A DNA stretch of 64,000 nucleotides from Sphaerolaimus hirsutus (Eukaryota > Nematoda > Chromadorea > Monhysterida > Sphaerolaimidae): positions 12,152,001-12,216,000 of the forward strand of contig OZ038456.1 of assembly GCA_964036195.1 (NCBI GenBank), in the 5' to 3' direction. Positions 1-64,000 of the stretch are shown piece after piece (the first letter of the stretch is position 1; each line of letters begins with the position of its first letter). Both the position numbers and the translations under genes were made by a program. A model generated the notes under the pieces. That model was not told the origin of the DNA. It did no database searches and worked only from the letters and a program-made list of their open reading frames with translations.

Positions 1-108
1 CGCATAGTGATTGTTTCATAGTGGTCTCGAGAGGGGGGGGGGTCAAACGAGGGGGGTATTTCGAGGGGGGGTATTTCGAGGAAAAACGGTATACCTATAC
101 CTATTTAT
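1..108. mobile_element. Right-hand fragment of the C/G-rich TA-flanked MITE family
   Basis: G-runs alternate with TATTTCGAGG and end in an imperfect copy of the family terminus (AAACGGTATA). This is the G-rich right half seen in full copies such as 25308-25716. The left half lies outside the window. Confidence 0.6.
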
Positions 109-1313
109 ATATTAGGTTGTAAACTAATGAAGTGCCTTTTTTGCCATCTCATACAAATATACATTTGTGCGTTCCATTGTGTTGTACGTCGACCGATTTT
201 GATGCCATTTGAGTATGTTGTGGTTTGGGGTCTGGGCTATGATGAAATGTTTTTGTTTGCTCAAATAATCCCCCAGTCCGGAGATAAGGGGGGTCTATAA
301 AAAGGTGGTCATTTTACGTGGCCAATATGCACATTGACTTTGAAGCTTAATAACTCAGCCATTTCTGGGCCGATTCGGATCGTTCAACACTTAAAATAAC
401 CAGGACAATCCGCATAATCAATTTTTGTGGTCGAGTCAGTGATGTCTTAATCCCGTATGCCGATTTGACCCGGTTTTTGAACATGAAAAATAATCGTAAT
501 TATAATTTTGCAAGACGATTTGTTTGAAGTTGCTATCATATACTATAGACAAAAAGAATAAATCTGGCCCAAAAATTATTTCAATATCTCTCTCCAGTCA
601 AAAGTTATATCACTTTAAACATTCGCCTCCCAACAATAAATAGAAAAATCTGCATGACGATCAAATGCATGTGACTTCAGAAATCCATATCTCGGCCATT
701 TCTCAGCCAATTTCCACCAATGAACACTTAAAATGATCAGAAAAACCTGTAAGTTTCATTTTTATGCTCAGGTTATCTGTATTCATCGTTCTTGATTAGT
801 TATTTACATGTATGGGAGGCGGAAATTTAAAGTTCTATTACTTTTGATTGGAAGGAGATATTGAAATAATTTTTTTGGTATATGAATCCCCATTGTCTAA
901 AGTATATGATAGCATGTTTAGAAAAATTTATTTTTGGTGTTTAAAAACTGGGTCAAATCGGCATACGTAATTTAGACATCACTAATCCGACAACAAAAAT
1001 GGAATCTACTGGTTGTGCTGATCATTTTAAGTGTCGAACGATCCAAATTGGCCCAGAAATGGCTGAGTGAGTAAGGTTCAAAGTGAATGTGTAGATCGGC
1101 CATGCAAAATGACCACCTTTTTATAGACCCCCCTTATCTCGGGACTGGGGGATTATTCGAGGAAACAAAAACATTTCGTCATAGCCCAGACCCCAAACCC
1201 CAACATACTCAAATGGCATCAAAATCGGTCAACGTTCAAAAGAATGTGGGATGCACAAATGTATATTTGTATGAAATCGAAAAAAGACACTTCATTAGTT
1301 TACAACCTAATAT
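109..1313. mobile_element. Long foldback (inverted-repeat) element
   Basis: The left end (ATATTAGGTTGTAAACTAAT) and the right end (reverse complement, ending at 1313) pair, and pairing continues inward for several hundred bases. Shared segments include the 'cataccccaacatactcaaatgg'-type stretch and a TATAGACC...CTTATCTC motif near 280 and 1120. No open reading frame of note lies inside. Related segments occur at 8301-9246, 41838-43558 and 63371-64000, so this is a dispersed non-autonomous family. Confidence 0.75.
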
Positions 1314-1963
1314 TACAAGATCAGGAAGACAATGTTAAAATACGCAAGATCAGTGGACCAAAGACACTACATTGCAGCGACCGCTGAAATATTTTATTTT
1401 TAAATGCATTTGGCACTATTGCAGCACTTTGTGTACTTCTCATTGGAGGCTGTTCATCATTTATTTTGTGGCACAAATTAAGTCAAAGTGTACCTTCTAT
1501 TGGAGACACCCTCTATTGGAGACATTTACACCCTTCTATTGGAGACACCCTTCTATTACAGACCTTCTGCTGTGCATTACAGTGGCATAGTGTGATCAAC
1601 GATGGAAAAAACACAGAAATTGAACACAGAAACTCATTGAGTTTCTGTGTTTTTGTTTTACACAGAAACACGGAAACTCATAAATTTTGAAAAACTCAAA
1701 ACTCAATTGAGTTTTTTTTTGGAGAACACAGAAACACAGAAACACGGAAACACAGAAAAGTTTTTTTGAGTTTTTGTGTTTTTTTTCAGCGAAGCGGTTG
1801 AATGCACATTAATTCAGTTAAACTAAACAAGATAAGATAAGCATGTATAGTATGTAAATATGTACATAATGTATTCATATTTTATAATGGTACATAAAAG
1901 AAATTCAAGATGGCATGCACATCTCATGGTGGATTTGACAATTTAACTTTCGACATTTAAGTA
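1314..1963. repeat. Minisatellite and CACAGAAACA-rich repeat block
   Basis: Around 1496-1556 the phrase TCTATTGGAGACACCC recurs about four times. From about 1600 to 1790 there are inverted and direct copies of CACAGAAACTCA / GAGTTTCTGTG. No coding signal is seen. The short open frames here are made of the repeats themselves. Confidence 0.6.
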
Positions 1964-2708
1964 TACCTTATTAACTCGAATTAACCCCCCCCCCCTTGAA
2001 TTAACCCCCCTCAAAATGGACTGGTGAAATAATAAGCCCCCCTTCAAAATAGCCCCCTCCGGGATGATGTAAATACATCATGTATCCAATGTACATGATG
2101 TATTTATTACTGCTAATTTGCATTGCAGCTACACATAGACTGTACTAGGTTGTGTAGCTATCTACATGTTTATTTCATATATATTCTGTTTGTATGCATT
2201 TATAACCTGTTTTGGGTACGTAAATGCCTACTATTTTCTATGATCCTTAAGCGGCGTTTACACGGTTTCATGTGCCGACAAAAAAAAGAGTGAAAAAGTT
2301 CCATAATTCCGGAATAAAGTTCCATATCTGCAAGGAAAGGCACTGAAGAATACTCACTAGTCAAGCGTACACACATGCCAATTTGCAAATAATTTGCGCC
2401 TGTCGTTCAAGACTTGAAAGCAAATTACACTTGTCGGTTCGGTTTCAAAATGAAAACCGAACCGACAAGTGTAATTTGTTTTTAAGTCTTGAACGACATG
2501 CCCGAATTATCTGCAAATTGGCATGTGTGTACACTCAACTAGTGAGTATACTTCACTGGTTTGTCTTGCAGATATGTAACTTTATTGTGGAATCATGAAA
2601 CTTTTTGTTTTCTTTTTTTGTCGGCACAAAATGCAGTGTAAACGCCGCTTTACAAAACTTTCTGATGAAATAATAAACCCCCATGGGGGTATTTCGAGGT
2701 AAATGGTA
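1964..2708. mobile_element. C/G-rich TA-flanked MITE carrying a nested insertion
   Basis: The left end is TACCTTATTAACTCGAATTA followed by C-runs. The right end has G-runs and then GAGGTAAATGGTA, the degenerate inverse. The interior resembles the copy at 42876-43316 ('gcctactatt', 'gatcctta', the ATGTACATGATGTAT motif). A second element (2250-2649) is inserted in it. Confidence 0.7.
2250..2649. mobile_element. TTA-flanked MITE, PIF/Harbinger-like, nested
   Basis: The termini are AGCGGCGTTTACAC and the inverse GTGTAAACGCCGCT. TTA target copies flank it at 2247-2249 and 2650-2652. The element folds along nearly its full length (for example the CGAACCGACAAGTGTAATTTG arms meeting near 2450). The related host copy near 43181-43200 reads GATCCTTATGAAAATTTCTG without the insertion, which confirms the borders. 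A TTA duplication is typical of PIF/Harbinger elements, but the transposase that mobilised it is inferred. Confidence 0.8.
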
Positions 2709-3608
2709 GTTGTAGTTCAAATCAAATCCGTAGTCTTCCATACAGTGCACATCCATTGAAGAATTTTGGAGTACTGCGTAAATTGTTGTTTCTGGGCATT
2801 TTGTTGCTGGTGTTGTGATGTTGATGTCCTCATTGTGGACATTTTTATGGACTTTTTTGACACTTGAATGAATACACAAATGTTATGTGGGGTTAAAACA
2901 TGTGTAAAACCAATATTTTATAAGAAAACCACTGTTTCCAGATAGAAATGCTGTAAATCGACTTTTTTTGGGGAAAACTCGAATTTTTTGGAAAAAACTC
3001 AAGTTTTTTAGGAAAAAACTCAAAAAAACTCGAGTTTTTACAAAAAACACAGAAATAAAAACAGAGTTACTCAGGGTTTTTTCGAGAAAAAAACTCAAAA
3101 CACAGGTATTCATTTTTGAAAAACTCAAAACACAGAAAGTGTTTTTTTTTGGAGAACTTACCCATCGTTGAGTGTGATAAAAAACTGTACCATCATATTA
3201 CAGCAAAATATGGCATTGTGTGAATATTTTGTGTTTTTTATTGTCTTGACTTGTATGTGAAGTGTTAAAGTGAAAATGTGTGAATGGAGCTGCAAGCCTG
3301 CCCATAATATACAGAGCTGTTGAAAGTACTGAGAGAAAAAATTCAAAATTTGCATGGAAACTTGATGACATAAACTGAAAATTGATGAAATTTTGCTGGA
3401 AAAGGAAAACAATTGCTGAAAAATTGTCAGTAATCAGAAATATTCACATAATTGAAAACAAGCGTTGATTGGAAAAAAAAAATTGCCTGTAGAAAGTGGA
3501 AATGGAAAATGGAAATTTGACACCATACTGCGGATGCCATAGCTCCAGCTGTAGGGAGCATTGAACACAGAAATTTTGAGGCTGTAGCCAACATTTTGAT
3601 GCATTTTT
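2709..3608. repeat. AAACTCAAAACACAG-type repeat, then unassigned AT-rich DNA
   Basis: About 2950-3160 holds many copies of GGAAAAAACTC and CTCAAAACACAG in both orientations, the same motif as 1600-1790. From 3171 to 3608 I see AT-rich DNA with no gene or clear repeat. Confidence 0.5.
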
Positions 3609-4218
3609 CATCCACATCAAGTCAGGCACCATTTTTGTCGATCAACATCAAGTTATGCACTTTACAGTGGTTTACAATCCTGATCACCCACCAGACCAGA
3701 TCCCAATTCAAACATTAAAGAAACAATCCCTATCCTGATCATGAAAAGTCAATTCTGCTTGAACCCCACTCGAGAAATATCAACCCGCCCAGCCCCCAAT
3801 AGGTTTATTTTGTAAGTTTCTTTACATCACACTTCAATAGACACTTGAAAGTCATTTTGAAAAAAGTGAGAGAAAAAATTGACCAGTTTAGACACTTCTG
3901 CATTTACCCCCATCAAAACTCCTTAGGGGACATTTTCAATTAAATGTTATTGATGCAATTTCAAAGCTTCATGTTCTTGTAGATGAAGTCATAAATGAAC
4001 TTTTCAAGTGTCTACTCAAAAGTGATATAAAGTAACTTTTTTGAAGCCACCCTGTGGGAGGGCTGGGGGTAAATGTGATGATGTCATGTGGGTGGGATGG
4101 GGATTGGGTGAGTTTTGGAGTATGGTTCAAACAGAATTGACTTTTCATGATTGGGATCGGGATTGTTTTTTTAAAAGTTTGGGTTTGTTTTTTAAACACC
4201 ATAAAGTGCCTAACTGAA
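3609..4218. mobile_element. Foldback element
   Basis: The left arm carries AGTCAGGCACCATTTT and GATCATGAAAAGTCAATTCTG. The inverse appears at 4120-4218 (CAGAATTGACTTTTCATGATTG, AAAGTGCCTAACT). The loop contains further inverted pieces ('cacttgaaaagttca' type). No coding content is seen. Confidence 0.55.
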
Positions 4219-5093
4219 AGTGCAGATCAGTAAAAATAGTGCCAGAATTGACCCAGACAAAAACGGCATTCCATTTTTTATGTTCAGGACCCGCACTGTA
4301 GTGGGCCGCCACAGCCTACATTTTATGCCCCCACAACTGGAGTTTTGGCATCCATGGTGGTGGTACGATTTTGGTGCCACACTTGATGCATACAGGAAAA
4401 ATGCACAAATAATGTTGTGTATTCAGCAACCCACTTTGTGCATAGTCGCCGATGCACCACCAACAGGTGTATAGTATTGGGTGTTTCACGTACATAACTC
4501 CTAAGTATCAGCTCCATATCTTGCACACAGTTGGCGATATGGCACTTGTAAGAACAAACCGAAGTTGGAAGCAGTTTTTTTAATTGTATTTTCTGTCATT
4601 TTTTTAAATGCTTATATTTTTTATGACCAATATTCTGAGATTATATTGAATAATAATTTCTGAATGACACCCATTTTTGGAATGCTATGCACAAGGTGAA
4701 TAGTGGATCATACAATGGCCTGTATTTCAAATAATATTTTCCATAGCACCTAGCATAGGCCAGCATTTCTAATTGTGCACAATATAAAACTTATAGAGCA
4801 CAAAAACCATTATTCTGGTAAGGTTATTCTGGTTACATTGTAAAGCATTTACATACTTAAAGCCCACGCGTCATCTTCGCGCTAGAGGGCGCTCGGGTGC
4901 GCACTCGCGTCCCAAGCGCCGGCCTAAGCCGCAGCAGCGGCAAGCGTTGATGGGCGTGCCTGCGCACGCTTACGCGCCAGAGGGTGCTCGCATGCACAGG
5001 TGCGTCCAATCACCAACGTACACTGCCACCGGGCTTGAAACTTGGCGCAAGGCCAAGAAAGCATTGCGCTGCGGGCTTAAGAGGGTGCCGGCC
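4219..5093. other. Unassigned stretch with GC-rich right end
   Basis: 4219-4860 is AT-rich with no supported feature. 4861-5093 switches abruptly to GC-rich, CpG-containing sequence (GCGC, CGCG words). It resumes after the MITE at 5094-5606, so the two pieces were probably one island. No exon could be recognised. Confidence 0.4.
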
Positions 5094-5606
5094 TAGGGTG
5101 TCAACTTTCCGTTTCCGCTTTCCGCAGGCAAATTTTTTTTCGTTTCCGTTTTCCAGTTTTTCGGCTGCTAAATTTTTTTTCTGTTTCCGTTTCCGTTGTT
5201 CCTGCTCATTTTCCGTTTTCCGGCTAAAATTTCAATTTTTCCACCTTTTTTCCATTTTCTAGCTCAATTGTCTGTTTTTCCAACTTTTTTTCATTTTCTG
5301 GCTCAATTCTCTGTTTTCTGTTTCAGCCAAACTGGTAAACATGCATGCAGTTTCTCAATTATGTGAATTGTTTCTATTTCTAGCAAGATTTCTGCAAAAA
5401 TTTTTATTTCTGGATTAATTTTTGCAATTTTTTCCATTTCCGGCAAAATTTCAGCAAATTTTTTTCTGTTTCCGGCATAATTTCAGCAAATTTGTCTGTT
5501 TCCGTTTCCGTTTTCCGGCCTTTCATGTTTCCGTTTTCCGTTTTCCGGCAGGTGCAAAATTTTTTCCGTTTCCGTTTTCCGCCAAAAAGTTTTTGTTGAC
5601 ACCCTA
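5094..5606. mobile_element. hAT-type MITE with TTTCCG subterminal arrays
   Basis: It begins TAGGGTGTCAACTTTCCG and ends with the inverse GTTGACACCCTA. Both ends consist of repeated TTTCCGTTTTCCGG words. GGTGCCG occurs close to both borders, consistent with an imperfect 8-bp target duplication (GGTGCCGG / GGTGCCGC, with three extra bases on the left). Relatives lie at 30221-30496, near 48211, near 53728 and at 61490-63370. Confidence 0.7.
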
Positions 5607-6150
5607 GGTGCCGCAGCACCCGTTTCTTTTTACTTCGCGATTTTTAACGAAAAGTAAAACTTTGACCAGAAAAACTTGGCACCGTTCCAAGTCGTCCCCC
5701 GGCCTCCACGATGGGTAGGTCCGGGTAGATTCTTCGCGCACTTCGAACACTTTTCTTCTCGGCCAACGCCGCGGACGGCAGGGCCCTCTCCTGACCGGCG
5801 CCACGCCACTCTGCGTCCGGATCGTTTCTCGTCGAAGCCCTCGCAGTAAAAGCGAGCGGCAGCCTTCGGGAGGCTCGCAGTCAAGGTGAGCGGCAGTCTT
5901 CAGTTGACTCGCAGTAAAGGCGAGCGACAGTTTTCGGGGGGCTCGCAGCAAACGCGTGTGGGCATCTTCGGAGTTCGCAACAGAAACGGCCCCCCGGCTT
6001 TTCGTAAATTGGCACTGCGCCAACCAGCGAGCGCAAACACTGCACTGTCTGCACTGCAACAGGGTACTATGGCACTATTCACGAAGTGGGCGCCAGGCTC
6101 CTATAGCGCCACAGAAAAAGGGTGCCAATGCCAATGGCACCACTCCATCA
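5607..6150. repeat. GC-rich island with a 34-bp tandem repeat
   Basis: Four 34-bp units starting CTCGCAG lie at 5840, 5874, 5908 and 5942. The surrounding sequence is CpG-rich and much higher in G+C than its neighbours. From about 6065 it grades into a GGCGCC-type fragment ('gggcgccaggctcc'). A 151-codon minus-strand frame runs through it, but it is built on the tandem units and matches no family I know. A promoter-type CpG island is possible but unproven. Confidence 0.6.
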
Positions 6151-6445
6151 CTAGTCAACTCCCATAAACTCAATCCGTAATTTGGCAACTCCTGTCAACC
6201 CAGCCCATGATTTATCAACCTCCATAATCTCAGGCCTAATTTTCCAACTCCCTTTAACTCTGTCCCTAAATTTGTCAACTCTCATAAGCTCAGCCCCTAA
6301 TTTGTCCACTCCCATCATCTCAATCCCTAATTTACAGACTCCGATCAACTCAATCCCTAATTTGTCAGCTCCCATCAACTCAGCCCCTAATTTACAGACT
6401 CCTGTAAACTCAATCCCTAATTTGTCAACTCCCATAAACTCAGTA
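6151..6445. repeat. Minisatellite, roughly 30-bp unit
   Basis: About ten units of the form AACTCCCATAAACTCAGCCC + CTAATTTGTC. The same unit occurs at 11195-12415 (interrupted by a hAT MITE) and at 36275-36680. Long open frames on both strands are a consequence of the periodicity, not genes. Confidence 0.8.
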
Positions 6446-7309
6446 CTAGTGTTGGGAACCGACCCAACCCCAATACCTGCACACTTTTTGGTGTAAAAAT
6501 AGCTGTCAAATGATGCATCTGTAAAAGTACAACTTTTACACTTTCCATAAAAAGTACCCACTTTTACATATTCTATGAAGAAAAGTACTCATTTTACATT
6601 TTCCCAGGGAAAAAGTGCCCGCTTTTACATTTTCCTGTGGAAATATAATTTACTCACATGTACTCATGAGTACAAATAAAAAAGTATTTTACATTTTCTG
6701 TATTTTGGTGTGAACTGTGAGTAAAAAAGTACTTTACATATACATATATTTTGAAAGAAGTCAGTATTTACAACAACTTTCGTGTTATCTATTGTGTAAT
6801 ACTTGTGTAAAAAGATTTATTTTTGTGGGTATTTTATGAGCATGTGTGAAAATCAAAGTATTTACATGTATGCATACTTTTGCAAATACTTGGTACTTGT
6901 ATCACCTTTGGTTTTTTTGGATGTGTCGGAGGTTACACAGGCTATCCAAAAGACAAGGTGGATGTACTCGGTGTGCAAATTTACAAATGCTTGTGGCACT
7001 TGCATGTAGCCACCAACAGCAGCTGTTTTGTGATCATAGTGTGGATATCCTCCCATTATTTTGCATTCTGGATACTCATCACGACTCAGTGGCAACCATT
7101 TCTGTAAATAGGTTTTTTTTTATTAACTTCAATGGATGATGAATATAAGTTTACACACTGGCTGAATTGAAGAATTGGTATGTATCATATAACATGCCAT
7201 ATTAAAATTGAGCTATTATAAGAAGTATATTAAGGGTAATGTATAATCCTCATAATATATATCATAATAATAAACTGGTTCTAGATATAAATAGAAAATT
7301 AATAAAATT
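6446..7309. repeat. TTTTACA-rich block, then unassigned DNA
   Basis: 6480-6790 is full of 'aagtac..ttttacattttcc' words resembling the subterminal arrays of other MITEs. 6791-7309 has no recognisable feature. Confidence 0.4.
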
Positions 7310-8185
7310 ATGTTTTAAAAAGCCCACATGCAAGCTGTCAGGCTGTTATTGTGTGTGAGGGTGCCCCGAAGAATCTACTATATATACCCAAGGGGGCACC
7401 CCCTCAGGCTACCTTGCTGCAATATTTTTTTGTATTTTTTCTGGCTAATATAAATGGAAAATCCATACCAAATTTTTGTTCAGGCTGGAATTTGATTTAT
7501 TTATAAAATTGGGCGGGGACGGTTTAGGCCACTTATCGTTTTGACATATGAGATCGTAACTTCCTGCTACTTTTCCACCCCCTCACAACCCACACAATCC
7601 CCACACCAAAATTTTACCGAAGATCAAACCAAAAAATATTATTTGAGCTAAACATAGGTTGGGGAAATTTCATGCTCAACTGCCCCAGTACTTTCATGTG
7701 GCACATGGTCCCCAGAATTAGGTTCCTCAGTGTCAGGAGCGACCCATGTATGCTCCTTTGCCATGCCTTTGCACATACTATGTTTTTATGGCCACCAGTG
7801 AAAATGGGTGAAAATGCCATGACAAAAGTGGAATTTTATCTTCAACAAAATTTTGGTGTGGGGCTTGTGTAGGTTGTGAGGAGGTGGAAAAGTTGCAGGA
7901 AGTTACCATCTCATATGTCAAAAAACTAGTGGCCTAAACTATCCCCAACCAATTTTATAAATAAATCAACTTTTGGCCTGAACAAAGATTTGTATGGATT
8001 TTCCATCTATATTTGTATTTTAGCTTTTATTTGCCAGAAAAATACAAAAAAAAATATTTTTGAGCAGCAAGGGTAGCCTGCGGGGTGCCCCCTTAGGTAT
8101 ATATAGTAGATACTTCAGGGCACCCTCACACAAGATGAATACCTGACAGCTTGCATGTGGGACTTTTAAAACATAGTTTTATGAA
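7310..8185. mobile_element. Foldback element
   Basis: The left arm contains CCCACATGCAAGCTGTCAGG, GGGTGCCCC and TACTATATATACC. The right arm has the inverses up to CCTGACAGCTTGCATGTGGG. The arms are about 350-400 bp around a short centre, and there is no coding content. Confidence 0.75.
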
Positions 8186-8223
8186 TTTTCCATTTATATC
8201 TGCCACCTGTTTATATATAATCA

Positions 8224-8228
<5 letters not shown>

Positions 8229-8257
<29 letters not shown>
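8229..8257. repeat. TA dinucleotide microsatellite
   Basis: An uninterrupted run of alternating A and T. Confidence 0.9.
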
Positions 8258-8259
<2 letters not shown>

Positions 8260-8300
8260 CCTCATAATATATATTTACATATATAAATAAACTCGTTATA

Positions 8301-9246
8301 CACTAGTGGACATAATAGTTGAGACTCTCCACCATTGTCTCATAAGTGAAATTTGTTCAGGTGAAGTCTGACTGTGTTCACATGCACGTCACTCCTTAGC
8401 CGCTGAGTGAAAATTGTTGATATTTGAATATAATGTAATTTTATGTTGGGGCTAACGTGAAAATCGATGGCATCTTTCTATGACTCCCCTGACCCAAGAT
8501 ATGTTGGGTCTGAAAAAAAGTAAATTTTTCTTGAAAATTTGGTGTCACCCAGAACTCACAAAATTTGCATCTCAATAACGTACATTTGTTGACCGATTTT
8601 TGTGAATCGACTATTAAAATGATCACAAATGATTGGAGAGTTCATTTTGTAGGTCAAATCGGTGATGTAGAATTGTGCATATTTATATCGATTTGGGCCT
8701 GCAGTTATTGATACGAATGAAAGGCAGAAGTTTGAAGTGCTATAACTTTTGATTGGTAAGAGATATCGATCTGACTTTTTTGGTATTGTGTTTCTCTAAA
8801 TCAAGAGTATACGATAGCGTGTTGAGAAAAAAATAATTATTTTTGTTGTGTTGAAAAAATGGGTCACATCGGCATACGATATTTAACATCATTAATCTCA
8901 CATCAAAAATGGAATCTTCAGATTGTTCCGATCATTGTAAGAGTTGAATGATCCAAATCGGCCCAGAAATGGCCAAGTTATTAAGCTTCAAATTCAATCA
9001 CCCAGATTGGCCAGATTTTTTATTTTTTATTGACCATGTTTTTATAGACCCCCCTTATCTAGTCACTGGGGGCTTATTGGAGCAAACAAATTTTTTTAGT
9101 CATAGTCCCAACCTTGAAACCTAACATACTCGAACAGCATCAAAATTGGGCCAGGGACAAGTGACTGAGAAGCAACACAAGTGTGGTCGACCCCCAGCCT
9201 CCCATTTCTCTATGGTGAAAAGTCTCAACTATTCTGGCCGCTAGTG
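8301..9246. mobile_element. TA-flanked MITE (Tc1/mariner-like ends)
   Basis: Termini CACTAGTGGACATAATAG and the inverse of CACTAGCGGCCAGAATAG, each followed inward by TTGAGACT. TA is duplicated at 8299-8300 and 9247-9248. The interior shares the 'tagaccccccttatct' and 'gatattgaaata' segments with the foldback at 109-1313. The element at 41838-43558 has closely related ends. Confidence 0.8.
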
Positions 9247-9263
9247 TATATAGTATTAATAGT

Positions 9264-9780
9264 AAACACCTGCCCAACCAGCCAAGTCTAGCCCCCTAGT
9301 TTTGATATCTGATTTCACATCAGATGCCATATCTCCGGCTGTGGGAGTGGTGGAAAGCTAATTCTTGTGGGGTATATAGGTGCAACCCCCCACTACTCCT
9401 CATGAATGGGAGGGGCTGCGACGACTCAATATAAGGTGGTTCGCAGTATATGTGAAAAAAATTTCCGGCATTTTCACTGTCCGCCACAGGTCCGGCCCCC
9501 ACTTTCTTACGCTACGGCTTGAAAAAGAATGCCAGTAATGCCAGTTATTTAGTAGTTGGCCAAAAATGTAAGTAAAATGCAGACATGCATTCCAAAACAT
9601 CGATTTCACACAAATTTTTTCCCAGCGGCAGAGCAAAACTTGTAAAAATGTTTTTTAAATGAGGCGTTTGATTCCGTAACCCGTTAAGTGCAAAAGTGAA
9701 AAAAATTGAGTTAAGTGCGGATCTGACGTATATATATATATTTCATCGTGATAAAAAAAAAATTACCTCAATATCTCATG
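9264..9780. mobile_element. 5' half of an AACACC-type TA-flanked MITE
   Basis: Begins TA + AACACCTGCCC, followed by the family's AGCCCCCTA, GTGGGGTATATAGGTGCAAC and 'ctcatgaatgg' segments. No matching right end was found nearby. Another left half in direct orientation lies at 10731. Confidence 0.6.
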
Positions 9781-9789
9781 AGGTAATTT

Positions 9790-10045
9790 TTTTTAACGCA
9801 TTTTATTGAGATGCAAATTTTGTGAGTTCTGGGTGACACCAACATTTTAAGAAAAATTTACTTTTTTTCAGACCCACCATATCTTGGGTCAGGGGAGTCA
9901 TAGAAAGATGCCATCGATTTTCACGTTAGCCCCAACATAAAATTACATTATATTCAAATATCAACAATTTTCACTCAGCGGCTAAGGAGTGACGTGCATG
10001 TGAATACAGTCAGACTTCACCTGAACAAATTTCACTTATGTGAAC
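9790..10045 (-). repeat. Inverted copy of 8330-8600
   Basis: The segment from 'gagatgcaaattttgtgag' through 'cacctgaacaaatttcacttatg' is the reverse complement of the left part of the TA-MITE at 8301. It is therefore a detached arm of that family. Confidence 0.7.
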
Positions 10046-10564
10046 ATATTTAAACTCATTAAACTCAGTAAATTTGAGTATACATATTTTTTGAGAAAAC
10101 ATTAAGATGTTTTGGCAACTTTGGAAAAAAGAGACAAAAGTTGAATAGTAAAATAGGTGAAAGTGGAAATTCAGTGACCTCTGAGGTTTCAGTGACCTCT
10201 GAAAAAATGTTTTAAAGGTTTCAGAGACCTCTGAGAATGGCACTAAACTATTAGAATAAATACGATAAGTAATTTACCAACTGCACAATAAAATTTGCAA
10301 CATTCAAGTCAAAAATCATTTGAATCATTAGATTTAGTTTATGTTCAACTATAGATTGTACTGCTCAGTACCACATTTGGCATCTGGTCAATTGGAATAA
10401 CTTAGGAAATTAAAAAAATTTAAAAAACTTAAAAAAGAAGTAAATATATCCCATCAAAGTGGCTAAAGCCAACAAGAAGTAATATATCATATACCATGCC
10501 TTTTTCAAATTGAGCTGCCAAAAGAAGTATACAAATCCTCATAATATAGATGATCTATCATCAC

Positions 10565-10702
10565 AGCAAACTGCATCACAAGGAAACAATTTCACCAAAC
10601 TTTTGCATGGCAGCGAGAGCAGTGTCAAAGTGCGATGGCGAAAAAGCTCTCACTGCCATGCAAAGGTTTGGTGAAATTGTTTCCTTGTGATGCAGTTTGC
10701 TG
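10565..10702. mobile_element. Short near-perfect palindrome (hairpin MITE)
   Basis: CAGCAAACTGCATCACAAGG at the left and its exact inverse at the right pair over about 55 bp per arm, with a short loop around 'agtgcgatggcg'. The whole unit is about 138 bp. If transcribed it would form a long hairpin. Confidence 0.75.
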
Positions 10703-10727
10703 TTTTGATTGCCTTTATTATTAGGAT

Positions 10728-11194
10728 TAATAAACACCTGCCTGAACAAGTCCAGCCCCCTATTTTTATTTTCACTTCGCACGCCCTATCTCCAGCTGTC
10801 GGCGGGGTGGAAAGCTAATACTTGTGGGGTATATAGGTGCAACCCCCCACTACTCCTCATGAATGGATGGGGCAGCAGTGACTCACTAACATAGCGATAC
10901 AGCTTGGGCCTAAAATTCCAGTGTAAAATTCCATCGCAAAATTGAGTACATGAAAGTGGATGATGATACAGGTAGTGATGCAGTAATGATGTTCAAACTC
11001 AACGTTCACTATCCACCGTTTCCGGAGTTTCGATTTTTGGATGAAATTTCAATGTAAAATCAGTTGGAAACATAGAGTAGAAGATAAAACTTATTGTCCA
11101 CTTTTATGTAATCAATTTCGTGGTTAATTTTTATTTTTGAATTTTACGTTAAACGGTAATTTCACCTTATATACACCGACTCAAACCTCACAAC
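10728..11194. mobile_element. Second AACACC-type left half plus dispersed repeat
   Basis: TA + AACACCTGCC and the family body up to about 10890. Then a piece ('ccatcgcaaaa...catgaaagtggatgatgatacagg') occurs again at 26340-26400. No right terminus is seen. Confidence 0.5.
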
Positions 11195-11245
11195 TTCCGT
11201 CACCACACTTTCCCAACAGCCCAATAATTGTAACCTCCTATGAAC

Positions 11246-12211
11246 CAGAGTTGGAAACACGTATTTACGTTTACCTGAAATACCCGGATATTCGGGTATT
11301 TATATTTACGTTTACGTTTACGTTTTCCAAAAATACCATTACGTTTTGTTACGTTTTCCTGACCGAAATACCCAGGTACTTGGGAAAACGTAAAAATGCC
11401 GACATTTAGTAGTTTCTTAGTGTCAGCGCCCTCGAATGGAACTGCACATTTCAACGAATTCTCTACCGATTTTGATGGTTGAGAATTTTAAATGATCAGA
11501 ATGATGAGGCGATCGCTTTTGTGCAGCAATTAGAATTATTACAAACAATACCTCAAATATTTCATACACTCCAATACATAGCCACTATGTCACAGTATAT
11601 TTCATGGGACATTTTTCCAAAATAGGCTAAACAAACAGTTATAAAAGTTGCAATACACTGAAACGGTGGCTGTAGAGCGTCCATTTAGCCATGCTGGGTT
11701 TTGAAATTTGGTAAAAGGATCCATTCGGGATATGGAAACATTTGTGTGATTTATTTATCAGATTGCACTACAAAAGGTGTAATTTTTACTCAATTTTGAT
11801 GTTTATATCAGCTGTTGATGTTGTTGTGTGTGTTAGCTTATCATTGTTGTATGTGTTAGCTTATCATTGTTGTATGTGTTAGCTTATCATTTGTTTAAGT
11901 TGTCTGACTCGATGTTGTTCATTATGGTGAAAATGTGTTGCTAAAAACATAAAAATATTGTACGGAAGTCAGCGATTGACCCCTATAAAGCTGAAAATAA
12001 TGGTATTTTTCAAAGCAAAGTGGCGATTACGTTTAAAAAATGTATAATGTATAAACATTTACTGTATAAAAAATTTACGTTTACGTTTTTTTTACGTATT
12101 CCTTGGTATTTAAAAAATACCTTACGTTTTAGTATTTATACTTTTTATTTGGAAAAGGTATTTATGTATACGTTTACGTTTTCCAAAAATACCAGTATTT
12201 GTACAACTCTG
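11246..12211. mobile_element. hAT-type MITE with TTTACG subterminal arrays
   Basis: It starts CAGAGTTGGAAA and ends TTTGTACAACTCTG. Perfect 8-bp target copies CTATGAAC lie at 11238-11245 and 12212-12219. The arrays are repeats of ACGTTTACGTTT and AAAATACC. It sits inside the 30-bp minisatellite. The same family lies at 33980-34483. Confidence 0.85.
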
Positions 12212-12415
12212 CTATGAACTCAACCCCCAATTTGTTAACTCACATAAAATAAGCCCCTTATTTGTAAACTCCTGGTCCTGTGAATTCAGCTCCCTAATTT
12301 GTAACCTCCCATCAACTGAGCACCCACAAAATTTGAGTCAACCCCCCTAATTTGTAAACTACTGTAAACTCAACACCTTATATATGAACTCCTATAAACT
12401 CAGCCCCAAATTGAG
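12212..12415. repeat. Continuation of the 30-bp minisatellite
   Basis: Units such as AACTCAACCCCCAATTTGTT resume immediately after the inserted MITE, as on its left at 11195-11245. Confidence 0.7.
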
Positions 12416-12479
12416 GTGTTTGGTTCCATAACCCATTAAGGACCAATGTGACAAAAATTGAGTCAAGTGTGGATCAGGT

Positions 12480-12660
12480 GCCAGTTCCGCAAAATGAGAA
12501 GTGAGAAGTGAAATGGCAAAGGCGAAGTCAAAGCGCAAAGGCGACATGAAACGGCAAGTGAATTGGCAAGTGAAATGGCGAAAGCGAAGAGAAACTACTT
12601 TGTTTTTTTTTACTTCACCTTTGCCATTTCACTTCTCACTTCTCATTATGCGGAACTGGC
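12480..12660. mobile_element. Palindromic MITE, GAGAAGTGAG family
   Basis: It starts GCCAGTTCCGCAAAATGAG and ends with the inverse (CTCATTATGCGGAACTGGC). The arms are made of GAAGTGAAATGGCAAAG words. Relatives are 14678-14796 (cut by the gap) and the degraded copy at about 58230-58430. Confidence 0.75.
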
Positions 12661-12833
12661 CCCAGGTATACATTTTTTTCTTCATGATAGCAAAAAAATT
12701 ACGGCAATATCTAATACAATTCCAGATAGGGGTTATTTTTTGCCAGAAGTCAAGTGAAGTGTGGTATAATAGTAAATAGATTGGGCTTTGACATACCCAA
12801 AACTGCAATAAACGTGTGGCTTCATAGGATATA

Positions 12834-13274
12834 CACGGTGCGGCCATTTAGACGCTCCCTCTAGATTTCAAATAACTTGTCACTGGGTGGTCGGATTAAC
12901 GTCGAATTTTAGGTCAAAATTAACAACTAAATATGAAAAGATCCCTGAAAATATGATCGCGATAGCTCCGCTAGTTCTCAAGTTATTCATCAAACGCGTA
13001 ATTGTCACTACCAACACCTGGTGACAATGGGCATTGAGCGATAACAACGCACAATAACCAGTGCCGAATTTTTTATATAAAAAAGTGATGTGCACCGACT
13101 CACAAAATTTGTGTTTGCATGAATAACTTGAGAACGAATAGAGCTATCGCATCCATGTTTTAGGGATCCTTTCCTCTTTAGTTTTTAATGTTGACCTAAA
13201 ATTTGACGTTAATCTGACTACCCAGTGACAAGTTATTCGAAATCTAGAGTGGGCGTCTAAATTGCCGCACCCTG
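12834..13274. mobile_element. TA-flanked MITE with mariner-like termini
   Basis: Begins CACGGTGCGGCCATTTAGAC and ends in the inverse (GTCTAAATTGCCGCACCCTG), with TA at 12832-12833 and 13275-13276. It folds throughout (CAAGTTATTCAT / ATGAATAACTTG). The TIR and TA duplication are typical of Tc1/mariner-type elements. Confidence 0.8.
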
Positions 13275-14224
13275 TATTTATTTACACACTTCATCATAAA
13301 TAAAAATAGCTACACATAAATACTATTTTTCTTATGTGTAGCTGCTATACAAATTTACAACAATAAATACATCATGTACCTTGCATACATGATGTACCTT
13401 ATTCCAGAAGGGAGTATTTCTAGAGGGTTTATTTTTGCTCAGCGCAAAAAGACCTGGGGCTGGGGGTATTTCAAGCGGGGGCTTAATTCAAGAGGAGTGA
13501 TATTTTGAGGAAATACGATATTTATGTATCATAGATAACCAATTAAAAATCAAAAATAATTTTTTCAGTTCAATTCCGGGTTCTATTTGATGCGCATATA
13601 TTTACTCTTTATAGGACAGACTAACATAATATTCATGAATTGCATCATAGTATTCGGCAAGACATGCTTCTGTGATTGGGACATCTCTGAAATGTTGGGC
13701 AGACTGTAAGGGCAGAATTGTGGCAAAAGTGTAGCGTCGCAATGAGCATTGAAAAAATCTAGGGGACTAACATTTTAAAAATCTCAGAAAATATAAAATA
13801 TGAGATTCTTATTTTTAGCACTTGCATAGCACCCCAGCATCCAGCCAGGGGTGCTATGCAAGTTTCAAAAAGCATGCTCAAAGTGTGCGCTGTGCCCCTC
13901 GCTGTAATTTCGTAATTCCTTGCATGTATCAAACAATAAGGCATCTACAACAAGTGATGGGATGGCACCATGGCTAGCATTTGAAAAAATCTCTGAATTT
14001 TTGGAAAATATATATAAATATATCACTCCAAGTTTGGAAAAAATATAAATATATATATAAATCACTCTAGGTCTCCATAAAATATAATTAAATCACTGAA
14101 AAAATAACTCAAAGCTCAAAAAAAATCTCAAAAAATTACACACAATTCCAATTTCAAGCGATATTCTTGGCTTTATTTACCATTTACAAACCCAAAAATG
14201 TACTCTAATATCCCACAATCCATT
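13275..14224. other. Mostly unassigned; MITE fragment and a hairpin
   Basis: 13380-13515 is a C/G-rich MITE fragment (ATGTACC...GGGGGTATTTC, ending in a degenerate AATACGATATT). 13817-13863 is a small hairpin (ACTTGCATAGCACCCC with its inverse). The remainder is AT-rich with no supported gene. Confidence 0.5.
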
Positions 14225-14581
14225 TACCGTATATCCTCGAATAAGTCCCCCAGGGAGTTTTTTTTCATCAGAAGTTTTTGAGAGGGGAGTTATTCGAGAG
14301 GGCGGAGTTAATCGAGGGGGGGTTATTTTTTCGTCAGTATTTCCAGTAAAATGTTTGATAGATTTACTGCACAAATAGAGTGAATTTGGTAACATAAATC
14401 ATTTGTAGGAATACAAAATTCACAATTCAAGCAGTGAAAACAATGTTAGTGAACTCTAGCTGCAAGATATTACATATATATTTACATATTAAATACATAA
14501 AACGTTATTTATACATGTGAAATGTGATGAAATGTTTCTACCCATCATAGTGGGGGGGGTGTTTTTCTGGGATATACGGTA
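14225..14581. mobile_element. C/G-rich TA-flanked MITE
   Basis: TACCGTATATCCTCGAATAA at the left and GGGATATACGGTA at the right, with C- and G-rich runs just inside. It is a medium-sized member of the family seen at 25308. Confidence 0.75.
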
Positions 14582-14677
14582 TAATCATTTTACAAGCAGT
14601 ATTTAATGGCATACAATTTTTGATAAGTGAATACCTATCTATTCTGGAGACAAAGTTTATGGTCACTATCACCTGGG

Positions 14678-14796
14678 GCCAGTTGCGCAAATTGAGAAGT
14701 GAGACGTAAAATGGCAAATGCGAAGTGAACTGAGAAGGAAATTGGCAAAAGCGAAGGGAAATTACATTTTATTTGTATTTCTTTTACTTCGCTTTT
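14678..14796. mobile_element. GAGAAGTGAG-family MITE truncated by the gap
   Basis: GCCAGTTGCGCAAATTGAG and the following GAAGTGA words match 12480-12660. The right arm would lie in the N run. Confidence 0.6.
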
Positions 14797-14996
14797 NNNN
14801 NNNNNNNNNNNNNNNNNNNNNNNNNNNNNNNNNNNNNNNNNNNNNNNNNNNNNNNNNNNNNNNNNNNNNNNNNNNNNNNNNNNNNNNNNNNNNNNNNNNN
14901 NNNNNNNNNNNNNNNNNNNNNNNNNNNNNNNNNNNNNNNNNNNNNNNNNNNNNNNNNNNNNNNNNNNNNNNNNNNNNNNNNNNNNNNNNNNNNNNN
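14797..14996. other. Assembly gap (200 N)
   Basis: An unbroken run of N, exactly 200 bases, so probably a gap of nominal length. Confidence 0.99.
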
Positions 14997-17310
14997 GTGT
15001 TGGTTACCTACACTACTAACGTCACGGTAAACTAAGCGTCGCATTTGCGACGCTTGCGACGCTTGCGACGCGTGCGTCGCCTTCAATCAGAAATAGTCGC
15101 CAGTTTACCAAGGTTGCAATTTTTTTTGTGAAAACGTCGCTTTTCGTCGCTTTTCGTCGCATTTTGCGTCGCAAACATCGCAAAATCGTCGCTTTTGCTT
15201 GAGTTTAACCGCAACCCCCACCGATTTCAAAGTAACTTCATTTGGGTCATGGGAATGTTGTGAAAATGATTTTTGGATGTACTTGTAGAGAAAAAAATTG
15301 CGCTTCTTCTGACGTACCTGGCTTCTCATAAAAGTTATCTAAAAAAAAGTTATGATTTTTTTAAAAAAAGGGCCAATTTGCGCGATGAAATGGCGACAGT
15401 CTGGCGACGGTCTGGCGACTGTAGAAAAATGACTAAATTCACAGTGATGGGAAACTGTGCAGTGAGGTGGAAATGTTTACAGTTACAAAAGTAAATGAAA
15501 AACGCCTTGCAGAGGGTGGAACGAGGTACTGGTGCTACAAGGGCTTCTCGTCGATTATACTGTTCATCAGCGCCAGCACGGATTTGAAAATTCAGTACGT
15601 GGACATCGGTATGCCGGGGTCACAAGCAGATGGTGCTGTGCTGATCACGTCTGATTTTGGGCAGGATTTGATGTGAGTTTACATCCTTTTTGACATGTTC
15701 CAATGAGGTGCTATACATTTACACATGATAAAAGTGATACATTTACACAGACATGGCAGAATGCTTATGGCGCCACCGTGCTTGCTGCCCGGTGCAGATG
15801 CCAACGAACCTGCAAATACCATTCCAAGTTATTTTGTGGGTGATCAACCGTTCGCGTTGCGCAAGTGGTGTATGGTGCCATATGCGCTGCATGCAGATGA
15901 CAGCCAGCGACACTTCAACTATCGGTGTGTTTGAATATTCTGAAAGAAGCGTTGTTTGGTAAAACTGAAATCTAAATTTGACTGCAACTACTGCAGCTTA
16001 TCCCGAGCTAGGCGCACTGTCGAATGCGTCTTTGGTATTTTGGCCGGCAGATGGCGCATACTCCTGACCTGTATCACGATGGAACCGCCACGCGTACAAA
16101 GACTGGTTATGGCCTGTTGCCACCTGCACAATTGGCTGCATGATATCCGCGGGGAAAGTGCTGCCAACCAATTTTATGAAAATGGCGATGAAAAACCACA
16201 AGACGACCCGAACGACACTATTGAGCGAAATGTAAGTTTACCTTGCATATTCACTGTTACAATTCAACATCACATAAATTCATTTCCATACACAGCTGCA
16301 GTGGCGACAAGTGTACGATAACATGGATACAATCAATGACGTGCCAATCCGAAGAGACATTGACGAAAGAGATGCACGCCCCATCAGGGATGCAATCAAG
16401 CAGTGGATGATGACGGCCGCCGGTCATGTTGCGTGGGTGAATCCCGCGGACTGCTGAATTTGCAACTACGTTGAATATAAAAATCAAACTGAAAAATTTC
16501 CCTTGCAGTGGCAGTTAGCATTAAAGTGGCACTGGAATGGTAAACTGATGTAACAAATACAAAAAATTCATTTTCATGCTATCTGCTACAGCTACACTTA
16601 ATTTTTCGATTGCAACCGGTTATAATGGTTGTTCTGTAGTACACTGTCGTTGAATGGACAATTTTCATTCACTTTTCGATTTTTGGCTGATTTTTTCTTT
16701 TTTTATTGTGATTAAATCATAATTCGCCAAGTCTTTCGTTTCACGCCGCGAAAACATGTGTGATGTGTGCATCTCATGTTCCTCTTTCATGTGTGATTTT
16801 TTTTTCTGCATTCGGGCTTTCCATTCACATGCTAGTGATTTATTTGCATTTAATTGAAATAAAATCATAAAAAATCGAAAGTTTATATTTCATGTCCGCC
16901 ATGTACACCAATCGATAGCGCAATGAAAACTGATAATTTAGAACGTTTCAATAAACAAAAAAATGTAACAGGTGATTTTATAAAAATTTATTTACACAAA
17001 AAACTGATAAATTCAATAAAAAATCCAATGTTGCACTTAAAAATATTTTAAAATTTTTGACAACATCTACACAACGTACTGTACACGATGACGCAAAAAA
17101 ATTGCATGAACAATGCTCCGTTCTTCCACAATTAAAGAAATTAGAAATTAACGTTTACAGCATAAATTCACATCACAGGCAAACTTGAAAAAAATAAAGA
17201 TGGCGGCCTAAACTCCGCCCACTTTTACTATGTGTGAATTTAGCCGGTAAACTAAAAAATTGAGTTTACCGCCAGTAAACTGAAAACGCCAGTAAACTAG
17301 TGTGCGTGGG
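14997..17310 (+). mobile_element. PIF/Harbinger DNA transposon (left end lost in gap)
   Basis: This unit contains the DDE transposase at 15467-16457. It is bounded on the right by repeated 'gtaaact' words (AGTTTACCGCCAGTAAACTG...CCAGTAAACTAGTGTGCGTG) that have partial counterparts on the left (CACGGTAAACTAAG). The matching left terminus is probably inside the N run, so the target duplication cannot be checked. GCGACGC repeats at 15036-15080 and 15140-15190 lie in the 5' region. 16458-17200 is AT-rich 3' sequence with no second gene visible. Confidence 0.65.
15467..16457 (+). CDS. PIF/Harbinger transposase (HARBI1-like), four exons, N-terminus missing
   Basis: This is a DDE transposase of the HARBI1/DDE_Tnp_4 type, which cuts and pastes the element through its terminal repeats. 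Exons read 15467-15672, 15751-15924, 15997-16231 and 16296-16457. All junctions are GT-AG and phases agree, giving 258 residues and a TGA stop. Visible family motifs are YKGF.SI, YVDIGMPGSQADG (first catalytic D), FVGDQPF (second D), SRARRTVECVFGILAGRWR (E), and ACCHLHN. The usual family length is about 350, so roughly 90 N-terminal residues (the DNA-binding part) are absent and may lie upstream or in the gap. The first exon may instead begin at the acceptor ending 15512. Within the part present there is no internal stop or frameshift, which suggests a young copy. Confidence 0.85.
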
Positions 17311-17312
17311 GC

Positions 17313-19440
17313 CAATTGAAATCAGTGCCATCAACTAAACCCAAATGCATTATGTTATAATTTTAACTTATTAGGCCCCAGAGGTACTATTCAAGGGTTA
17401 TGGTAATTTAGTGTCAAAATGGAGTGCATATTTGAAATCAGTGCCATCAATTAAACCCAAATGCATTATGTTATAATTTTAATTTTTTAGGCCCCAGGGG
17501 TTCTATTCAAGGGTTATGGTAATTTAGTGTCAAAATGGGGTGTATATTTGAAATCAGTGCCATCAATTAAACCCAAATGCATTATGTTATAATTTTAATT
17601 TTTTAGGACCCAGGGGTTCTATTCAAGGGTTATGGTAATGTAGTCCCAAAATCTAGTGCATATTTGAAATCAGTGCCATCAACTGAACCCAAATGCATTA
17701 TGTTATAATTTTAACTTTTTAGTCCCCGGATGTACTATTCAAGCGTTATGGTAATTTAGTGCCATCAACTAAACCCAAATGCATTATGTTATAATTTAAA
17801 CTTTTTAGGCCCCAGGGGTTCTATTCAAGGGTTATGGTAATGTATTACCAAAATCGAGTGCATATTTGAAATCAGTGCCATCAACTGAACCCAAATGCAT
17901 TATGTTATAATTTTAACTTTTTAGTCCCCGGATGTACTATTCAAGGGTTATGGTAATTTAGTGTCAAAATGGGGTGCATATTTGAAATCAGTGCCATCAA
18001 TTAAACCCAAATGCATTATGTTTTAATTTGAACTTTTTAGGCCCCGGGGGTACTATTCAAGGGTTATGATAATTTAGTGTCAAAATGGAGTGCATATTTG
18101 AAATCAGTGCCATCAACTAAACCCAAATGCATTATGTTATAATTTTAACTTATTAGGCCCCAGAGGTACTATTCAAGGGTTATGGTAATTTAGTGTCAAA
18201 ATGGAGTGCATATTTGAAATCAGTGCCATCAATTAAACCCAAATGCATTATGTTATAAATTTAATTTTTTAGGCCCCAGGGGTTCTATTCAAGGGTTATG
18301 GTAATTTAGTGTCAAAATGGAGTGCATATTTGAAATCAGTGCCATCAATTAAACCCAAATGCATTATGTTATAAATTTAATTTTTTAGGCCCCAGGGGTT
18401 CTATTCAAGCGTTATGGTAATTTAGTGTCAAAATGGAGTGCATATTTGAAATCAGTGCCATCAATTAAACCCAAATGCATTGTGTTTTAATTTTTACTTT
18501 TTAGGCCCCAGGGGTACTATTCAAGGGTTATAATAATTTAGTGTCAAAATGGAGTGCATATTTGAAATCAGTGCCATCAACTAAGCCCAAATGTTTTATG
18601 TTATAATTTTAACTTTTTTAGGCCCTGGGGGTTCTTTTCAAGGGTTATGGTAATTTAGTGTCAAAATGGAGTGCATATTTGAAATCAGTGCCATCAACTA
18701 AACCCAAATGCATTATGTTATAATTTGAACTTTTTTAGGCCCTGGGGGTTCTTTTCAAGTGTTATGGTAATGTAGTCCCAAAATCGAGTGCATATTTGAA
18801 ATCAGTGTCATCAATTGAACCCAAATGCATTATGTTATAATTTAAACTTTTAGGCTGTTGGGGTACTATTCAAGGGTTATGGTAATTTAGTGTCAAAATG
18901 GAGTGCATATTTGAAATCAGTGCCATCAACTAAACCCAAGTGCATTATGTTATAATTCTAACTTTTTAGGCCCTAGGGGTTCTATTCAAGGGTTAAGGTA
19001 ATTTAGTGTCAAAATCAAGTGCATATTTGAAATCAGTGCCATCAACTATACCCAAATGCATAATGTTAGGAGTTTAACTTTTTTAGGCCACGGGGGTTCT
19101 ATTCAAGGGTTATGGTAATGTAGTACCAAAATCAGTGCATATTTGAAATCAGTGCCATCAATTAAACCTAAATGCATTATGTTATAATTTTAACTTTTTA
19201 GGCCCTGGGGGTTCTATCAAGGGTTCAATGTTATGGTAATGCAGTATCAAAATAGAGTACTTATTTGAAATCAGTGCTATCAAAACCCCACAAATGCAGC
19301 ATTTCATAATTAGAAAATTTTAAGCCCTGGGGGTATTATTTTAGAGTTATGGTAATGTAGTATCGAAATGGAGTGTGTATTTGAAATCAAAGCCATCAAA
19401 AACTCCCAAAATGCGAAGCCCAAGTAAAAGAAATCAATCT
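17313..19440 (+). repeat. Satellite array, about 116-bp unit, about 18 copies
   Basis: The phrase ATCAGTGCCATCAA recurs at 17321, 17437, 17553 and 17669 (116-bp spacing), and then through about 19400 with a few shortened or diverged units (for example near 17750). Conserved unit words are CCCAAATGCATTATG, TTCAAGGGTTATGGTAAT and GTGCATATTTGAA. Units at the right edge are the most diverged, as expected for an array border. Confidence 0.95.
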
Positions 19441-19531
19441 TTTCAAAAAGTGCATTGCAACACACTGTAAAAATGATGATGCACATTCCTAAAATGTGGC
19501 CATTCAGCATTCTATTATATTGTATTTGGGT

Positions 19532-20075
19532 GTTCCAAAATTATTGGGCGAGCACAATTTCTTAGTTACTTCTGTAGAAAAAGAATATTCATTATACTCA
19601 TAACTGTTTTATTTCCAAGCTAAAATTTGCCATCAACTTGAAACTAAAAATTGGGGAAGTGTCACATAAAATGTGATCCAAAGCATGTTTCAATTGTTTA
19701 TGTAAGAATAGCCAAACATGCATCACTTGTAAATATAACTGTCATGTGTATGTTTTCTATTTTTTGCTTCTAATTTGATGAGGAACACAAACATTTTTCT
19801 TGTTCAGAGATCAGCTTAATCAAATTGGAGATCAAATAAATTATTTATTAGTTACAATTGTTGGAATGACATAACATCATTTCTCTGATTTGCTATGTAT
19901 GTTCTTATACATTTAGAAATTAGAAACACATGTTCATATTTTTTGAAAATGAGAATATTATTTGGGGTTTGGTAGGATTTGAATTCAAATATAATGTTTT
20001 AACTTTAATAATGCATATATTTTTATTTGTCAATCTAAAAAAGTATAAAATGCACTGTCCCAATAATTTTGGAAC
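19532..20075. mobile_element. MITE with GTTCCAAAATTATTGGG termini
   Basis: A 17-bp terminus GTTCCAAAATTATTGGG and its exact inverse bound about 540 bp of AT-rich DNA without a gene. Such termini resemble mariner-type ends, but no clear target duplication is visible. Confidence 0.6.
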
Positions 20076-20485
20076 TTTAAAATGAATCACCAGACATGTT
20101 CAAGCCTCCCAGCCCTGCTGCTTATTACAACATAGTCCAGTGGTGGCAAACTTTCAAGGAAACAAGCATTGAAATTCCCATTAAAATTTTTTTTTAAAGT
20201 TTATGCTTTATAAACTTTTGAAAACTGTTTTGAATTGCTAATTGAAAGTAAAAGTTTTTGAAGGCTTCTACTATATTTTGAATTTGTGATTCCACTGGGT
20301 CTTTTATATGTTAAATGTTTACATTAAGTACATGTTTTTGCCACTGAAAATATAAAAAAGTAAATTGAAAATATTACAAAATTTTTAATTTTTTTTTGCT
20401 ATCACTAGGCATTTTGGTGGTGCAATCAAAATTGACACATCACACAATACCCTGCCTGTCTGGACAAATGAATCAGCAAACAGGT

Positions 20486-20690
20486 TCAAACAGGGCCAGC
20501 TGGTGCCAATTCCAGACCATGTAAAGTGTGAAGTAAAATGTCAAATGTCATGCCAATCAAAAAATAAGATTTTATTACTGAACTTTGCCTGACAATTGAC
20601 ACTTGACCTTACATTTGTCATGACAATTGACACCTTGCCTGACATTTGACACTTTACTTTAACTTAACAGAATCTGGGACTGCCCCCTGA
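20486..20690. mobile_element. CTGTAAAG-family MITE
   Basis: Starts GGTGCCAATTCCAGACCATG and ends TTAACAGAATCTGGGACTGCC, the degenerate inverse. Internal GTCAAATGTC / GACATTTGAC words match 32743-32936, 37891-38338 and 44412-44919. Confidence 0.65.
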
Positions 20691-20758
20691 AAGCAGCTTG
20701 TGTGCAGGCTCCACCCACTGTGTCAGTGTAACTGCTCCAACCTCTGTCACCCACCCAG

Positions 20759-20765
20759 TATAAAA
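20759..20765 (+). promoter_or_regulatory. Possible TATA box
   Basis: TATAAAA in a locally GC-richer context (CACCCACCCAG upstream; CCAGCTCCCTAGACAGCCAGAG downstream). It could be the promoter of a retroelement LTR, since a possible transcript would cross repetitive 'caattc...tctaccacaagttgactctgg' units at 20950-21140. No gene is visible downstream, so the call is weak. Confidence 0.3.
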
Positions 20766-20899
20766 CCAGCTCCCTAGACAGCCAGAGCTCAAGTCAGACC
20801 CACTTGGGTCTGCACCTTGACTCAATATAGGGTTCTACCTCCTATATTGGGATTGTATTTTTATGTAGGGGGTGTTCCCAACCAGTGGCCCCCGGTGCA

Positions 20900-22447
20900 T
20901 AGGATGGGGGGTTGTCCAAGTTCAAAATTGTAGGAAGCAAGAATTTCCTTAGCTAAGAGCAGGAACCAATTCAAGTTTCTACCAGGAGCCAATTCAATTT
21001 ACTGATACAAGTTGACTCTGGAAACTCAGTGAACTTGTAGCTAATAGCTCCATTGTTCCCTAGGACCAGGGAGCAATTCAATTTTTTACTTGGACCCAAT
21101 TCCCCTTCTACCACAAGTTGACTCTGGCAACTCCCTAAGTCAACTTGTAGCTGCTCGTTTCTTGGCTACCACCCAACCCTTCCGTCCCTATAAGTATTAG
21201 GATAGGATAGGATTAGGATGCAACACAATATTGTGTCTACATGAGTTTCCCGTCCCACACCTGTTAGAAAAAGAGCAAATTTAAGGTGGAACATCAAAGC
21301 TTTAATGAAGCACAAATCTGTGAAGCAGCCAGACCTTGCAAAAGCAAAGACTATGTTGCCAAAGCAGCATGGGATTAACCATACACTTTGATGCCTTTAT
21401 GAGTGCAGCAGAGCAGCATCAGAAGTCACTTTCTCCAGTCACAGAGCCATGCGAAAACAAAAATGTGGCGTCAAATGCAAAGGTGTTGCTATGTTGCCGC
21501 GAAGCCATGGCAGCCAGAAAAACATCAAAGCAACCTTGTTGAGCCACACGGTACACTTGTAAATATTCAGTTGTTTTACCAGTGGATAACTTCACTTTAA
21601 ACACTGTGCTTGTGTATACAGTGTGACCATCAATGGCTCCGTCTGTGATGTGATGTTTTTGCGATCAATACAAATAGCATTTCAAAAATGTTTGTGGATT
21701 TATATATTGTGAATATAAGAAAATACAAAAAATCTGATTTTGATTTTCTTCAGGTTTTTCATCAAATATGATATGATTTTTATTTCATAGGAAGAAAATA
21801 TAAAAAGTGTCATTTTTTATTTTTTTAGCTACGTTTTTTTGAGGGACATTTTATATTTTTGAGAGACTTTCTTAGACAATGTTCAATTTTATTTTATTTC
21901 AGAAGCCCAATATTTGGAACTGAAAATGCAAAATGTATGCCATGAGTCACACTGTATTTTCAATCCTGTCAACCTCCATTTTTATAAGGCTGCAGCGCGA
22001 TTGCTCCGCGCAGATTTACTGAACTAATTACATGTATATTTTGTATATTGTCCAGTGAAATGTGTATTTTTACATTCTCACACTTAACCATGAAATCTAT
22101 CAAATTCTATCTGAATTATGAACCAAAATATTGTTGATTTTTTTCTTTGTTTTTTCAAAACTTTTTTCTCATAATTCACAAACAAAAGTGATTTTTGATG
22201 TACTTTTGGCCCACCGTGCACACAAGTGCAGTAATAATTTTTGACACTTGTCTGAAAAACGTATTGTGCTTATTTGTGTCCAAACTTGTGAACATGCCGC
22301 CAACTTGGTAGGTCAGTAAATCGGTGATCACATAAATACATGGGTCGTAATAAATACAAGTACTCAAACTTTACAGGGGGCGTGAACGAAACGTTTTTAA
22401 AAAATTCACAACCATCCGGATCGAGGTAAACAAGGGTTTAGGTAATT
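20900..22447. other. Unassigned AT-rich region with short internal duplications
   Basis: 20960-21150 contains two partial copies of a unit including ACAAGTTGACTCTGG and AACTTGTAGCT. 21580-21960 has inverted TACAGTGTGAC / 'gtcacactgta' words. No gene is recognised. Confidence 0.4.
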
Positions 22448-22483
22448 ATACTCGGCTGTTAGATCCTTGATTTGTGATATGAC

Positions 22484-24112
22484 TTAAATTGATCTTTTCC
22501 GCTTTATGTCATGCAATTTTATTTTGTGTTGCTCAATTGATTCTGAATTTTCCGTAGGTAGTTTAAAAAGAGTTTCCACTCTAGCAGTTGTAGGCAGTGT
22601 TGTTTTATCTTTACTGACCTGATGTAGAGTTGCTAGATTATTTTTTATAGAAATGATTTTAGAAGGTCCAGTATATAAAGGATCCAGTTTACCTCGCAGA
22701 AATGATTTTACCAAAACTATATCTCCCACTTTTAAATCGTCTGAAATACTGACTTTTCTAGCGGAATTGAACCAAGCATTGTATTTTTCTTTTGCTAATT
22801 TCGTAAGCATTTGTGCTTTACGCCAGGTCTGTTGGGGGTTTTCGGTATCCAAAACCGTGGGGGTGAATTGGTTAAATCGGGGTAGTCTGTGAAACATGAG
22901 TAAAAATGGAGGCTTTTTGGTAAGTACCTGTGTCTTCATATTCATTTTCAGAGCAGCAATGGAAGCGTATGCTGGCCAGTCTTTTGAATTATTTTCTGAC
23001 AAGATTATACGTAAGATTGTACAAAGAGATCTAATTGCTCTTTCCACAATGCCATCAGTCTGTGGGTGGTACGTTTGCCCAGTTACATGTTTTACTGAGC
23101 AATTTTTCAAAATTTTTTGAAACTTATTTGATAAAAACTCTGGCGCATTATCTGACACTATTTGCACAGGTGCCCCAAAAATGGCAAATACATTTTTGAT
23201 CAAACTATTTTTTATGTTTTCAGTAGTTCGATTTCGTAATGGCACTGTAATTGTATAGCGAGTCAATGCATCGATAATTACTAACATGTATTTAAAACCT
23301 TTGAATTTAGGTAATTCTGTCATATCGACATGGATTGTATAAAATGGGATATCTGGCGTTGGAGTATTCCCTAAAGAGGCTTTCCCATGGACATGTGGTT
23401 TCATTTGATGGCATTGTGAGCATTTTTTACAAAAATTTTTGATGTCTTTATGCATGTATGGCCAAGCTGCAAAATTTGTTAGTAAGGCTAAAGTTGCAGT
23501 TACGTCTCCATGCGTTGCATATATACCAGCATGCGCTTCTGCAATGAAAGCTGCTTGAAAATGTTAAGGAATCCAGATCACAAATTTTTGTTTCAAATAA
23601 GGTGATAGAATATATACGGTATTATTGTGTATGGTTGCATTGTTGAAAACTACCCCATTTTCGAGCTTTTCTTTTACTTTTTGAATCTCTATGTCTTTTT
23701 GCTGCTCAGCTGCCCAGTCGAAATCACAACCATCAGGTATTTTATCTAATGTGGCTTTTTTGTTTATTTCCTGTTGATTGGAAATGTTTTGAATTTCGTT
23801 AGTTTGTATTTTTTCATTTTCGCTAGTTTGCGTTTCCATAGAGGCATAGATGGATTCTAAATTTGGTGTCAAGTGTGGCAATGAATCTATTAAATCAGCT
23901 GCTTCTAACAAATCTCGATCCTCTTTATTTACCCCTTCATCTATTGGAGATCTACTTAACTGGTCGGCTATTTTGTTGAATTGGGCCAAGCGATGTTCTA
24001 TTCTAACAATTTTATTCTGTAGGTACATTGACCAGCGCTCCAAGATACTATGGTGAGGTGATTTAAAGGCTTGCACAATTCCGGAATTATCGGTTTGAAT
24101 GACTACTTTGCA
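22484..24112 (-). pseudogene. Ty3/Gypsy RNase H C-terminus and integrase, one stop
   Basis: One frame read leftward from about 24112. First comes an RNase H tail (VVIQTDNSG, then EHRLAQFNKIADQLSR), then a linker, the HHCC zinc module (EAHAGIYATHGD...CKKCSQC), and the DDE integrase core with VDMTELP, SDNAPEF and DGIVERA; the second D and the E are separated by 35 residues, as in the family. A GPY/F-like module (LYTGPSKI) follows. A single TAA at about 23561-23563 breaks the frame just before the zinc module. Protease and reverse transcriptase are missing. The final residues (RKRSI) are read from the terminal inverted repeat. Confidence 0.85.
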
Positions 24113-24151
24113 TGCGAGAAGTCCAGGGTTCGATCCCCTGCTCGTCCACCA
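24107..24151 (+). other. 3' half of tRNA-Ala(TGC) with CCA (primer-site relic)
   Basis: It begins exactly at the anticodon loop (TTTGCAT), then the anticodon-stem strand GCGAG, variable loop AAGTC, T-arm CAGGG-TTCGATC-CCCTG, acceptor strand CTCGTCC, discriminator A and CCA. There is no 5' half. Because CCA is not encoded in animal nuclear tRNA genes, this must have been copied from a mature tRNA. On the minus strand it sits 2 bp inside the LTR-like segment, where a retroelement primer-binding site belongs, but is 45 nt long rather than the usual 18 or so. Confidence 0.8.
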
Positions 24152-24153
24152 GT

Positions 24154-24290
24154 TGTAAACGCGAAGAGTTGTAGTTTCACGTTTATTGGGTATGTCGTAA
24201 CTCTACTGTGTATCACCAGTAGCTGAGTATTTACAATACATAAAGCAGAAAAGATCAATTTAAGTCATATCACAAATCAAGGATCTAACA
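24154..24290 (-). repeat. 137-bp LTR-like segment
   Basis: On the minus strand it starts TGTTAGATCC and ends GTTTACA, followed by AC and the primer-site relic. Its first 53 bases are repeated in opposite orientation at 22457-22509. Confidence 0.6.
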
Positions 24291-24596
24291 TCGGCGTACA
24301 TGATACTCTGCCCTTGCACTGATTTATGTCTCGTGTTGGAAGCGTGCCAATGATTATTAAATCATGCGATTTCTGTAAAAAGATGAAAAAGTTAATCGAT
24401 GTGAATATGTTAATGAATAACATAACAACGATCAATTTTGTTATCTCTTTTTGAAACTCGCACGCGTTAACCATCGTTGGCACACTTCCAGCGGGAACCA
24501 CGCGTGCAAGGTTTAAAGTAACCGGAGTATACCAGTATTATATTTACCTAGTATTATATTTACCTTGTTGTAAATACTGTGCCGAATACTCAGCGG

Positions 24597-25227
24597 TAGG
24601 GTTAGAAAAACTCTTTTTTGAAAATCTTCTGGAAATTTTTTTTTTAAATCGCCGGGGCCAAAATTAGTCCCATTTCTCTCGAAAATCGCCTCTGAGGGTG
24701 ATAAAACACATGTAAAATGATAGGCAGTGTACAGTTATTCTTTCTGTGGTGAACTCGGCAGACTTTTTGGAAGTCATTGTTCTAAGGAATTTTTGTATGA
24801 GTGTGAATACTCAGACTTGGCACTGTTCAAGTTCTTGCGTTTCATACAAACAATATAAAATATGCGAATAAAATTTCATTGACTATTTGCAATTGTGTTT
24901 GCAGAAATTGCATGTTTTTGCCAAGAACACAATAAATTCATGTTTCCATTCATGTTTGATATAAAAATCACATAGCAAAACAATTTATACTTCCCCCAAT
25001 CATTCACAGCCTATATTACATGCTCAAAAGCACAAAGAAATGGGTGCTACACCACCAAATTCCTTGTAAAAGCCATGAAAAAGGCAACTGGTGGATTGCT
25101 TGCATGAAACTGTGTGCATGCGCGCAAATTTTTTGCATTTTACCTAGTGCATGAGTACCAAATTTTTTCCCCAGCGATATAAAAAAAAATCAGTGCAGGG
25201 GCTAAAAAAAATCGCTTGCCAACCCTA
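24597..25227. mobile_element. hAT-type MITE, TAGGGTTGGC group
   Basis: Begins TAGGGTTAGAAAAACTC and ends GCTTGCCAACCCTA. Target copies CTCAGCGG (24589-24596) and CTCGGCGG (25228-25235) differ at one base. Its core is related, in opposite orientation, to that of 52337-53021. Confidence 0.75.
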
Positions 25228-25307
25228 CTCGGCGGACCGCAAAGTATTCGCAGAATCTGACCATAGTTAAACAAATGAAATCTTGTGATATATTTCGTAA
25301 TTAGGTA

Positions 25308-25716
25308 TACCGTATTACCTCGAATTATCCCCCCCCCCTTGAATTAACCCCCCCTCGAAATACCCCCCTAAAATTCGGCTGAAAAAATAATAACCCCCCC
25401 CCCTCGAAATACCCCCCCTAACATTGAGTGAAAAGAGAACGTACATCTACATGACAAATACTGCAGTTTGTTATCTGTACAATGGAGAACACACGTTAAA
25501 ACTGAAGATTGAGTGACGTTAGGGAAGGGTTTATGTGCATATACAGTACCTATAAAGACATATACATCTATGTAATTGTTTGATTTTTCTACGTCCGAGT
25601 ATGGGGAATTTCCGAAAGTTTCTGGCGAAATAATAGACCCCCCCTCGAATTATCCCCCCTCAAGTTTTGCTGGCGAAATAATAAACCGCCTGGGGGTATT
25701 TCAAGGTAATACGGTA
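25308..25716. mobile_element. C/G-rich TA-flanked MITE, well-preserved copy
   Basis: TACCGTATTACCTCGAATTA at the left and the inverse TTTCAAGGTAATACGGTA at the right, TA on both sides. Subterminal runs of C alternate with TTGAATTA / TCGAAATA on both halves. This is the reference copy for the family here. Confidence 0.85.
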
Positions 25717-25805
25717 TATCCCATAGTAAAAATGAAAAATTGTGTTGAAAAAACTGTATAAATTTTGGTTCATTATTCAGTTGGGTTACTGTTATGTGGC
25801 GATTA

Positions 25806-26321
25806 ACGATGGCAAACCCTCCAGAAAAAAGTATTTAAATTTTAAAGTATTTTTTCTGAAATGACTTTTTGAATTTTTGAATTTTTCCCCAAAACAGTTT
25901 TCGAATTTTAGAATTTAGTTTTCCAATTTTCGAATTTTTTGTGTAGTTTTCAAATTTTTTGGTAGTTTTCGAATTTTATTGGTTAGTTTTCAAATTTTTT
26001 TGAATAGTTTTCGAATTTTTTGAAAAAATTGTATTCAAAACTTACCTGAACTCAGAACTCAACGTTTTACGTCTTTATTTCAGCTCAGACACACCGCAAG
26101 TCAATTGTCAAATCATTTAGAACGTTGAACTTAAGAATACGTATCAATGCCTTGAATTACCTAAAAAATTCGAAAAGTCTTTTCGAATCTTTTGAAAAGA
26201 ACCGATTTTTGTGTATTTTTTTCACCACGTGCTCAAAAATTCAAAAAGTCCAAAAAAATTCAAAAATTCGAAAATTTGAAAACGTTTTCAAATTTTCAAA
26301 TCTTTTTTCGCCATTGTTAGC
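25806..26321. mobile_element. hAT-type MITE with TTCGAATTTT arrays
   Basis: Perfect 8-bp target copies GGCGATTA at 25798-25805 and 26322-26329. Inverted ends ACGATGGCAAA / TTTTCGCCATTGT. The subterminal arrays are repeats of TTTTCGAATTTT on the left and AAAAATTCGAAAA on the right. Confidence 0.8.
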
Positions 26322-26329
26322 GGCGATTA

Positions 26330-26725
26330 CAGCTCGGGTGTAAAATTCCAGCGTAATATTCCATCGCAAAAGTGATTACATGAAAGTGGATGATGATACA
26401 GGTCTGCAATTTTCCATGGACAATATGTTTATCAATACCTATCATTGTGACCAAGGGTCATCATACACGGTCACTCCTATTAGATTCTGAAAATTTAAAA
26501 ATTTCAATTTTACATTGAAATTTTATGCCAACTGATGAAAAATCAATTGATAAATCAGCTACGCCAGGTGATTGCATGCAATGACATAGGGTAGAATTGA
26601 TTTTTCTTCAGCTGACGTAAAACTATAATGTAAAAGAGAAATTTTTGAATTTTCACAATCAAATGGCAGTGACTGTGGACGATGACTGGGGTATGTGCCT
26701 CATGGCATCCAAACTGCATAGCATC
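26330..26725. repeat. Dispersed repeat segment
   Basis: 'aaaattccagcgtaatattcc...gtggatgatgatacagg' is shared with 10910-10975 and loosely with 39485-39575. No gene is seen. Confidence 0.45.
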
Positions 26726-28216
26726 TGGACCCGGATAGCATGGATTTCCCCCGCTTAGCATCTAAACCCGCTTAGCACCTATCCAGTGCCAGGTGCTAAG
26801 CGGGCGGTGGCGTAGGTGGCTGGCTGGCTGGGGCCAGGTGCCAAGCGAGTAGGACTATTTATTACTTTACTTTGAGCATTGCGGGCTGCCGCACGCCTGT
26901 GCATGCATGGTGTCCCAAAACGAATTCTGACAAAAAATGTTGTTTTTTTTCAAAAATTCATGCTGAACCTTTACTTGCACAGCGGGAATATAACTTTCTG
27001 AACCTGTCAACCTGCAACTTATTTTTATAGGAGTACACCTGTTTATCCAGTCCAGTGTATCATGTGCACAAAAAGTATGAATTCAAAATGTTTAAAAATT
27101 ATAATTTTTTTCCAATTATTGTTTTCAGGTGTCATGTTTCTCTGCATTTTTTATTTAAATGCAAATATGAGTACAGTTTGAAATGGGGAAGAAGGGGAAT
27201 TTTAACCCATTTACAAGGTGGCCAACATTCGTGCATTCCTAGTTTCCTAGTTTAGTGCATATGGCTAAATTTCAATCAAACACAGTATTCAGATGAAGAC
27301 AACACTAGATATATTGATCAATATTTTATTTCACATCTCAAATTGGCTGATTTTGAGAAAATAAAATAAAATATGATTCCACAAAATCTGTAAAAAATAT
27401 CTTATTTGACCATCTATTTCTAAGCCACCATGTACACAACATTCAATGCATATCTCACCACACTACCCAGATCAATTTGAGTGTTGCCCCTTAACACTGA
27501 AGTTTTTCACATGCATGGTGTCCCAAAATGCAATTCCCACAAAAAATAGCTTGATAAAAATTCATTATAGTAGCCACTCTTACAGGGTTACTAAAGATTT
27601 GTATTTATGAATTTGCATGGGCATGCATGTATCTACTCTTCTTCCACATTTACAATGGTACTCATATTTGCATTTTTATTAAAAAATTCAGAGACACTTG
27701 ACATTGTATTTGTGAATTTGCATGGGCATGCATGTATCTACCCTTCTTCCCCATTTCAAACTGTACTCTTATTTGCATTTAAATAAAAAAATTGCACGAC
27801 ACATGAAATATGAAAACAATAATTGGAAAAAAATTGAAATTTTTACACATTTTGAATTCATTTTGTTGTGCACATGATACACTGGACTGGATAAACAGGT
27901 GTACTCCTATAAAAATAAGCTGCAGGGTGACAGGTTCAGCAAGTAATATTCCAGCTGTGCAAGTAAAGGTTTGGCATGAATTTTTGGAAAAAACAACAAC
28001 TTTTTTGTCAGAATTCATTTTGGGACACCATGCATGCACAGGCGCGCGGCAGCCCGCAATGCTCAAAGTAAAGTAATAAATAGTCCTACTCGCTTGGCAC
28101 CTGGCCCCAGCCGTCCGCTTGGCACCTACGCCACCACCCGCTTAGCACCTGGCACTGGATAGGTGCTAAGCGGGTTTAGATGCTAAGTGGGGGGAAATCC
28201 ATGCTATCTGGGTCCA
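26726..28216. mobile_element. 1.5-kb foldback element
   Basis: Ends TGGACCCGGATAGCATGG and the inverse. The arms (26726-27260 and 27640-28216) share GGTGCTAAGCGGG, CATGCATGGTGTCCCAAAA and TGTTTATCCAGTCCAGTGTA. The centre is AT-rich. No coding content. Confidence 0.8.
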
Positions 28217-28969
28217 GGGGCTAGATTTAATTCTCGTGTAATGCGCCCTACATGCATGTAATGCACCTGAAATCGGGTGGCCTCCCGACAAGTTTATTAC
28301 AGTTGCCTAACATGCATGCACTTCCCGAAAACGCATTTCAATTGCGTGTCGGGAAGTGTGTGTCAGGTGTAGGGCATAGCGAAGTCAATTAAACAGAAAA
28401 ATTATGAAAACAAAAAAGAAAAATATGCAATGAGAAAAAATAAATGAAATGGAAATGGATAAATGGAACTAATTTACGACGTAAATAACTTTGAAAATAA
28501 ACACAGCCATAAACTAATCAAGATGATAATTTCGTATCAATTTTTGTGTGATTGCTCACTGATATGAATACACACACTATGCAGCACCGCACACTGCAAT
28601 TTTAAGCTCCGTTCAAATGTTTTTTTTTACAAGAATAAGGGTAAGAAAGGAACAAATAAAATAAAATATGTAAGAATCAAATTGTTCCTTTCTTATTTGT
28701 GTTCTGTAAAACAATTGTGTGGTTTTGTGGTGTGTGCACTGTAAATATGTACATGTTTAAACTGTGTGCCTGTACCACTACATAGCTAATGCACAGTGCA
28801 CGTTGTTGCACACACACAGACACGCTTACTCCCTGCCAGCCCTTAGAATTTTGAAAGCCTATCCAGGATACATGGTGGCTCATTATACATTGCAGATGTG
28901 TGATTGCATGTATTCCAATTAGCGTTCCAAAAATAAGTGTTTCTCAGAAAATATTATTAAATATAATGG
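28217..28969. other. Unassigned
   Basis: 28230-28380 has a partial inverted motif (CTTCCCGA / TCGGGAAGTG). The rest is AT-rich with no supported feature. Confidence 0.35.
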
Positions 28970-30220
28970 GCCTACACACACTAGTTTTCCGCGTGACTTT
29001 CGTGGGAAAACTCAATTTAGTTTTCCCATTGTGCAGGCAACAGATGCAAGAGGCCGCCATTTGCAATTTTTTTATGATGATCCCTTTGTGACACCCATTT
29101 GGGAAAACTGTGAAAAAATGGTGAAAGTTTAATGAGTTTTGCACCATAAAAAAATTGATTTCCGGAACATTATTTATGTTGCATGTTATACACTATGTGA
29201 AACTGTATATATATGTACATTTTTGTGCTTCCAGTTACTTTTGTTCTTTCTTAAATAATTTTTGAAAATCATGAATATAATAATTTTTATAAAATCATTG
29301 GTTACTTTGTAATACTTGTAAATTTAGAGCCATGTACAGTTTTTTTCTCTCTTTTATTTGATACTAATCACACACTGTTATTACCACAGTTTGAAAAATG
29401 AATGAATTTAACATGTATGACATAAAAAAATCAATAAAATTTTAATCACTTGGCAATCAGCTGCAATTTTTTCACATGAGGCACAGCATGTATTCAGTAT
29501 ATCGTCAAAAAAAGGTGATATATCTACACCATAAAAAACAAAACAAAAAGTATTTTTCAATTTCTTTTACTAAAACATGTCCTAAAAATTGAATTTTTTA
29601 CCCTGAGCGCTCATTAGACTTTTTTTGAAAGACCAAAATATGCAGGGAACACATGAAATCCAAATCAAGCATTAATCACGAACTCAACTAATTGTATAGT
29701 TGAAAAGCTAAAATATTTAGTTTTCCCACGTTGCATGCAGAAGGTGAAAAATAATTTACACTTGGTAGTAAAATTTTCATTTAGCTTTTCACTTATTACC
29801 AATTCATGCAGCACACACATGAACAATCAAAACCTGTCATAAAAAAATATAAAAACCATAATATTCAACAATTTCGCCAATTTATCCACAGCAGAACCCC
29901 CTCTGGAGTCTTCATCCACTCCTTCAGTTTCTCTCTCAACCCTGTGGTCACGCTTGCGTCGTTGATCACCATGTTGCACGTTATCCAGCCCGTTATACAC
30001 ATCCCTCCAGTCCAACTGCATTATTTAGCATACATTCTTTGTAAAAAAACATGTTAAAACAGTGATAAATGTAAAACAAAAACAAAACAAACTGTGTGGT
30101 CGCAAAGCATTTGTTCATCTGGAGTGCGCAGTGGTGCTTTCTCATTCCCCATCTGGTGGCAGTCACAAACTGTGTAAAATCACTGTGTAAAATGGCAAGT
30201 GTCATGCGAGGTGTCAAAAC

Positions 30221-30496
30221 TAGGGTGTCAACTTTCCATTTTCCGTTTATGCTTTCCACAGGCAAATTTTTTTCCATTTCTGCTTCCATTTTCTGGCTCA
30301 CTTGTCTGCTTTTCAAAAAAAATTCATTTTTCAGCTCAATTTTCTCTTTCTGTTTCAAGTATTTCTGTTTCAGTGAAACTGGTAAACATGCATGCAAGTT
30401 CTCAATTTTGTAAATTTTTGTATTTCCAGCATAATTACAGCAAATTTTTCAATTTTCATTGCTGTTTTCCACCAAAAAGTTTTTGTTGACAGCCTC
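30221..30496. mobile_element. Degraded TTTCCG-array hAT-type MITE
   Basis: Starts TAGGGTGTCAACTTTCC and ends GTTGACAGCCT. The body has TTCCATTTTCTGGCTC-like words. It is a decayed relative of 5094-5606. Confidence 0.6.
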
Positions 30497-31559
30497 AGTA
30501 TCAATGAATAAAATCCTTTGAAGTTGTAGTAACGTGTGCCAATGTCTGAAATGTACAATTTTTACAAAAAATGCCAAAAATATCATGTCAAAGTTCAGTT
30601 GAGTTTTCCTAACATGACGTTATTTGTGCTAAACTACTATTTCTTTACTGTCACCATGGTTGTCACCATGAAAACCATGTGAAAACTCAAAAATTTGAAA
30701 AAACTATTACTCATTTAATACATATTTTTAAGTGCCCATCTCTCTACACAAAATAGAGGAAAAAATTCTGCATAAGACCTCCAAATTTCACATCTCTGGT
30801 CCATTCATGTCTCATTTAAAGATACTTTTTCAAAGTGGCCACCCGTGTGAAAACTCACCGATATGGTGACAAAAATGGCGACATTTTGACACCATTTTTG
30901 TTGCCATGGCGACAGTTTTCCACAGCGGCTTGCATATTGTGAAAACTGCCGACACATGTGGCGACATTTCTTGTTGCCACCTGTCGCCACCTGTCGCCAT
31001 GTGTCACCAGTTTTCACAACATGTATGCATACTGTTCCCATAATGACAGTCAAAGTGGAAAACTGCTTCATGCATTGCAAAAACTGCTATTGAGCCAAGG
31101 AATATTGTCAACATGCTGGCACATTGTGAAAACTCAACATGCATTTTTTAAACAGTGCAAACAGTGTTATTTGTAATTACTGGTGAATGAGAATAGCAGT
31201 GTTTACTTTTGAAGTCATTTTATTTGAGTTTGTTTAATTCATTTGGAAATTGGTTTAGCAAGTAGTTTGTGAAGTACTTAGTTAAGTAGTTAAATGTTGT
31301 GCAATTAGTGAGTAACTAGTTCCTCTCTTGTTACAACATTGATATAGTTTCATACACACTTGCAAATTTCCAATACAGTCACTTATTCAATCTCATTCAC
31401 TTTTTGAAGTTTGTGCAATACAATTACAGCTATAAAAAGCTCAAGAAATATGGTCAAAATACTTTAATCATGTTTTTGTTTGTAATGTTTGTGTTCCCAT
31501 AACATTTTTCAAAATTCTGATCCTAATGCATGATTCCATTTACTAAGGCATTATTCACA

Positions 31560-31988
31560 TACCATATTTCCTCAAAATACCCACAGGGGGTTTATTTTTT
31601 CAGAGTGGAAATTTTGAGGGGGGTATTTCGAGGGGGGTGAGGCTTATTCGAGGGGGGGGTACTATTTCATCAGAAATTTTCAGGAAATTCATAGTAAACA
31701 GTATGCTTTTTCATACCCAGAACTGGTAATAAACATGGGTAAATAGGATATATCGGGACATATTGGGTATTTAGACGTACATCTGTACACATATTAATGT
31801 ATATGTGTATCTGCGATGCAAATTGGCATCAATAAATACATCATGTACATTGCATACATGATGTATGTCATTCCAGACAGGGGGTATTTCGAGGGGGGGT
31901 TATTTTTTCCTTGGCTCGAAAACACCTGGGTATATTTCGAGGGGGGGGGGTTAATGCAAGGGGGGGTGTAATTCAAGGAAATACGGTA
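31560..31988. mobile_element. C/G-rich MITE
   Basis: TACCATATTTCCTCAAAATA at the left, GGAAATACGGTA at the right, G-rich subterminal runs, and a central TACATCATGTACATTGC shared with 13360 and 43025. Confidence 0.75.
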
Positions 31989-32279
31989 CATTATTCTCAA
32001 AAACATTCATTGCTGTCTTTTTACAATTGTATTGTCTGTAATATTTCTCTCATATGTAAAAAGTTAAATGGAAGACAACAGGTGTGTACATGATATTTTT
32101 CTTAAAAATATACAATGAAAAACAGTAACAAATATCAAGCATGAAAAATTAACAAAATCAAAAACAAATGTATCACATGTAAAGCACAAAAATAGTAAAT
32201 ATGTATCTGATAAAGCATGATTTCAGTAGTTTCACAGATTAAACTGTGTTGATACAACATCACATTTGTTCACATTGCC

Positions 32280-32309
32280 CTCCTCCTCCTCTTCCTCCTC
32301 CTCCTCCTG
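32280..32309. repeat. CTC/CCT microsatellite
   Basis: CTCCTCCTCTTCCTCCTCC-type run. Confidence 0.85.
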
Positions 32310-32742
32310 TCTGCATGTCAAAAATGGCTGTGGTAAATTGCTAGTTCAACAGAGTTGCTTACACAGCAAAGTTTGTCAGTTTTCACTTATTGCATTCACA
32401 TGTCGAAAATTGAATTATAGTTGTCCATGGTGACAATGGCGACAATGGCGACATGTCGCCATGTGGTATGGCAACATTCAAGAAGTGCTGCCATACCACA
32501 TGGCGACATTTTCCATTCAGTTTTCCACTGTTGCATTCATGTTGGGAAAAATTGTGACTTGCCGAAACCAACACACACTTTTTTCCACCTCTAAATTTTA
32601 TTTCATGCAAGATGGGAAAACTGAATGGCGACATGTCGCCATTTGAGTTTTCCCAAGCGTCACGCGGAAAACTAGTGTGTGTAGGCACAATATCAGAAAA
32701 TCTCTATAAAAAAATCAAATTAAATCTCTCTGAAAAACCCCA

Positions 32743-32936
32743 GGGGGCAGTCCCAAGCCCTGTAAAGTGTAAAGTAAAGTGTTAAATGTAAAGTCAAATG
32801 CAAAGTCAAGTGTCAATCAAAACAAAAAAGAAAAGATTTTATTACTGAACTTTGCATGACAATTGACACTTTACTTTGCATTTGACTTTACATTTGACAC
32901 TTTACTTTACACTTTACAGGGCTTGGGATTGGCACC
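32743..32936. mobile_element. CTGTAAAG-family MITE, short intact copy
   Basis: GGGGCAGTCCCAAGCCCTG at the left, CAGGGCTTGGGATTGGCACC at the right, and perfectly mirrored GTAAAGTGTAAAGTAAAG / CTTTACTTTACACTTTAC just inside. Each end carries CTGTAAAG or its inverse CTTTACAG, meaning a GT donor-like and an AG acceptor-like word at opposite ends. Confidence 0.75.
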
Positions 32937-33979
32937 TGATATAGATTGCATTTAGTTTCACATTCATATCTGTGCACGTGAAACATTAATTGCGCAGTTA
33001 TCCGGATCCATTTATCTACCTCCCAGTAGTTTTCATATGCATGGAAAAAGCTCATTCCACCAGCGGATTATACCGCATTAAGTCATGATCAGGCGCTGAG
33101 AAACACTTCAAAAGCAGCACCACTCCGCCTCATCGATGCCTACCATATTCTTTAATCGACCCTTTTTAGGCCCAGCGCTGGCTTTTGCATTACATTTGCT
33201 GCATGTCCATTCTTGCATTTAGACAGTGTTTAATCAGTAAAATATCAACACTGAAAAAGTGCCATTATAAGGGAACTTCATTTCATACCACTACAGTATT
33301 TGTTACAGTCTGAAATGTTTCATAAAAGCCAGTAAAATGTGAAATAATGCATGAAAATGACAAATAAATTGATCTAAATGTGAATACAGTGGTGTTTTCT
33401 AATGTTCAACAGTGAGAGCCCTTTCTAAACAAATTTTTACGCTTACACTTTTACACTTTCCTAGGTATTTTTAAAATACCTTACACTTTTGGTGTCCATA
33501 CTCAAAATTTGGAAAGTGTATTTACGCTTACACTTACACTTTCCAAAAATACCGGTATTTAAACAACTCTGCTTATACGGAAGGTATTTTTAAAATACGA
33601 AGGAATACGTAAAAAAAAACGTAAATGTAAAAAAGTTTATATGCATACTTTTTACCATTGTGCTTTGGAAAATAGCATTATGTTCACTTTTAGATGTTTC
33701 AATCGATGATTTCCATGCAATATCTTTATGTTTTAGCACTACATGCTCTAAATATCACCAACAATAAGTGCAGCAATCATAACAAATGATAATGTTCAAA
33801 AACACAGCCAACATAATGGGATAAACTTTACTTCACATTTTTTTATTGTATATTTTACATTTCTTTCACTAATTCTATTAGAATTTGTAGTCAGTTTAGG
33901 ACAAAATACAGTTACATTCTCTGTGCGGTATCGACTCCGGTCGATAGAGAATAGTGGCTATGTATTGGAGTGTATTTAT
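32937..33979. other. Mostly unassigned; fragment of the CAGAGTTG MITE
   Basis: 33435-33575 has TTTACGCTTACACTTTT and AAAATACCGGTATTTAAACAACTCTG, a decayed right half of the 33980-34483 family. The rest has no recognised feature. Confidence 0.45.
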
Positions 33980-34483
33980 CAGAGTTGGAAAAACGTATTT
34001 ACATTTACACGAAATACCCGGTTATTTGGGTATTTATATTTACATTTACGTTTATGTTTTCCAAAAATACAATTACGTTTTGTTACGTTTTCCTGGCACA
34101 ATTACCCGGGTACCAGAGAAAACGTAAAAATCGTATGGAAAATGCACAAAAACAGTGCATTTTTGAACTTTTTGCTGATACAATACGTACAATTTATGTT
34201 TTTGGCCAATTATCTTCTCAATTGTTTGATAAATAACATAGGTAAGCAAGAATGTGATCGTATTAGCAGAGAAATGGTTGAAATAGGAAAAACGAAAGTG
34301 TTTTCCAATGCACTTGATCATGGGTGGTGCACCTCAAAGAAATTTTTACGTTTATGTTTTTTTTACGTTTACCCGGGTATTTTAGAAGTATTTTACGTTT
34401 TCAGTATTGATACTCACAATTTCGAAAAGTTGATTACGTTTACGTTTACGTTTTCCAAAAATACCAGTATTTGTACAACTCTG
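33980..34483. mobile_element. hAT-type MITE with TTTACG arrays
   Basis: CAGAGTTGGAAAAACG ... TTTGTACAACTCTG with perfect 8-bp target copies GTATTTAT at 33972-33979 and 34484-34491. Same family as 11246-12211, about half the size. A 191-codon frame on the plus strand is a by-product of the arrays. Confidence 0.85.
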
Positions 34484-34614
34484 GTATTTATACTTTAGCT
34501 ATTATCTGTAGTCATCCCAATGAATGTTCTACAGTCCATTATCAAACTGTAATTAGATTTGGTGTCAATTGATTTAGTAGAATTTGTCTGTAGTTCGGCG
34601 TTCATACATTTCTG

Positions 34615-34781
34615 ACAATTGAAAATTTACCGTACCATACCGCGTACCGCACTTTTCAGATTTACCGTACTCTATCATTTATTGCAAAATTGAAAATTTA
34701 CGGTACCGTACCGTTTACCGCAGAAAAGGTAATTTACCGTCCCGTATGGTTTACCACAAGGCTGTACCATCTGCCACCCTA
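34615..34781. mobile_element. Fragment of the TAGGGTGGCAGA hAT-type MITE
   Basis: TTTACCGTACCGTACC words and the terminus ATCTGCCACCCTA at 34781. It matches one end of 48498-49271. A C/G-rich MITE scrap follows (GTATCTCGAGGAAATACAG). Confidence 0.65.
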
Positions 34782-35077
34782 CCAGGGGGGTATCTCGAGG
34801 AAATACAGTACAGTCGGCGGACATTTCACCCTACAAAATCGGAGAGTTAGAATTCGCTCGCGAATAGAGCGAACACAAAACTTGGGTACCACCCGGACGC
34901 TCGGAATTTAAAAAGAGAAAAATATTAAAAGAGAAATGAACGCTTCCATGTGTCCGTGCGTGCACGCCGCCCGTTTCAACGTTTCGTTTCAACGTTGTCC
35001 GTTGGAAGCGACAAAATTTGACTGTTTTAATGACCCTTTTACCGTTTTTGTCAATTTTTCATTCGTTGGCTCCGTTC

Positions 35078-35400
35078 CAATGGAAGAGTCCCCATATGAG
35101 AACTTGGCAGCCAGCCAAAATTGCGAAATCCGCTATAAATGTGAATAAAAAGGCTAACACTAACTAGGTATATAACCATGTATATAAACAAAAATAGCGA
35201 TTATAAAGGTGGAAATTGGCAAAGTGGAGCAACTTTTAACGATCTTTAGCTAACTTTGACTTTTCATTCGCATTTGTATAATACGCAACTGGAAACTGGG
35301 ATAAGAGCCAAGTTTTCATACGTGACCCGATCCATTCCAATCATTAAAATATTGCGTCACAATAATGACGACATGCACTCTCCACTGGAGAGACTGACGC
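35078..35400. repeat. Repeat shared with 46420-46735 (inverted)
   Basis: GGTGGAAATTGGCAAAG, 'aaatccgctataaatgtgaataaaa' and TATAATACGCAACTGG occur as reverse complements at 46420-46735. One copy lies just upstream of the receptor gene, the other just upstream of the SMYD gene. Identity of the source element unknown. Confidence 0.6.
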
Positions 35401-35549
35401 AAATGTTTGTAGGGCGATACGTCTGCCGACTTTATGTATTTAAAAGTCATTACAGAAACTTTATTAGAGGAAGCATACCTACACATATTTACTCTGTCTG
35501 TACTCAAGTATAGTATTGATCGAGTATAAGTAAATACGTTTTAACAACT

Positions 35550-38487
35550 ATGGTCTACATTGGATCTGACAAAATGCTCACCGGCGTCTTATTTCCAATA
35601 AATAATCCATTTTACTTTTTTGCAAATGCTGAAAAACTCCAAAACGATTCGTGTACAACATACGGAGGATTTACCTCATTCACTTTTATTTTGAACCAAA
35701 TATTCCTGTGTCTGCTCACAGTTGAGAGGTTCATGGCTGTTATGTTTCCATTTTGGTACAACCTGACAGCAACTAAAAAGTATTTCTGGCTGTGTGTGTT
35801 CTTGAATATCATGGTTTCCTATCTGGTCTCTTATAGCACATGTATTTACCTAACAATTGGACTACGACAATTACCTGAAATACCAGAGATCGCTCCTAAG
35901 GCAAATAGGACCAGCCCTGATTTCCTGGACTACGAGCAATTGGTCATTGCAAAGCGAGCCATGCTCCGGGAAGCATACACTGTCATGTATCCGGTGCCAT
36001 TGATTTTCGCTTGCGCTCTTGTGCTCGCACAGATTGTCATGGTCACTGGCATAGTTTACAAATTATTCATGAACAAGCGGATGATGCAGAATTGTTAGTT
36101 TCGTTGACTGATAGCGTCCCACTGGCTGCATGTGTCTCGCCAGCAAATTTGGTTTACACTGTCATGTGTGCCGACAATTATTTTTGGATATTGGAGTGTT
36201 GAATATTTGTTGTGTCGACCTGTCGGGCACCTAAATCTCTACCACCTTTTTGCCTGGGACAAACGTAAATTTTCGGTCCCTTATTTGTAACATACCAAAA
36301 ACTCAGCCCCTTTTTTAAGCTCCAATAAACTCAGCCCCTTATTTTTAAACTCCCAAAAACTCAGCCCCTAACTTTGAAACCACCATGAACTCAGCACTTT
36401 ATTTGTTAATTCCAGTAAAATCTCAAGATCTCAAGAAACATCTCAAGTGAAATCTCAAAAAACTTTAGTGACCCCGCCCCCCTATTTGTAAACTCCTGTA
36501 AACTCGGCACCAAAAAACTCAAGTGAACCATCTAATCGATGCCTCAACTCCTTGAAAAACTCAAGCCAACACCCATAATTTATAAACTACTTTACACTCA
36601 GCCACTTATTTGTAAATTCCTGTAAACTCAGCACTAATTACTAAACTCCTGTAAACACAGCTCCTTTTCTTTAAATGACTGCTTTTTATAGATCTCTTTA
36701 TCTCAGGACAGGGGGTTATTCGAGTAAACAAAATTTTTTAGCCAAAACCCTAACCCTAAACTCCAACACTCGAAGGGAATAAATCAAAAAATACGTACCT
36801 AATAATAGGACAACATGGTAGACCGTGGACAGTCTGGTAGACCCTCCACCCTAAAATGGCACCCCCAATTCATTTAATGACCAGCCCACGGCAGTGAGGG
36901 CAGGAGCTGGAGTGCCCACCCGATCAAATTTTCTATGAAATTTTGTGCTATGGCCTGCCGAGCTGTAATCTCAGCTTCAGAAGTGGAGGTCTCATTCTTA
37001 TATCAGAAAATGAGGAGTTTGCTTCTGAAACTCGATAACTCCATGTTTTTCAGTTTTGTGAAAATTGCATTTGAAACTTTTAGAGTGGCCTGAGCTTGCA
37101 CGCTTTGAGTGACACCCCTTTCCCAATACTTTTTGACAAGCCAACGAATTTCTCTACTTTTTCCATACTTACAATCCTCTGGCTGGCAAATGTGGCTAGA
37201 GTTAGGTCCGTTTGACTGTCGTCGGCAACAAATTTCACTAACAAAATTTTATAACAAGTTTCGGATGCAAACTTCATTTTTGTATGGGGATTTAGCCATT
37301 CTCCTTCAAATTTATAACGAGTTTTGGATGCATAAGTTTTTTCAGTGGAGATATCCAGTTTCGAGTGAAAAATATGATAGATATTCATGGAGTTATCGAG
37401 TTACGAGTGAAATTCACCATTTTGATGGTGGAGATATCGAGTTTCGGATGAAAATTTACATTTTTTTCAAAAATCGGTGTCTCTGTATCTCGCCAATGGT
37501 GCTATATTATTGAGCTGATTTTTTTCTATCATATACAGATATGTACGCTTATATGACATCCACACCTAACTCAAATTTTTTTCACTTTGGTTGTTATTGA
37601 GTTACGGAACCAAACACCTCAAATGTGCTACTAATGACAATGTTCGCAGTGAGTGGCAACAACCACAATGCCTCTTCACTCCGGGACATCAGCTGGCTGC
37701 TGTTCGGCACAGTCGGCCTGAACCTGGTGCTCACTATTCCACATATGATCCTCACCTGGCTCTACGCTGACATTTTTGGCTACGTGAACTTCCATACACC
37801 TGGTGTCGAGTATTTCACAGAGTCCAACGTGATCAAGGCTATCTTATCGTTGTACATTGAGTCGGCGTCAGTCCTCAATGGAACCCTGGTGCCATTCCCA
37901 CACTCTGTAAAAGACAGTGTTAAGTGGAGAAGACTGTATAAAATGTCATGTGTCATGTAAAAGACCGCGTAAAGTGTCAAATGTGATGTAAAAGACCCTG
38001 TAAAGTGTAATGTGTATCCAAATCTTTTTTAATCATACTCATATCTTCTGTTTTTGTATCCAAATCTTTTTTAATCATACTCATATCTTCTGTTTTTGTA
38101 TCCAAATCTTATGTTTGATTTGGAAAGATTTGGAAACGAAAACATAAGATTTGGATACGATAAAATAAGATTTGGATATACATGACACTTTACAGGGGTC
38201 TTCTTACATGACATTTGAAAGTTTACATGAGGGTCTTTTACAGGACACATGACATTTTCCAATATTTTTTTACATGACACATGACATTTTACTGAGTCTT
38301 TTACACTTTACAGGGTCTTTTACAGGGTCTGGGAGTGCCCCTGGTTGTGATCGTGCATCTCATTTTCACCACGCTCTATAGGAAAGCTGCAAAGCGGGTC
38401 ATCAAGAAGCTATTCAATAATAAGCTTACACTGCGTATCAAGAAGGCGTTGGCGAAAAGGAACAATGCTGTTGTTCAAATCAATTAA
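35550..38487 (+). CDS. Rhodopsin-like seven-helix receptor (GPCR), helices 3-7; MITE inside last coding part
   Basis: An orphan class A-type G-protein-coupled receptor fragment acting at the plasma membrane. The exons are 35550-36093, 37650-37906 and 38326-38487; junctions are GT-AG and phases agree, giving 320 codons and TAA. Exon 1 has the helix-3 cysteine (DSCTTYGG), the E/DRY-type box LLTVERFMAV, helix 4 (FWLCVFLNIMVSYLVSY) and helix 5 (PVPLIFACALVLAQIVMVTG). Exon 2 has helix 6 (WLLFGTVGLNLVLTIPHMI, with the kink proline) and the start of helix 7 (SASVLNG, where NP is usual). Exon 3 has LVVIVHLIF, LYRKAAKR and a basic tail. Helices 1-2 are not visible upstream. The ATG at 35550 has an in-frame stop 30-40 bp upstream, so an earlier exon would have to join at a weak acceptor, or the 5' end is lost. 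The intron between exons 2 and 3 is a MITE. Without its removal the frame stops at 37960. Confidence 0.75.
36275..36680. repeat. 30-bp minisatellite in receptor intron
   Basis: Units such as AACTCCCAAAAACTCAGCCC + CTTATTTTTA match 6151-6445 and 11195-12415. The remaining part of this 1.56-kb intron (36690-37649) is a fragment of the foldback family (TCTTTATCTCAGGACAGGGG) and unassigned DNA. Confidence 0.7.
37891..38338. mobile_element. CTGTAAAG-family MITE inside receptor coding sequence
   Basis: Inverted ends GCCATTCCCACACTCTGTAA and the inverse of GGCACTCCCAGACCCTGTAA. Target copies CCCTGGT lie at 37884-37890 and 38339-38345 (7 of 7; 8 with one mismatch). Removing the element and one target copy gives an uninterrupted reading NGTLVVIVHLIF. 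The ends carry TCT|GTAAAAG and TTTTACAG|GGT, usable as donor (37907) and acceptor (38325) in phase 0. Confidence 0.8.
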
Positions 38488-39126
38488 TTTCATGTTTATA
38501 TACTCGGTGGACCGCGTCACATGCATTCTTATCTGAAGGAAACACTCCAGTCATGAATCCAGGTCACATTCTCCTCCCGGTGAAATTCCCCTGAAGTGTA
38601 ATTTGACAAATACCTAGTCAAGTTTCCGTAACCGGTTTTTGGCAAACCGTCAATTGATCTTAACGTTTGCTAATTCAAATTGCCAAATTGAATCAGCAAA
38701 TGTTCAGTTGGTTTGCTAATTGAATTGCTAAGTTGACCATACCATAAAATAGATTTTTGGACATGTTTTAATGGGAACCCTGACTCGAACCTTACTCGAA
38801 ATTTGCCTGACTCGTAATTCGCCGAAATTCGAGTATTGAGTCTGGGCCAAAATTTTCCAGTCAAGTCTTTTAAGTCGAGTCAGTACCCAATTTTACCCTC
38901 GAGTCACGAGTCGAGTTGACTTAAGTCCAGTCAAGTTCAAGCCCTACCCAGAGGCTTTAATGTTTTCAGATTGGAAATTTTGAGGGGGGTGGGTATTTTG
39001 AGAGGGGGTTATTATTTCACCAGAAATTTTTCGTAAGGATTGTAGTAAATAGTGGCGTTTAACACATCTAAAACGTGACCGAACATGATATATCGTTTCA
39101 TGTGCATTGCATGGTTGTTGTGGGTT
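38488..39126. repeat. GAGTC-rich MITE remnant and unassigned DNA
   Basis: 38790-38948 is rich in ACTCGA / AGTCGAGT words and ends TTCAAGCCCTA, a TAGGGCTTGAA-type terminus. From 38950 begins a C/G-rich MITE scrap (GAGGGGGGTGGGTATTTT). The rest is not recognised. Confidence 0.4.
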
Positions 39127-39232
39127 GGGTGTTATCATATCATGGGTGTTATCATATTATGGGTTTTTACTATTTCATGGGTGTTATCATTTTATGGGTG
39201 TTATCATGTTATGGGTTTTATCATATTATGGC
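39127..39232. repeat. Minisatellite, ~19-bp unit
   Basis: GGTGTTATCATATTATG units about six times, with small variations. A stray unit recurs at 39970. Confidence 0.75.
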
Positions 39233-40054
39233 TCTTATGAGGGATAGCCAGTGTTTTTGACAGTCTTTTTAATGTTTTTTTTCTAACAGGCGTATAAAAA
39301 TCGTTTTTTTTCATACAAATTTTTTGGTACTTGGCCTTTGGTACTCTACGGCGATATTTAACATCACAAAGCACTGGCACTTGTCTGATATATTGGTCTG
39401 TAAATAAGTTTTTGCCGTTTCCGGTTCGTTTCAGATTGGAAAGTTCTGGATCGTGAGGTTTCTGCCAGGGTGTGTTAGCTGAAATTACAGCTCCACGTAT
39501 AATTCTAGAAAAATAATTTACCACAAAATTTATTACGTAAAATTGGATGATAATACACGTCTACAACTTTATAATTGCGACTAATTTTACATCAAAATTT
39601 CATTGAAAAATCTAAAACTACTGAAACGGTGGACCGTACATGTAGAGTATTGGGCACTATAAAGATATGGATGGATTAGTAGTAGTGAACACACCTTCAA
39701 CTTCGCGGTAGAATTTTCTGCTCAAAGAAATCGCAGCTTATATACTCTGGCTGAAACCCGCTAGGATAGTCCAGGACGATCCAATGTGATACGTTCCAGA
39801 AACAGCAAAAACTTATGCAACAGACCAATACCTGTATGTGATACATAAATTTTTTTGGGTGCTTTAAAAACAGTTTTTTCAATGTCTTTTTTCAAGAAGA
39901 TGTCTTGTTCACATTTCAAGAAGATCTCTAAAAAACAGGGTTGTTAAAACATATTCTTTACATCCCTAGGTGTTATCATATTATGGGTTTTCATTCATGG
40001 TGGATTTTTTAATTATCATTCCGGACCCTATTACACCTGCACTTTCTAAATAGG
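39233..40054. other. Unassigned
   Basis: 39480-39610 resembles the dispersed segment of 10920 and 26340. Otherwise no gene or element borders could be supported. Confidence 0.35.
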
Positions 40055-40480
40055 TACCCTAAATCCTCGAATAAGACCCCAGGGGAGTTATTTTTTCATC
40101 AGAAGTTTTGGAGGGGGGAGTTATTCAAGGGGGGGGGGGGAGTTATTCGAGGGGGGGGGGGTTATTATTTTCTCAGGAAACGTGGATATAATTCATTGTA
40201 TGGATGCAGTATGGAAACTTGTTTAATTAAGGTATTTCACCGTCCAATAACAACATAATAATGTGTATACACTGCACACACATTATGTATCTGCTGTCGC
40301 TGTCATAGGCTACTATTCTTTTATAGTTTTGCATTGTATCCTTTTCATCATAGGGAGGATTTTTTGAGAGGGGGGAGTTATTCAAGGGGGGAGTTATTTT
40401 TTCCTCACCCCGCCAGCAGGGGGGGACTTATTCAAGGGGGGAGTTATTCGAGGGGGGATCTTATTCGAGGATTTGCGGTA
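40055..40480. mobile_element. C/G-rich MITE
   Basis: TACCCTAAATCCTCGAATAA at the left, TCGAGGATTTGCGGTA at the right, G-runs with GAGTTATTCAAGG between. TATGCAT-free centre with an ATACACTGCAC palindrome. Same family as 25308. Confidence 0.75.
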
Positions 40481-40775
40481 CCTAGTTTTATTTGTATGCG
40501 GGTGTATTTTGTGGGCAATCTCTGTTGGTGTACCATTTGGTTCCTGTTGTCATTGTCTCGTTTTGCCATCATAACTTAGGCGTATCTTTACAATACTTTT
40601 GGACATTATTTGGATATTAACAATAAATATTTTTGGGTAGAACATTTGATCAAAAAACAACAAGATAACATATCATAAACTCAGCAAACATTACGGAAGT
40701 CAATGGTCTAAGGTATTTTTGTATGAGCGCGGCTATAAACTAATAATCGGGTCACATGTGAAATTGTCCCACATC

Positions 40776-41679
40776 TAGTGATGGAATGGCGCCATGGCGC
40801 TGGCGCCATTTGAGGGCGCCAAAGGGCGCCGCGCCATGGCGCCATTGGCGCTTGGCGCCCTTTTTCTGTGGCGCCCTTGGCGCCTGGCGCCCACATTCTG
40901 AAAGGCGCCATGGCGCCCTTGGCGCTTGGCGCCCTTTTTCCGTGGCGCCCTTGGCGCCTGGCGCCCTGCTTTAGAAGGGCGCCAAAAAGGCGCCAGCATG
41001 GTCTCACGGTGAGTGCTGTGTAAACGAAAAAAAATGAAAAACGCATCCGTGGATGATCTAAATTCGCCAGAAAAATGGACGGAGTGGTGTGAGTGGGTGG
41101 AAATCTTTCGTCCAACGGTTCATCAGATCTGTCTGACGGATCAGAAGACAAGAATGATGGACCGTCTAACTTGCAAAATCATAAACAAACATATTTAAAT
41201 CGTTGCAATTAGGAAACATTGTTTGGAAGGTCTATTTGTAATGAATGGATTGTTGCCAAATGACAATTTCCATTGCGTTTGAATTCGTCATGTGGATTTT
41301 ATTCTTAAATTTTTTGTTGCAAGCCTTGTTTTTGTTCATTACATCATGGAGAACTCGAATTAAGAAGTGAATGCGCATACAATGGTGCTGTAGAAACATT
41401 TTTAGCACACGCATGGTGTTGTAGGCACTTTTATATCCTGGCGCCCTTGGCGCCTGGTGCCCTATTTTCCAAATGGCGCCATGGCGCCCTTGGCGCTTGG
41501 CGCCCTCTTTCCGTGGCGCCCCTGGCGCCTGGCGCCCACTTTCTGAATGGCGCCATGGCGCCCTTGGCGCCTGGCGCCATTTTTCTGTGGCGCCCTTGGC
41601 GCTTGGCGCCCACTTTCCGAATGGCGCCATGGCGCCCTTGGCGCCTGGCGCCATTTTTTCTGGCGCTTTTCCATCACTA
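40776..41679. mobile_element. hAT-type MITE with GGCGCC arrays, carrying a gag-like fragment
   Basis: TAGTGATGGAATGGCGCC at the left and the inverse ending TTTTCCATCACTA at the right, with perfect 8-bp target copies CCCACATC at 40768-40775 and 41680-41687. Both ends are dense GGCGCC / TTGGCGC arrays. The centre (41000-41430) is ordinary-composition DNA including a gag-like stretch. Loose GGCGCC fragments recur at 6065-6150, 44290-44385 and 45500-45590. Confidence 0.85.
41031..41198 (+). pseudogene. Possible Ty3/Gypsy gag fragment
   Basis: About 55 codons from ATG at 41031 to TAA, with DDLNSPEKWTEWCEWVEIFR followed by a polar helix-like stretch. The pattern W..W...FE.FR with a preceding aspartate and proline resembles the start of the animal Gypsy-type capsid region (W..W...F..FR). 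The similarity is short, so this is tentative. It lies between the two GGCGCC arrays of a hAT-type MITE, so would be captured or nested sequence. Confidence 0.35.
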
Positions 41680-41837
41680 CCCACATCCAAGTTATCTTGA
41701 GTTTCAGACAAATGGGAGAGAAAAACGCAGGTTCGCGTCACTGATTATGGCTGATCGCAAATGGCGGCCCGAGAAAACTACACACTTTTTGTCAGTAAAC
41801 TCGGCAGGCATTAGGGAAGTCAATGGTCCAAGTTATA

Positions 41838-43558
41838 CACTACCGTGCAGAATAGTTGAGACTTTTTGTGCTGCGTGATTAATGTTGCCAGAATTTTGAA
41901 ATGGTTGATATGCAAAACATTTGGATACTATGCATGGGTACCCTGGGGGGTTGACTACACATGCCCAGGATGACTGCCCTTCAAGTTCAAATCTGCGTAT
42001 ATTCCTAGTGTACAAACATATTAACTCAGTTTGTTAATGTTTCAGAATAGTTGAGACTTTTCTTGTTTCGGGCAGTAGCCACCCAGTATCTCACTTTAAA
42101 GTCTATATCCAATTCCTATGTTCATTTTTTAACAAAAATTTCACCATGGGAACTGCTTGCCTGCATTGCTGAGCTCTGTGTGCAGCAAAAAACATTCTTA
42201 GCATGAACAGCATATGGCAATGCATATATGGAAATGTGGCATTTATTTATTTTTGCTGCAGTTTTGCATCCATTGCCAGCAACTCAGAAATGGGGGTAGG
42301 CATACTACTGAGTGGGGCTATTTGGTGTGTAAATTTGAGGTTATGGCTTTGCTCTATTAGGGAGAAAAGTTGGTCCAACTGTGAATGAGTAATGTGCAAT
42401 TATTTTGTATGGAATGAAGATGGAAGTTTGTAAGTGCTATAACTTTTCATTGGAAAGAGATATTGAAAAAACGTTTTTGTCATATTAATTCTCTCTGTCG
42501 AAAGAATGTTATAGACTGTTCAATAACAAAATTTTGATGCTGCAAACCCCAGTAAAATGAGCATAAAATATTTAGACACAATTGAAAACTTGAAGTGCCA
42601 TAACTTTTGATTGGAAAGAGATATTGAGCTCATATTTGTTTTAAATGAATCCTCGTTTACTAAAGTATATGACAGCATGTTCGAAAAAAATATTTTTGCA
42701 TGTTCAAAAACTTGGTCAAATAGACATACGTAGTTTAGACATCACTCAACTGACCACAAAAATAGAATTTGCATGTTGTCCCAATCATTTTAAGAGTTGA
42801 ATGATTCAAATCAGCCCAGAAATGGTTGAGTTATTTAGCTTCAAACACACTCATCCAGATTGCCCATTTTTTGTATACCGTATTACCTCGAATTATCCCC
42901 CCCTTGAATTAACCCCCCCTCAAATTAACCCCCCCTCAAAATGGGCTGGGGAAATAATAAACCCCCCCTTGAAATACCCCCCCCCCTTCAGAATGATGTA
43001 CGTTATGTACATAATAAATATGTCATGTATGCAATGTACATGATGTATATTACTGTTAATTTGCATTGCAGCTACACATAGGCTAGTTTGAGTAGCTATC
43101 TACTTTTTTATGTCCAAATATATCCTGTTTCGACACATTTATTACCTGTTTTGGGTATGCAAATGCCTACTATTTACTATGATCCTTATGAAAATTTCTG
43201 ACGAAATAATAAAACCCCCCCTCAAATAAACCCCCCCCCCCCTCGAATTAACCCCCCCTCAAATTTTGCTGGCGAAATAATAAACCCCCATGGGGGTATT
43301 TCAGGGTAATATGGTATTTATTGACAATCTTTGTATAGACCCCCCTTATCTCGGGCTTGGGCCTTTTTATAGACCCCTTGTTTGTTATTTGAGCAAACAT
43401 AATTTTTCTGTAGTAGCCCCAGCATCAAACCCCAACATACTCAAACGGCATCAAAATTGGGCAATGGACAAGAAATTGGGAAGCAAAAAAAGTGTGGTGG
43501 ACCCCCAGCCTACTGTTTCTCTTTGTGTGAAAAGTCGCAACTATTCTGCACGGTAGTG
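41838..43558. mobile_element. TA-flanked MITE (mariner-like ends) with nested insertion
   Basis: CACTACCGTGCAGAATAGTT and its inverse, TA duplicated at 41836-41837 and 43559-43560. Ends and interior related to 8301-9246. A C/G-rich MITE (42876-43316) is nested. Confidence 0.85.
42876..43316. mobile_element. C/G-rich MITE, nested
   Basis: TACCGTATTACCTCGAATTA ... TCAGGGTAATATGGTA. Carries at 43181-43200 the uninterrupted version of the site that is filled by the TTA-flanked MITE at 2250-2649. Confidence 0.8.
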
Positions 43559-43560
43559 TA

Positions 43561-44411
43561 TTTGAAATGAGTGCCGCTCTCAACTAAAAATCGTGTCGTT
43601 TGTGAATTGAACTTGGCAGTTGGCACACGTCTGTTGCGTATTTTACGAATGAGGGTAAAAGACGCAGGATAGGTATGCGTTTGCGTCTTTCGTTGTGTCT
43701 TTCACCCTCATTTGTAAAATAGATAACTGGACGTGTGCCAATATCACTTACAGGTATCTATCACATTTGTACTTTTCCGGAGGAATTTGTCAGCACTGTT
43801 TGAGCCACATATCAAGCTTTCCGGCTCTGAAAAATGATATCTGCTCTTATTCCATTTATTCTTCACACTTAAAAGTTCAATCGGTTTAAATAAACTGTGA
43901 ATGGAACGGAATCCACCCGATTAGAAAACGAATTTCAGACATATCTTATTTGTGCATAAAAAAGGAAGCTGACTCTTTTCATGTCCTCCTATATAATGAA
44001 TACGACCATACCTTTTTTTGAAAGACATGGAAAACTGAAAAAAGTTACCTTGCCGTTTTCTGGCAAGTGAATACATTTTTTACATTTTCGCTTTCCATTT
44101 ACATACAGAATTTTTTGTACTTTTCCATTTGCCTGATTTGAAATACTATAAAAACGTATGAAAATTTGTGATTTTGCAATAGAATCACGATCACGAAAAC
44201 AATTACGCTGGGAGAGTGCCAAAACACAAACATGATAAAAATTGATGGCGAGAGCGTTCGCGGTATTATGCCGCTTTTTCTACCCCCAGCGATAAGTGCC
44301 GATGGCGCCAGAGCAAAATGGCGCCAAGCGCCAGAAACGCCATGGCGCTTTTTGCTTTGGCGCCAGCGCCATGGCGCTTTTACATCATCAAACAGGACTC
44401 ATTCGATGATT
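43561..44411. other. Unassigned, with a hairpin and GGCGCC fragment
   Basis: 43650-43735 is an inverted repeat (ATTTTACGAATGAGGGTAAA with an inverse about 50 bp later). 44285-44390 is a GGCGCC-array fragment. No gene. Confidence 0.45.
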
Positions 44412-44919
44412 CGAGCCCACCTGGGGGCAGTCCCAAGCCCTGTAAAGTGTAAAGTAAAGTGTCAAATGTAAAGTCAAATGCAAAGTCAAATGTCAAAAGT
44501 AAAATAAAGTGTCAAATGTAAAGTCAAATGCAAAGTCAAATTCAAAGTCAAATGTCAAGTGTAAAGTAAAGTGTCAAATGTAAAGTAAAGTGTAAATTGT
44601 GTATCCAATTTTTTTCATATCCAAATCTTATGTTTTTGTATACAAATCTTATTTTTCGAAATAAGATTAGGATACAAAAACATAAGATTTGGATACGAAA
44701 AATAAGATTTGGATACACAGTTGACACTTTACTCTACATTTGACTTTACATCTGACACTTTACTTTACACTTGACATTTGACTTTGAATTTGACTTTGTA
44801 TTTGACTTTACATTTGACACTTTACTCTACACTTGACATTTGACTTTGAATTTGACTTTGTATTTGACTTTACATTTGACACTTTACTTTACTCTTAACA
44901 GGGCTTGGGATTGCCACCA
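44412..44919. mobile_element. CTGTAAAG-family MITE, longer copy
   Basis: GGGGCAGTCCCAAGCCCTG ... CAGGGCTTGGGATTGCCAC, with long mirrored arrays of GTCAAATGTAAAGTCAAATG and a centre of ATAAGATTTGGATAC palindromes, also found in the receptor insertion at 38030-38180. Confidence 0.8.
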
Positions 44920-45245
44920 GATCTGAATTCTCTGATTGATTTTTATCGCTTGTGTTTCGTTCTTTACTGATATTGTATTTCCGGTGCGTCAACGAACATG
45001 TAATTAAATCATACACTGGGTACTTATGTTCAATGTTCATCTGCATATAACGGACCATTGACCCCGAAAAAATAAAATATGACAAAAAACCTACAACTAA
45101 ACTGAGTCCGCGTCCCGCTCAGATTGTTTACCTGTTTTAAAAAGAACTGTCGAAATCGATCTACGCTCCGTAGGTTTTCAGTCGGATCGGGGAAATTATA
45201 TGAAGTTAGCTATGTCCAAGTATTTGGATACGATTAAGTATTGTA
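44920..45245. other. Unassigned
   Basis: No gene or repeat border supported. Confidence 0.3.
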
Positions 45246-46396
45246 AACACCTTCCCGATCAAGTCCAGCCCCCTATTTTTATTTTCACTTTGCATGCCGT
45301 ATCTCTGGTTGTGTGAGGGGTGGAAAGCTAATAGTTGTGGGGTATATAGGTGCAACCCCCACTACCCCTCATGAATAAATGGGGCAGCGGCGACTCATTA
45401 TAGAGGGGGTTGCTGTATATGTGAAAAATTTTTGCGGCGTTTTCACTGTCCCGCACAGGTCCTACCCCCAGTTTATTTCTTACGGTACGGCTTGTAAAAG
45501 GGTGTCAGATGCCAATAATGCCACAGGAAAATGGTGCTAAGTGCTAATGACCTTCTCAAATGGCGCCAGTGCACTGGTGCCATTATATCACTAATCCCGA
45601 TGCCTCGATATTTTTTCCCAATCCCAAACCTTACATTTTAAAAGGCTTTTTTCGCTTTTATTTTGTGACAAACTTGACCCGCTGGTTTAGGGTGTTTTAT
45701 AGAGGAAGGTTTAAGGTTCCAAGTTGCGTAAAGAACTATACCCCAAAAATGCCTCCATTAGAAAATATACTCAGGGTTAATTCAAAATAGAAACTTTTGA
45801 TAATTTTTGTTCCTGCAATGGCGTAATTTTGACATCATAAAGTTCACCCCAAGTAAATTTTATAATTGAGGCAGTTTAGAGGTTAAGTTTTTTACACAGC
45901 TTGGAACCTTATACCCCACTCTTAAAAACATCCTAAACCAGCGTGTGAAGTGTGTAAAAAAATAAAAGCAAAACGTGAATTTTTAAATTTGCCAAGTTCT
46001 TTTTCTTGTCTCCTGCTTAGGGGGTGGGTGTTTGTGGAATGTTTGTGGCTTAGGGCCATGGCACTGGCACCATTTGAGGTATCCAAGTGGTGCCACGCCA
46101 TGGCAATTATTTCCTGTGGTGTTATTGGTGCCTGACGCCCCTTTTTCAAGCCATAGCGTGAGAAATAAACTGGGGGCCGGACCTGTGCAGGACAGTGAAA
46201 ACGCCACAAATTTTTTTCACATATACAGTGACCCCCTCTATAGTTAGTCGCCGCTGCCCCATTTATTCATGAGGGGTAGTGGGGGGTTGCACCTATATAC
46301 CCCACAAGTATTAGCTTGCCACCCCGCCCACAACCAGAGATAGGGCATGCAAAGTGAAAATAAAAATAGGGGGCCGGACTTGATCGGGAAGGTGTT
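45246..46396. mobile_element. AACACC-type TA-flanked foldback MITE
   Basis: AACACCTTCCCGATCAAGTC at the left and its inverse at the right, TA at 45244-45245 and 46397-46398. The arms share GGGGTATATAGGTGCAAC and 'cactgtcc..caggtcc', then AAACTTGACC / AACCTTAT pieces further in. No coding content. Confidence 0.85.
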
Positions 46397-46419
46397 TAGA
46401 ACGTGAGTAAAAGACATAG

Positions 46420-46735
46420 GATTGCCATCGGTGACACCGAAATAATGGTCGCAGAATGCGATAACGAGCGTTAACGGCGGTATAGGATCGGATCACGTAT
46501 GATGACTTGTCACTCTGCCCAGTTACCACTTGCGTATTATACGAATCAGTGTAAAAGCTCAAAGTTATCGCTTAAATCGCTAAAATGTGCCCCCTTTGCC
46601 AATTTCCACCTTCAATCCCTATTTACATTGATTTACATGGTTATATAGCTAGTGTTAGCCTATTTTATTCATATTTATAGCGGATTGCGAAATTTTGGCA
46701 CCGTGACAAGTCATCATACGGGTACTCTTCCGGCG
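46420..46735. repeat. Inverted copy of the 35078-35400 repeat
   Basis: See the entry at 35078. The copy here is the reverse complement and ends about 165 bp before the first SMYD exon. Confidence 0.6.
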
Positions 46736-46736
46736 G

Positions 46737-46744
46737 TATATAAA
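46737..46744 (+). promoter_or_regulatory. Possible TATA box of the SMYD gene
   Basis: TATATAAA after a GC-rich GGCGG, 157 bp before the ATG at 46901. Placement fits a core promoter, but an upstream exon is also possible because the protein start looks short. Confidence 0.3.
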
Positions 46745-46900
46745 CGAGTGTATCCGAAAAAAAATTTTGACTGCTGCCAACTTGACACATGGCCCTCCCG
46801 GTTTCAGTCGGTCAGCCACTCGTTCGTATCCAAATGTTACAACATAAAATTGAAAAAAAGAAATATTCAAATTTTTCCCAAGTGCGGCAAAAGCTGGAAG

Positions 46901-46992
46901 ATGGCCGAGAGCAAGGTCGATTTCTGGGAGGAGCCCGCGTGCGCGGTGGTCAACTCGAGCGCCCTGTCGAAGGCGTGCAGCCGCTGCTTCGG
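46901..46992 (+). CDS. SMYD exon 1: SET N-segment end and first MYND cysteines
   Basis: Reads MAESKVDFWEEPACAVVNSS then ALSKACSRCF. This aligns with the 'G..IL.E.P...V' strand and first CxxC of SMYD proteins. The glycine-rich cofactor motif normally just before it is absent, so either the ATG is not the true start and an upstream exon exists, or this copy lacks it. Donor GTCCGC at 46993. Confidence 0.75.
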
Positions 46993-49900
46993 GTCCGCGT
47001 TGTTTGCGACTTTGTGGGAATTGGCACTGTGCCAAACGCCCGTTTCCCAGCAGCGATATATGTATTGGGTTGATATGCAGCCGTGGTACTTTGCAAAGGG
47101 TGGCTGTAATTCAGTGACCACTTAAAGAGGCTCCTAACGTGCTACTTTTGGACTCAACTTTTCCTGCAGTCTCTGTCACGACGTCTTTCACAGGCGCGGG
47201 GCCGACCATCCATTTCCCGATACGTTGAGGCGATGTGCGAAATGCCGTACGACCTACTACTGCAGCGTCGAGTGCCAGAGAAACGACTGGCCCGACCACA
47301 GGTTGATATTTTAACACTGTTCCTCTTTGTGTAATTCGTTGTAATGACCTAAAAGAATGAAATGTGCGGCGTTGAAGAAAAAGTGGGTCCCGATTAGGGA
47401 TGGCCGAAATAAGTTTTTTTTACGCAAGGTTAAAAAAAATAAAACCCGTTTTTTTCAAAAACGGTTATATTTTAAAATAAAACCGTTTTTTTCAAAAGCT
47501 CCTAGATATGGTCATGAGTCAACATATACAGGTAAATCAGACAGCTGACTGTACTTTGTGATGTTATATATAGCCAAAGAATGGCTGTGGAGCCCTGGGA
47601 TATCATTGTAAGTAGTGATTTCTGTCAAAAATATCCGTTTTATGTTGACTTATCATCTATATTGGCTTTTATTGAACATTCGTGACTTCAAGTTAAGTAG
47701 GCTATTGACAAGTGTTTAAATTAAGTTACAATAGAAGGCTAATCTATTAGTAGTGATTTTTCACACTGTAGAAGTATATTGACTGGGTATTATCAAGGGT
47801 GGCCCACATCAGGCGCACAGCTTCAATTGGCTCCCAACACATCAATTTTGAATGAGAACTGCTCAAATTTGGTATGGGGGTAGATAAATGTACCCTATTT
47901 GTTGTGTTGAGTGCACTGTTCCACATCACAAAAATTCGTGTCAGAACATGAAGCAAAGTTTAATACGTGTTTGAGCGTGGCGCATGTCAGGCAATCATTT
48001 ACCAAATCACCAATTATTCATAAAAATAGTCCAAATTTGGCATGACAGTAGATAAATGTACCCTATTTAAATAGTATGTTAAGCACACACATAAATATCA
48101 TCATATTTTCACATTTATCACATCGTATGCAAAACAACGTCACTCCACAGGACCATCTACAATGGGACACATTCAAAAACATAAATACGAAACTTTTTCA
48201 CGTTCTGACTAGGGTGTCAAATTTCCGTTTCCGGTTTCTGTTACTGCCTTTCTGCAGGAAATTTTTTTACCTTTCCGTTTTCCATTTTCCGGCAGCGGAA
48301 ATTTTTTTACCTTATGTAAATATGAAACTCTTTCACGTTCTGACACGAAATCTTGCAATATGAAACCGCACACTTAACACAACAAATAGGGTACATTTAT
48401 TTTACCCCCATACCAAATTTGAGCGATTTTCATTCAAAATTGATGTGTTGGGGGGTTGGGGCCAATCAAAACCGTGCACCTCACGTGGGCCACCCGGTAG
48501 GGTGGCAGACGGTACGGCCTTGCGGTAAACCGTACGGTACGGTAAATTTTCTATTTTCCGGTAAACGGTACGGTACGGTAAATCCTCAATTTTGCGGTAA
48601 ACGGTACGTTACGGTAAATCTGAAAAGTGCGGTACGCGGTACAGTACGGTACGGTACGGTAAATTTTCGTTTGTCAGAAATGTATCAATGCGGGACTACA
48701 GACAACCTTTACTTCATAAATTGACACTAAATTCAATTAATCAATTTGTTAATGGACTTTAAAACACAATAACAGTGTGATGACATAGAATTTGATTACC
48801 CACAAGGCAGGGGGTCAATATATTATGCTACCCTACTTCCAACTACATATGTCACTGCAACAAATAAGCTCAAAACATTGCAGGTGATGTTTCACAACTT
48901 AAGAGTGATTTGAAGCACATGGCTTGATATTATCTTGTTTTAGTTTTAGTTATCAACACATTATACCAATCTAATGACGTACCTACAGCAATATTGTATG
49001 CAGAAGTGAAAGGGCTTCAAATCAGTGGAAACAATGTAGTCAAATTTGCGCGCTTGCGCGCAAAAAATTGCAGAACACAACATTTTAAGGTGAATTTTAA
49101 GGTGTATATTTAAGGTCAATCTGATTAAAATTTACCGCATTTTTGCGGTAAATGAGTGCGGTACGCGGTACGGTACGGTAAGTTTCCAAAAGTGCGGTAA
49201 ACAGTACGGTACGGTAAATGGTCCAAAAATGCGGTACGGTATGGTACGGTACGGTAAATTCTGCCACCCTACCACCCGGTACACTACACTCACATATCAC
49301 GGCTTATTATGAGACAATAGCATGGACACATGGAAGCTTTCACACTAATAATGATTCAAAACCAATGAAAACAACCACCAAAGGTTATGGGTATGTGAAA
49401 TTGCGCGCTTGCGCGCAGAAAAATGCGAAATACCTCGTGCTTAGTACTAAAAATTTCGGCTAAGGTTTTTTTTAAATGAAAAAAACGGTTTCGATGGTCA
49501 GTTTTATTTTCAAATAAAACGTTTTTTATTAAAAAAACGTTTGAAAAAAACCTTGGCGTCCCTTGTCCCGATTACGGTGTTTCATTTTGTTGGGAACTTT
49601 TTTCCTAGGGTTGGCGGGAGAAAAGTATCGTGGGTTGGCCGGGGATGGTTTTTTTTTCCCGAATACGTATTTTCATTCCAGCGGCTTCTTAGGGGGATGG
49701 ACCGGCCGTAAAGTAAACCCGGCCGTAAAGTAGAGGGTGCTACTTTAGTTGTGTACCTAGGAAAACGTAAAAATGAGTATAGGCGAAAGCGAGAGTCGTC
49801 GCTATCCCTACCCATCGCGAATTCTATAATTTCCAATGTTATTTTACGCTATTTTTTCAGCCGTTTATATTCGTGTGAGTGATTTTTTGCTTTTTATGCA

Positions 49901-52900
49901 CTCAAACAATGTTCTCAAGCACGTTTTCTGTACCCGCGTACTTTACCCGCGTACTTTCAAAGTACGCAAGTAAGTGAGTACCGGTATTTTTTAGGGAGGA
50001 AACGTAAACGTATTTACACAGCACTCGAGTGTACGTATTTATCGAGTAAACGTAAATACGTTTGTACAACTATGCCTTACGGCCGGATTCACTTTACGGC
50101 GGGGTTTACTTTACGGCCGAGTTCTCGCCGCTTCTCTGGGGATTCTTAGCTTTAGCCATAATGCATTTTGTTCTCAGTGAACGTGACAATTTGTTCTCAT
50201 TTTCGAGTCAAAAACTTTTCTTTCAACTGAAGCTACAGGACTTTTTTGTGAGAGGGTTCGGGTAAATAAACACCTTCCCGGTCACGTCCGGCACCCATTT
50301 TTTGATTTTACTTCTTACATCCTATCCCCAGTTCTAGGGCACCCCAGAGGCTGAAACTTGGGAGAGATATTGTCCCAACCCCCCTCTACTTCGCATGAAT
50401 TGGGGGGGTCGCGGCGACCCCCCAAATTCATGCGAAGTAGAGGGGGGTTGCGCCAATATCTCCCCCAAGTTTCAGCTTCTGGCGCGCCCCAGAACTGGAG
50501 ATAGGGTGTCACAAGTAAGATCAAAAATAGGGTGCCGGACGTGACCGGGAAGGTGTTTTTATACGAAGTACTTCAATATAAGTACAAAGATAAAATACAT
50601 ATATTTTGCAACGCCAAAAGTTGTTGAAAATAGGCAGGAAGTTAATTTGCGAAGGACAGAATGGGTAAAAAAGTACAAAATTGAGTGTAAATAGTGGAAA
50701 AATCATTAAAAATTTTCACCACATCGTAAAAAAACCGGGTGATGGGGTAGCGCGACATAGGACACTGCTGTCATTTGCAGGTCTCTTCAAACCAGGTCCG
50801 AGTGCTTGGCGCTGTGCCAGTGCCCCAGGAAGCCGGACGGCACCCGGCACATTCCGCCCGCGATCGTGCGTCTCATGAAGCGAATTTTTCCTGCGCGCAA
50901 TTTCTGGCCTGGACGAAGTGAAGGCGCCGAGCAATTTCGTGGTGGCGCACGGCGGTCGGGATAGAGTTTATTCGGATTTGGAGTCGCGTATGTTTGGATT
51001 TTTGCCAACTTGTTGCAGGGGTCGCGCGGGTCCATATTCACGTATAGTAAATCGCAGTTACACAGATGTACATAAATATTGCTGAATGTTTTGTGCGTTT
51101 GGTTACTATACTCGGCGGACATGATACTCTGCCCTCTCACTGATTTATGTCTTGTGTTGGAAGCGTGCCAATGATTATTAAATCATGCGATTTCCGTAGA
51201 AAGATGAAAAAATTCATCGATGTGAATATGCTACTGAATAACATTATAACTAGGGTTCAAACGATATGACTTTTCGATATCGATATTTGATATTCGATAT
51301 TTTTTTCTGAAACTCGATATTCGATATCGATACGATATGGAACCTCGATATCGATATTCGATATTCGATATAAAAAATGGTCGATATTCGATATTCGATA
51401 TTTCGATATTTTCGATATTCGATATTGCGATTTGCTTTTGGTATAGCAAGGCATATTTCAAGTGACATATTGTATTTTCATGTGGTTGCACGCATGGTTA
51501 ATCATCTCTTTAGTTAAATGTGAATGGTACAAGTGATTTTAACATGGTTTACATCACTCAAAAGTAGAACATGTAGAAAAAAAACATGATGAATCAATGT
51601 GTATCAGACAAATAACAATTGGTAGATATTACAGTTCATACTGATAACCTGATTGCTTAAGGGCATGTTGCAAAAAATAGAATATCAGCATTTTCTGGCT
51701 TCAAATTTAGCACTCCAACAAAAATGACATTATAAGTACTGTACTTTTACTCATCTAATACAATTCTCAGATCAGATCAAGCACATCAGATCAATCATAA
51801 ATATCTCAAAATGAAAATGATAACTTTTTTTAGGGACACAATATAGGTTCGATATATCGAAAAAATGGTCGATATTCGATATCGATATTCGATATTTTTT
51901 CAAAATTTTCGATATCGATATTCGATATTTGATATTTTTTCAAAATTTTCGATATCGATATTCGATATTCGATATTAAAAAATGGTCGATATCCGATATT
52001 CGATATTCGATACGATATATCGTTTGAACCCTAATTATAACAACAATCAATTTTGTCATCTTTTGATGAAACTCGCATGCTTTAACCATCGTTGGCACAC
52101 TTCCAGCGGGAACCACGCGTGCAAGGTGTAAAGTAACCGGAGTATATCATGAACGTATCCAAGGGGGTGGGGTGCAGCTTGGGTGTGAACAAAAATTTAT
52201 TTACGGAAAACGGAAAAAACATTTTTTCAGCTATCTGTCCCCCCAAAAATATATTTTTCAGCTAACGATTTACTATCTATATTTACCCCCGTGGGGTTCC
52301 AAATCTACAAAATCCCTGCTTTGTTGTGATTGCAGATAGGGTTGGCAAGCGATTTTTTTAAGCGATTTTTAAAAAAAAAATTTCGATTTAAAAAAAAAAT
52401 CGCAGCACCCGTACCGATTTAAAAAAAAAAATTGCTGGCTAAAAATTTTGGTACTCGAGCACTAGGTAAAATGTAAAAATTTTGCGCGCAAGCGTGCACT
52501 TTCATGCAAACAATCCATCAGTTACTTTTTTCATTGCTTTTACAACCAATTTGGGGGTGTAGTACGCATTTATGTGTGCTTTTAAGTGTGCAAGGTAGGC
52601 TGTAAATCATTTTAGGAAGTATTCATGGTTATGCTTTGTGTTGTCACATCAAACATTTATGCAAATGCATCCATGTTCACTTCCAATATGATTTATAGTT
52701 TGTTCTGAGCAAGAACATGCTTTTTCTGCAAACAAAATTGCAAATGGTCGATGAAATGTGATTCACGTCACAAATATAACAATTTAATTACTTACACTTA
52801 AAAATAACTGACTTTCAAGCTTTTCCGAAGCTCTACAGTACTTATATTAGCACAGAAAGCATAAGTGTGCACTCTCTATCAATTTATATGGCTTTTATTA

Positions 52901-55900
52901 CCCCTAGAGGCGATTTTAGTCAGAAATGGGGCTAATTTTGACCCCAGCGATTTTTATAAAAAAAAAATCGATAAAAAAAAAATCGGGGTCGTTAAAAAAA
53001 ATCGATTTTTTTCCAACCCTAATTGCAGATCTGGATGAGTTCAAGAAGCGACCGGACAAAGTTGAGGAGTTTACTACCAATCTGGCAGTGTTGCAGCAGT
53101 ACGCGCAGGGGGGGACAGTGCGCGATCCCACACGCCGGACAGCTTCTGGAGGCATATTGCAAGGTGGGTGGCAGGGGTTTATCGGGGGAGGGGGTTACCC
53201 CTTCCTCAAATCCGCCAGCTATCTATCTATCCCGGTGGCAACATTTTGGGCTACTATCCCTTGCATCATCCCCAATCGGCCAGCTATCTACCTATCTGGA
53301 GCGATTTTTGAGAAACTATACCCCAATTTTCACACAAAATCGCTATTTTCTTGTAACTTACCGTATTTCCTCAAAATACCCCCAGGTTTTTTTTTCAGAG
53401 GAGAATTTTGAGGGGGGTATTTCGAGGGGGGGGGGGATTCGAGGGGGGTTGATTATTTCGCCAGAAATTTTTTGAAATCCCAGTACTAATTCGTTGTTTC
53501 TAACGTACGCAAACGTAGAAAAATGCAACGATAATCGACAAGAAAAAGTGTTTATATACTTATATAAGTACCGGGTGGCCCACGTCAGGCGCACGGTTTT
53601 GATTGGCCCCCAACACATCAATTTTGAATGAAAACCGCTCGAATTTGTTATGAGGGTAAATAAATGTACCCCATTTGTTGTGTTAAGTGCACGGTTTCAT
53701 ATCGCAAGATTTCGTGTCAGAACTAGGCTGTCAAAAAATTTTTTTACGGAAAACGGAAAGGTAAAAAATTTTCAGCTACCGGAAAACGGAAAGGTAAAAA
53801 AATTTCAGCTGCCGGAAAATGGAAAACGGAAAGGTAAAAATTTTTCCTGCGGAAACGGAAAACGGAAACGGAAATTTGACACCCTAGTTTTCACTACCAA
53901 AAATTATTCAAGTGGCGGAATTATTATTTTGTAAAAATTTTCAAGCCCATTTCTACCAATTCATTTCACGAAACATTCAGCATTAACAAAACAACAAGTC
54001 ATTATTGACCAAATTCAACCACAAATTTATTATTCCAGTGTGTTTTTGCACACCGGATGTGACACATTTGCATTCAGTGACCAGAGGCAGCTCTTTTGCT
54101 TGACCTGACTTCATCGATTTTTTTAAGCATGTGTGGTACTTTTTGCATCAGTGGGGGGGGGGGGGGATTTTTAGAGTCGGGGAATTATTTTTTCCTCACT
54201 CGACTAACAGGGGGAACTATTCAAGTGGGGGGACTATTCGAGTAAATACGGTAATTAGATGGTATAAACACTGTTCTAACGTAACACAGTCATTGTTTTA
54301 ACGTGTGTTCTGCATTTCCTGGATAACAAACGACAGCTTTTGTGATGTACGTTCTGTTTACACTCAATTTGTGGGGGGGTATTTCGAGGGGGGTCTATTA
54401 ATTCATAGTGCCCATTCTGAGGGGGGGGGGGGTATTTCGAGGGGGGGTAATTCGAGGAAATACGGTATATAGATTTTCACCTCTAAAATCACTGGTTCGT
54501 GTGTCTAATTGTCTGTAAGTATAACATTAACTTGCAAATATTCTCACACTTCGCAGCTTTGTATCAACGGGGTGCACATTCAAAATTGTGACCTGGAACC
54601 GGTCGGCATCGGACTCTACTTGAAGTTAGCACTCGATGTTTTGCCCTAAATGAGCTATGGATTTATAGACGTTCGCAATTTGCAGTTTTTCGCGCCTGGA
54701 CCACAGCTGCGACCCCAATGCCTTCGTTGTTTTCGACTGGCGCCGGGCCCATTTGCATGCCCGTCCGGTTGGCTGCATTTGAATTTTCTTTTTTAGGCGT
54801 TTAAGTGGGCTATTTACACAGGTCCCGGCTGGGGACCGGGACCCGGCAAAAAATAATTTTTAGTCAAAAATGAATAATTGGCGTGTATGGGTTATTTGCA
54901 TGTTAATAAGGTGAATTATCACTAAATTAGCATGCACAAAATTTTTGCAAGACGGTTACACCTGCCAATGCATATTCTTTGGGCGGGTGTGTAAAATTAT
55001 TCCGATTAGTCTCAAAGTTGGCATGCGTGTACACCTTTGTTTAGTGAGTATGTACGCATTCCAAATTTTAGCTCCGGGCAGTTACTGGTTTTTATTTTAT
55101 TTATACTTTAATTTTTTCGATCACTGTATTTTTGTATAGTGATCAAAATCCTGCCGGGGACCGGGCCCCGGCAGGATTTCGATCACTATACAAAAATAGT
55201 GATCAAAATAAATTAAAGTATAAATAAAATAAAAACCGGTAACCCATACATGCCAATTATTCACTTTTGAAAAAAATTATTTTTTGCTGCCTTCCCGGTC
55301 CCCGGCCGGGACCTGTGTAAATAGCCATTTAAGTGTATATGGCGCACCACACACTGAAATTTCGCGTTCAGCGTTCGAACGTTTTTGCACGCTGAACTAC
55401 AAACGCTGAAATCAAAATCTGAAAAACGTTTTTGAAGCGTATAAATTCGGCTAGCATGCGAATTTCACTAAATATTGCAAATTCTGAATATTTTATCGCT
55501 CAAAAACGTTCGGTTCTTAAAATATCGATTTCAGCGTTTGTAAACACCTTCCCGGACAAGTTCACCACCCATTTTTTTATTTCACTTCAGATGCAATATC
55601 TCTGGCTATGGGAACCGTATAAAGCTAATATTTGGTTGGTATATAGTCCTAACGCTCCGCTACTCCGTATTAATGGGGGGAGGTGCGGCGACTCACTACA
55701 GAGTGGGTCGCCCTTCATGCAAACATTGTTTTGGCTTTGTTGGTGTCCCAAACAAGTCCACCACTCACTTGATTGGCAACACTACCAGGGCTATATATCC
55801 AGCTGTGTGGGCGATAGAAAGCTGAAATTTGGGGGATGTCTTGCAAACAACCCCCTCTCACAATTCATCAGTGGGTGGCCGCCGACGACCCACTACAGCA

Positions 55901-58900
55901 TGGGTCGCCGCATATAAAGTTGTTTGTTTTTCAAAAACAACCTAAGTCTCCCAAACAAGTTCGCCATCCGTCTGCATTATAAAAAAATGTTGTGAGAATG
56001 CACCTGATATAAAATTGAAAAAATGTAAACCCTAGTTCTGCTCATTAAAATTTTTTCAGTAGGGGACCCAACCCGTCCCATAGACAGCAGACTGAAAATT
56101 TCACTTTAAACCAATTTTTTGTTTCACACTTAAAAAGTTGGTTTACAAAGTTCACTAGGGAAGAATTTAAGGTTCAAAGTTATGTAAACAACATAACCTC
56201 AAAAATGCCTGCATAAGGAAATTTATTTGGGGTGAATGAAAAAATGTAATTTTTGTCAAATTTTGTTCCTGTGATGATGTCATTATGACACCATAATTTT
56301 CACCCCAAATAAATTTCCTTATGGAGGAATTTTAGAGATCATGTTGTTTACGTAACTTTGAACATTGGACCCTTCCCTAATGAACTTTGTAAACCAACTT
56401 TTTAAGTGTGAAACAAAAAATAGGTTTAAAGTGAAATTTTCAGCATGCTGTTTATGGGACGGGGTGGGTGCCCTACTGAAAAATTCTTAATGAGCAGAAT
56501 TAGGGTTCAAATCTGACTCAATTTTATACCAGGTATGTTCTCACAATATTTTTTATAATGCAGTTTGATGGCAAACGTGTTTGGGACGCTTGGGTTGTTT
56601 TGAAAAAAATGAACAACTGTACATGCAGCAATGCATACTGTAGTGGGTCGCTGGCAGGCAGCCCCACTGTTGTATTGTAAGGGGGTTGTTGGCAAGACAT
56701 CCCCCAAATTTCAGCGTCATACCAGCCTCACAGCTGGAGATATGACCCTCGAAGTGTAGCTAATCAAGTGGGTGGTGAACAGGGATTGGGACAGCAAAAA
56801 AGCCAAAAAAATTTGTTGCGTATAGGGCAACCCACCCTGCAGTGAGTCGCCCCATCTCCCCCCATTGAAGCAGAGTAGGGGGTGTTACAACTTTATATAT
56901 TCAAAGTTTCAGCTTTAAAACACCCCCATAGAAGGAGATATTACATCCGAAGTGAAATAAAAAATTGGGTGGTGAACTTGTCCGGGAAGGTGTTTAGTTC
57001 AGCGTGCAAAAAACGTTCGAACGCTGAACGCAAAATTTCAGTGTGCGGTGCGCCGTTGGGTTTTTTATTCGCCATTTTCCCGTTTCTTCGTTGGATAATA
57101 TCGTGATTTGTTACTTTTTGAAAATTTGGAAAGTACTAAATATCTACTATTCTACTTTACACTCTGAAACTTTACCAATAATTTGGAAACATCATTTTTG
57201 GATACGCAGGGAGTGACGCGAGTGTCTGAAGTGCGCATCAGTTACGTGGACGTGCTGCAGCGGCGCGAACCACGGCAGCGGGAACTCACGGACACCTACT
57301 TCTTCACGTGCCACTGCGCCAGGTGCAGCGACGATTTGGATGTGCGTAGTGGACCGGGATTTTTGTAGGGGTGGATTTGTAGCGATGTAGGATGTTTTGT
57401 AGCGATTTTTCCCCTTTTCTTCCTTTCTTCCTTCTATACAGTCATCCCCGGGTTATCGGGTGGCGTAAAATTTTTCAAATCTCACCCCATAAAGCGGGGA
57501 ACCCGATAACCGGGGGACGTACTATAGAAGTGCCATGGTCGCTGTGCATGACATTTCCAGAGTTTACATCATTAATACATGAACAAAAGGCTTTTTAAAT
57601 GCAATTATCGTGCAACGTGTAAAATGTACATTTATGATGGCATTTAAGACACGCTGCACGTTTGCAGGCTTGCACGCTTGGGAAATGTTTAAGTAAATGG
57701 TTCTTCAATGCTAAAATACCCGATAACAGAAGCCACTTTATATATGAAAATGCAGAATGTTCTCAAAATCCCACCCGATAACCCGGGAATGCGGGGAAAC
57801 CCTCAATCCGGGGAATTTTGTTCACGCGTGTCCCCGGTTTTGAGAATTCCACCCAGTAACACGGGGAACCCGATAACGGGGGGAACCGTTAACCCGGGGA
57901 CCACTACTTCGAAAAGCCTATATATTAAACCCCGCGACCCCCCCCCCAACCACCCCAACCCCCCGCCAAAAAATAAATAATTTTTTTCTCCAGCTATCTA
58001 TTCCCCCCGGAGGAGCGATTTACTATCTATATGAACCCCCACGGGGCTCCAAATCTACAAAACCCCTGGTAGTTGAGTGATTTCAAACACTCACTTTGTG
58101 TATCCTCTACCTACCTATTAAATATGTCTCTGTCTTTTCACAGGATGATAAATACCACCGTTTGCGGTGCTCCCATTGCAGTGAAGTTTTGCCCCCCGCG
58201 CCCGGATCTCAGAGCGAAAGTGAGTGTTTTTCGTGAAAAATATTGAGAAGTAAAAAGTGAGAAGCTACGTGATATGACAAGTAAAAAGTTGAAAACGTAA
58301 AAGTAAAAAGTTAATTTAGACGTGAGAAGTGAAGACAGTTGTTTAACTGTTTACTTGTCACTTCTTATTTTACTTTGCTTTTAACTTCTCACTTCTAAAA
58401 AGGGTTTTAAATCCTCCATTTGCGAAATTGACCCCAGAACTAGGGCTGGCCAGCGCTTTTTTTTAAAAAAACGCCGTTTTTTTCTTCAAAAAAAGCGCAA
58501 GGGTCCCAGCGCTTTTTTTTAAAAAAGAGCGCTGGCAAAATTTTTTGTACCTATGCACTAGGTATTCTGTAATTTTTTTGCGCGCAAGCGCGCAATTTCA
58601 CCATTACATTACCACTGGTGGTTGTTTTCATAGGTTTTGTGTATTTTTAGTGTCATTCTTGCATGCTTTCCTATAATAATAAGCTGTGATATGTAAGTGT
58701 AGTATATAATATCCAGCCAATGTGGTTCCACATACTTCTACAGTAGGAAACGCCAGTCTCAATGTATTAGCCTTCTTTTATAACCTAATTTTAGCACCAT
58801 TTCATGCCTAACTTCTTTTGAACTCACAAACATTTGACAAATAGCAATTTACATAACGAGTCAACATAAAAAGTGGATTTTTTTGCATAAAACCCCACCT

Positions 58901-60673
58901 GTATTACTATCCCATGGCTCCACAGTCATTCTATGACTATATATCATCACAAGTACTGCCACTTGTTTGACTTAGAACCATATTTGGGAGCTTTCTAGGA
59001 AATGTCTTGACATTTTTTGAAAAAAAGCGAAAAAAGTGCGTTTTTTTACAAAAGAGCGCTTTTTTTTTAAAAAGCGGGGCTGTTGAAAAAAAGCGCTTTT
59101 TTCCATCCCTACCCAGAACCCCCGAGGAGTCAAAACTCTCGCGATAGCTGAAGCTTTTTATGGTTGGTCAGCGTCTTTGGGCCCACACAATTGACACCAA
59201 AATGAGTGTTAACTGTATTTTGGTTAATTATGTGATTTCAACTATTCTGTGTGAAAGAGGGCATAAGTAAACACCTTCCCGGTCACGTCCGGCACCCATT
59301 TTTTTATTTTACTTCTCACATCCTATCCCCAGTTCTAGGGCACCCCAGAGGCTGAAACTTGGGGGAGATATTGGCGCAACCCCCCTCTACTTCGCATGAA
59401 TTGGGGGGGGGGGATCGCTGCGACCCCTCTCAGGGTGGGTCGCCCTAAGTGCAAATTTTTTTTGGCTTTTTTGGTGTCCCACAGCAGGTCCGGCACCCGC
59501 TGATTTCTGAGCTGTGGGAGGAGTATAAATCTAAAATTTTGGGGATGTGTTACCAACACCACTCCCCTACTGTACACTATTCAAAAATGTGAGATTTATG
59601 TGAAAAATTTCTCAAAAATTGGCTTATTCTCTAAAAAAACACCACTCCCCAATAGATGGATGACAAAAAATTAACTTTTTGGAACTTTTTTATTAGACAC
59701 TTGAAGAGATGGTTTACAATACTTTAAAGGGAAGGGTTTGATGTTTAAAGTTACGTAAAGAACCATACCTCTAAAATGCCTGCATTGCAAAATTTACTTG
59801 GGGGGAATTTCAAAGTGTAAATTTTGTAAATTTTTGTTCCTGCAATGATGTCATTATGATGTCATAAAATTCGCCCTAAGCAAATTTTGTAATGCAGGCA
59901 TTTTAGAGGTATGGTTCTTTACAAAACTTTAAACATCAAACCGTTCCCTTTAAAGTATCATAAACCATCTCTTCAAGTGTCTAATAAAAAAGTTCCAAAA
60001 AGTGATTTTTTTGTCATCCATCTATTGTGGAGTGGTGTTTTTTTAGAGAATAAGCGAATTTTTGAGAAATTTTTCACGTTTATTTCACATTATTGAATAG
60101 TGTATAGTAGGGGAGTGGTGTAAGTAACACATCTTTAAAATTTTAGATTTATACCCCTCCCACAGCTCAGAAATCAGCGGGTGCCGTACCTGCTGTGGGA
60201 CACCAAAAAAGCCGAAAAAATGTTTGCACTTAGGGCGACCCATGCTGAGAGGGGTCGCCGCGACCCCCCAAATTCGTGCGAAGTAGAGGGGGGTTGCGCC
60301 AATATCTCCCCCAAGTTTCAGCCTCTGGGGTGCCCTAGAACTGGGGATAGGATGTGAGAAGTAAAATCAAAAAATGGGTGCCGGACGTGACCGGGAAGGT
60401 GTTTAATTTTATATCGTGACATTTAATTTTCATTGCTTCTGGTCGGTGTGATACTTTAAATTTTGTTGTGTTAATTATATGACATTCAGTTCACATTCAT
60501 TTGCGATGTCAACTAGTACTTGTGCGCTCTATATCACTCGTTATTGTGTCAACACACAGTTGCGTGCGTCAAGTGCAACCGCGAAACTACTCGTGCGGAC
60601 AAAATCCATCTGGCGCGTCAAATCGAGAATTTCGTCAATTTGGCCAATCAAATTTTCGAGCGCATGGACTCAG
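46901..60673 (+). CDS. SMYD-family SET and MYND domain protein, 3' incomplete
   Basis: A protein of the SMYD family (lysine methyltransferases of nucleus and cytosol that use S-adenosylmethionine; the SET domain is split by a MYND zinc finger). Nine exons: 46901-46992, 47170-47301, 50796-50917, 53029-53163, 54557-54624, 54686-54767, 57210-57341, 58144-58219 and 60560-60673. All introns are GT-AG and the phases agree except after a G7 run in exon 4, where one base must be skipped. This gives about 317 residues. Order: start of SET, MYND (CSRC...CAKC...CSVEC...H...C), I-SET helices, SET core (NGVHIQN, GIGLY, DHSCDPN, ISYVDVL), post-SET zinc cysteines (CHCARC), then two more CxxC pairs. Family members have 430-490 residues, so the C-terminal helical part lies beyond the last donor and probably outside the window. 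The two extra CxxC pairs recall SMYD4/SmydA-like proteins, so the subfamily is left open. Confidence 0.85.
47170..47301 (+). CDS. SMYD exon 2: MYND zinc finger
   Basis: Acceptor TTTTCCTGCAG. Encodes GLCHDVFHRRG..., then RRCAKCRTTYYCSVECQRND and WPDH, the hallmark C-x2-C...YCS..CQ..DW..H. The loop between the first and second cysteine pairs (about 23 residues) is longer than the usual 9-12 and itself contains C and H. Donor GTTGAT. Confidence 0.9.
47797..49280. mobile_element. GGGTGGCCCAC palindromic MITE nested in 47396-49565
   Basis: GGGTGGCCCACATCAGGCGC at the left and GTGGGCCACCC at the right of its arms (right arm ends near 48497 before a further insertion). Shares CAACACATCAATTTTGAATG with 53575-53720. 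It also holds a scrap of TAGGGTGTCAAATTTCCG at 48211. Confidence 0.65.
48498..49271. mobile_element. hAT-type MITE with TTACGG arrays (innermost)
   Basis: TAGGGTGGCAGACGGTACGG ... TTCTGCCACCCTA with perfect 8-bp target copies CCACCCGG at 48490-48497 and 49272-49279. Arrays of CGGTACGGTAAA at both ends; core contains TTGCGCGCTTGCGCGCAA. Confidence 0.85.
49574..50268. repeat. Intronic remnant repeats
   Basis: 49690-50130 contains GGCCGTAAAGTA / TACTTTACGGCC words at both sides and a CAGAGTTG-family MITE scrap (ACGTATTTGTACAACT). No exon seen. Confidence 0.45.
50269..50557. mobile_element. AACACC-type palindrome, 289 bp
   Basis: AACACCTTCCCGGTCACGTC and its inverse. The arms pair almost without interruption through GGCGACCCCC near 50410. 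Same family as 59270-60403, reduced to the arms. Confidence 0.85.
50796..50917 (+). CDS. SMYD exon 3: last MYND cysteine and linker helices
   Basis: Begins SECLALCQCP; the C completes H-x3-C with exon 2. Then PPAIVRLMKRIFPARNFWPG. A second acceptor 15 bp upstream (ends 50780) is also in frame and would add five residues but spoil the H-x3-C spacing. Donor GTGAAG at 50918. Confidence 0.8.
51109..52144. mobile_element. 246-bp TA-flanked MITE split by a hAT-type MITE
   Basis: TACTCGGCGGACATGATACT at the left and ACCGGAGTA at the right with TA either side; second copy of the element at 22449-24534. Confidence 0.7.
51251..52033. mobile_element. hAT-type MITE with CGATATT arrays
   Basis: TAGGGTTCAAACGATAT and its inverse, perfect 8-bp target copies ATTATAAC at 51243-51250 and 52034-52041. 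Arrays of TCGATATTCGATAT occupy 51270-51430 and 51845-52020. Confidence 0.9.
52337..53021. mobile_element. hAT-type MITE with ATCGATTTTTT arrays at a SMYD splice acceptor
   Basis: TAGGGTTGGCAAGCG and the inverse of TAGGGTTGGAAAAAAA. Perfect 8-bp target copies ATTGCAGA at 52329-52336 and 53022-53029. The right copy supplies the TTGCAG acceptor and first base of SMYD exon 4; the left copy is the ancestral acceptor now stranded 693 bp upstream. Confidence 0.92.
53029..53163 (+). CDS. SMYD exon 4: I-SET helices, with frameshifting G7 run
   Basis: Reads NLDEFKKRPDKVEEF then LAVLQQYAQGG, matching the helical segment before the SET core. After the G7 at about 53108-53114 the homologous reading continues in another frame (AIPHAGQLLEAYCK), which also matches the phase of exon 5. 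The acceptor is at the right target copy of an inserted hAT-type MITE. Donor GTGGGT. Confidence 0.8.
53164..54556. repeat. SMYD intron 4: MITE remnants
   Basis: 53160-53340 carries CAGCTATCTA...ATCCCC-type intron repeats also at 52215-52310 and 57985-58075. 53360 begins a C/G-rich MITE (CCGTATTTCCTCAAAATA), with GGGTGGCCCAC (53575) and TTTCCG-array (53728-53886) pieces nested, and a right end at about 54252. Another right-half scrap ends at 54473. Confidence 0.55.
54557..54624 (+). CDS. SMYD exon 5: SET core start
   Basis: Encodes LCINGVHIQNCDLEPVGIGLY; this corresponds to the CN.F.I.......VG.GLY strand pair. Phase 0 in, phase 2 out. Donor GTTAGC. Confidence 0.85.
54686..54767 (+). CDS. SMYD exon 6: DHSCDPN cofactor motif
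   Basis: FSRLDHSCDPNAFVVFDW then RRAHLHARP. The invariant NHS(C) motif reads DHSC here. A 61-bp intron separates it from exon 5, the only compact intron in this part of the gene. Confidence 0.9.
54808..55327. mobile_element. hAT-type MITE with CCGGGACC arrays
   Basis: GGCTATTTACACAGGTCCCG and its inverse, perfect 8-bp target copies TTTAAGTG at 54800-54807 and 55328-55335. The interior folds on TAAATAAAATAAAAACC-like and GATCACTATACAAAAATA arms. Confidence 0.85.
55341..57054. mobile_element. GGCGCACC element with nested AACACC MITE
   Basis: GGCGCACCACACACTGAAAT and its inverse, followed inward by GCGTTCAGCGTTCGAACG on both sides. Target duplication not evident. The nested element is 55553-56994. 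Confidence 0.75.
55553..56994. mobile_element. AACACC-type TA-flanked foldback MITE
   Basis: AACACCTTCCCGGACAAGTT and its inverse with TA at 55551-55552 and 56995-56996. Fold extends over the whole 1.4 kb. A partial relative is at about 60950-61230. Confidence 0.85.
57210..57341 (+). CDS. SMYD exon 7: catalytic tyrosine region and post-SET
   Basis: GVTRVSEVRISYVDVLQRRE then ELTDTYFFTCHCARCSDDLD. ISY.D carries the conserved tyrosine; C-x-C-x2-C is the post-SET zinc motif. Donor GTGCGT. Confidence 0.9.
57439..57906. mobile_element. pogo/Tigger-like MITE
   Basis: CAGTCATCCCCGGGTTATCG at the left preceded by TA, CCGTTAACCCGGGGACCACT at the right. The CAGT..TCCCCGGGTTA terminus is typical of pogo/Tigger ends. 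GGGGAACCCGATAAC recurs internally. Confidence 0.65.
58144..58219 (+). CDS. SMYD exon 8: CxxC pair
   Basis: DDKYHRLRCSHCSEVLPPAP. Could pair with the next CxxC to form a zinc ribbon. Donor GTGAGT, the strongest in the gene. Confidence 0.8.
58441..59111. mobile_element. hAT-type MITE with AGCGCTTTTTT arrays
   Basis: TAGGGCTGGCCAGCGC and the inverse of TAGGGATGGAAAAAAG, perfect 8-bp target copies CCCAGAAC at 58433-58440 and 59112-59119. It sits in a decayed GAGAAGTGAG MITE (58230-58430). Confidence 0.9.
59270..60403. mobile_element. AACACC-type TA-flanked foldback MITE
   Basis: AACACCTTCCCGGTCACGTC and inverse, TA at 59268-59269 and 60404-60405; arms pair through TGGTTTACAATACTTTAAAG. Located in the intron before SMYD exon 9. 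Confidence 0.85.
60560..60673 (+). CDS. SMYD exon 9: second CxxC and start of C-terminal helices
   Basis: IACVKCNRETTRADKIHLAR then QIENFVNLANQIFERMDS, an amphipathic helix. Donor GTACGT at 60674; no further exon recognised before 64000. Confidence 0.8.
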
Positions 60674-60674
60674 G

Positions 60675-61489
60675 TACGTGTTATGACATGTTTCCGATGT
60701 CTTCATCAAAAACCTGATTATCCAATGTGGCTGTTGGGACCAGAGTAGCGTGCGTCCAAGATTTTTGAGCGGGGGGGTATTTTGTTTACAGAGCCATGCG
60801 AATCGGGGGGGGGGGGGCTCAGCCCCCCTCAAATTTTCCCCACAAAGTGGTGGAATGATACCATGGCGCTCGCTAGGGACGTATCTAGGATTTTTGAGGG
60901 GAGCTGCTTGTTTACGGTAGCCGGCGAACGAGGGACATACATTTAAGTGAAATTTAAGTCTGCTGTTTATGGAACAGGGTGGGTGCCCTACTGAAAAAAA
61001 ATTTAATGAGCAGAACTAGGGTTCAAATCTGATTCAATTTTATATCAGGTATGTTCTCACAACATTTTTGATTATAATGCAGTTGGGTGGCAACCCCCCC
61101 CCCCAACCCCCTTCTAATCCCTGGTGTTAGGACTATATACCCACCACATATTAGCTTTATACCACTCCCATAGCCAGAGCTATTGTATCTGAAGTTAAAA
61201 AAATGGGTGGTGAACTTGTCTGGGAAGGTGTTTATTTGCCATACATACCAGACATCTTCGTAAATACATACATAGGTAGTACCGTATTACCTCCAATATA
61301 AGGTACCCTCTAAAGGAAGGTATAACTTTCTGCTTTTTTGTGCGTGACAAGATAAATATAAGGCAATATAAGTATACCTCAAATATAAGGCACAGCTGGG
61401 TGCGTGCCAAAACGTGTTACATCATAAAAACAATGGCCAAACATGGCGGACAACAATGACAGAAAATGGTGCTGAAGACCAAAATTTTT
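60675..61489. other. Repeat fragments downstream of SMYD exon 9
   Basis: 60760-60840 has long G and C runs. 60950-61230 is a fragment of the 55553-56994 family (AGCAGAACTAGGGTTCAAAT ... GAACTTGTCTGGGAAGGTG). 61280-61400 has CCTCAAATATAAGG words. No SMYD exon recognised. Confidence 0.45.
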
Positions 61490-63370
61490 TACCTTTCCGT
61501 TTTCTGTTTTCCGGCAGCTGAAAAATTTTTACCTTTCCGTTTTCCGGCAGTCGAAAAATTTTTACCTTTCCGTTTTCCGTTTTCCGGCAGCTGAAATTTT
61601 TTTACGTTTCCGTTTTTCCGGCCCATTTTTCCGTTTTCCAGCTGAAAAATTTTTACCTTTCCGTTTCCGTTTTACCAGGCCATTTTTCCATTTTCTGGCT
61701 CGATTTTCAGTTTTCTGGCATTTTTCCATTGTTTTTCCAATCTGTATTTATCTTCAATTGGCTCATCCCATTGTTTTGTTTTTGTCTCTTGGAGCAGCAT
61801 TGACAACTGGGATTTCAGGGTCAGTGAAACAGGTGCTGTGAACCCAATTGGGTCATATGCTGACACCAATAGTTTATTCAAGTTTCGTCAGGTTGGTGTT
61901 GTGATGCTGTCAATTTGCAATTTTGGTGTTGCTATTGCCAGCATGTCCGTTCGGTGATTTTATTTCATGCCCATCACTGTGACAATTTTATTCACCTTTG
62001 GACTCCTGTCGTTTTCTGCTATTTCATTCATGACTGATCTGGAGTTTGACAGCCATTCCCTCATGTTCATAGAACATTGGTTAAATAAAGTTTTGACTTT
62101 GTAATATAGTTCTAAAGCTTCAACTTCATTCGTGACACTCATGATGAAGTTATTGACATAAATGTTGTTTATTATCATCGCCAACTGGTTTTGTTCCCCT
62201 TCATTTTCTTCATATTCATTCATGTTGTTTATTGTCACATTTAAATGGTATTTTATGACTGCTCCCAAAATTGCTGGGCTGCAGACAAGTCCAAACAGTA
62301 TGCATTTAAAACAAAGTACTTTTAAGTTATTTTCAGTTACTGGTTTTGAGGCATCTTTCAGCCAGAAAAATTGTGTGTAGTCTCTAGCTTGGTCATGCAA
62401 TCCTATTTGCAAAAATGCCTTTTCAATATCGGCAATTAATGCTAGATTGCCTGCCCTGAACCTCAGGAGTTGGCCCAGTGCTAATGGGGTTTGTAATTGG
62501 TCCTCTAAAAAGGCACTCGTTGAAACTGGGCTTACCTGCCAACCCATCGTACACGATTCTGCATGATGTCGATTTGCCCGGCGTGATTACTGGCTGGTGT
62601 GGCAGGTAATGAATCCCCTTGTTGTCTTTTTTGTCGTCACAGATCTCAATTATTCCCTTTTCTAGTTGGTCATCCAAAACTTTCCAGTATTGTTTGAATA
62701 AGTTTGGATCTTTGTTGAATCTTCTTATCAGTGATATAAACTGCACCAAGGCTTCTGCTTTTCCCGTGGGCAGGTTACTGATACTCTCTTTATACGGGCA
62801 GTCAATATAGTATTGTTTGTTGTTGTTGTTGAATTTTATGCTATTTATTATCATCTCCTCTGCAATGTTGTCATCAATTGCATAGGGGTCATCAGTGATT
62901 CCCACTGCTTCTAGACTGTGAAATTGTCGTAGTGTTTCCTTTCCTATGGCCACTATGGCTACTTTTTGATGAATTTTTGTTGGTTCAGTTAAGCTTGAAC
63001 TACAAGTGAAGTAACAGGCATGATCCATAGTTGCAGAATGTACAGCTACCACAATCAAAGCCAAACAGGCAAACCTGCATGCAGGTTTTCCTTCTGCAAA
63101 TTTGTCTATTACCGTGCTAATTTCACTTTATTTTTTCCGTTTCCGTGAAAATTTTGCTTTCCGTTTTCCGTTTTCCGGCATTTCATTTTTCCGTTTTCCG
63201 GCTGACAATTTTTTTTTACCTTTCCGTTTTCCGTTTTCCGTTGATTGAAATTATTTACCTTTCCGTTTTCCGTTTTCCGGCAGAAATTTTTTTTTTACCT
63301 TTCCGTTTTCCATAAAGTGAAAAAATTTTACCTTTCCGTTTTCCGTAAAAAAAATTTTTTGACACCCTAG
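61490..63370. mobile_element. TTTCCG-array element enclosing a BEL/Pao fragment
   Basis: Arrays of CCTTTCCGTTTTCCGGCAG at 61490-61740 and 63110-63360, ending TGACACCCTA at 63370. The left terminus is degraded. Between the arrays lies a truncated BEL/Pao pol gene. Confidence 0.65.
61672..63064 (-). pseudogene. BEL/Pao reverse transcriptase fragment, frameshifted
   Basis: Read leftward from 63064: the region before RT (LDDQLEKGIIE, HYLPHQPVITPGKST, CRIVYDGLAGKPSFNECLFRG), a frameshift near 62510-62540, then LLRFRAGNLALIADIEKAFL (first catalytic aspartate present) and IYVNNFIMSV where the family has YVDD, so both active-site aspartates of that box are replaced by N. Stops follow at about 61957 and 61884, and after these the typical LVSAYDPIGFTAPVSL...WDEP segment. 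It ends where the TTTCCG array begins. No protease, RNase H or integrase seen. Not functional. Confidence 0.85.
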
Positions 63371-64000
63371 CCATAGCATAAATCGAGGGTGGCATTTTAG
63401 GGGGGGGGGGGGGGTCCACCAGACTTTCATGTCGTCCCATTCTGTTGTACGTTGGCCGATTTTGTTGCCGTTTGAGTATGTTAGGGTTTGAGGTTTGGGC
63501 TACGACCAAATTTTTTTATTTCCTCAAATAATCCCCCAGTCCCGAGATAAGGGGGGGTCTATAAAACGTGGTTATTTTGCATGGTCGATCTGGCCGATTG
63601 ACTTTGGAGCTCAATAATTTGGCCATATTTGGGCCGATTTGTGCCGTTGAACACTTAAAATGATCGACATAAGCTGTAGATTCCTTTTTTGAGATCGCAT
63701 TAGTGATGTCTAAATTTATTAAGCGGATTTGACCCGGTATTTTAATGCCAAAATCAATTTTTTCTGAACATGCTATCATATACTATAGACAACGAGAATT
63801 CATTTAACACAAAAATGAGTTCAATATCTCTTCCCAATCAAAAGTTACGGCGCTTCAAACTTTTCACTCCCATCCACATAATAACCACATGCATGCAACT
63901 TCAAAACTCCATATCTCAACCATTTTTCAGCCGATTTTCACCAATGAACACTTAGAATGATCAGAATGATATGGAGATTTCATTATTAAACCCAGATTAT
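63371..64000. mobile_element. Foldback family of the left edge, partial
   Basis: G-run, then GTTGTACGTTGGCCGATTTT, TTTGAGTATGTTAGGGTTTG and CCCAGTCCCGAGATAAGGGG match 170-320; continues with the family's GATATTGAA / 'caaaagttac' segments to the window end. Confidence 0.7.

What the first reader, a model, noticed from the sequence alone, without database searches (positions are those of the whole stretch)
47396..59111. hAT-type MITEs with one conserved core but wholly different subterminal arrays
Elements 47396-49565, 48498-49271, 52337-53021, 58441-59111 and 24597-25227 all have TAGGG-type ends and 8-bp target duplications. They share core words such as the GCGCGC(A)AGCGCGC palindrome beside CACTAGGTA-like sequence, and 'tgtggagcc.tggga' in two of them. 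Yet the arrays next to the termini are different: AACCGTTTT, CGGTA, AATCGATTTT, AAGCGCTTTT. In several the motif is a small palindrome inside A/T runs. Known hAT transposases bind subterminal motifs, so this looks like families that diversified by replacing the whole binding array while keeping the core, possibly tracking different transposases. Observation of shared cores and arrays is direct; the mechanism is inference.
Basis: partly seen in the sequence, partly recalled or inferred. Interest (0 to 1): 0.9.

Follow-up and report, generated by a model that had tools for sequence, protein, structure and literature searches.

The report
Jumping-gene ends rewritten site by site
In one unidentified genome, related families of hAT-type jumping genes keep the same end layout, but the short DNA word repeated along both ends differs at almost every repeat, which looks like a natural record of a DNA-recognition code being rewritten.

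Summary
The elements are real: TAGGG ends, 8-bp target duplications, cores related far beyond shuffles. The arrays are not "wholly different". In three core-related families (52337, 58441, 47395) they are one scaffold: same site order and orientation, near-equal spacing, shared spacer words. The repeated word differs: CGATTT, CGCTTT, or a looser (C/G)GTTTT. From the first to the second, 9 of 11 half-sites are switched, 0 kept, 2 misaligned. Sites 1 and 2 read A/A in 27 and C/C in 70 of the 100 listed of 805 genome hits. Core clades match words, so swapping of whole arrays is not supported. A second case lies in CAGAGTTG-ended hATs with transposase remnants: AACGTA became AGTGTA at 12 of 13 sites; a third class, AGCGTA, is the one-base intermediate (38/31/22 pure, 2 mixed, 7 mutant, of 100 listed of 3,472). 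Most likely the arrays are transposase-binding sites that followed stepwise specificity shifts. Shown: in-register switching. Inferred: binding, selection, direction. No transposase of the TAGGG(A/T)TGG families and no DNA-binding domain was found, so co-variation with the protein is untested.

The parts
52337..53021 (+). E523: non-autonomous hAT-like element, word CGATTT; duplication ATTGCAGA
   Evidence: 28 genome copies examined, 23 with perfect 8-bp duplication
52337..52458 (+). E523 left subterminal array (complete copies have sites near 14, 28, 48, 68, 82, 102 from the end, order F F F R F R; the window copy scores 5 of the 6)
52947..53021 (-). E523 right subterminal array (sites P F P, spacer AACGACCCCG)
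58441..59111 (+). E584: same scaffold, word CGCTTT; duplication CCCAGAAC
   Evidence: 30 genome loci, 21 with perfect duplication
58441..58554 (+). E584 left subterminal array (window copy scores 4 of the 6 sites)
59037..59111 (-). E584 right subterminal array (spacer CAACAGCCCCG; family consensus CAACGGCCCCG)
47395..49564 (-). E47: same scaffold, word (C/G)GTTTT or CCGTTTT; duplication GTCCCGAT; interrupted by two nested repeats
47797..48497 (.). inverted-repeat element nested in E47, itself holding a TTTCCG-array segment from 48211
48498..49271 (-). E485: TAGGG-ended element nested in E47, word CGGTA; core related to E584 and E47 around the palindrome only
24597..25227 (-). E24: diverged relative of E523 (67% over 545 bp), same word, several sites lost
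51251..52033 (.). E512: TAGGGTTCAAACGATA ends, ATATCGA array; matches a hAT element with a dimer domain (L039 1086-2474)
11246..12211 (.). CAGAGTTG-ended element, AACGTA 13 hits, AGTGTA 2, duplication CTATGAAC
33980..34483 (.). CAGAGTTG-ended element, AACGTA 11 hits, AGTGTA 0, duplication GTATTTAT
33440..33571 (-). right end of a CAGAGTTG-ended element with AGTGTA and AGCGTA words (8 and 2 hits over 32701-33571); left end not found
40776..41679 (.). TAGTGATGG-ended element with GGCGCC array, duplication CCCACATC

Best explanation
These are non-autonomous hAT-like elements (MITEs) whose ends carry about ten short CG-centred words, most of them beside A/T runs, on a conserved scaffold. Shown: between related families the scaffold is kept while the word differs at almost every alignable site, in both ends and both orientations (CGATTT against CGCTTT; AACGTA against AGTGTA, with AGCGTA as a third class; more loosely (C/G)GTTTT), and the large classes are nearly pure for one word at the sites sampled. 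Inferred: the words are binding sites of the transposase DNA-binding domain; its specificity shifted by one base at a time; arrays followed by point substitution because matching copies were the ones mobilised, and bursts from a well-matched copy made each class pure. The result is a set of separate address codes on one chassis. Direction of change, and the transposase partner of the TAGGG(A/T)TGG families, are unknown.
For: In-register switching: E523 to E584, 9 of 11 half-sites switched, 0 kept, 2 misaligned; variable columns mismatched 11 of 11 against 32 of 186 elsewhere. L032 to L112, 12 of 13 switched, 0 kept, 1 other; variable columns 25 of 26 against 34 of 258. Site order, orientation and spacing agree for one complete copy per family (chosen for completeness): 6 of 6 sites coincide, against 32 of 100,000 random layouts. 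Purity: of 100 listed of 805 hits, C/C 70, A/A 27, mixed or mutant 3 (only sites 1 and 2, and only GCGN words can match). Of 100 listed of 3,472, 38, 31 and 22 pure, 2 mixed between classes, 7 one-off mutants (two sites 8 nt apart). Linked end variant: TAGGGT with GCGA 20, TAGGGA with GCGC 59, TAGGGT with GCGC 0, TAGGGA with GCGA 0, of 100 listed of 1,566. Word not tied to overall distance: the GGCA-type elements L098, L100 and L101 are 77-80% identical to the E584 consensus and 74-76% to the E47 consensus, yet carry the E584 word. Transposase link: dimer-piece clades (drawn by eye from the alignment) sort with words nearby, CGGAAA 11 of 11 loci, ATATCG 4 of 4, TTCGAA 7 of 7 (some loci are duplicates of each other), and dimer pieces lie inside duplication-bounded elements. 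In print: hAT-type DNA-binding domains usually prefer CGG or CGC words, some AT-rich ones, and four hAT-encoded ones match their own subterminal regions (PMC8097297); Hermes BED needs a 4-base word plus an AT-rich flank (PMC10368747).
Against: Read in the other direction, E584 to E523 gives 7 of 10 switched, 1 kept, 2 misaligned, and L112 to L032 12 of 14 with 2 other: the outer half AAGCG of the second site is common to both. A second word, CGGGTA (5 hits in both L032 and L112), was not switched, and the C-lineage elements L110 and L113 carry mixed words (ACGCGTA 8, AACGTA 4, AGTGTA 1-2), so not every array is pure. No transposase with TAGGG(A/T)TGGC ends was found. The zf-BED search gave 8 hits, 7 of them on one stretch of contig C1, so no DNA-binding domain could be set against a word. 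The E47 class is less uniform. Copies are related, so thousands of copies stand for perhaps four or five switch events. Motif columns were defined after seeing the alignments. Binding itself is not shown here.
Confidence: 0.65

Rival explanations
1. Whole-array replacement: cores acquired new ends from other elements by recombination or template switching.
For: Arrays of E48498 and E51251 look unrelated to the rest; coral CMITEs show conserved interiors with divergent ends (PMC2872659).
Against: Spacer words, site order, orientation and spacing are shared between E523, E584 and E47, and core clades match words. E523 and E584 differ more in the interior, where only the left 200 bp or so aligned locally, than in the arrays.
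Confidence: 0.07
2. Within-element homogenisation (slippage, unit duplication or short-tract gene conversion) spread a variant word along the array without transposase-driven selection.
For: Some copies show tandem duplication of whole units (L066, L069), so arrays do expand locally.
Against: Position-specific spacers (e.g. AACG(G/A)CCCCG, CTGGC) survive between families, so conversion tracts would have to be only a few bases long, act in both orientations and reach both ends.
Confidence: 0.15
3. Neutral or mutational drift (e.g. CpG deamination) changed the words.
For: AGCGTA to AGTGTA is formally a C-to-T change at a CpG.
Against: CGA/CGC and AAC/AGC are not CpG deamination. The other deamination product of AGCGTA, AGCATA, is absent at site 2 of the 100 listed rows (site 1 could not show it because the pattern fixes that base). 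Array CpGs in 28 E523 copies show 0 to 3 TG or CA changes each. Variable columns changed 11 of 11 and 25 of 26 against 13-17% elsewhere.
Confidence: 0.05
4. Words changed to escape a host or domesticated DNA-binding repressor rather than to follow the transposase.
For: hAT-derived DNA-binding proteins are repeatedly domesticated and bind such words (PMC8097297); a cluster of zf-BED hits exists on C1.
Against: Escape alone does not explain why nearly every site becomes the SAME new word; a matching activator is still needed. No repressor was looked for beyond the zf-BED search.
Confidence: 0.08

Closest known systems
hAT superfamily non-autonomous elements / MITEs (e.g. Ds of maize, mar of Drosophila; both seen only as search listings with the start of the abstract)
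   Same: hAT origin, short TIRs and subterminal repeats (general traits partly recalled)
   Different: here several families share one array scaffold with a different word at nearly all sites
CGG-binding proteins and their parent hATs (PMC8097297; parts 1 and 2 of 3 of the text read)
   Same: related hAT-type DNA-binding domains have different words, usually with CGG or CGC; those of four hAT proteins match their own subterminal regions
   Different: that work looks at the proteins; here the DNA side is seen, with sites switched in register within one genome
Coral CMITEs (PMC2872659; abstract and one discussion section read)
   Same: MITE families with related interiors and differing ends
   Different: piggyBac-type ends; here the ends are homologous and mainly the repeated word differs
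Hermes and Herves subterminal binding sites (PMC10368747 abstract and one section; PMC3143072 abstract)
   Same: short words bound by the transposase near the ends, for Hermes next to AT-rich DNA; the Herves authors state that bound regions differ between hATs and so ensure specificity
   Different: single elements, no series of related families with stepwise words

Membership tests
hAT superfamily (TAGGG(A/T)TGG families E523, E584, E47) | 8-bp target-site duplication | tested here: met
   23 of 28 E523 copies and 21 of 30 E584 loci (L061-L063 share one duplication and may be one insertion copied with its surroundings) perfect; window elements
hAT superfamily (TAGGG(A/T)TGG families E523, E584, E47) | short TIR of the YARNG type (formula recalled) | tested here: met
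   TAGGG..CCCTA ends
hAT superfamily (TAGGG(A/T)TGG families E523, E584, E47) | mobilised by, or derived from, an element coding a hAT transposase | tested here: inconclusive
   none of 28 PF05699 loci showed these ends around the dimer piece, nor did the 10 loci fetched from 94 protein hits
hAT superfamily (CAGAGTTG families) | hAT dimerisation domain inside a duplication-bounded element with the same ends | tested here: met
   L032, L035; L110, L111, L112, L113, L114 (these five found by similarity to a PF05699-positive piece)
hAT superfamily (TAGGGTTCAAACGATA, window 51251) | hAT dimerisation domain inside a duplication-bounded element with the same ends | tested here: met
   L039 1086-2474 holds the dimer match; duplication 7 of 8 bases; window element aligns to it in pieces of 78-94% identity
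MITE | short, non-coding, high copy number, similar length | tested here: met
   copies mostly 630-730 bp; 1,566 end-pattern hits genome-wide; no frame of 200 aa or more in the window elements
CMITE-like 'conserved core, replaced ends' | ends not homologous while interior is | tested here: not met
   arrays of E523, E584, E47 homologous in register
Subterminal repeats as transposase-binding sites | sequence-specific binding by the family's transposase | not testable with these tools
   no intact transposase or DNA-binding domain recovered

The most novel reading that the evidence does not exclude
hAT lineages in one genome repeatedly rewrite their subterminal recognition alphabet, one base step at a time and across a fixed scaffold of ten or so sites, as a Red Queen process: an autonomous element whose transposase shifts specificity escapes titration by thousands of MITEs, and MITE arrays then re-match the new word. 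The AACGTA, AGCGTA and AGTGTA classes would be preserved steps of one such walk, and together with CGATTT, CGCTTT and (C/G)GTTTT they would form a natural selection experiment on a zinc-finger recognition code.
Probability: 0.25. Interest if true: 0.9.

Novelty: new variant of a known kind. Interest (0 to 1): 0.72.

Why it matters
How a transposase and a multi-site array can change specificity together, when the sites must follow the protein, is an open problem as far as I know. Here several near-pure end states and an apparent one-base intermediate are preserved on one scaffold, with 805 and 3,472 pattern matches genome-wide in the two element groups. That makes the order of steps, the tolerance for mixed arrays and the protein changes directly testable, and offers a natural set of potentially orthogonal transposon ends. 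The nine literature searches made here listed no paper that I recognised as describing in-register switching of an array; subscription literature was not covered, and most listed papers were seen only as titles and the start of abstracts.

Tried and rejected
Core pattern search (CACTAGGTA plus GCGCGC, 3 mismatches) was sent 11 times, never answered, and dropped. The zf-BED search did not reach the transposases. An early pairing of the C-lineage piece L031 with a GCGCCA array was wrong: L031 is 97.8% identical to the L110 element over 499 bp on its other side, and the GCGCCA end seems to belong to something else. The GCGCGC palindrome as proof of shared descent was rejected because it also occurs outside these elements. 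The unit-permutation test is weak: 2 to 5 pieces, so the observed order only ties the best; at the right ends it has little or no power (256, 96 and 92 of 500 permutations as high). Exact site strings vary between copies: FFFRFR in 9 of 24 anchored E523 copies (4 of 28 lacked the anchor) and 2 of 17 E584 copies (13 of 30 loci dropped as truncated or without matching ends); the others had lost or gained sites. For E47, 10 loci were fetched; of the 13 loci given to, 3 had no ends found and several others had wrong ends, so one search used 4 loci plus the window copy and five plus the window copy. The tree used 6 of the 12 loci and 4 of the 10. L004 and L007 hold single copies with AAACGTTT words; too few to use (L004 is one row of the tree). 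Right ends of E47 copies give no consistent site string. A first run of the E584 script stopped with an error part way and was redone. Identities from global alignments run higher than local ones (E47/E584 70-71% for the window copies), so I compare only like with like.

Full report
WHAT WAS CHECKED. The window lies at G000:C9:12152001-12216000 of a 348-Mb, 762-contig genome. The host was not identified. The outer element is 47395-49564 with duplication GTCCCGAT. Core similarity beats all of 300 dinucleotide shuffles per pair for E584/E47, E523/E24, E584/E523, E584/E24, E47/E523 and E47/E24. E48498 is linked to E584 and E47 through the region of a GCGCGC palindrome, which also occurs outside these elements at four places in the loci then held. 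E51251 shows no shared core.

FAMILIES IN THE GENOME. E523: 1,267 first-look candidates, 40 scored; 28 copies examined, 23 with perfect duplications. Their ends hold 7 to 14 CGATTT hits each, 0 or 1 CGCTTT or CGTTTT, and no CGGTTT. E584: 5,322 candidates, 40 scored, 30 loci fetched; the 21 with perfect duplications hold 6 to 12 CGCTTT, 0 to 4 CGTTTT (partly from the composite third site ACGCCGCTTTT) and 0 or 1 CGATTT or CGGTTT. E47: 3,100 candidates, 40 scored, 10 fetched; sites read AAGGTTTT, AACGTTTT or AACCGTTTT, a looser class. A degenerate end pattern gives 1,566 hits (3 for the pattern read backwards). Of the 100 listed, TAGGGT goes with GCGA (20) and TAGGGA with GCGC (59) or AGGG/AGGT (15); 6 are other forms; TAGGGT/GCGC and TAGGGA/GCGA are 0.

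ONE SCAFFOLD, DIFFERENT WORDS. From the left end, complete copies have sites near positions 14, 28, 48, 68, 82 and 102 in the order F F F R F R (third site P in E47), followed by the same run into the core: GGC, A/T run, GTA(C), GCACTAGGTA, and then the GCGCGC palindrome. Many copies have lost sites. One complete copy per family coincides at 6 of 6 sites in every pair of families; random layouts reach that against E523 in 32 of 100,000. At the right end the E523 consensus reads TAGGGTTGGAAAAAAATCGATTTTTTTTAACGACCCCGATTTT and the E584 consensus TAGGGATGGAAAAAAGCGCTTTTTTTCAACGGCCCCGCTTTT. Going from E523 to E584, 9 of 11 half-sites are switched, none kept and 2 are misaligned; variable columns differ 11 of 11, other array columns 32 of 186 (Fisher p 0.00016 left, 5.7e-5 right; columns defined after inspection). 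Starting from E584 instead, 7 of 10 are switched, 1 kept (the outer half AAGCG of the second site, common to both words) and 2 misaligned. A two-site pattern has 805 hits (control 0); of 100 listed, 70 are C/C, 27 A/A and 3 mixed or mutant. A midpoint-rooted tree of 30 core rows keeps the 23 C-word rows (one locus counted twice) and the 6 GG-word rows in separate clades, supports 0.99 and 0.94. So there is no sign that arrays were exchanged between cores. GGCA-type elements L098, L100 and L101 are 77-80% identical to the E584 consensus and 74-76% to the E47 consensus, and carry the E584 word.

A SECOND CASE WITH TRANSPOSASE PIECES. The PF05699 search gave 28 loci. Dimer pieces, grouped by eye, sort with the array word nearby: CGGAAA 11 of 11, ATATCG 4 of 4, TTCGAA 7 of 7, AACGTA 2 of 3; the remaining 3 loci are L051 and L055 without an array and L031, corrected below. 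L032 and L035 are CAGAGTTG-ended elements with perfect duplications around the dimer piece. A protein search from L031 gave 94 hits; of 10 loci fetched, L110, L111, L113 and L114 and, separately, L112 are duplication-bounded CAGAGTTG elements around the piece; the other 5 gave no such element. L032 has 14 AACGTA and 0 AGTGTA, L112 has 0 and 16; their ends align in register; both keep 5 CGGGTA. 12 of 13 sites are switched, none kept, 1 other; variable columns differ 25 of 26, others 34 of 258 (p 5.7e-10 and 1.4e-9). Their dimer pieces share 38 of 43 aligned residues from KLLSV on (my count from the alignment). L110 and L113 are mixed: 8 ACGCGTA, 4 AACGTA, 1 and 2 AGTGTA. An end pattern has 3,472 hits (control 0). 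Of 100 listed, both sites read AACGTA 38, AGCGTA 31, AGTGTA 22; 2 mix AGTGTA with AGCGTA and 7 are one-off mutants. AGCGTA is the one-base step between the other two. The window itself holds two elements mainly or wholly of AACGTA (11246, 33980) and an end with AGTGTA and a few AGCGTA (33571). The earlier pairing of L031 with GCGCCA was an error.

HOW IT MOST LIKELY WORKS. From the literature: hAT transposases bind short subterminal words; Hermes BED needs a 4-base word plus an AT-rich flank (PMC10368747, section read); hAT-type DNA-binding domains usually prefer CGG or CGC words, some AT-rich ones, and four hAT-encoded ones match their own subterminal regions (PMC8097297). The TAGGG arrays here have that form: a CG-centred word beside an A/T run. 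The inference is that transposase specificity moved by single-base steps, that arrays followed site by site because matching copies were mobilised, and that amplification from well-matched copies made classes nearly pure. Homogenisation within the array is the main rival. It is disfavoured because position-specific spacers survive, but local unit duplications do exist (L066, L069). Mutational decay does not fit most of the changes. Escape from MITE titration is an attractive driver but untested.

LIMITS. The thousands of copies represent perhaps four or five switch events. Listed hits are the first by contig order, all or nearly all on contig C1, not random. The E47 class is fuzzy, and some CAGAGTTG arrays are mixed. 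No transposase was found for the TAGGG(A/T)TGG families and no DNA-binding domain for any lineage, so the protein side is missing. Novelty rests on nine searches of an open-access library.

Noticed in passing
window 50262-50564: Near-perfect hairpin: arms of 151 nt, 89% complementary, 1 nt apart.
   Followed up: no
window 40776-41679: TAGTGATGG-ended element with long GGCGCC arrays and duplication CCCACATC; a related element lies at L037 38-1314.
   Followed up: partly
L006 2191, L007 2722, L008 2864, L029 652: GCGCGC(A/T)(A/T)GCGCGC palindrome beside an A/T run, outside the MITEs, in several cases close to G- or C-rich repeats; perhaps a widespread regulatory word or part of another repeat.
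   Followed up: partly
G000, about 60 of the 94 hits: Many copies keep only a frame of about 32 aa matching the last 27-30 residues of the L031 piece; L113 and L114 are examples and are CAGAGTTG elements, so a MITE family seems to retain the end of a transposase gene.
   Followed up: partly
window 15944-16321: Reading frame that looks like the end of a PIF/Harbinger nuclease (judged by eye, no family search).
   Followed up: no
window 22484-24202 and 61960-63127: Retroelement-like integrase and reverse-transcriptase frames (judged by eye, no family search).
   Followed up: no
G000:C1:7466186-7680097: Seven of the eight zf-BED hits found lie on this one stretch, possibly host BED genes.
   Followed up: no
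window near 48211, 53887, 5095 and 30220: TAGGGTGTCAA ends followed by TTTCCG/CGGAAA arrays; the same ends and words bound hAT-dimer elements such as L029 and L030.
   Followed up: partly
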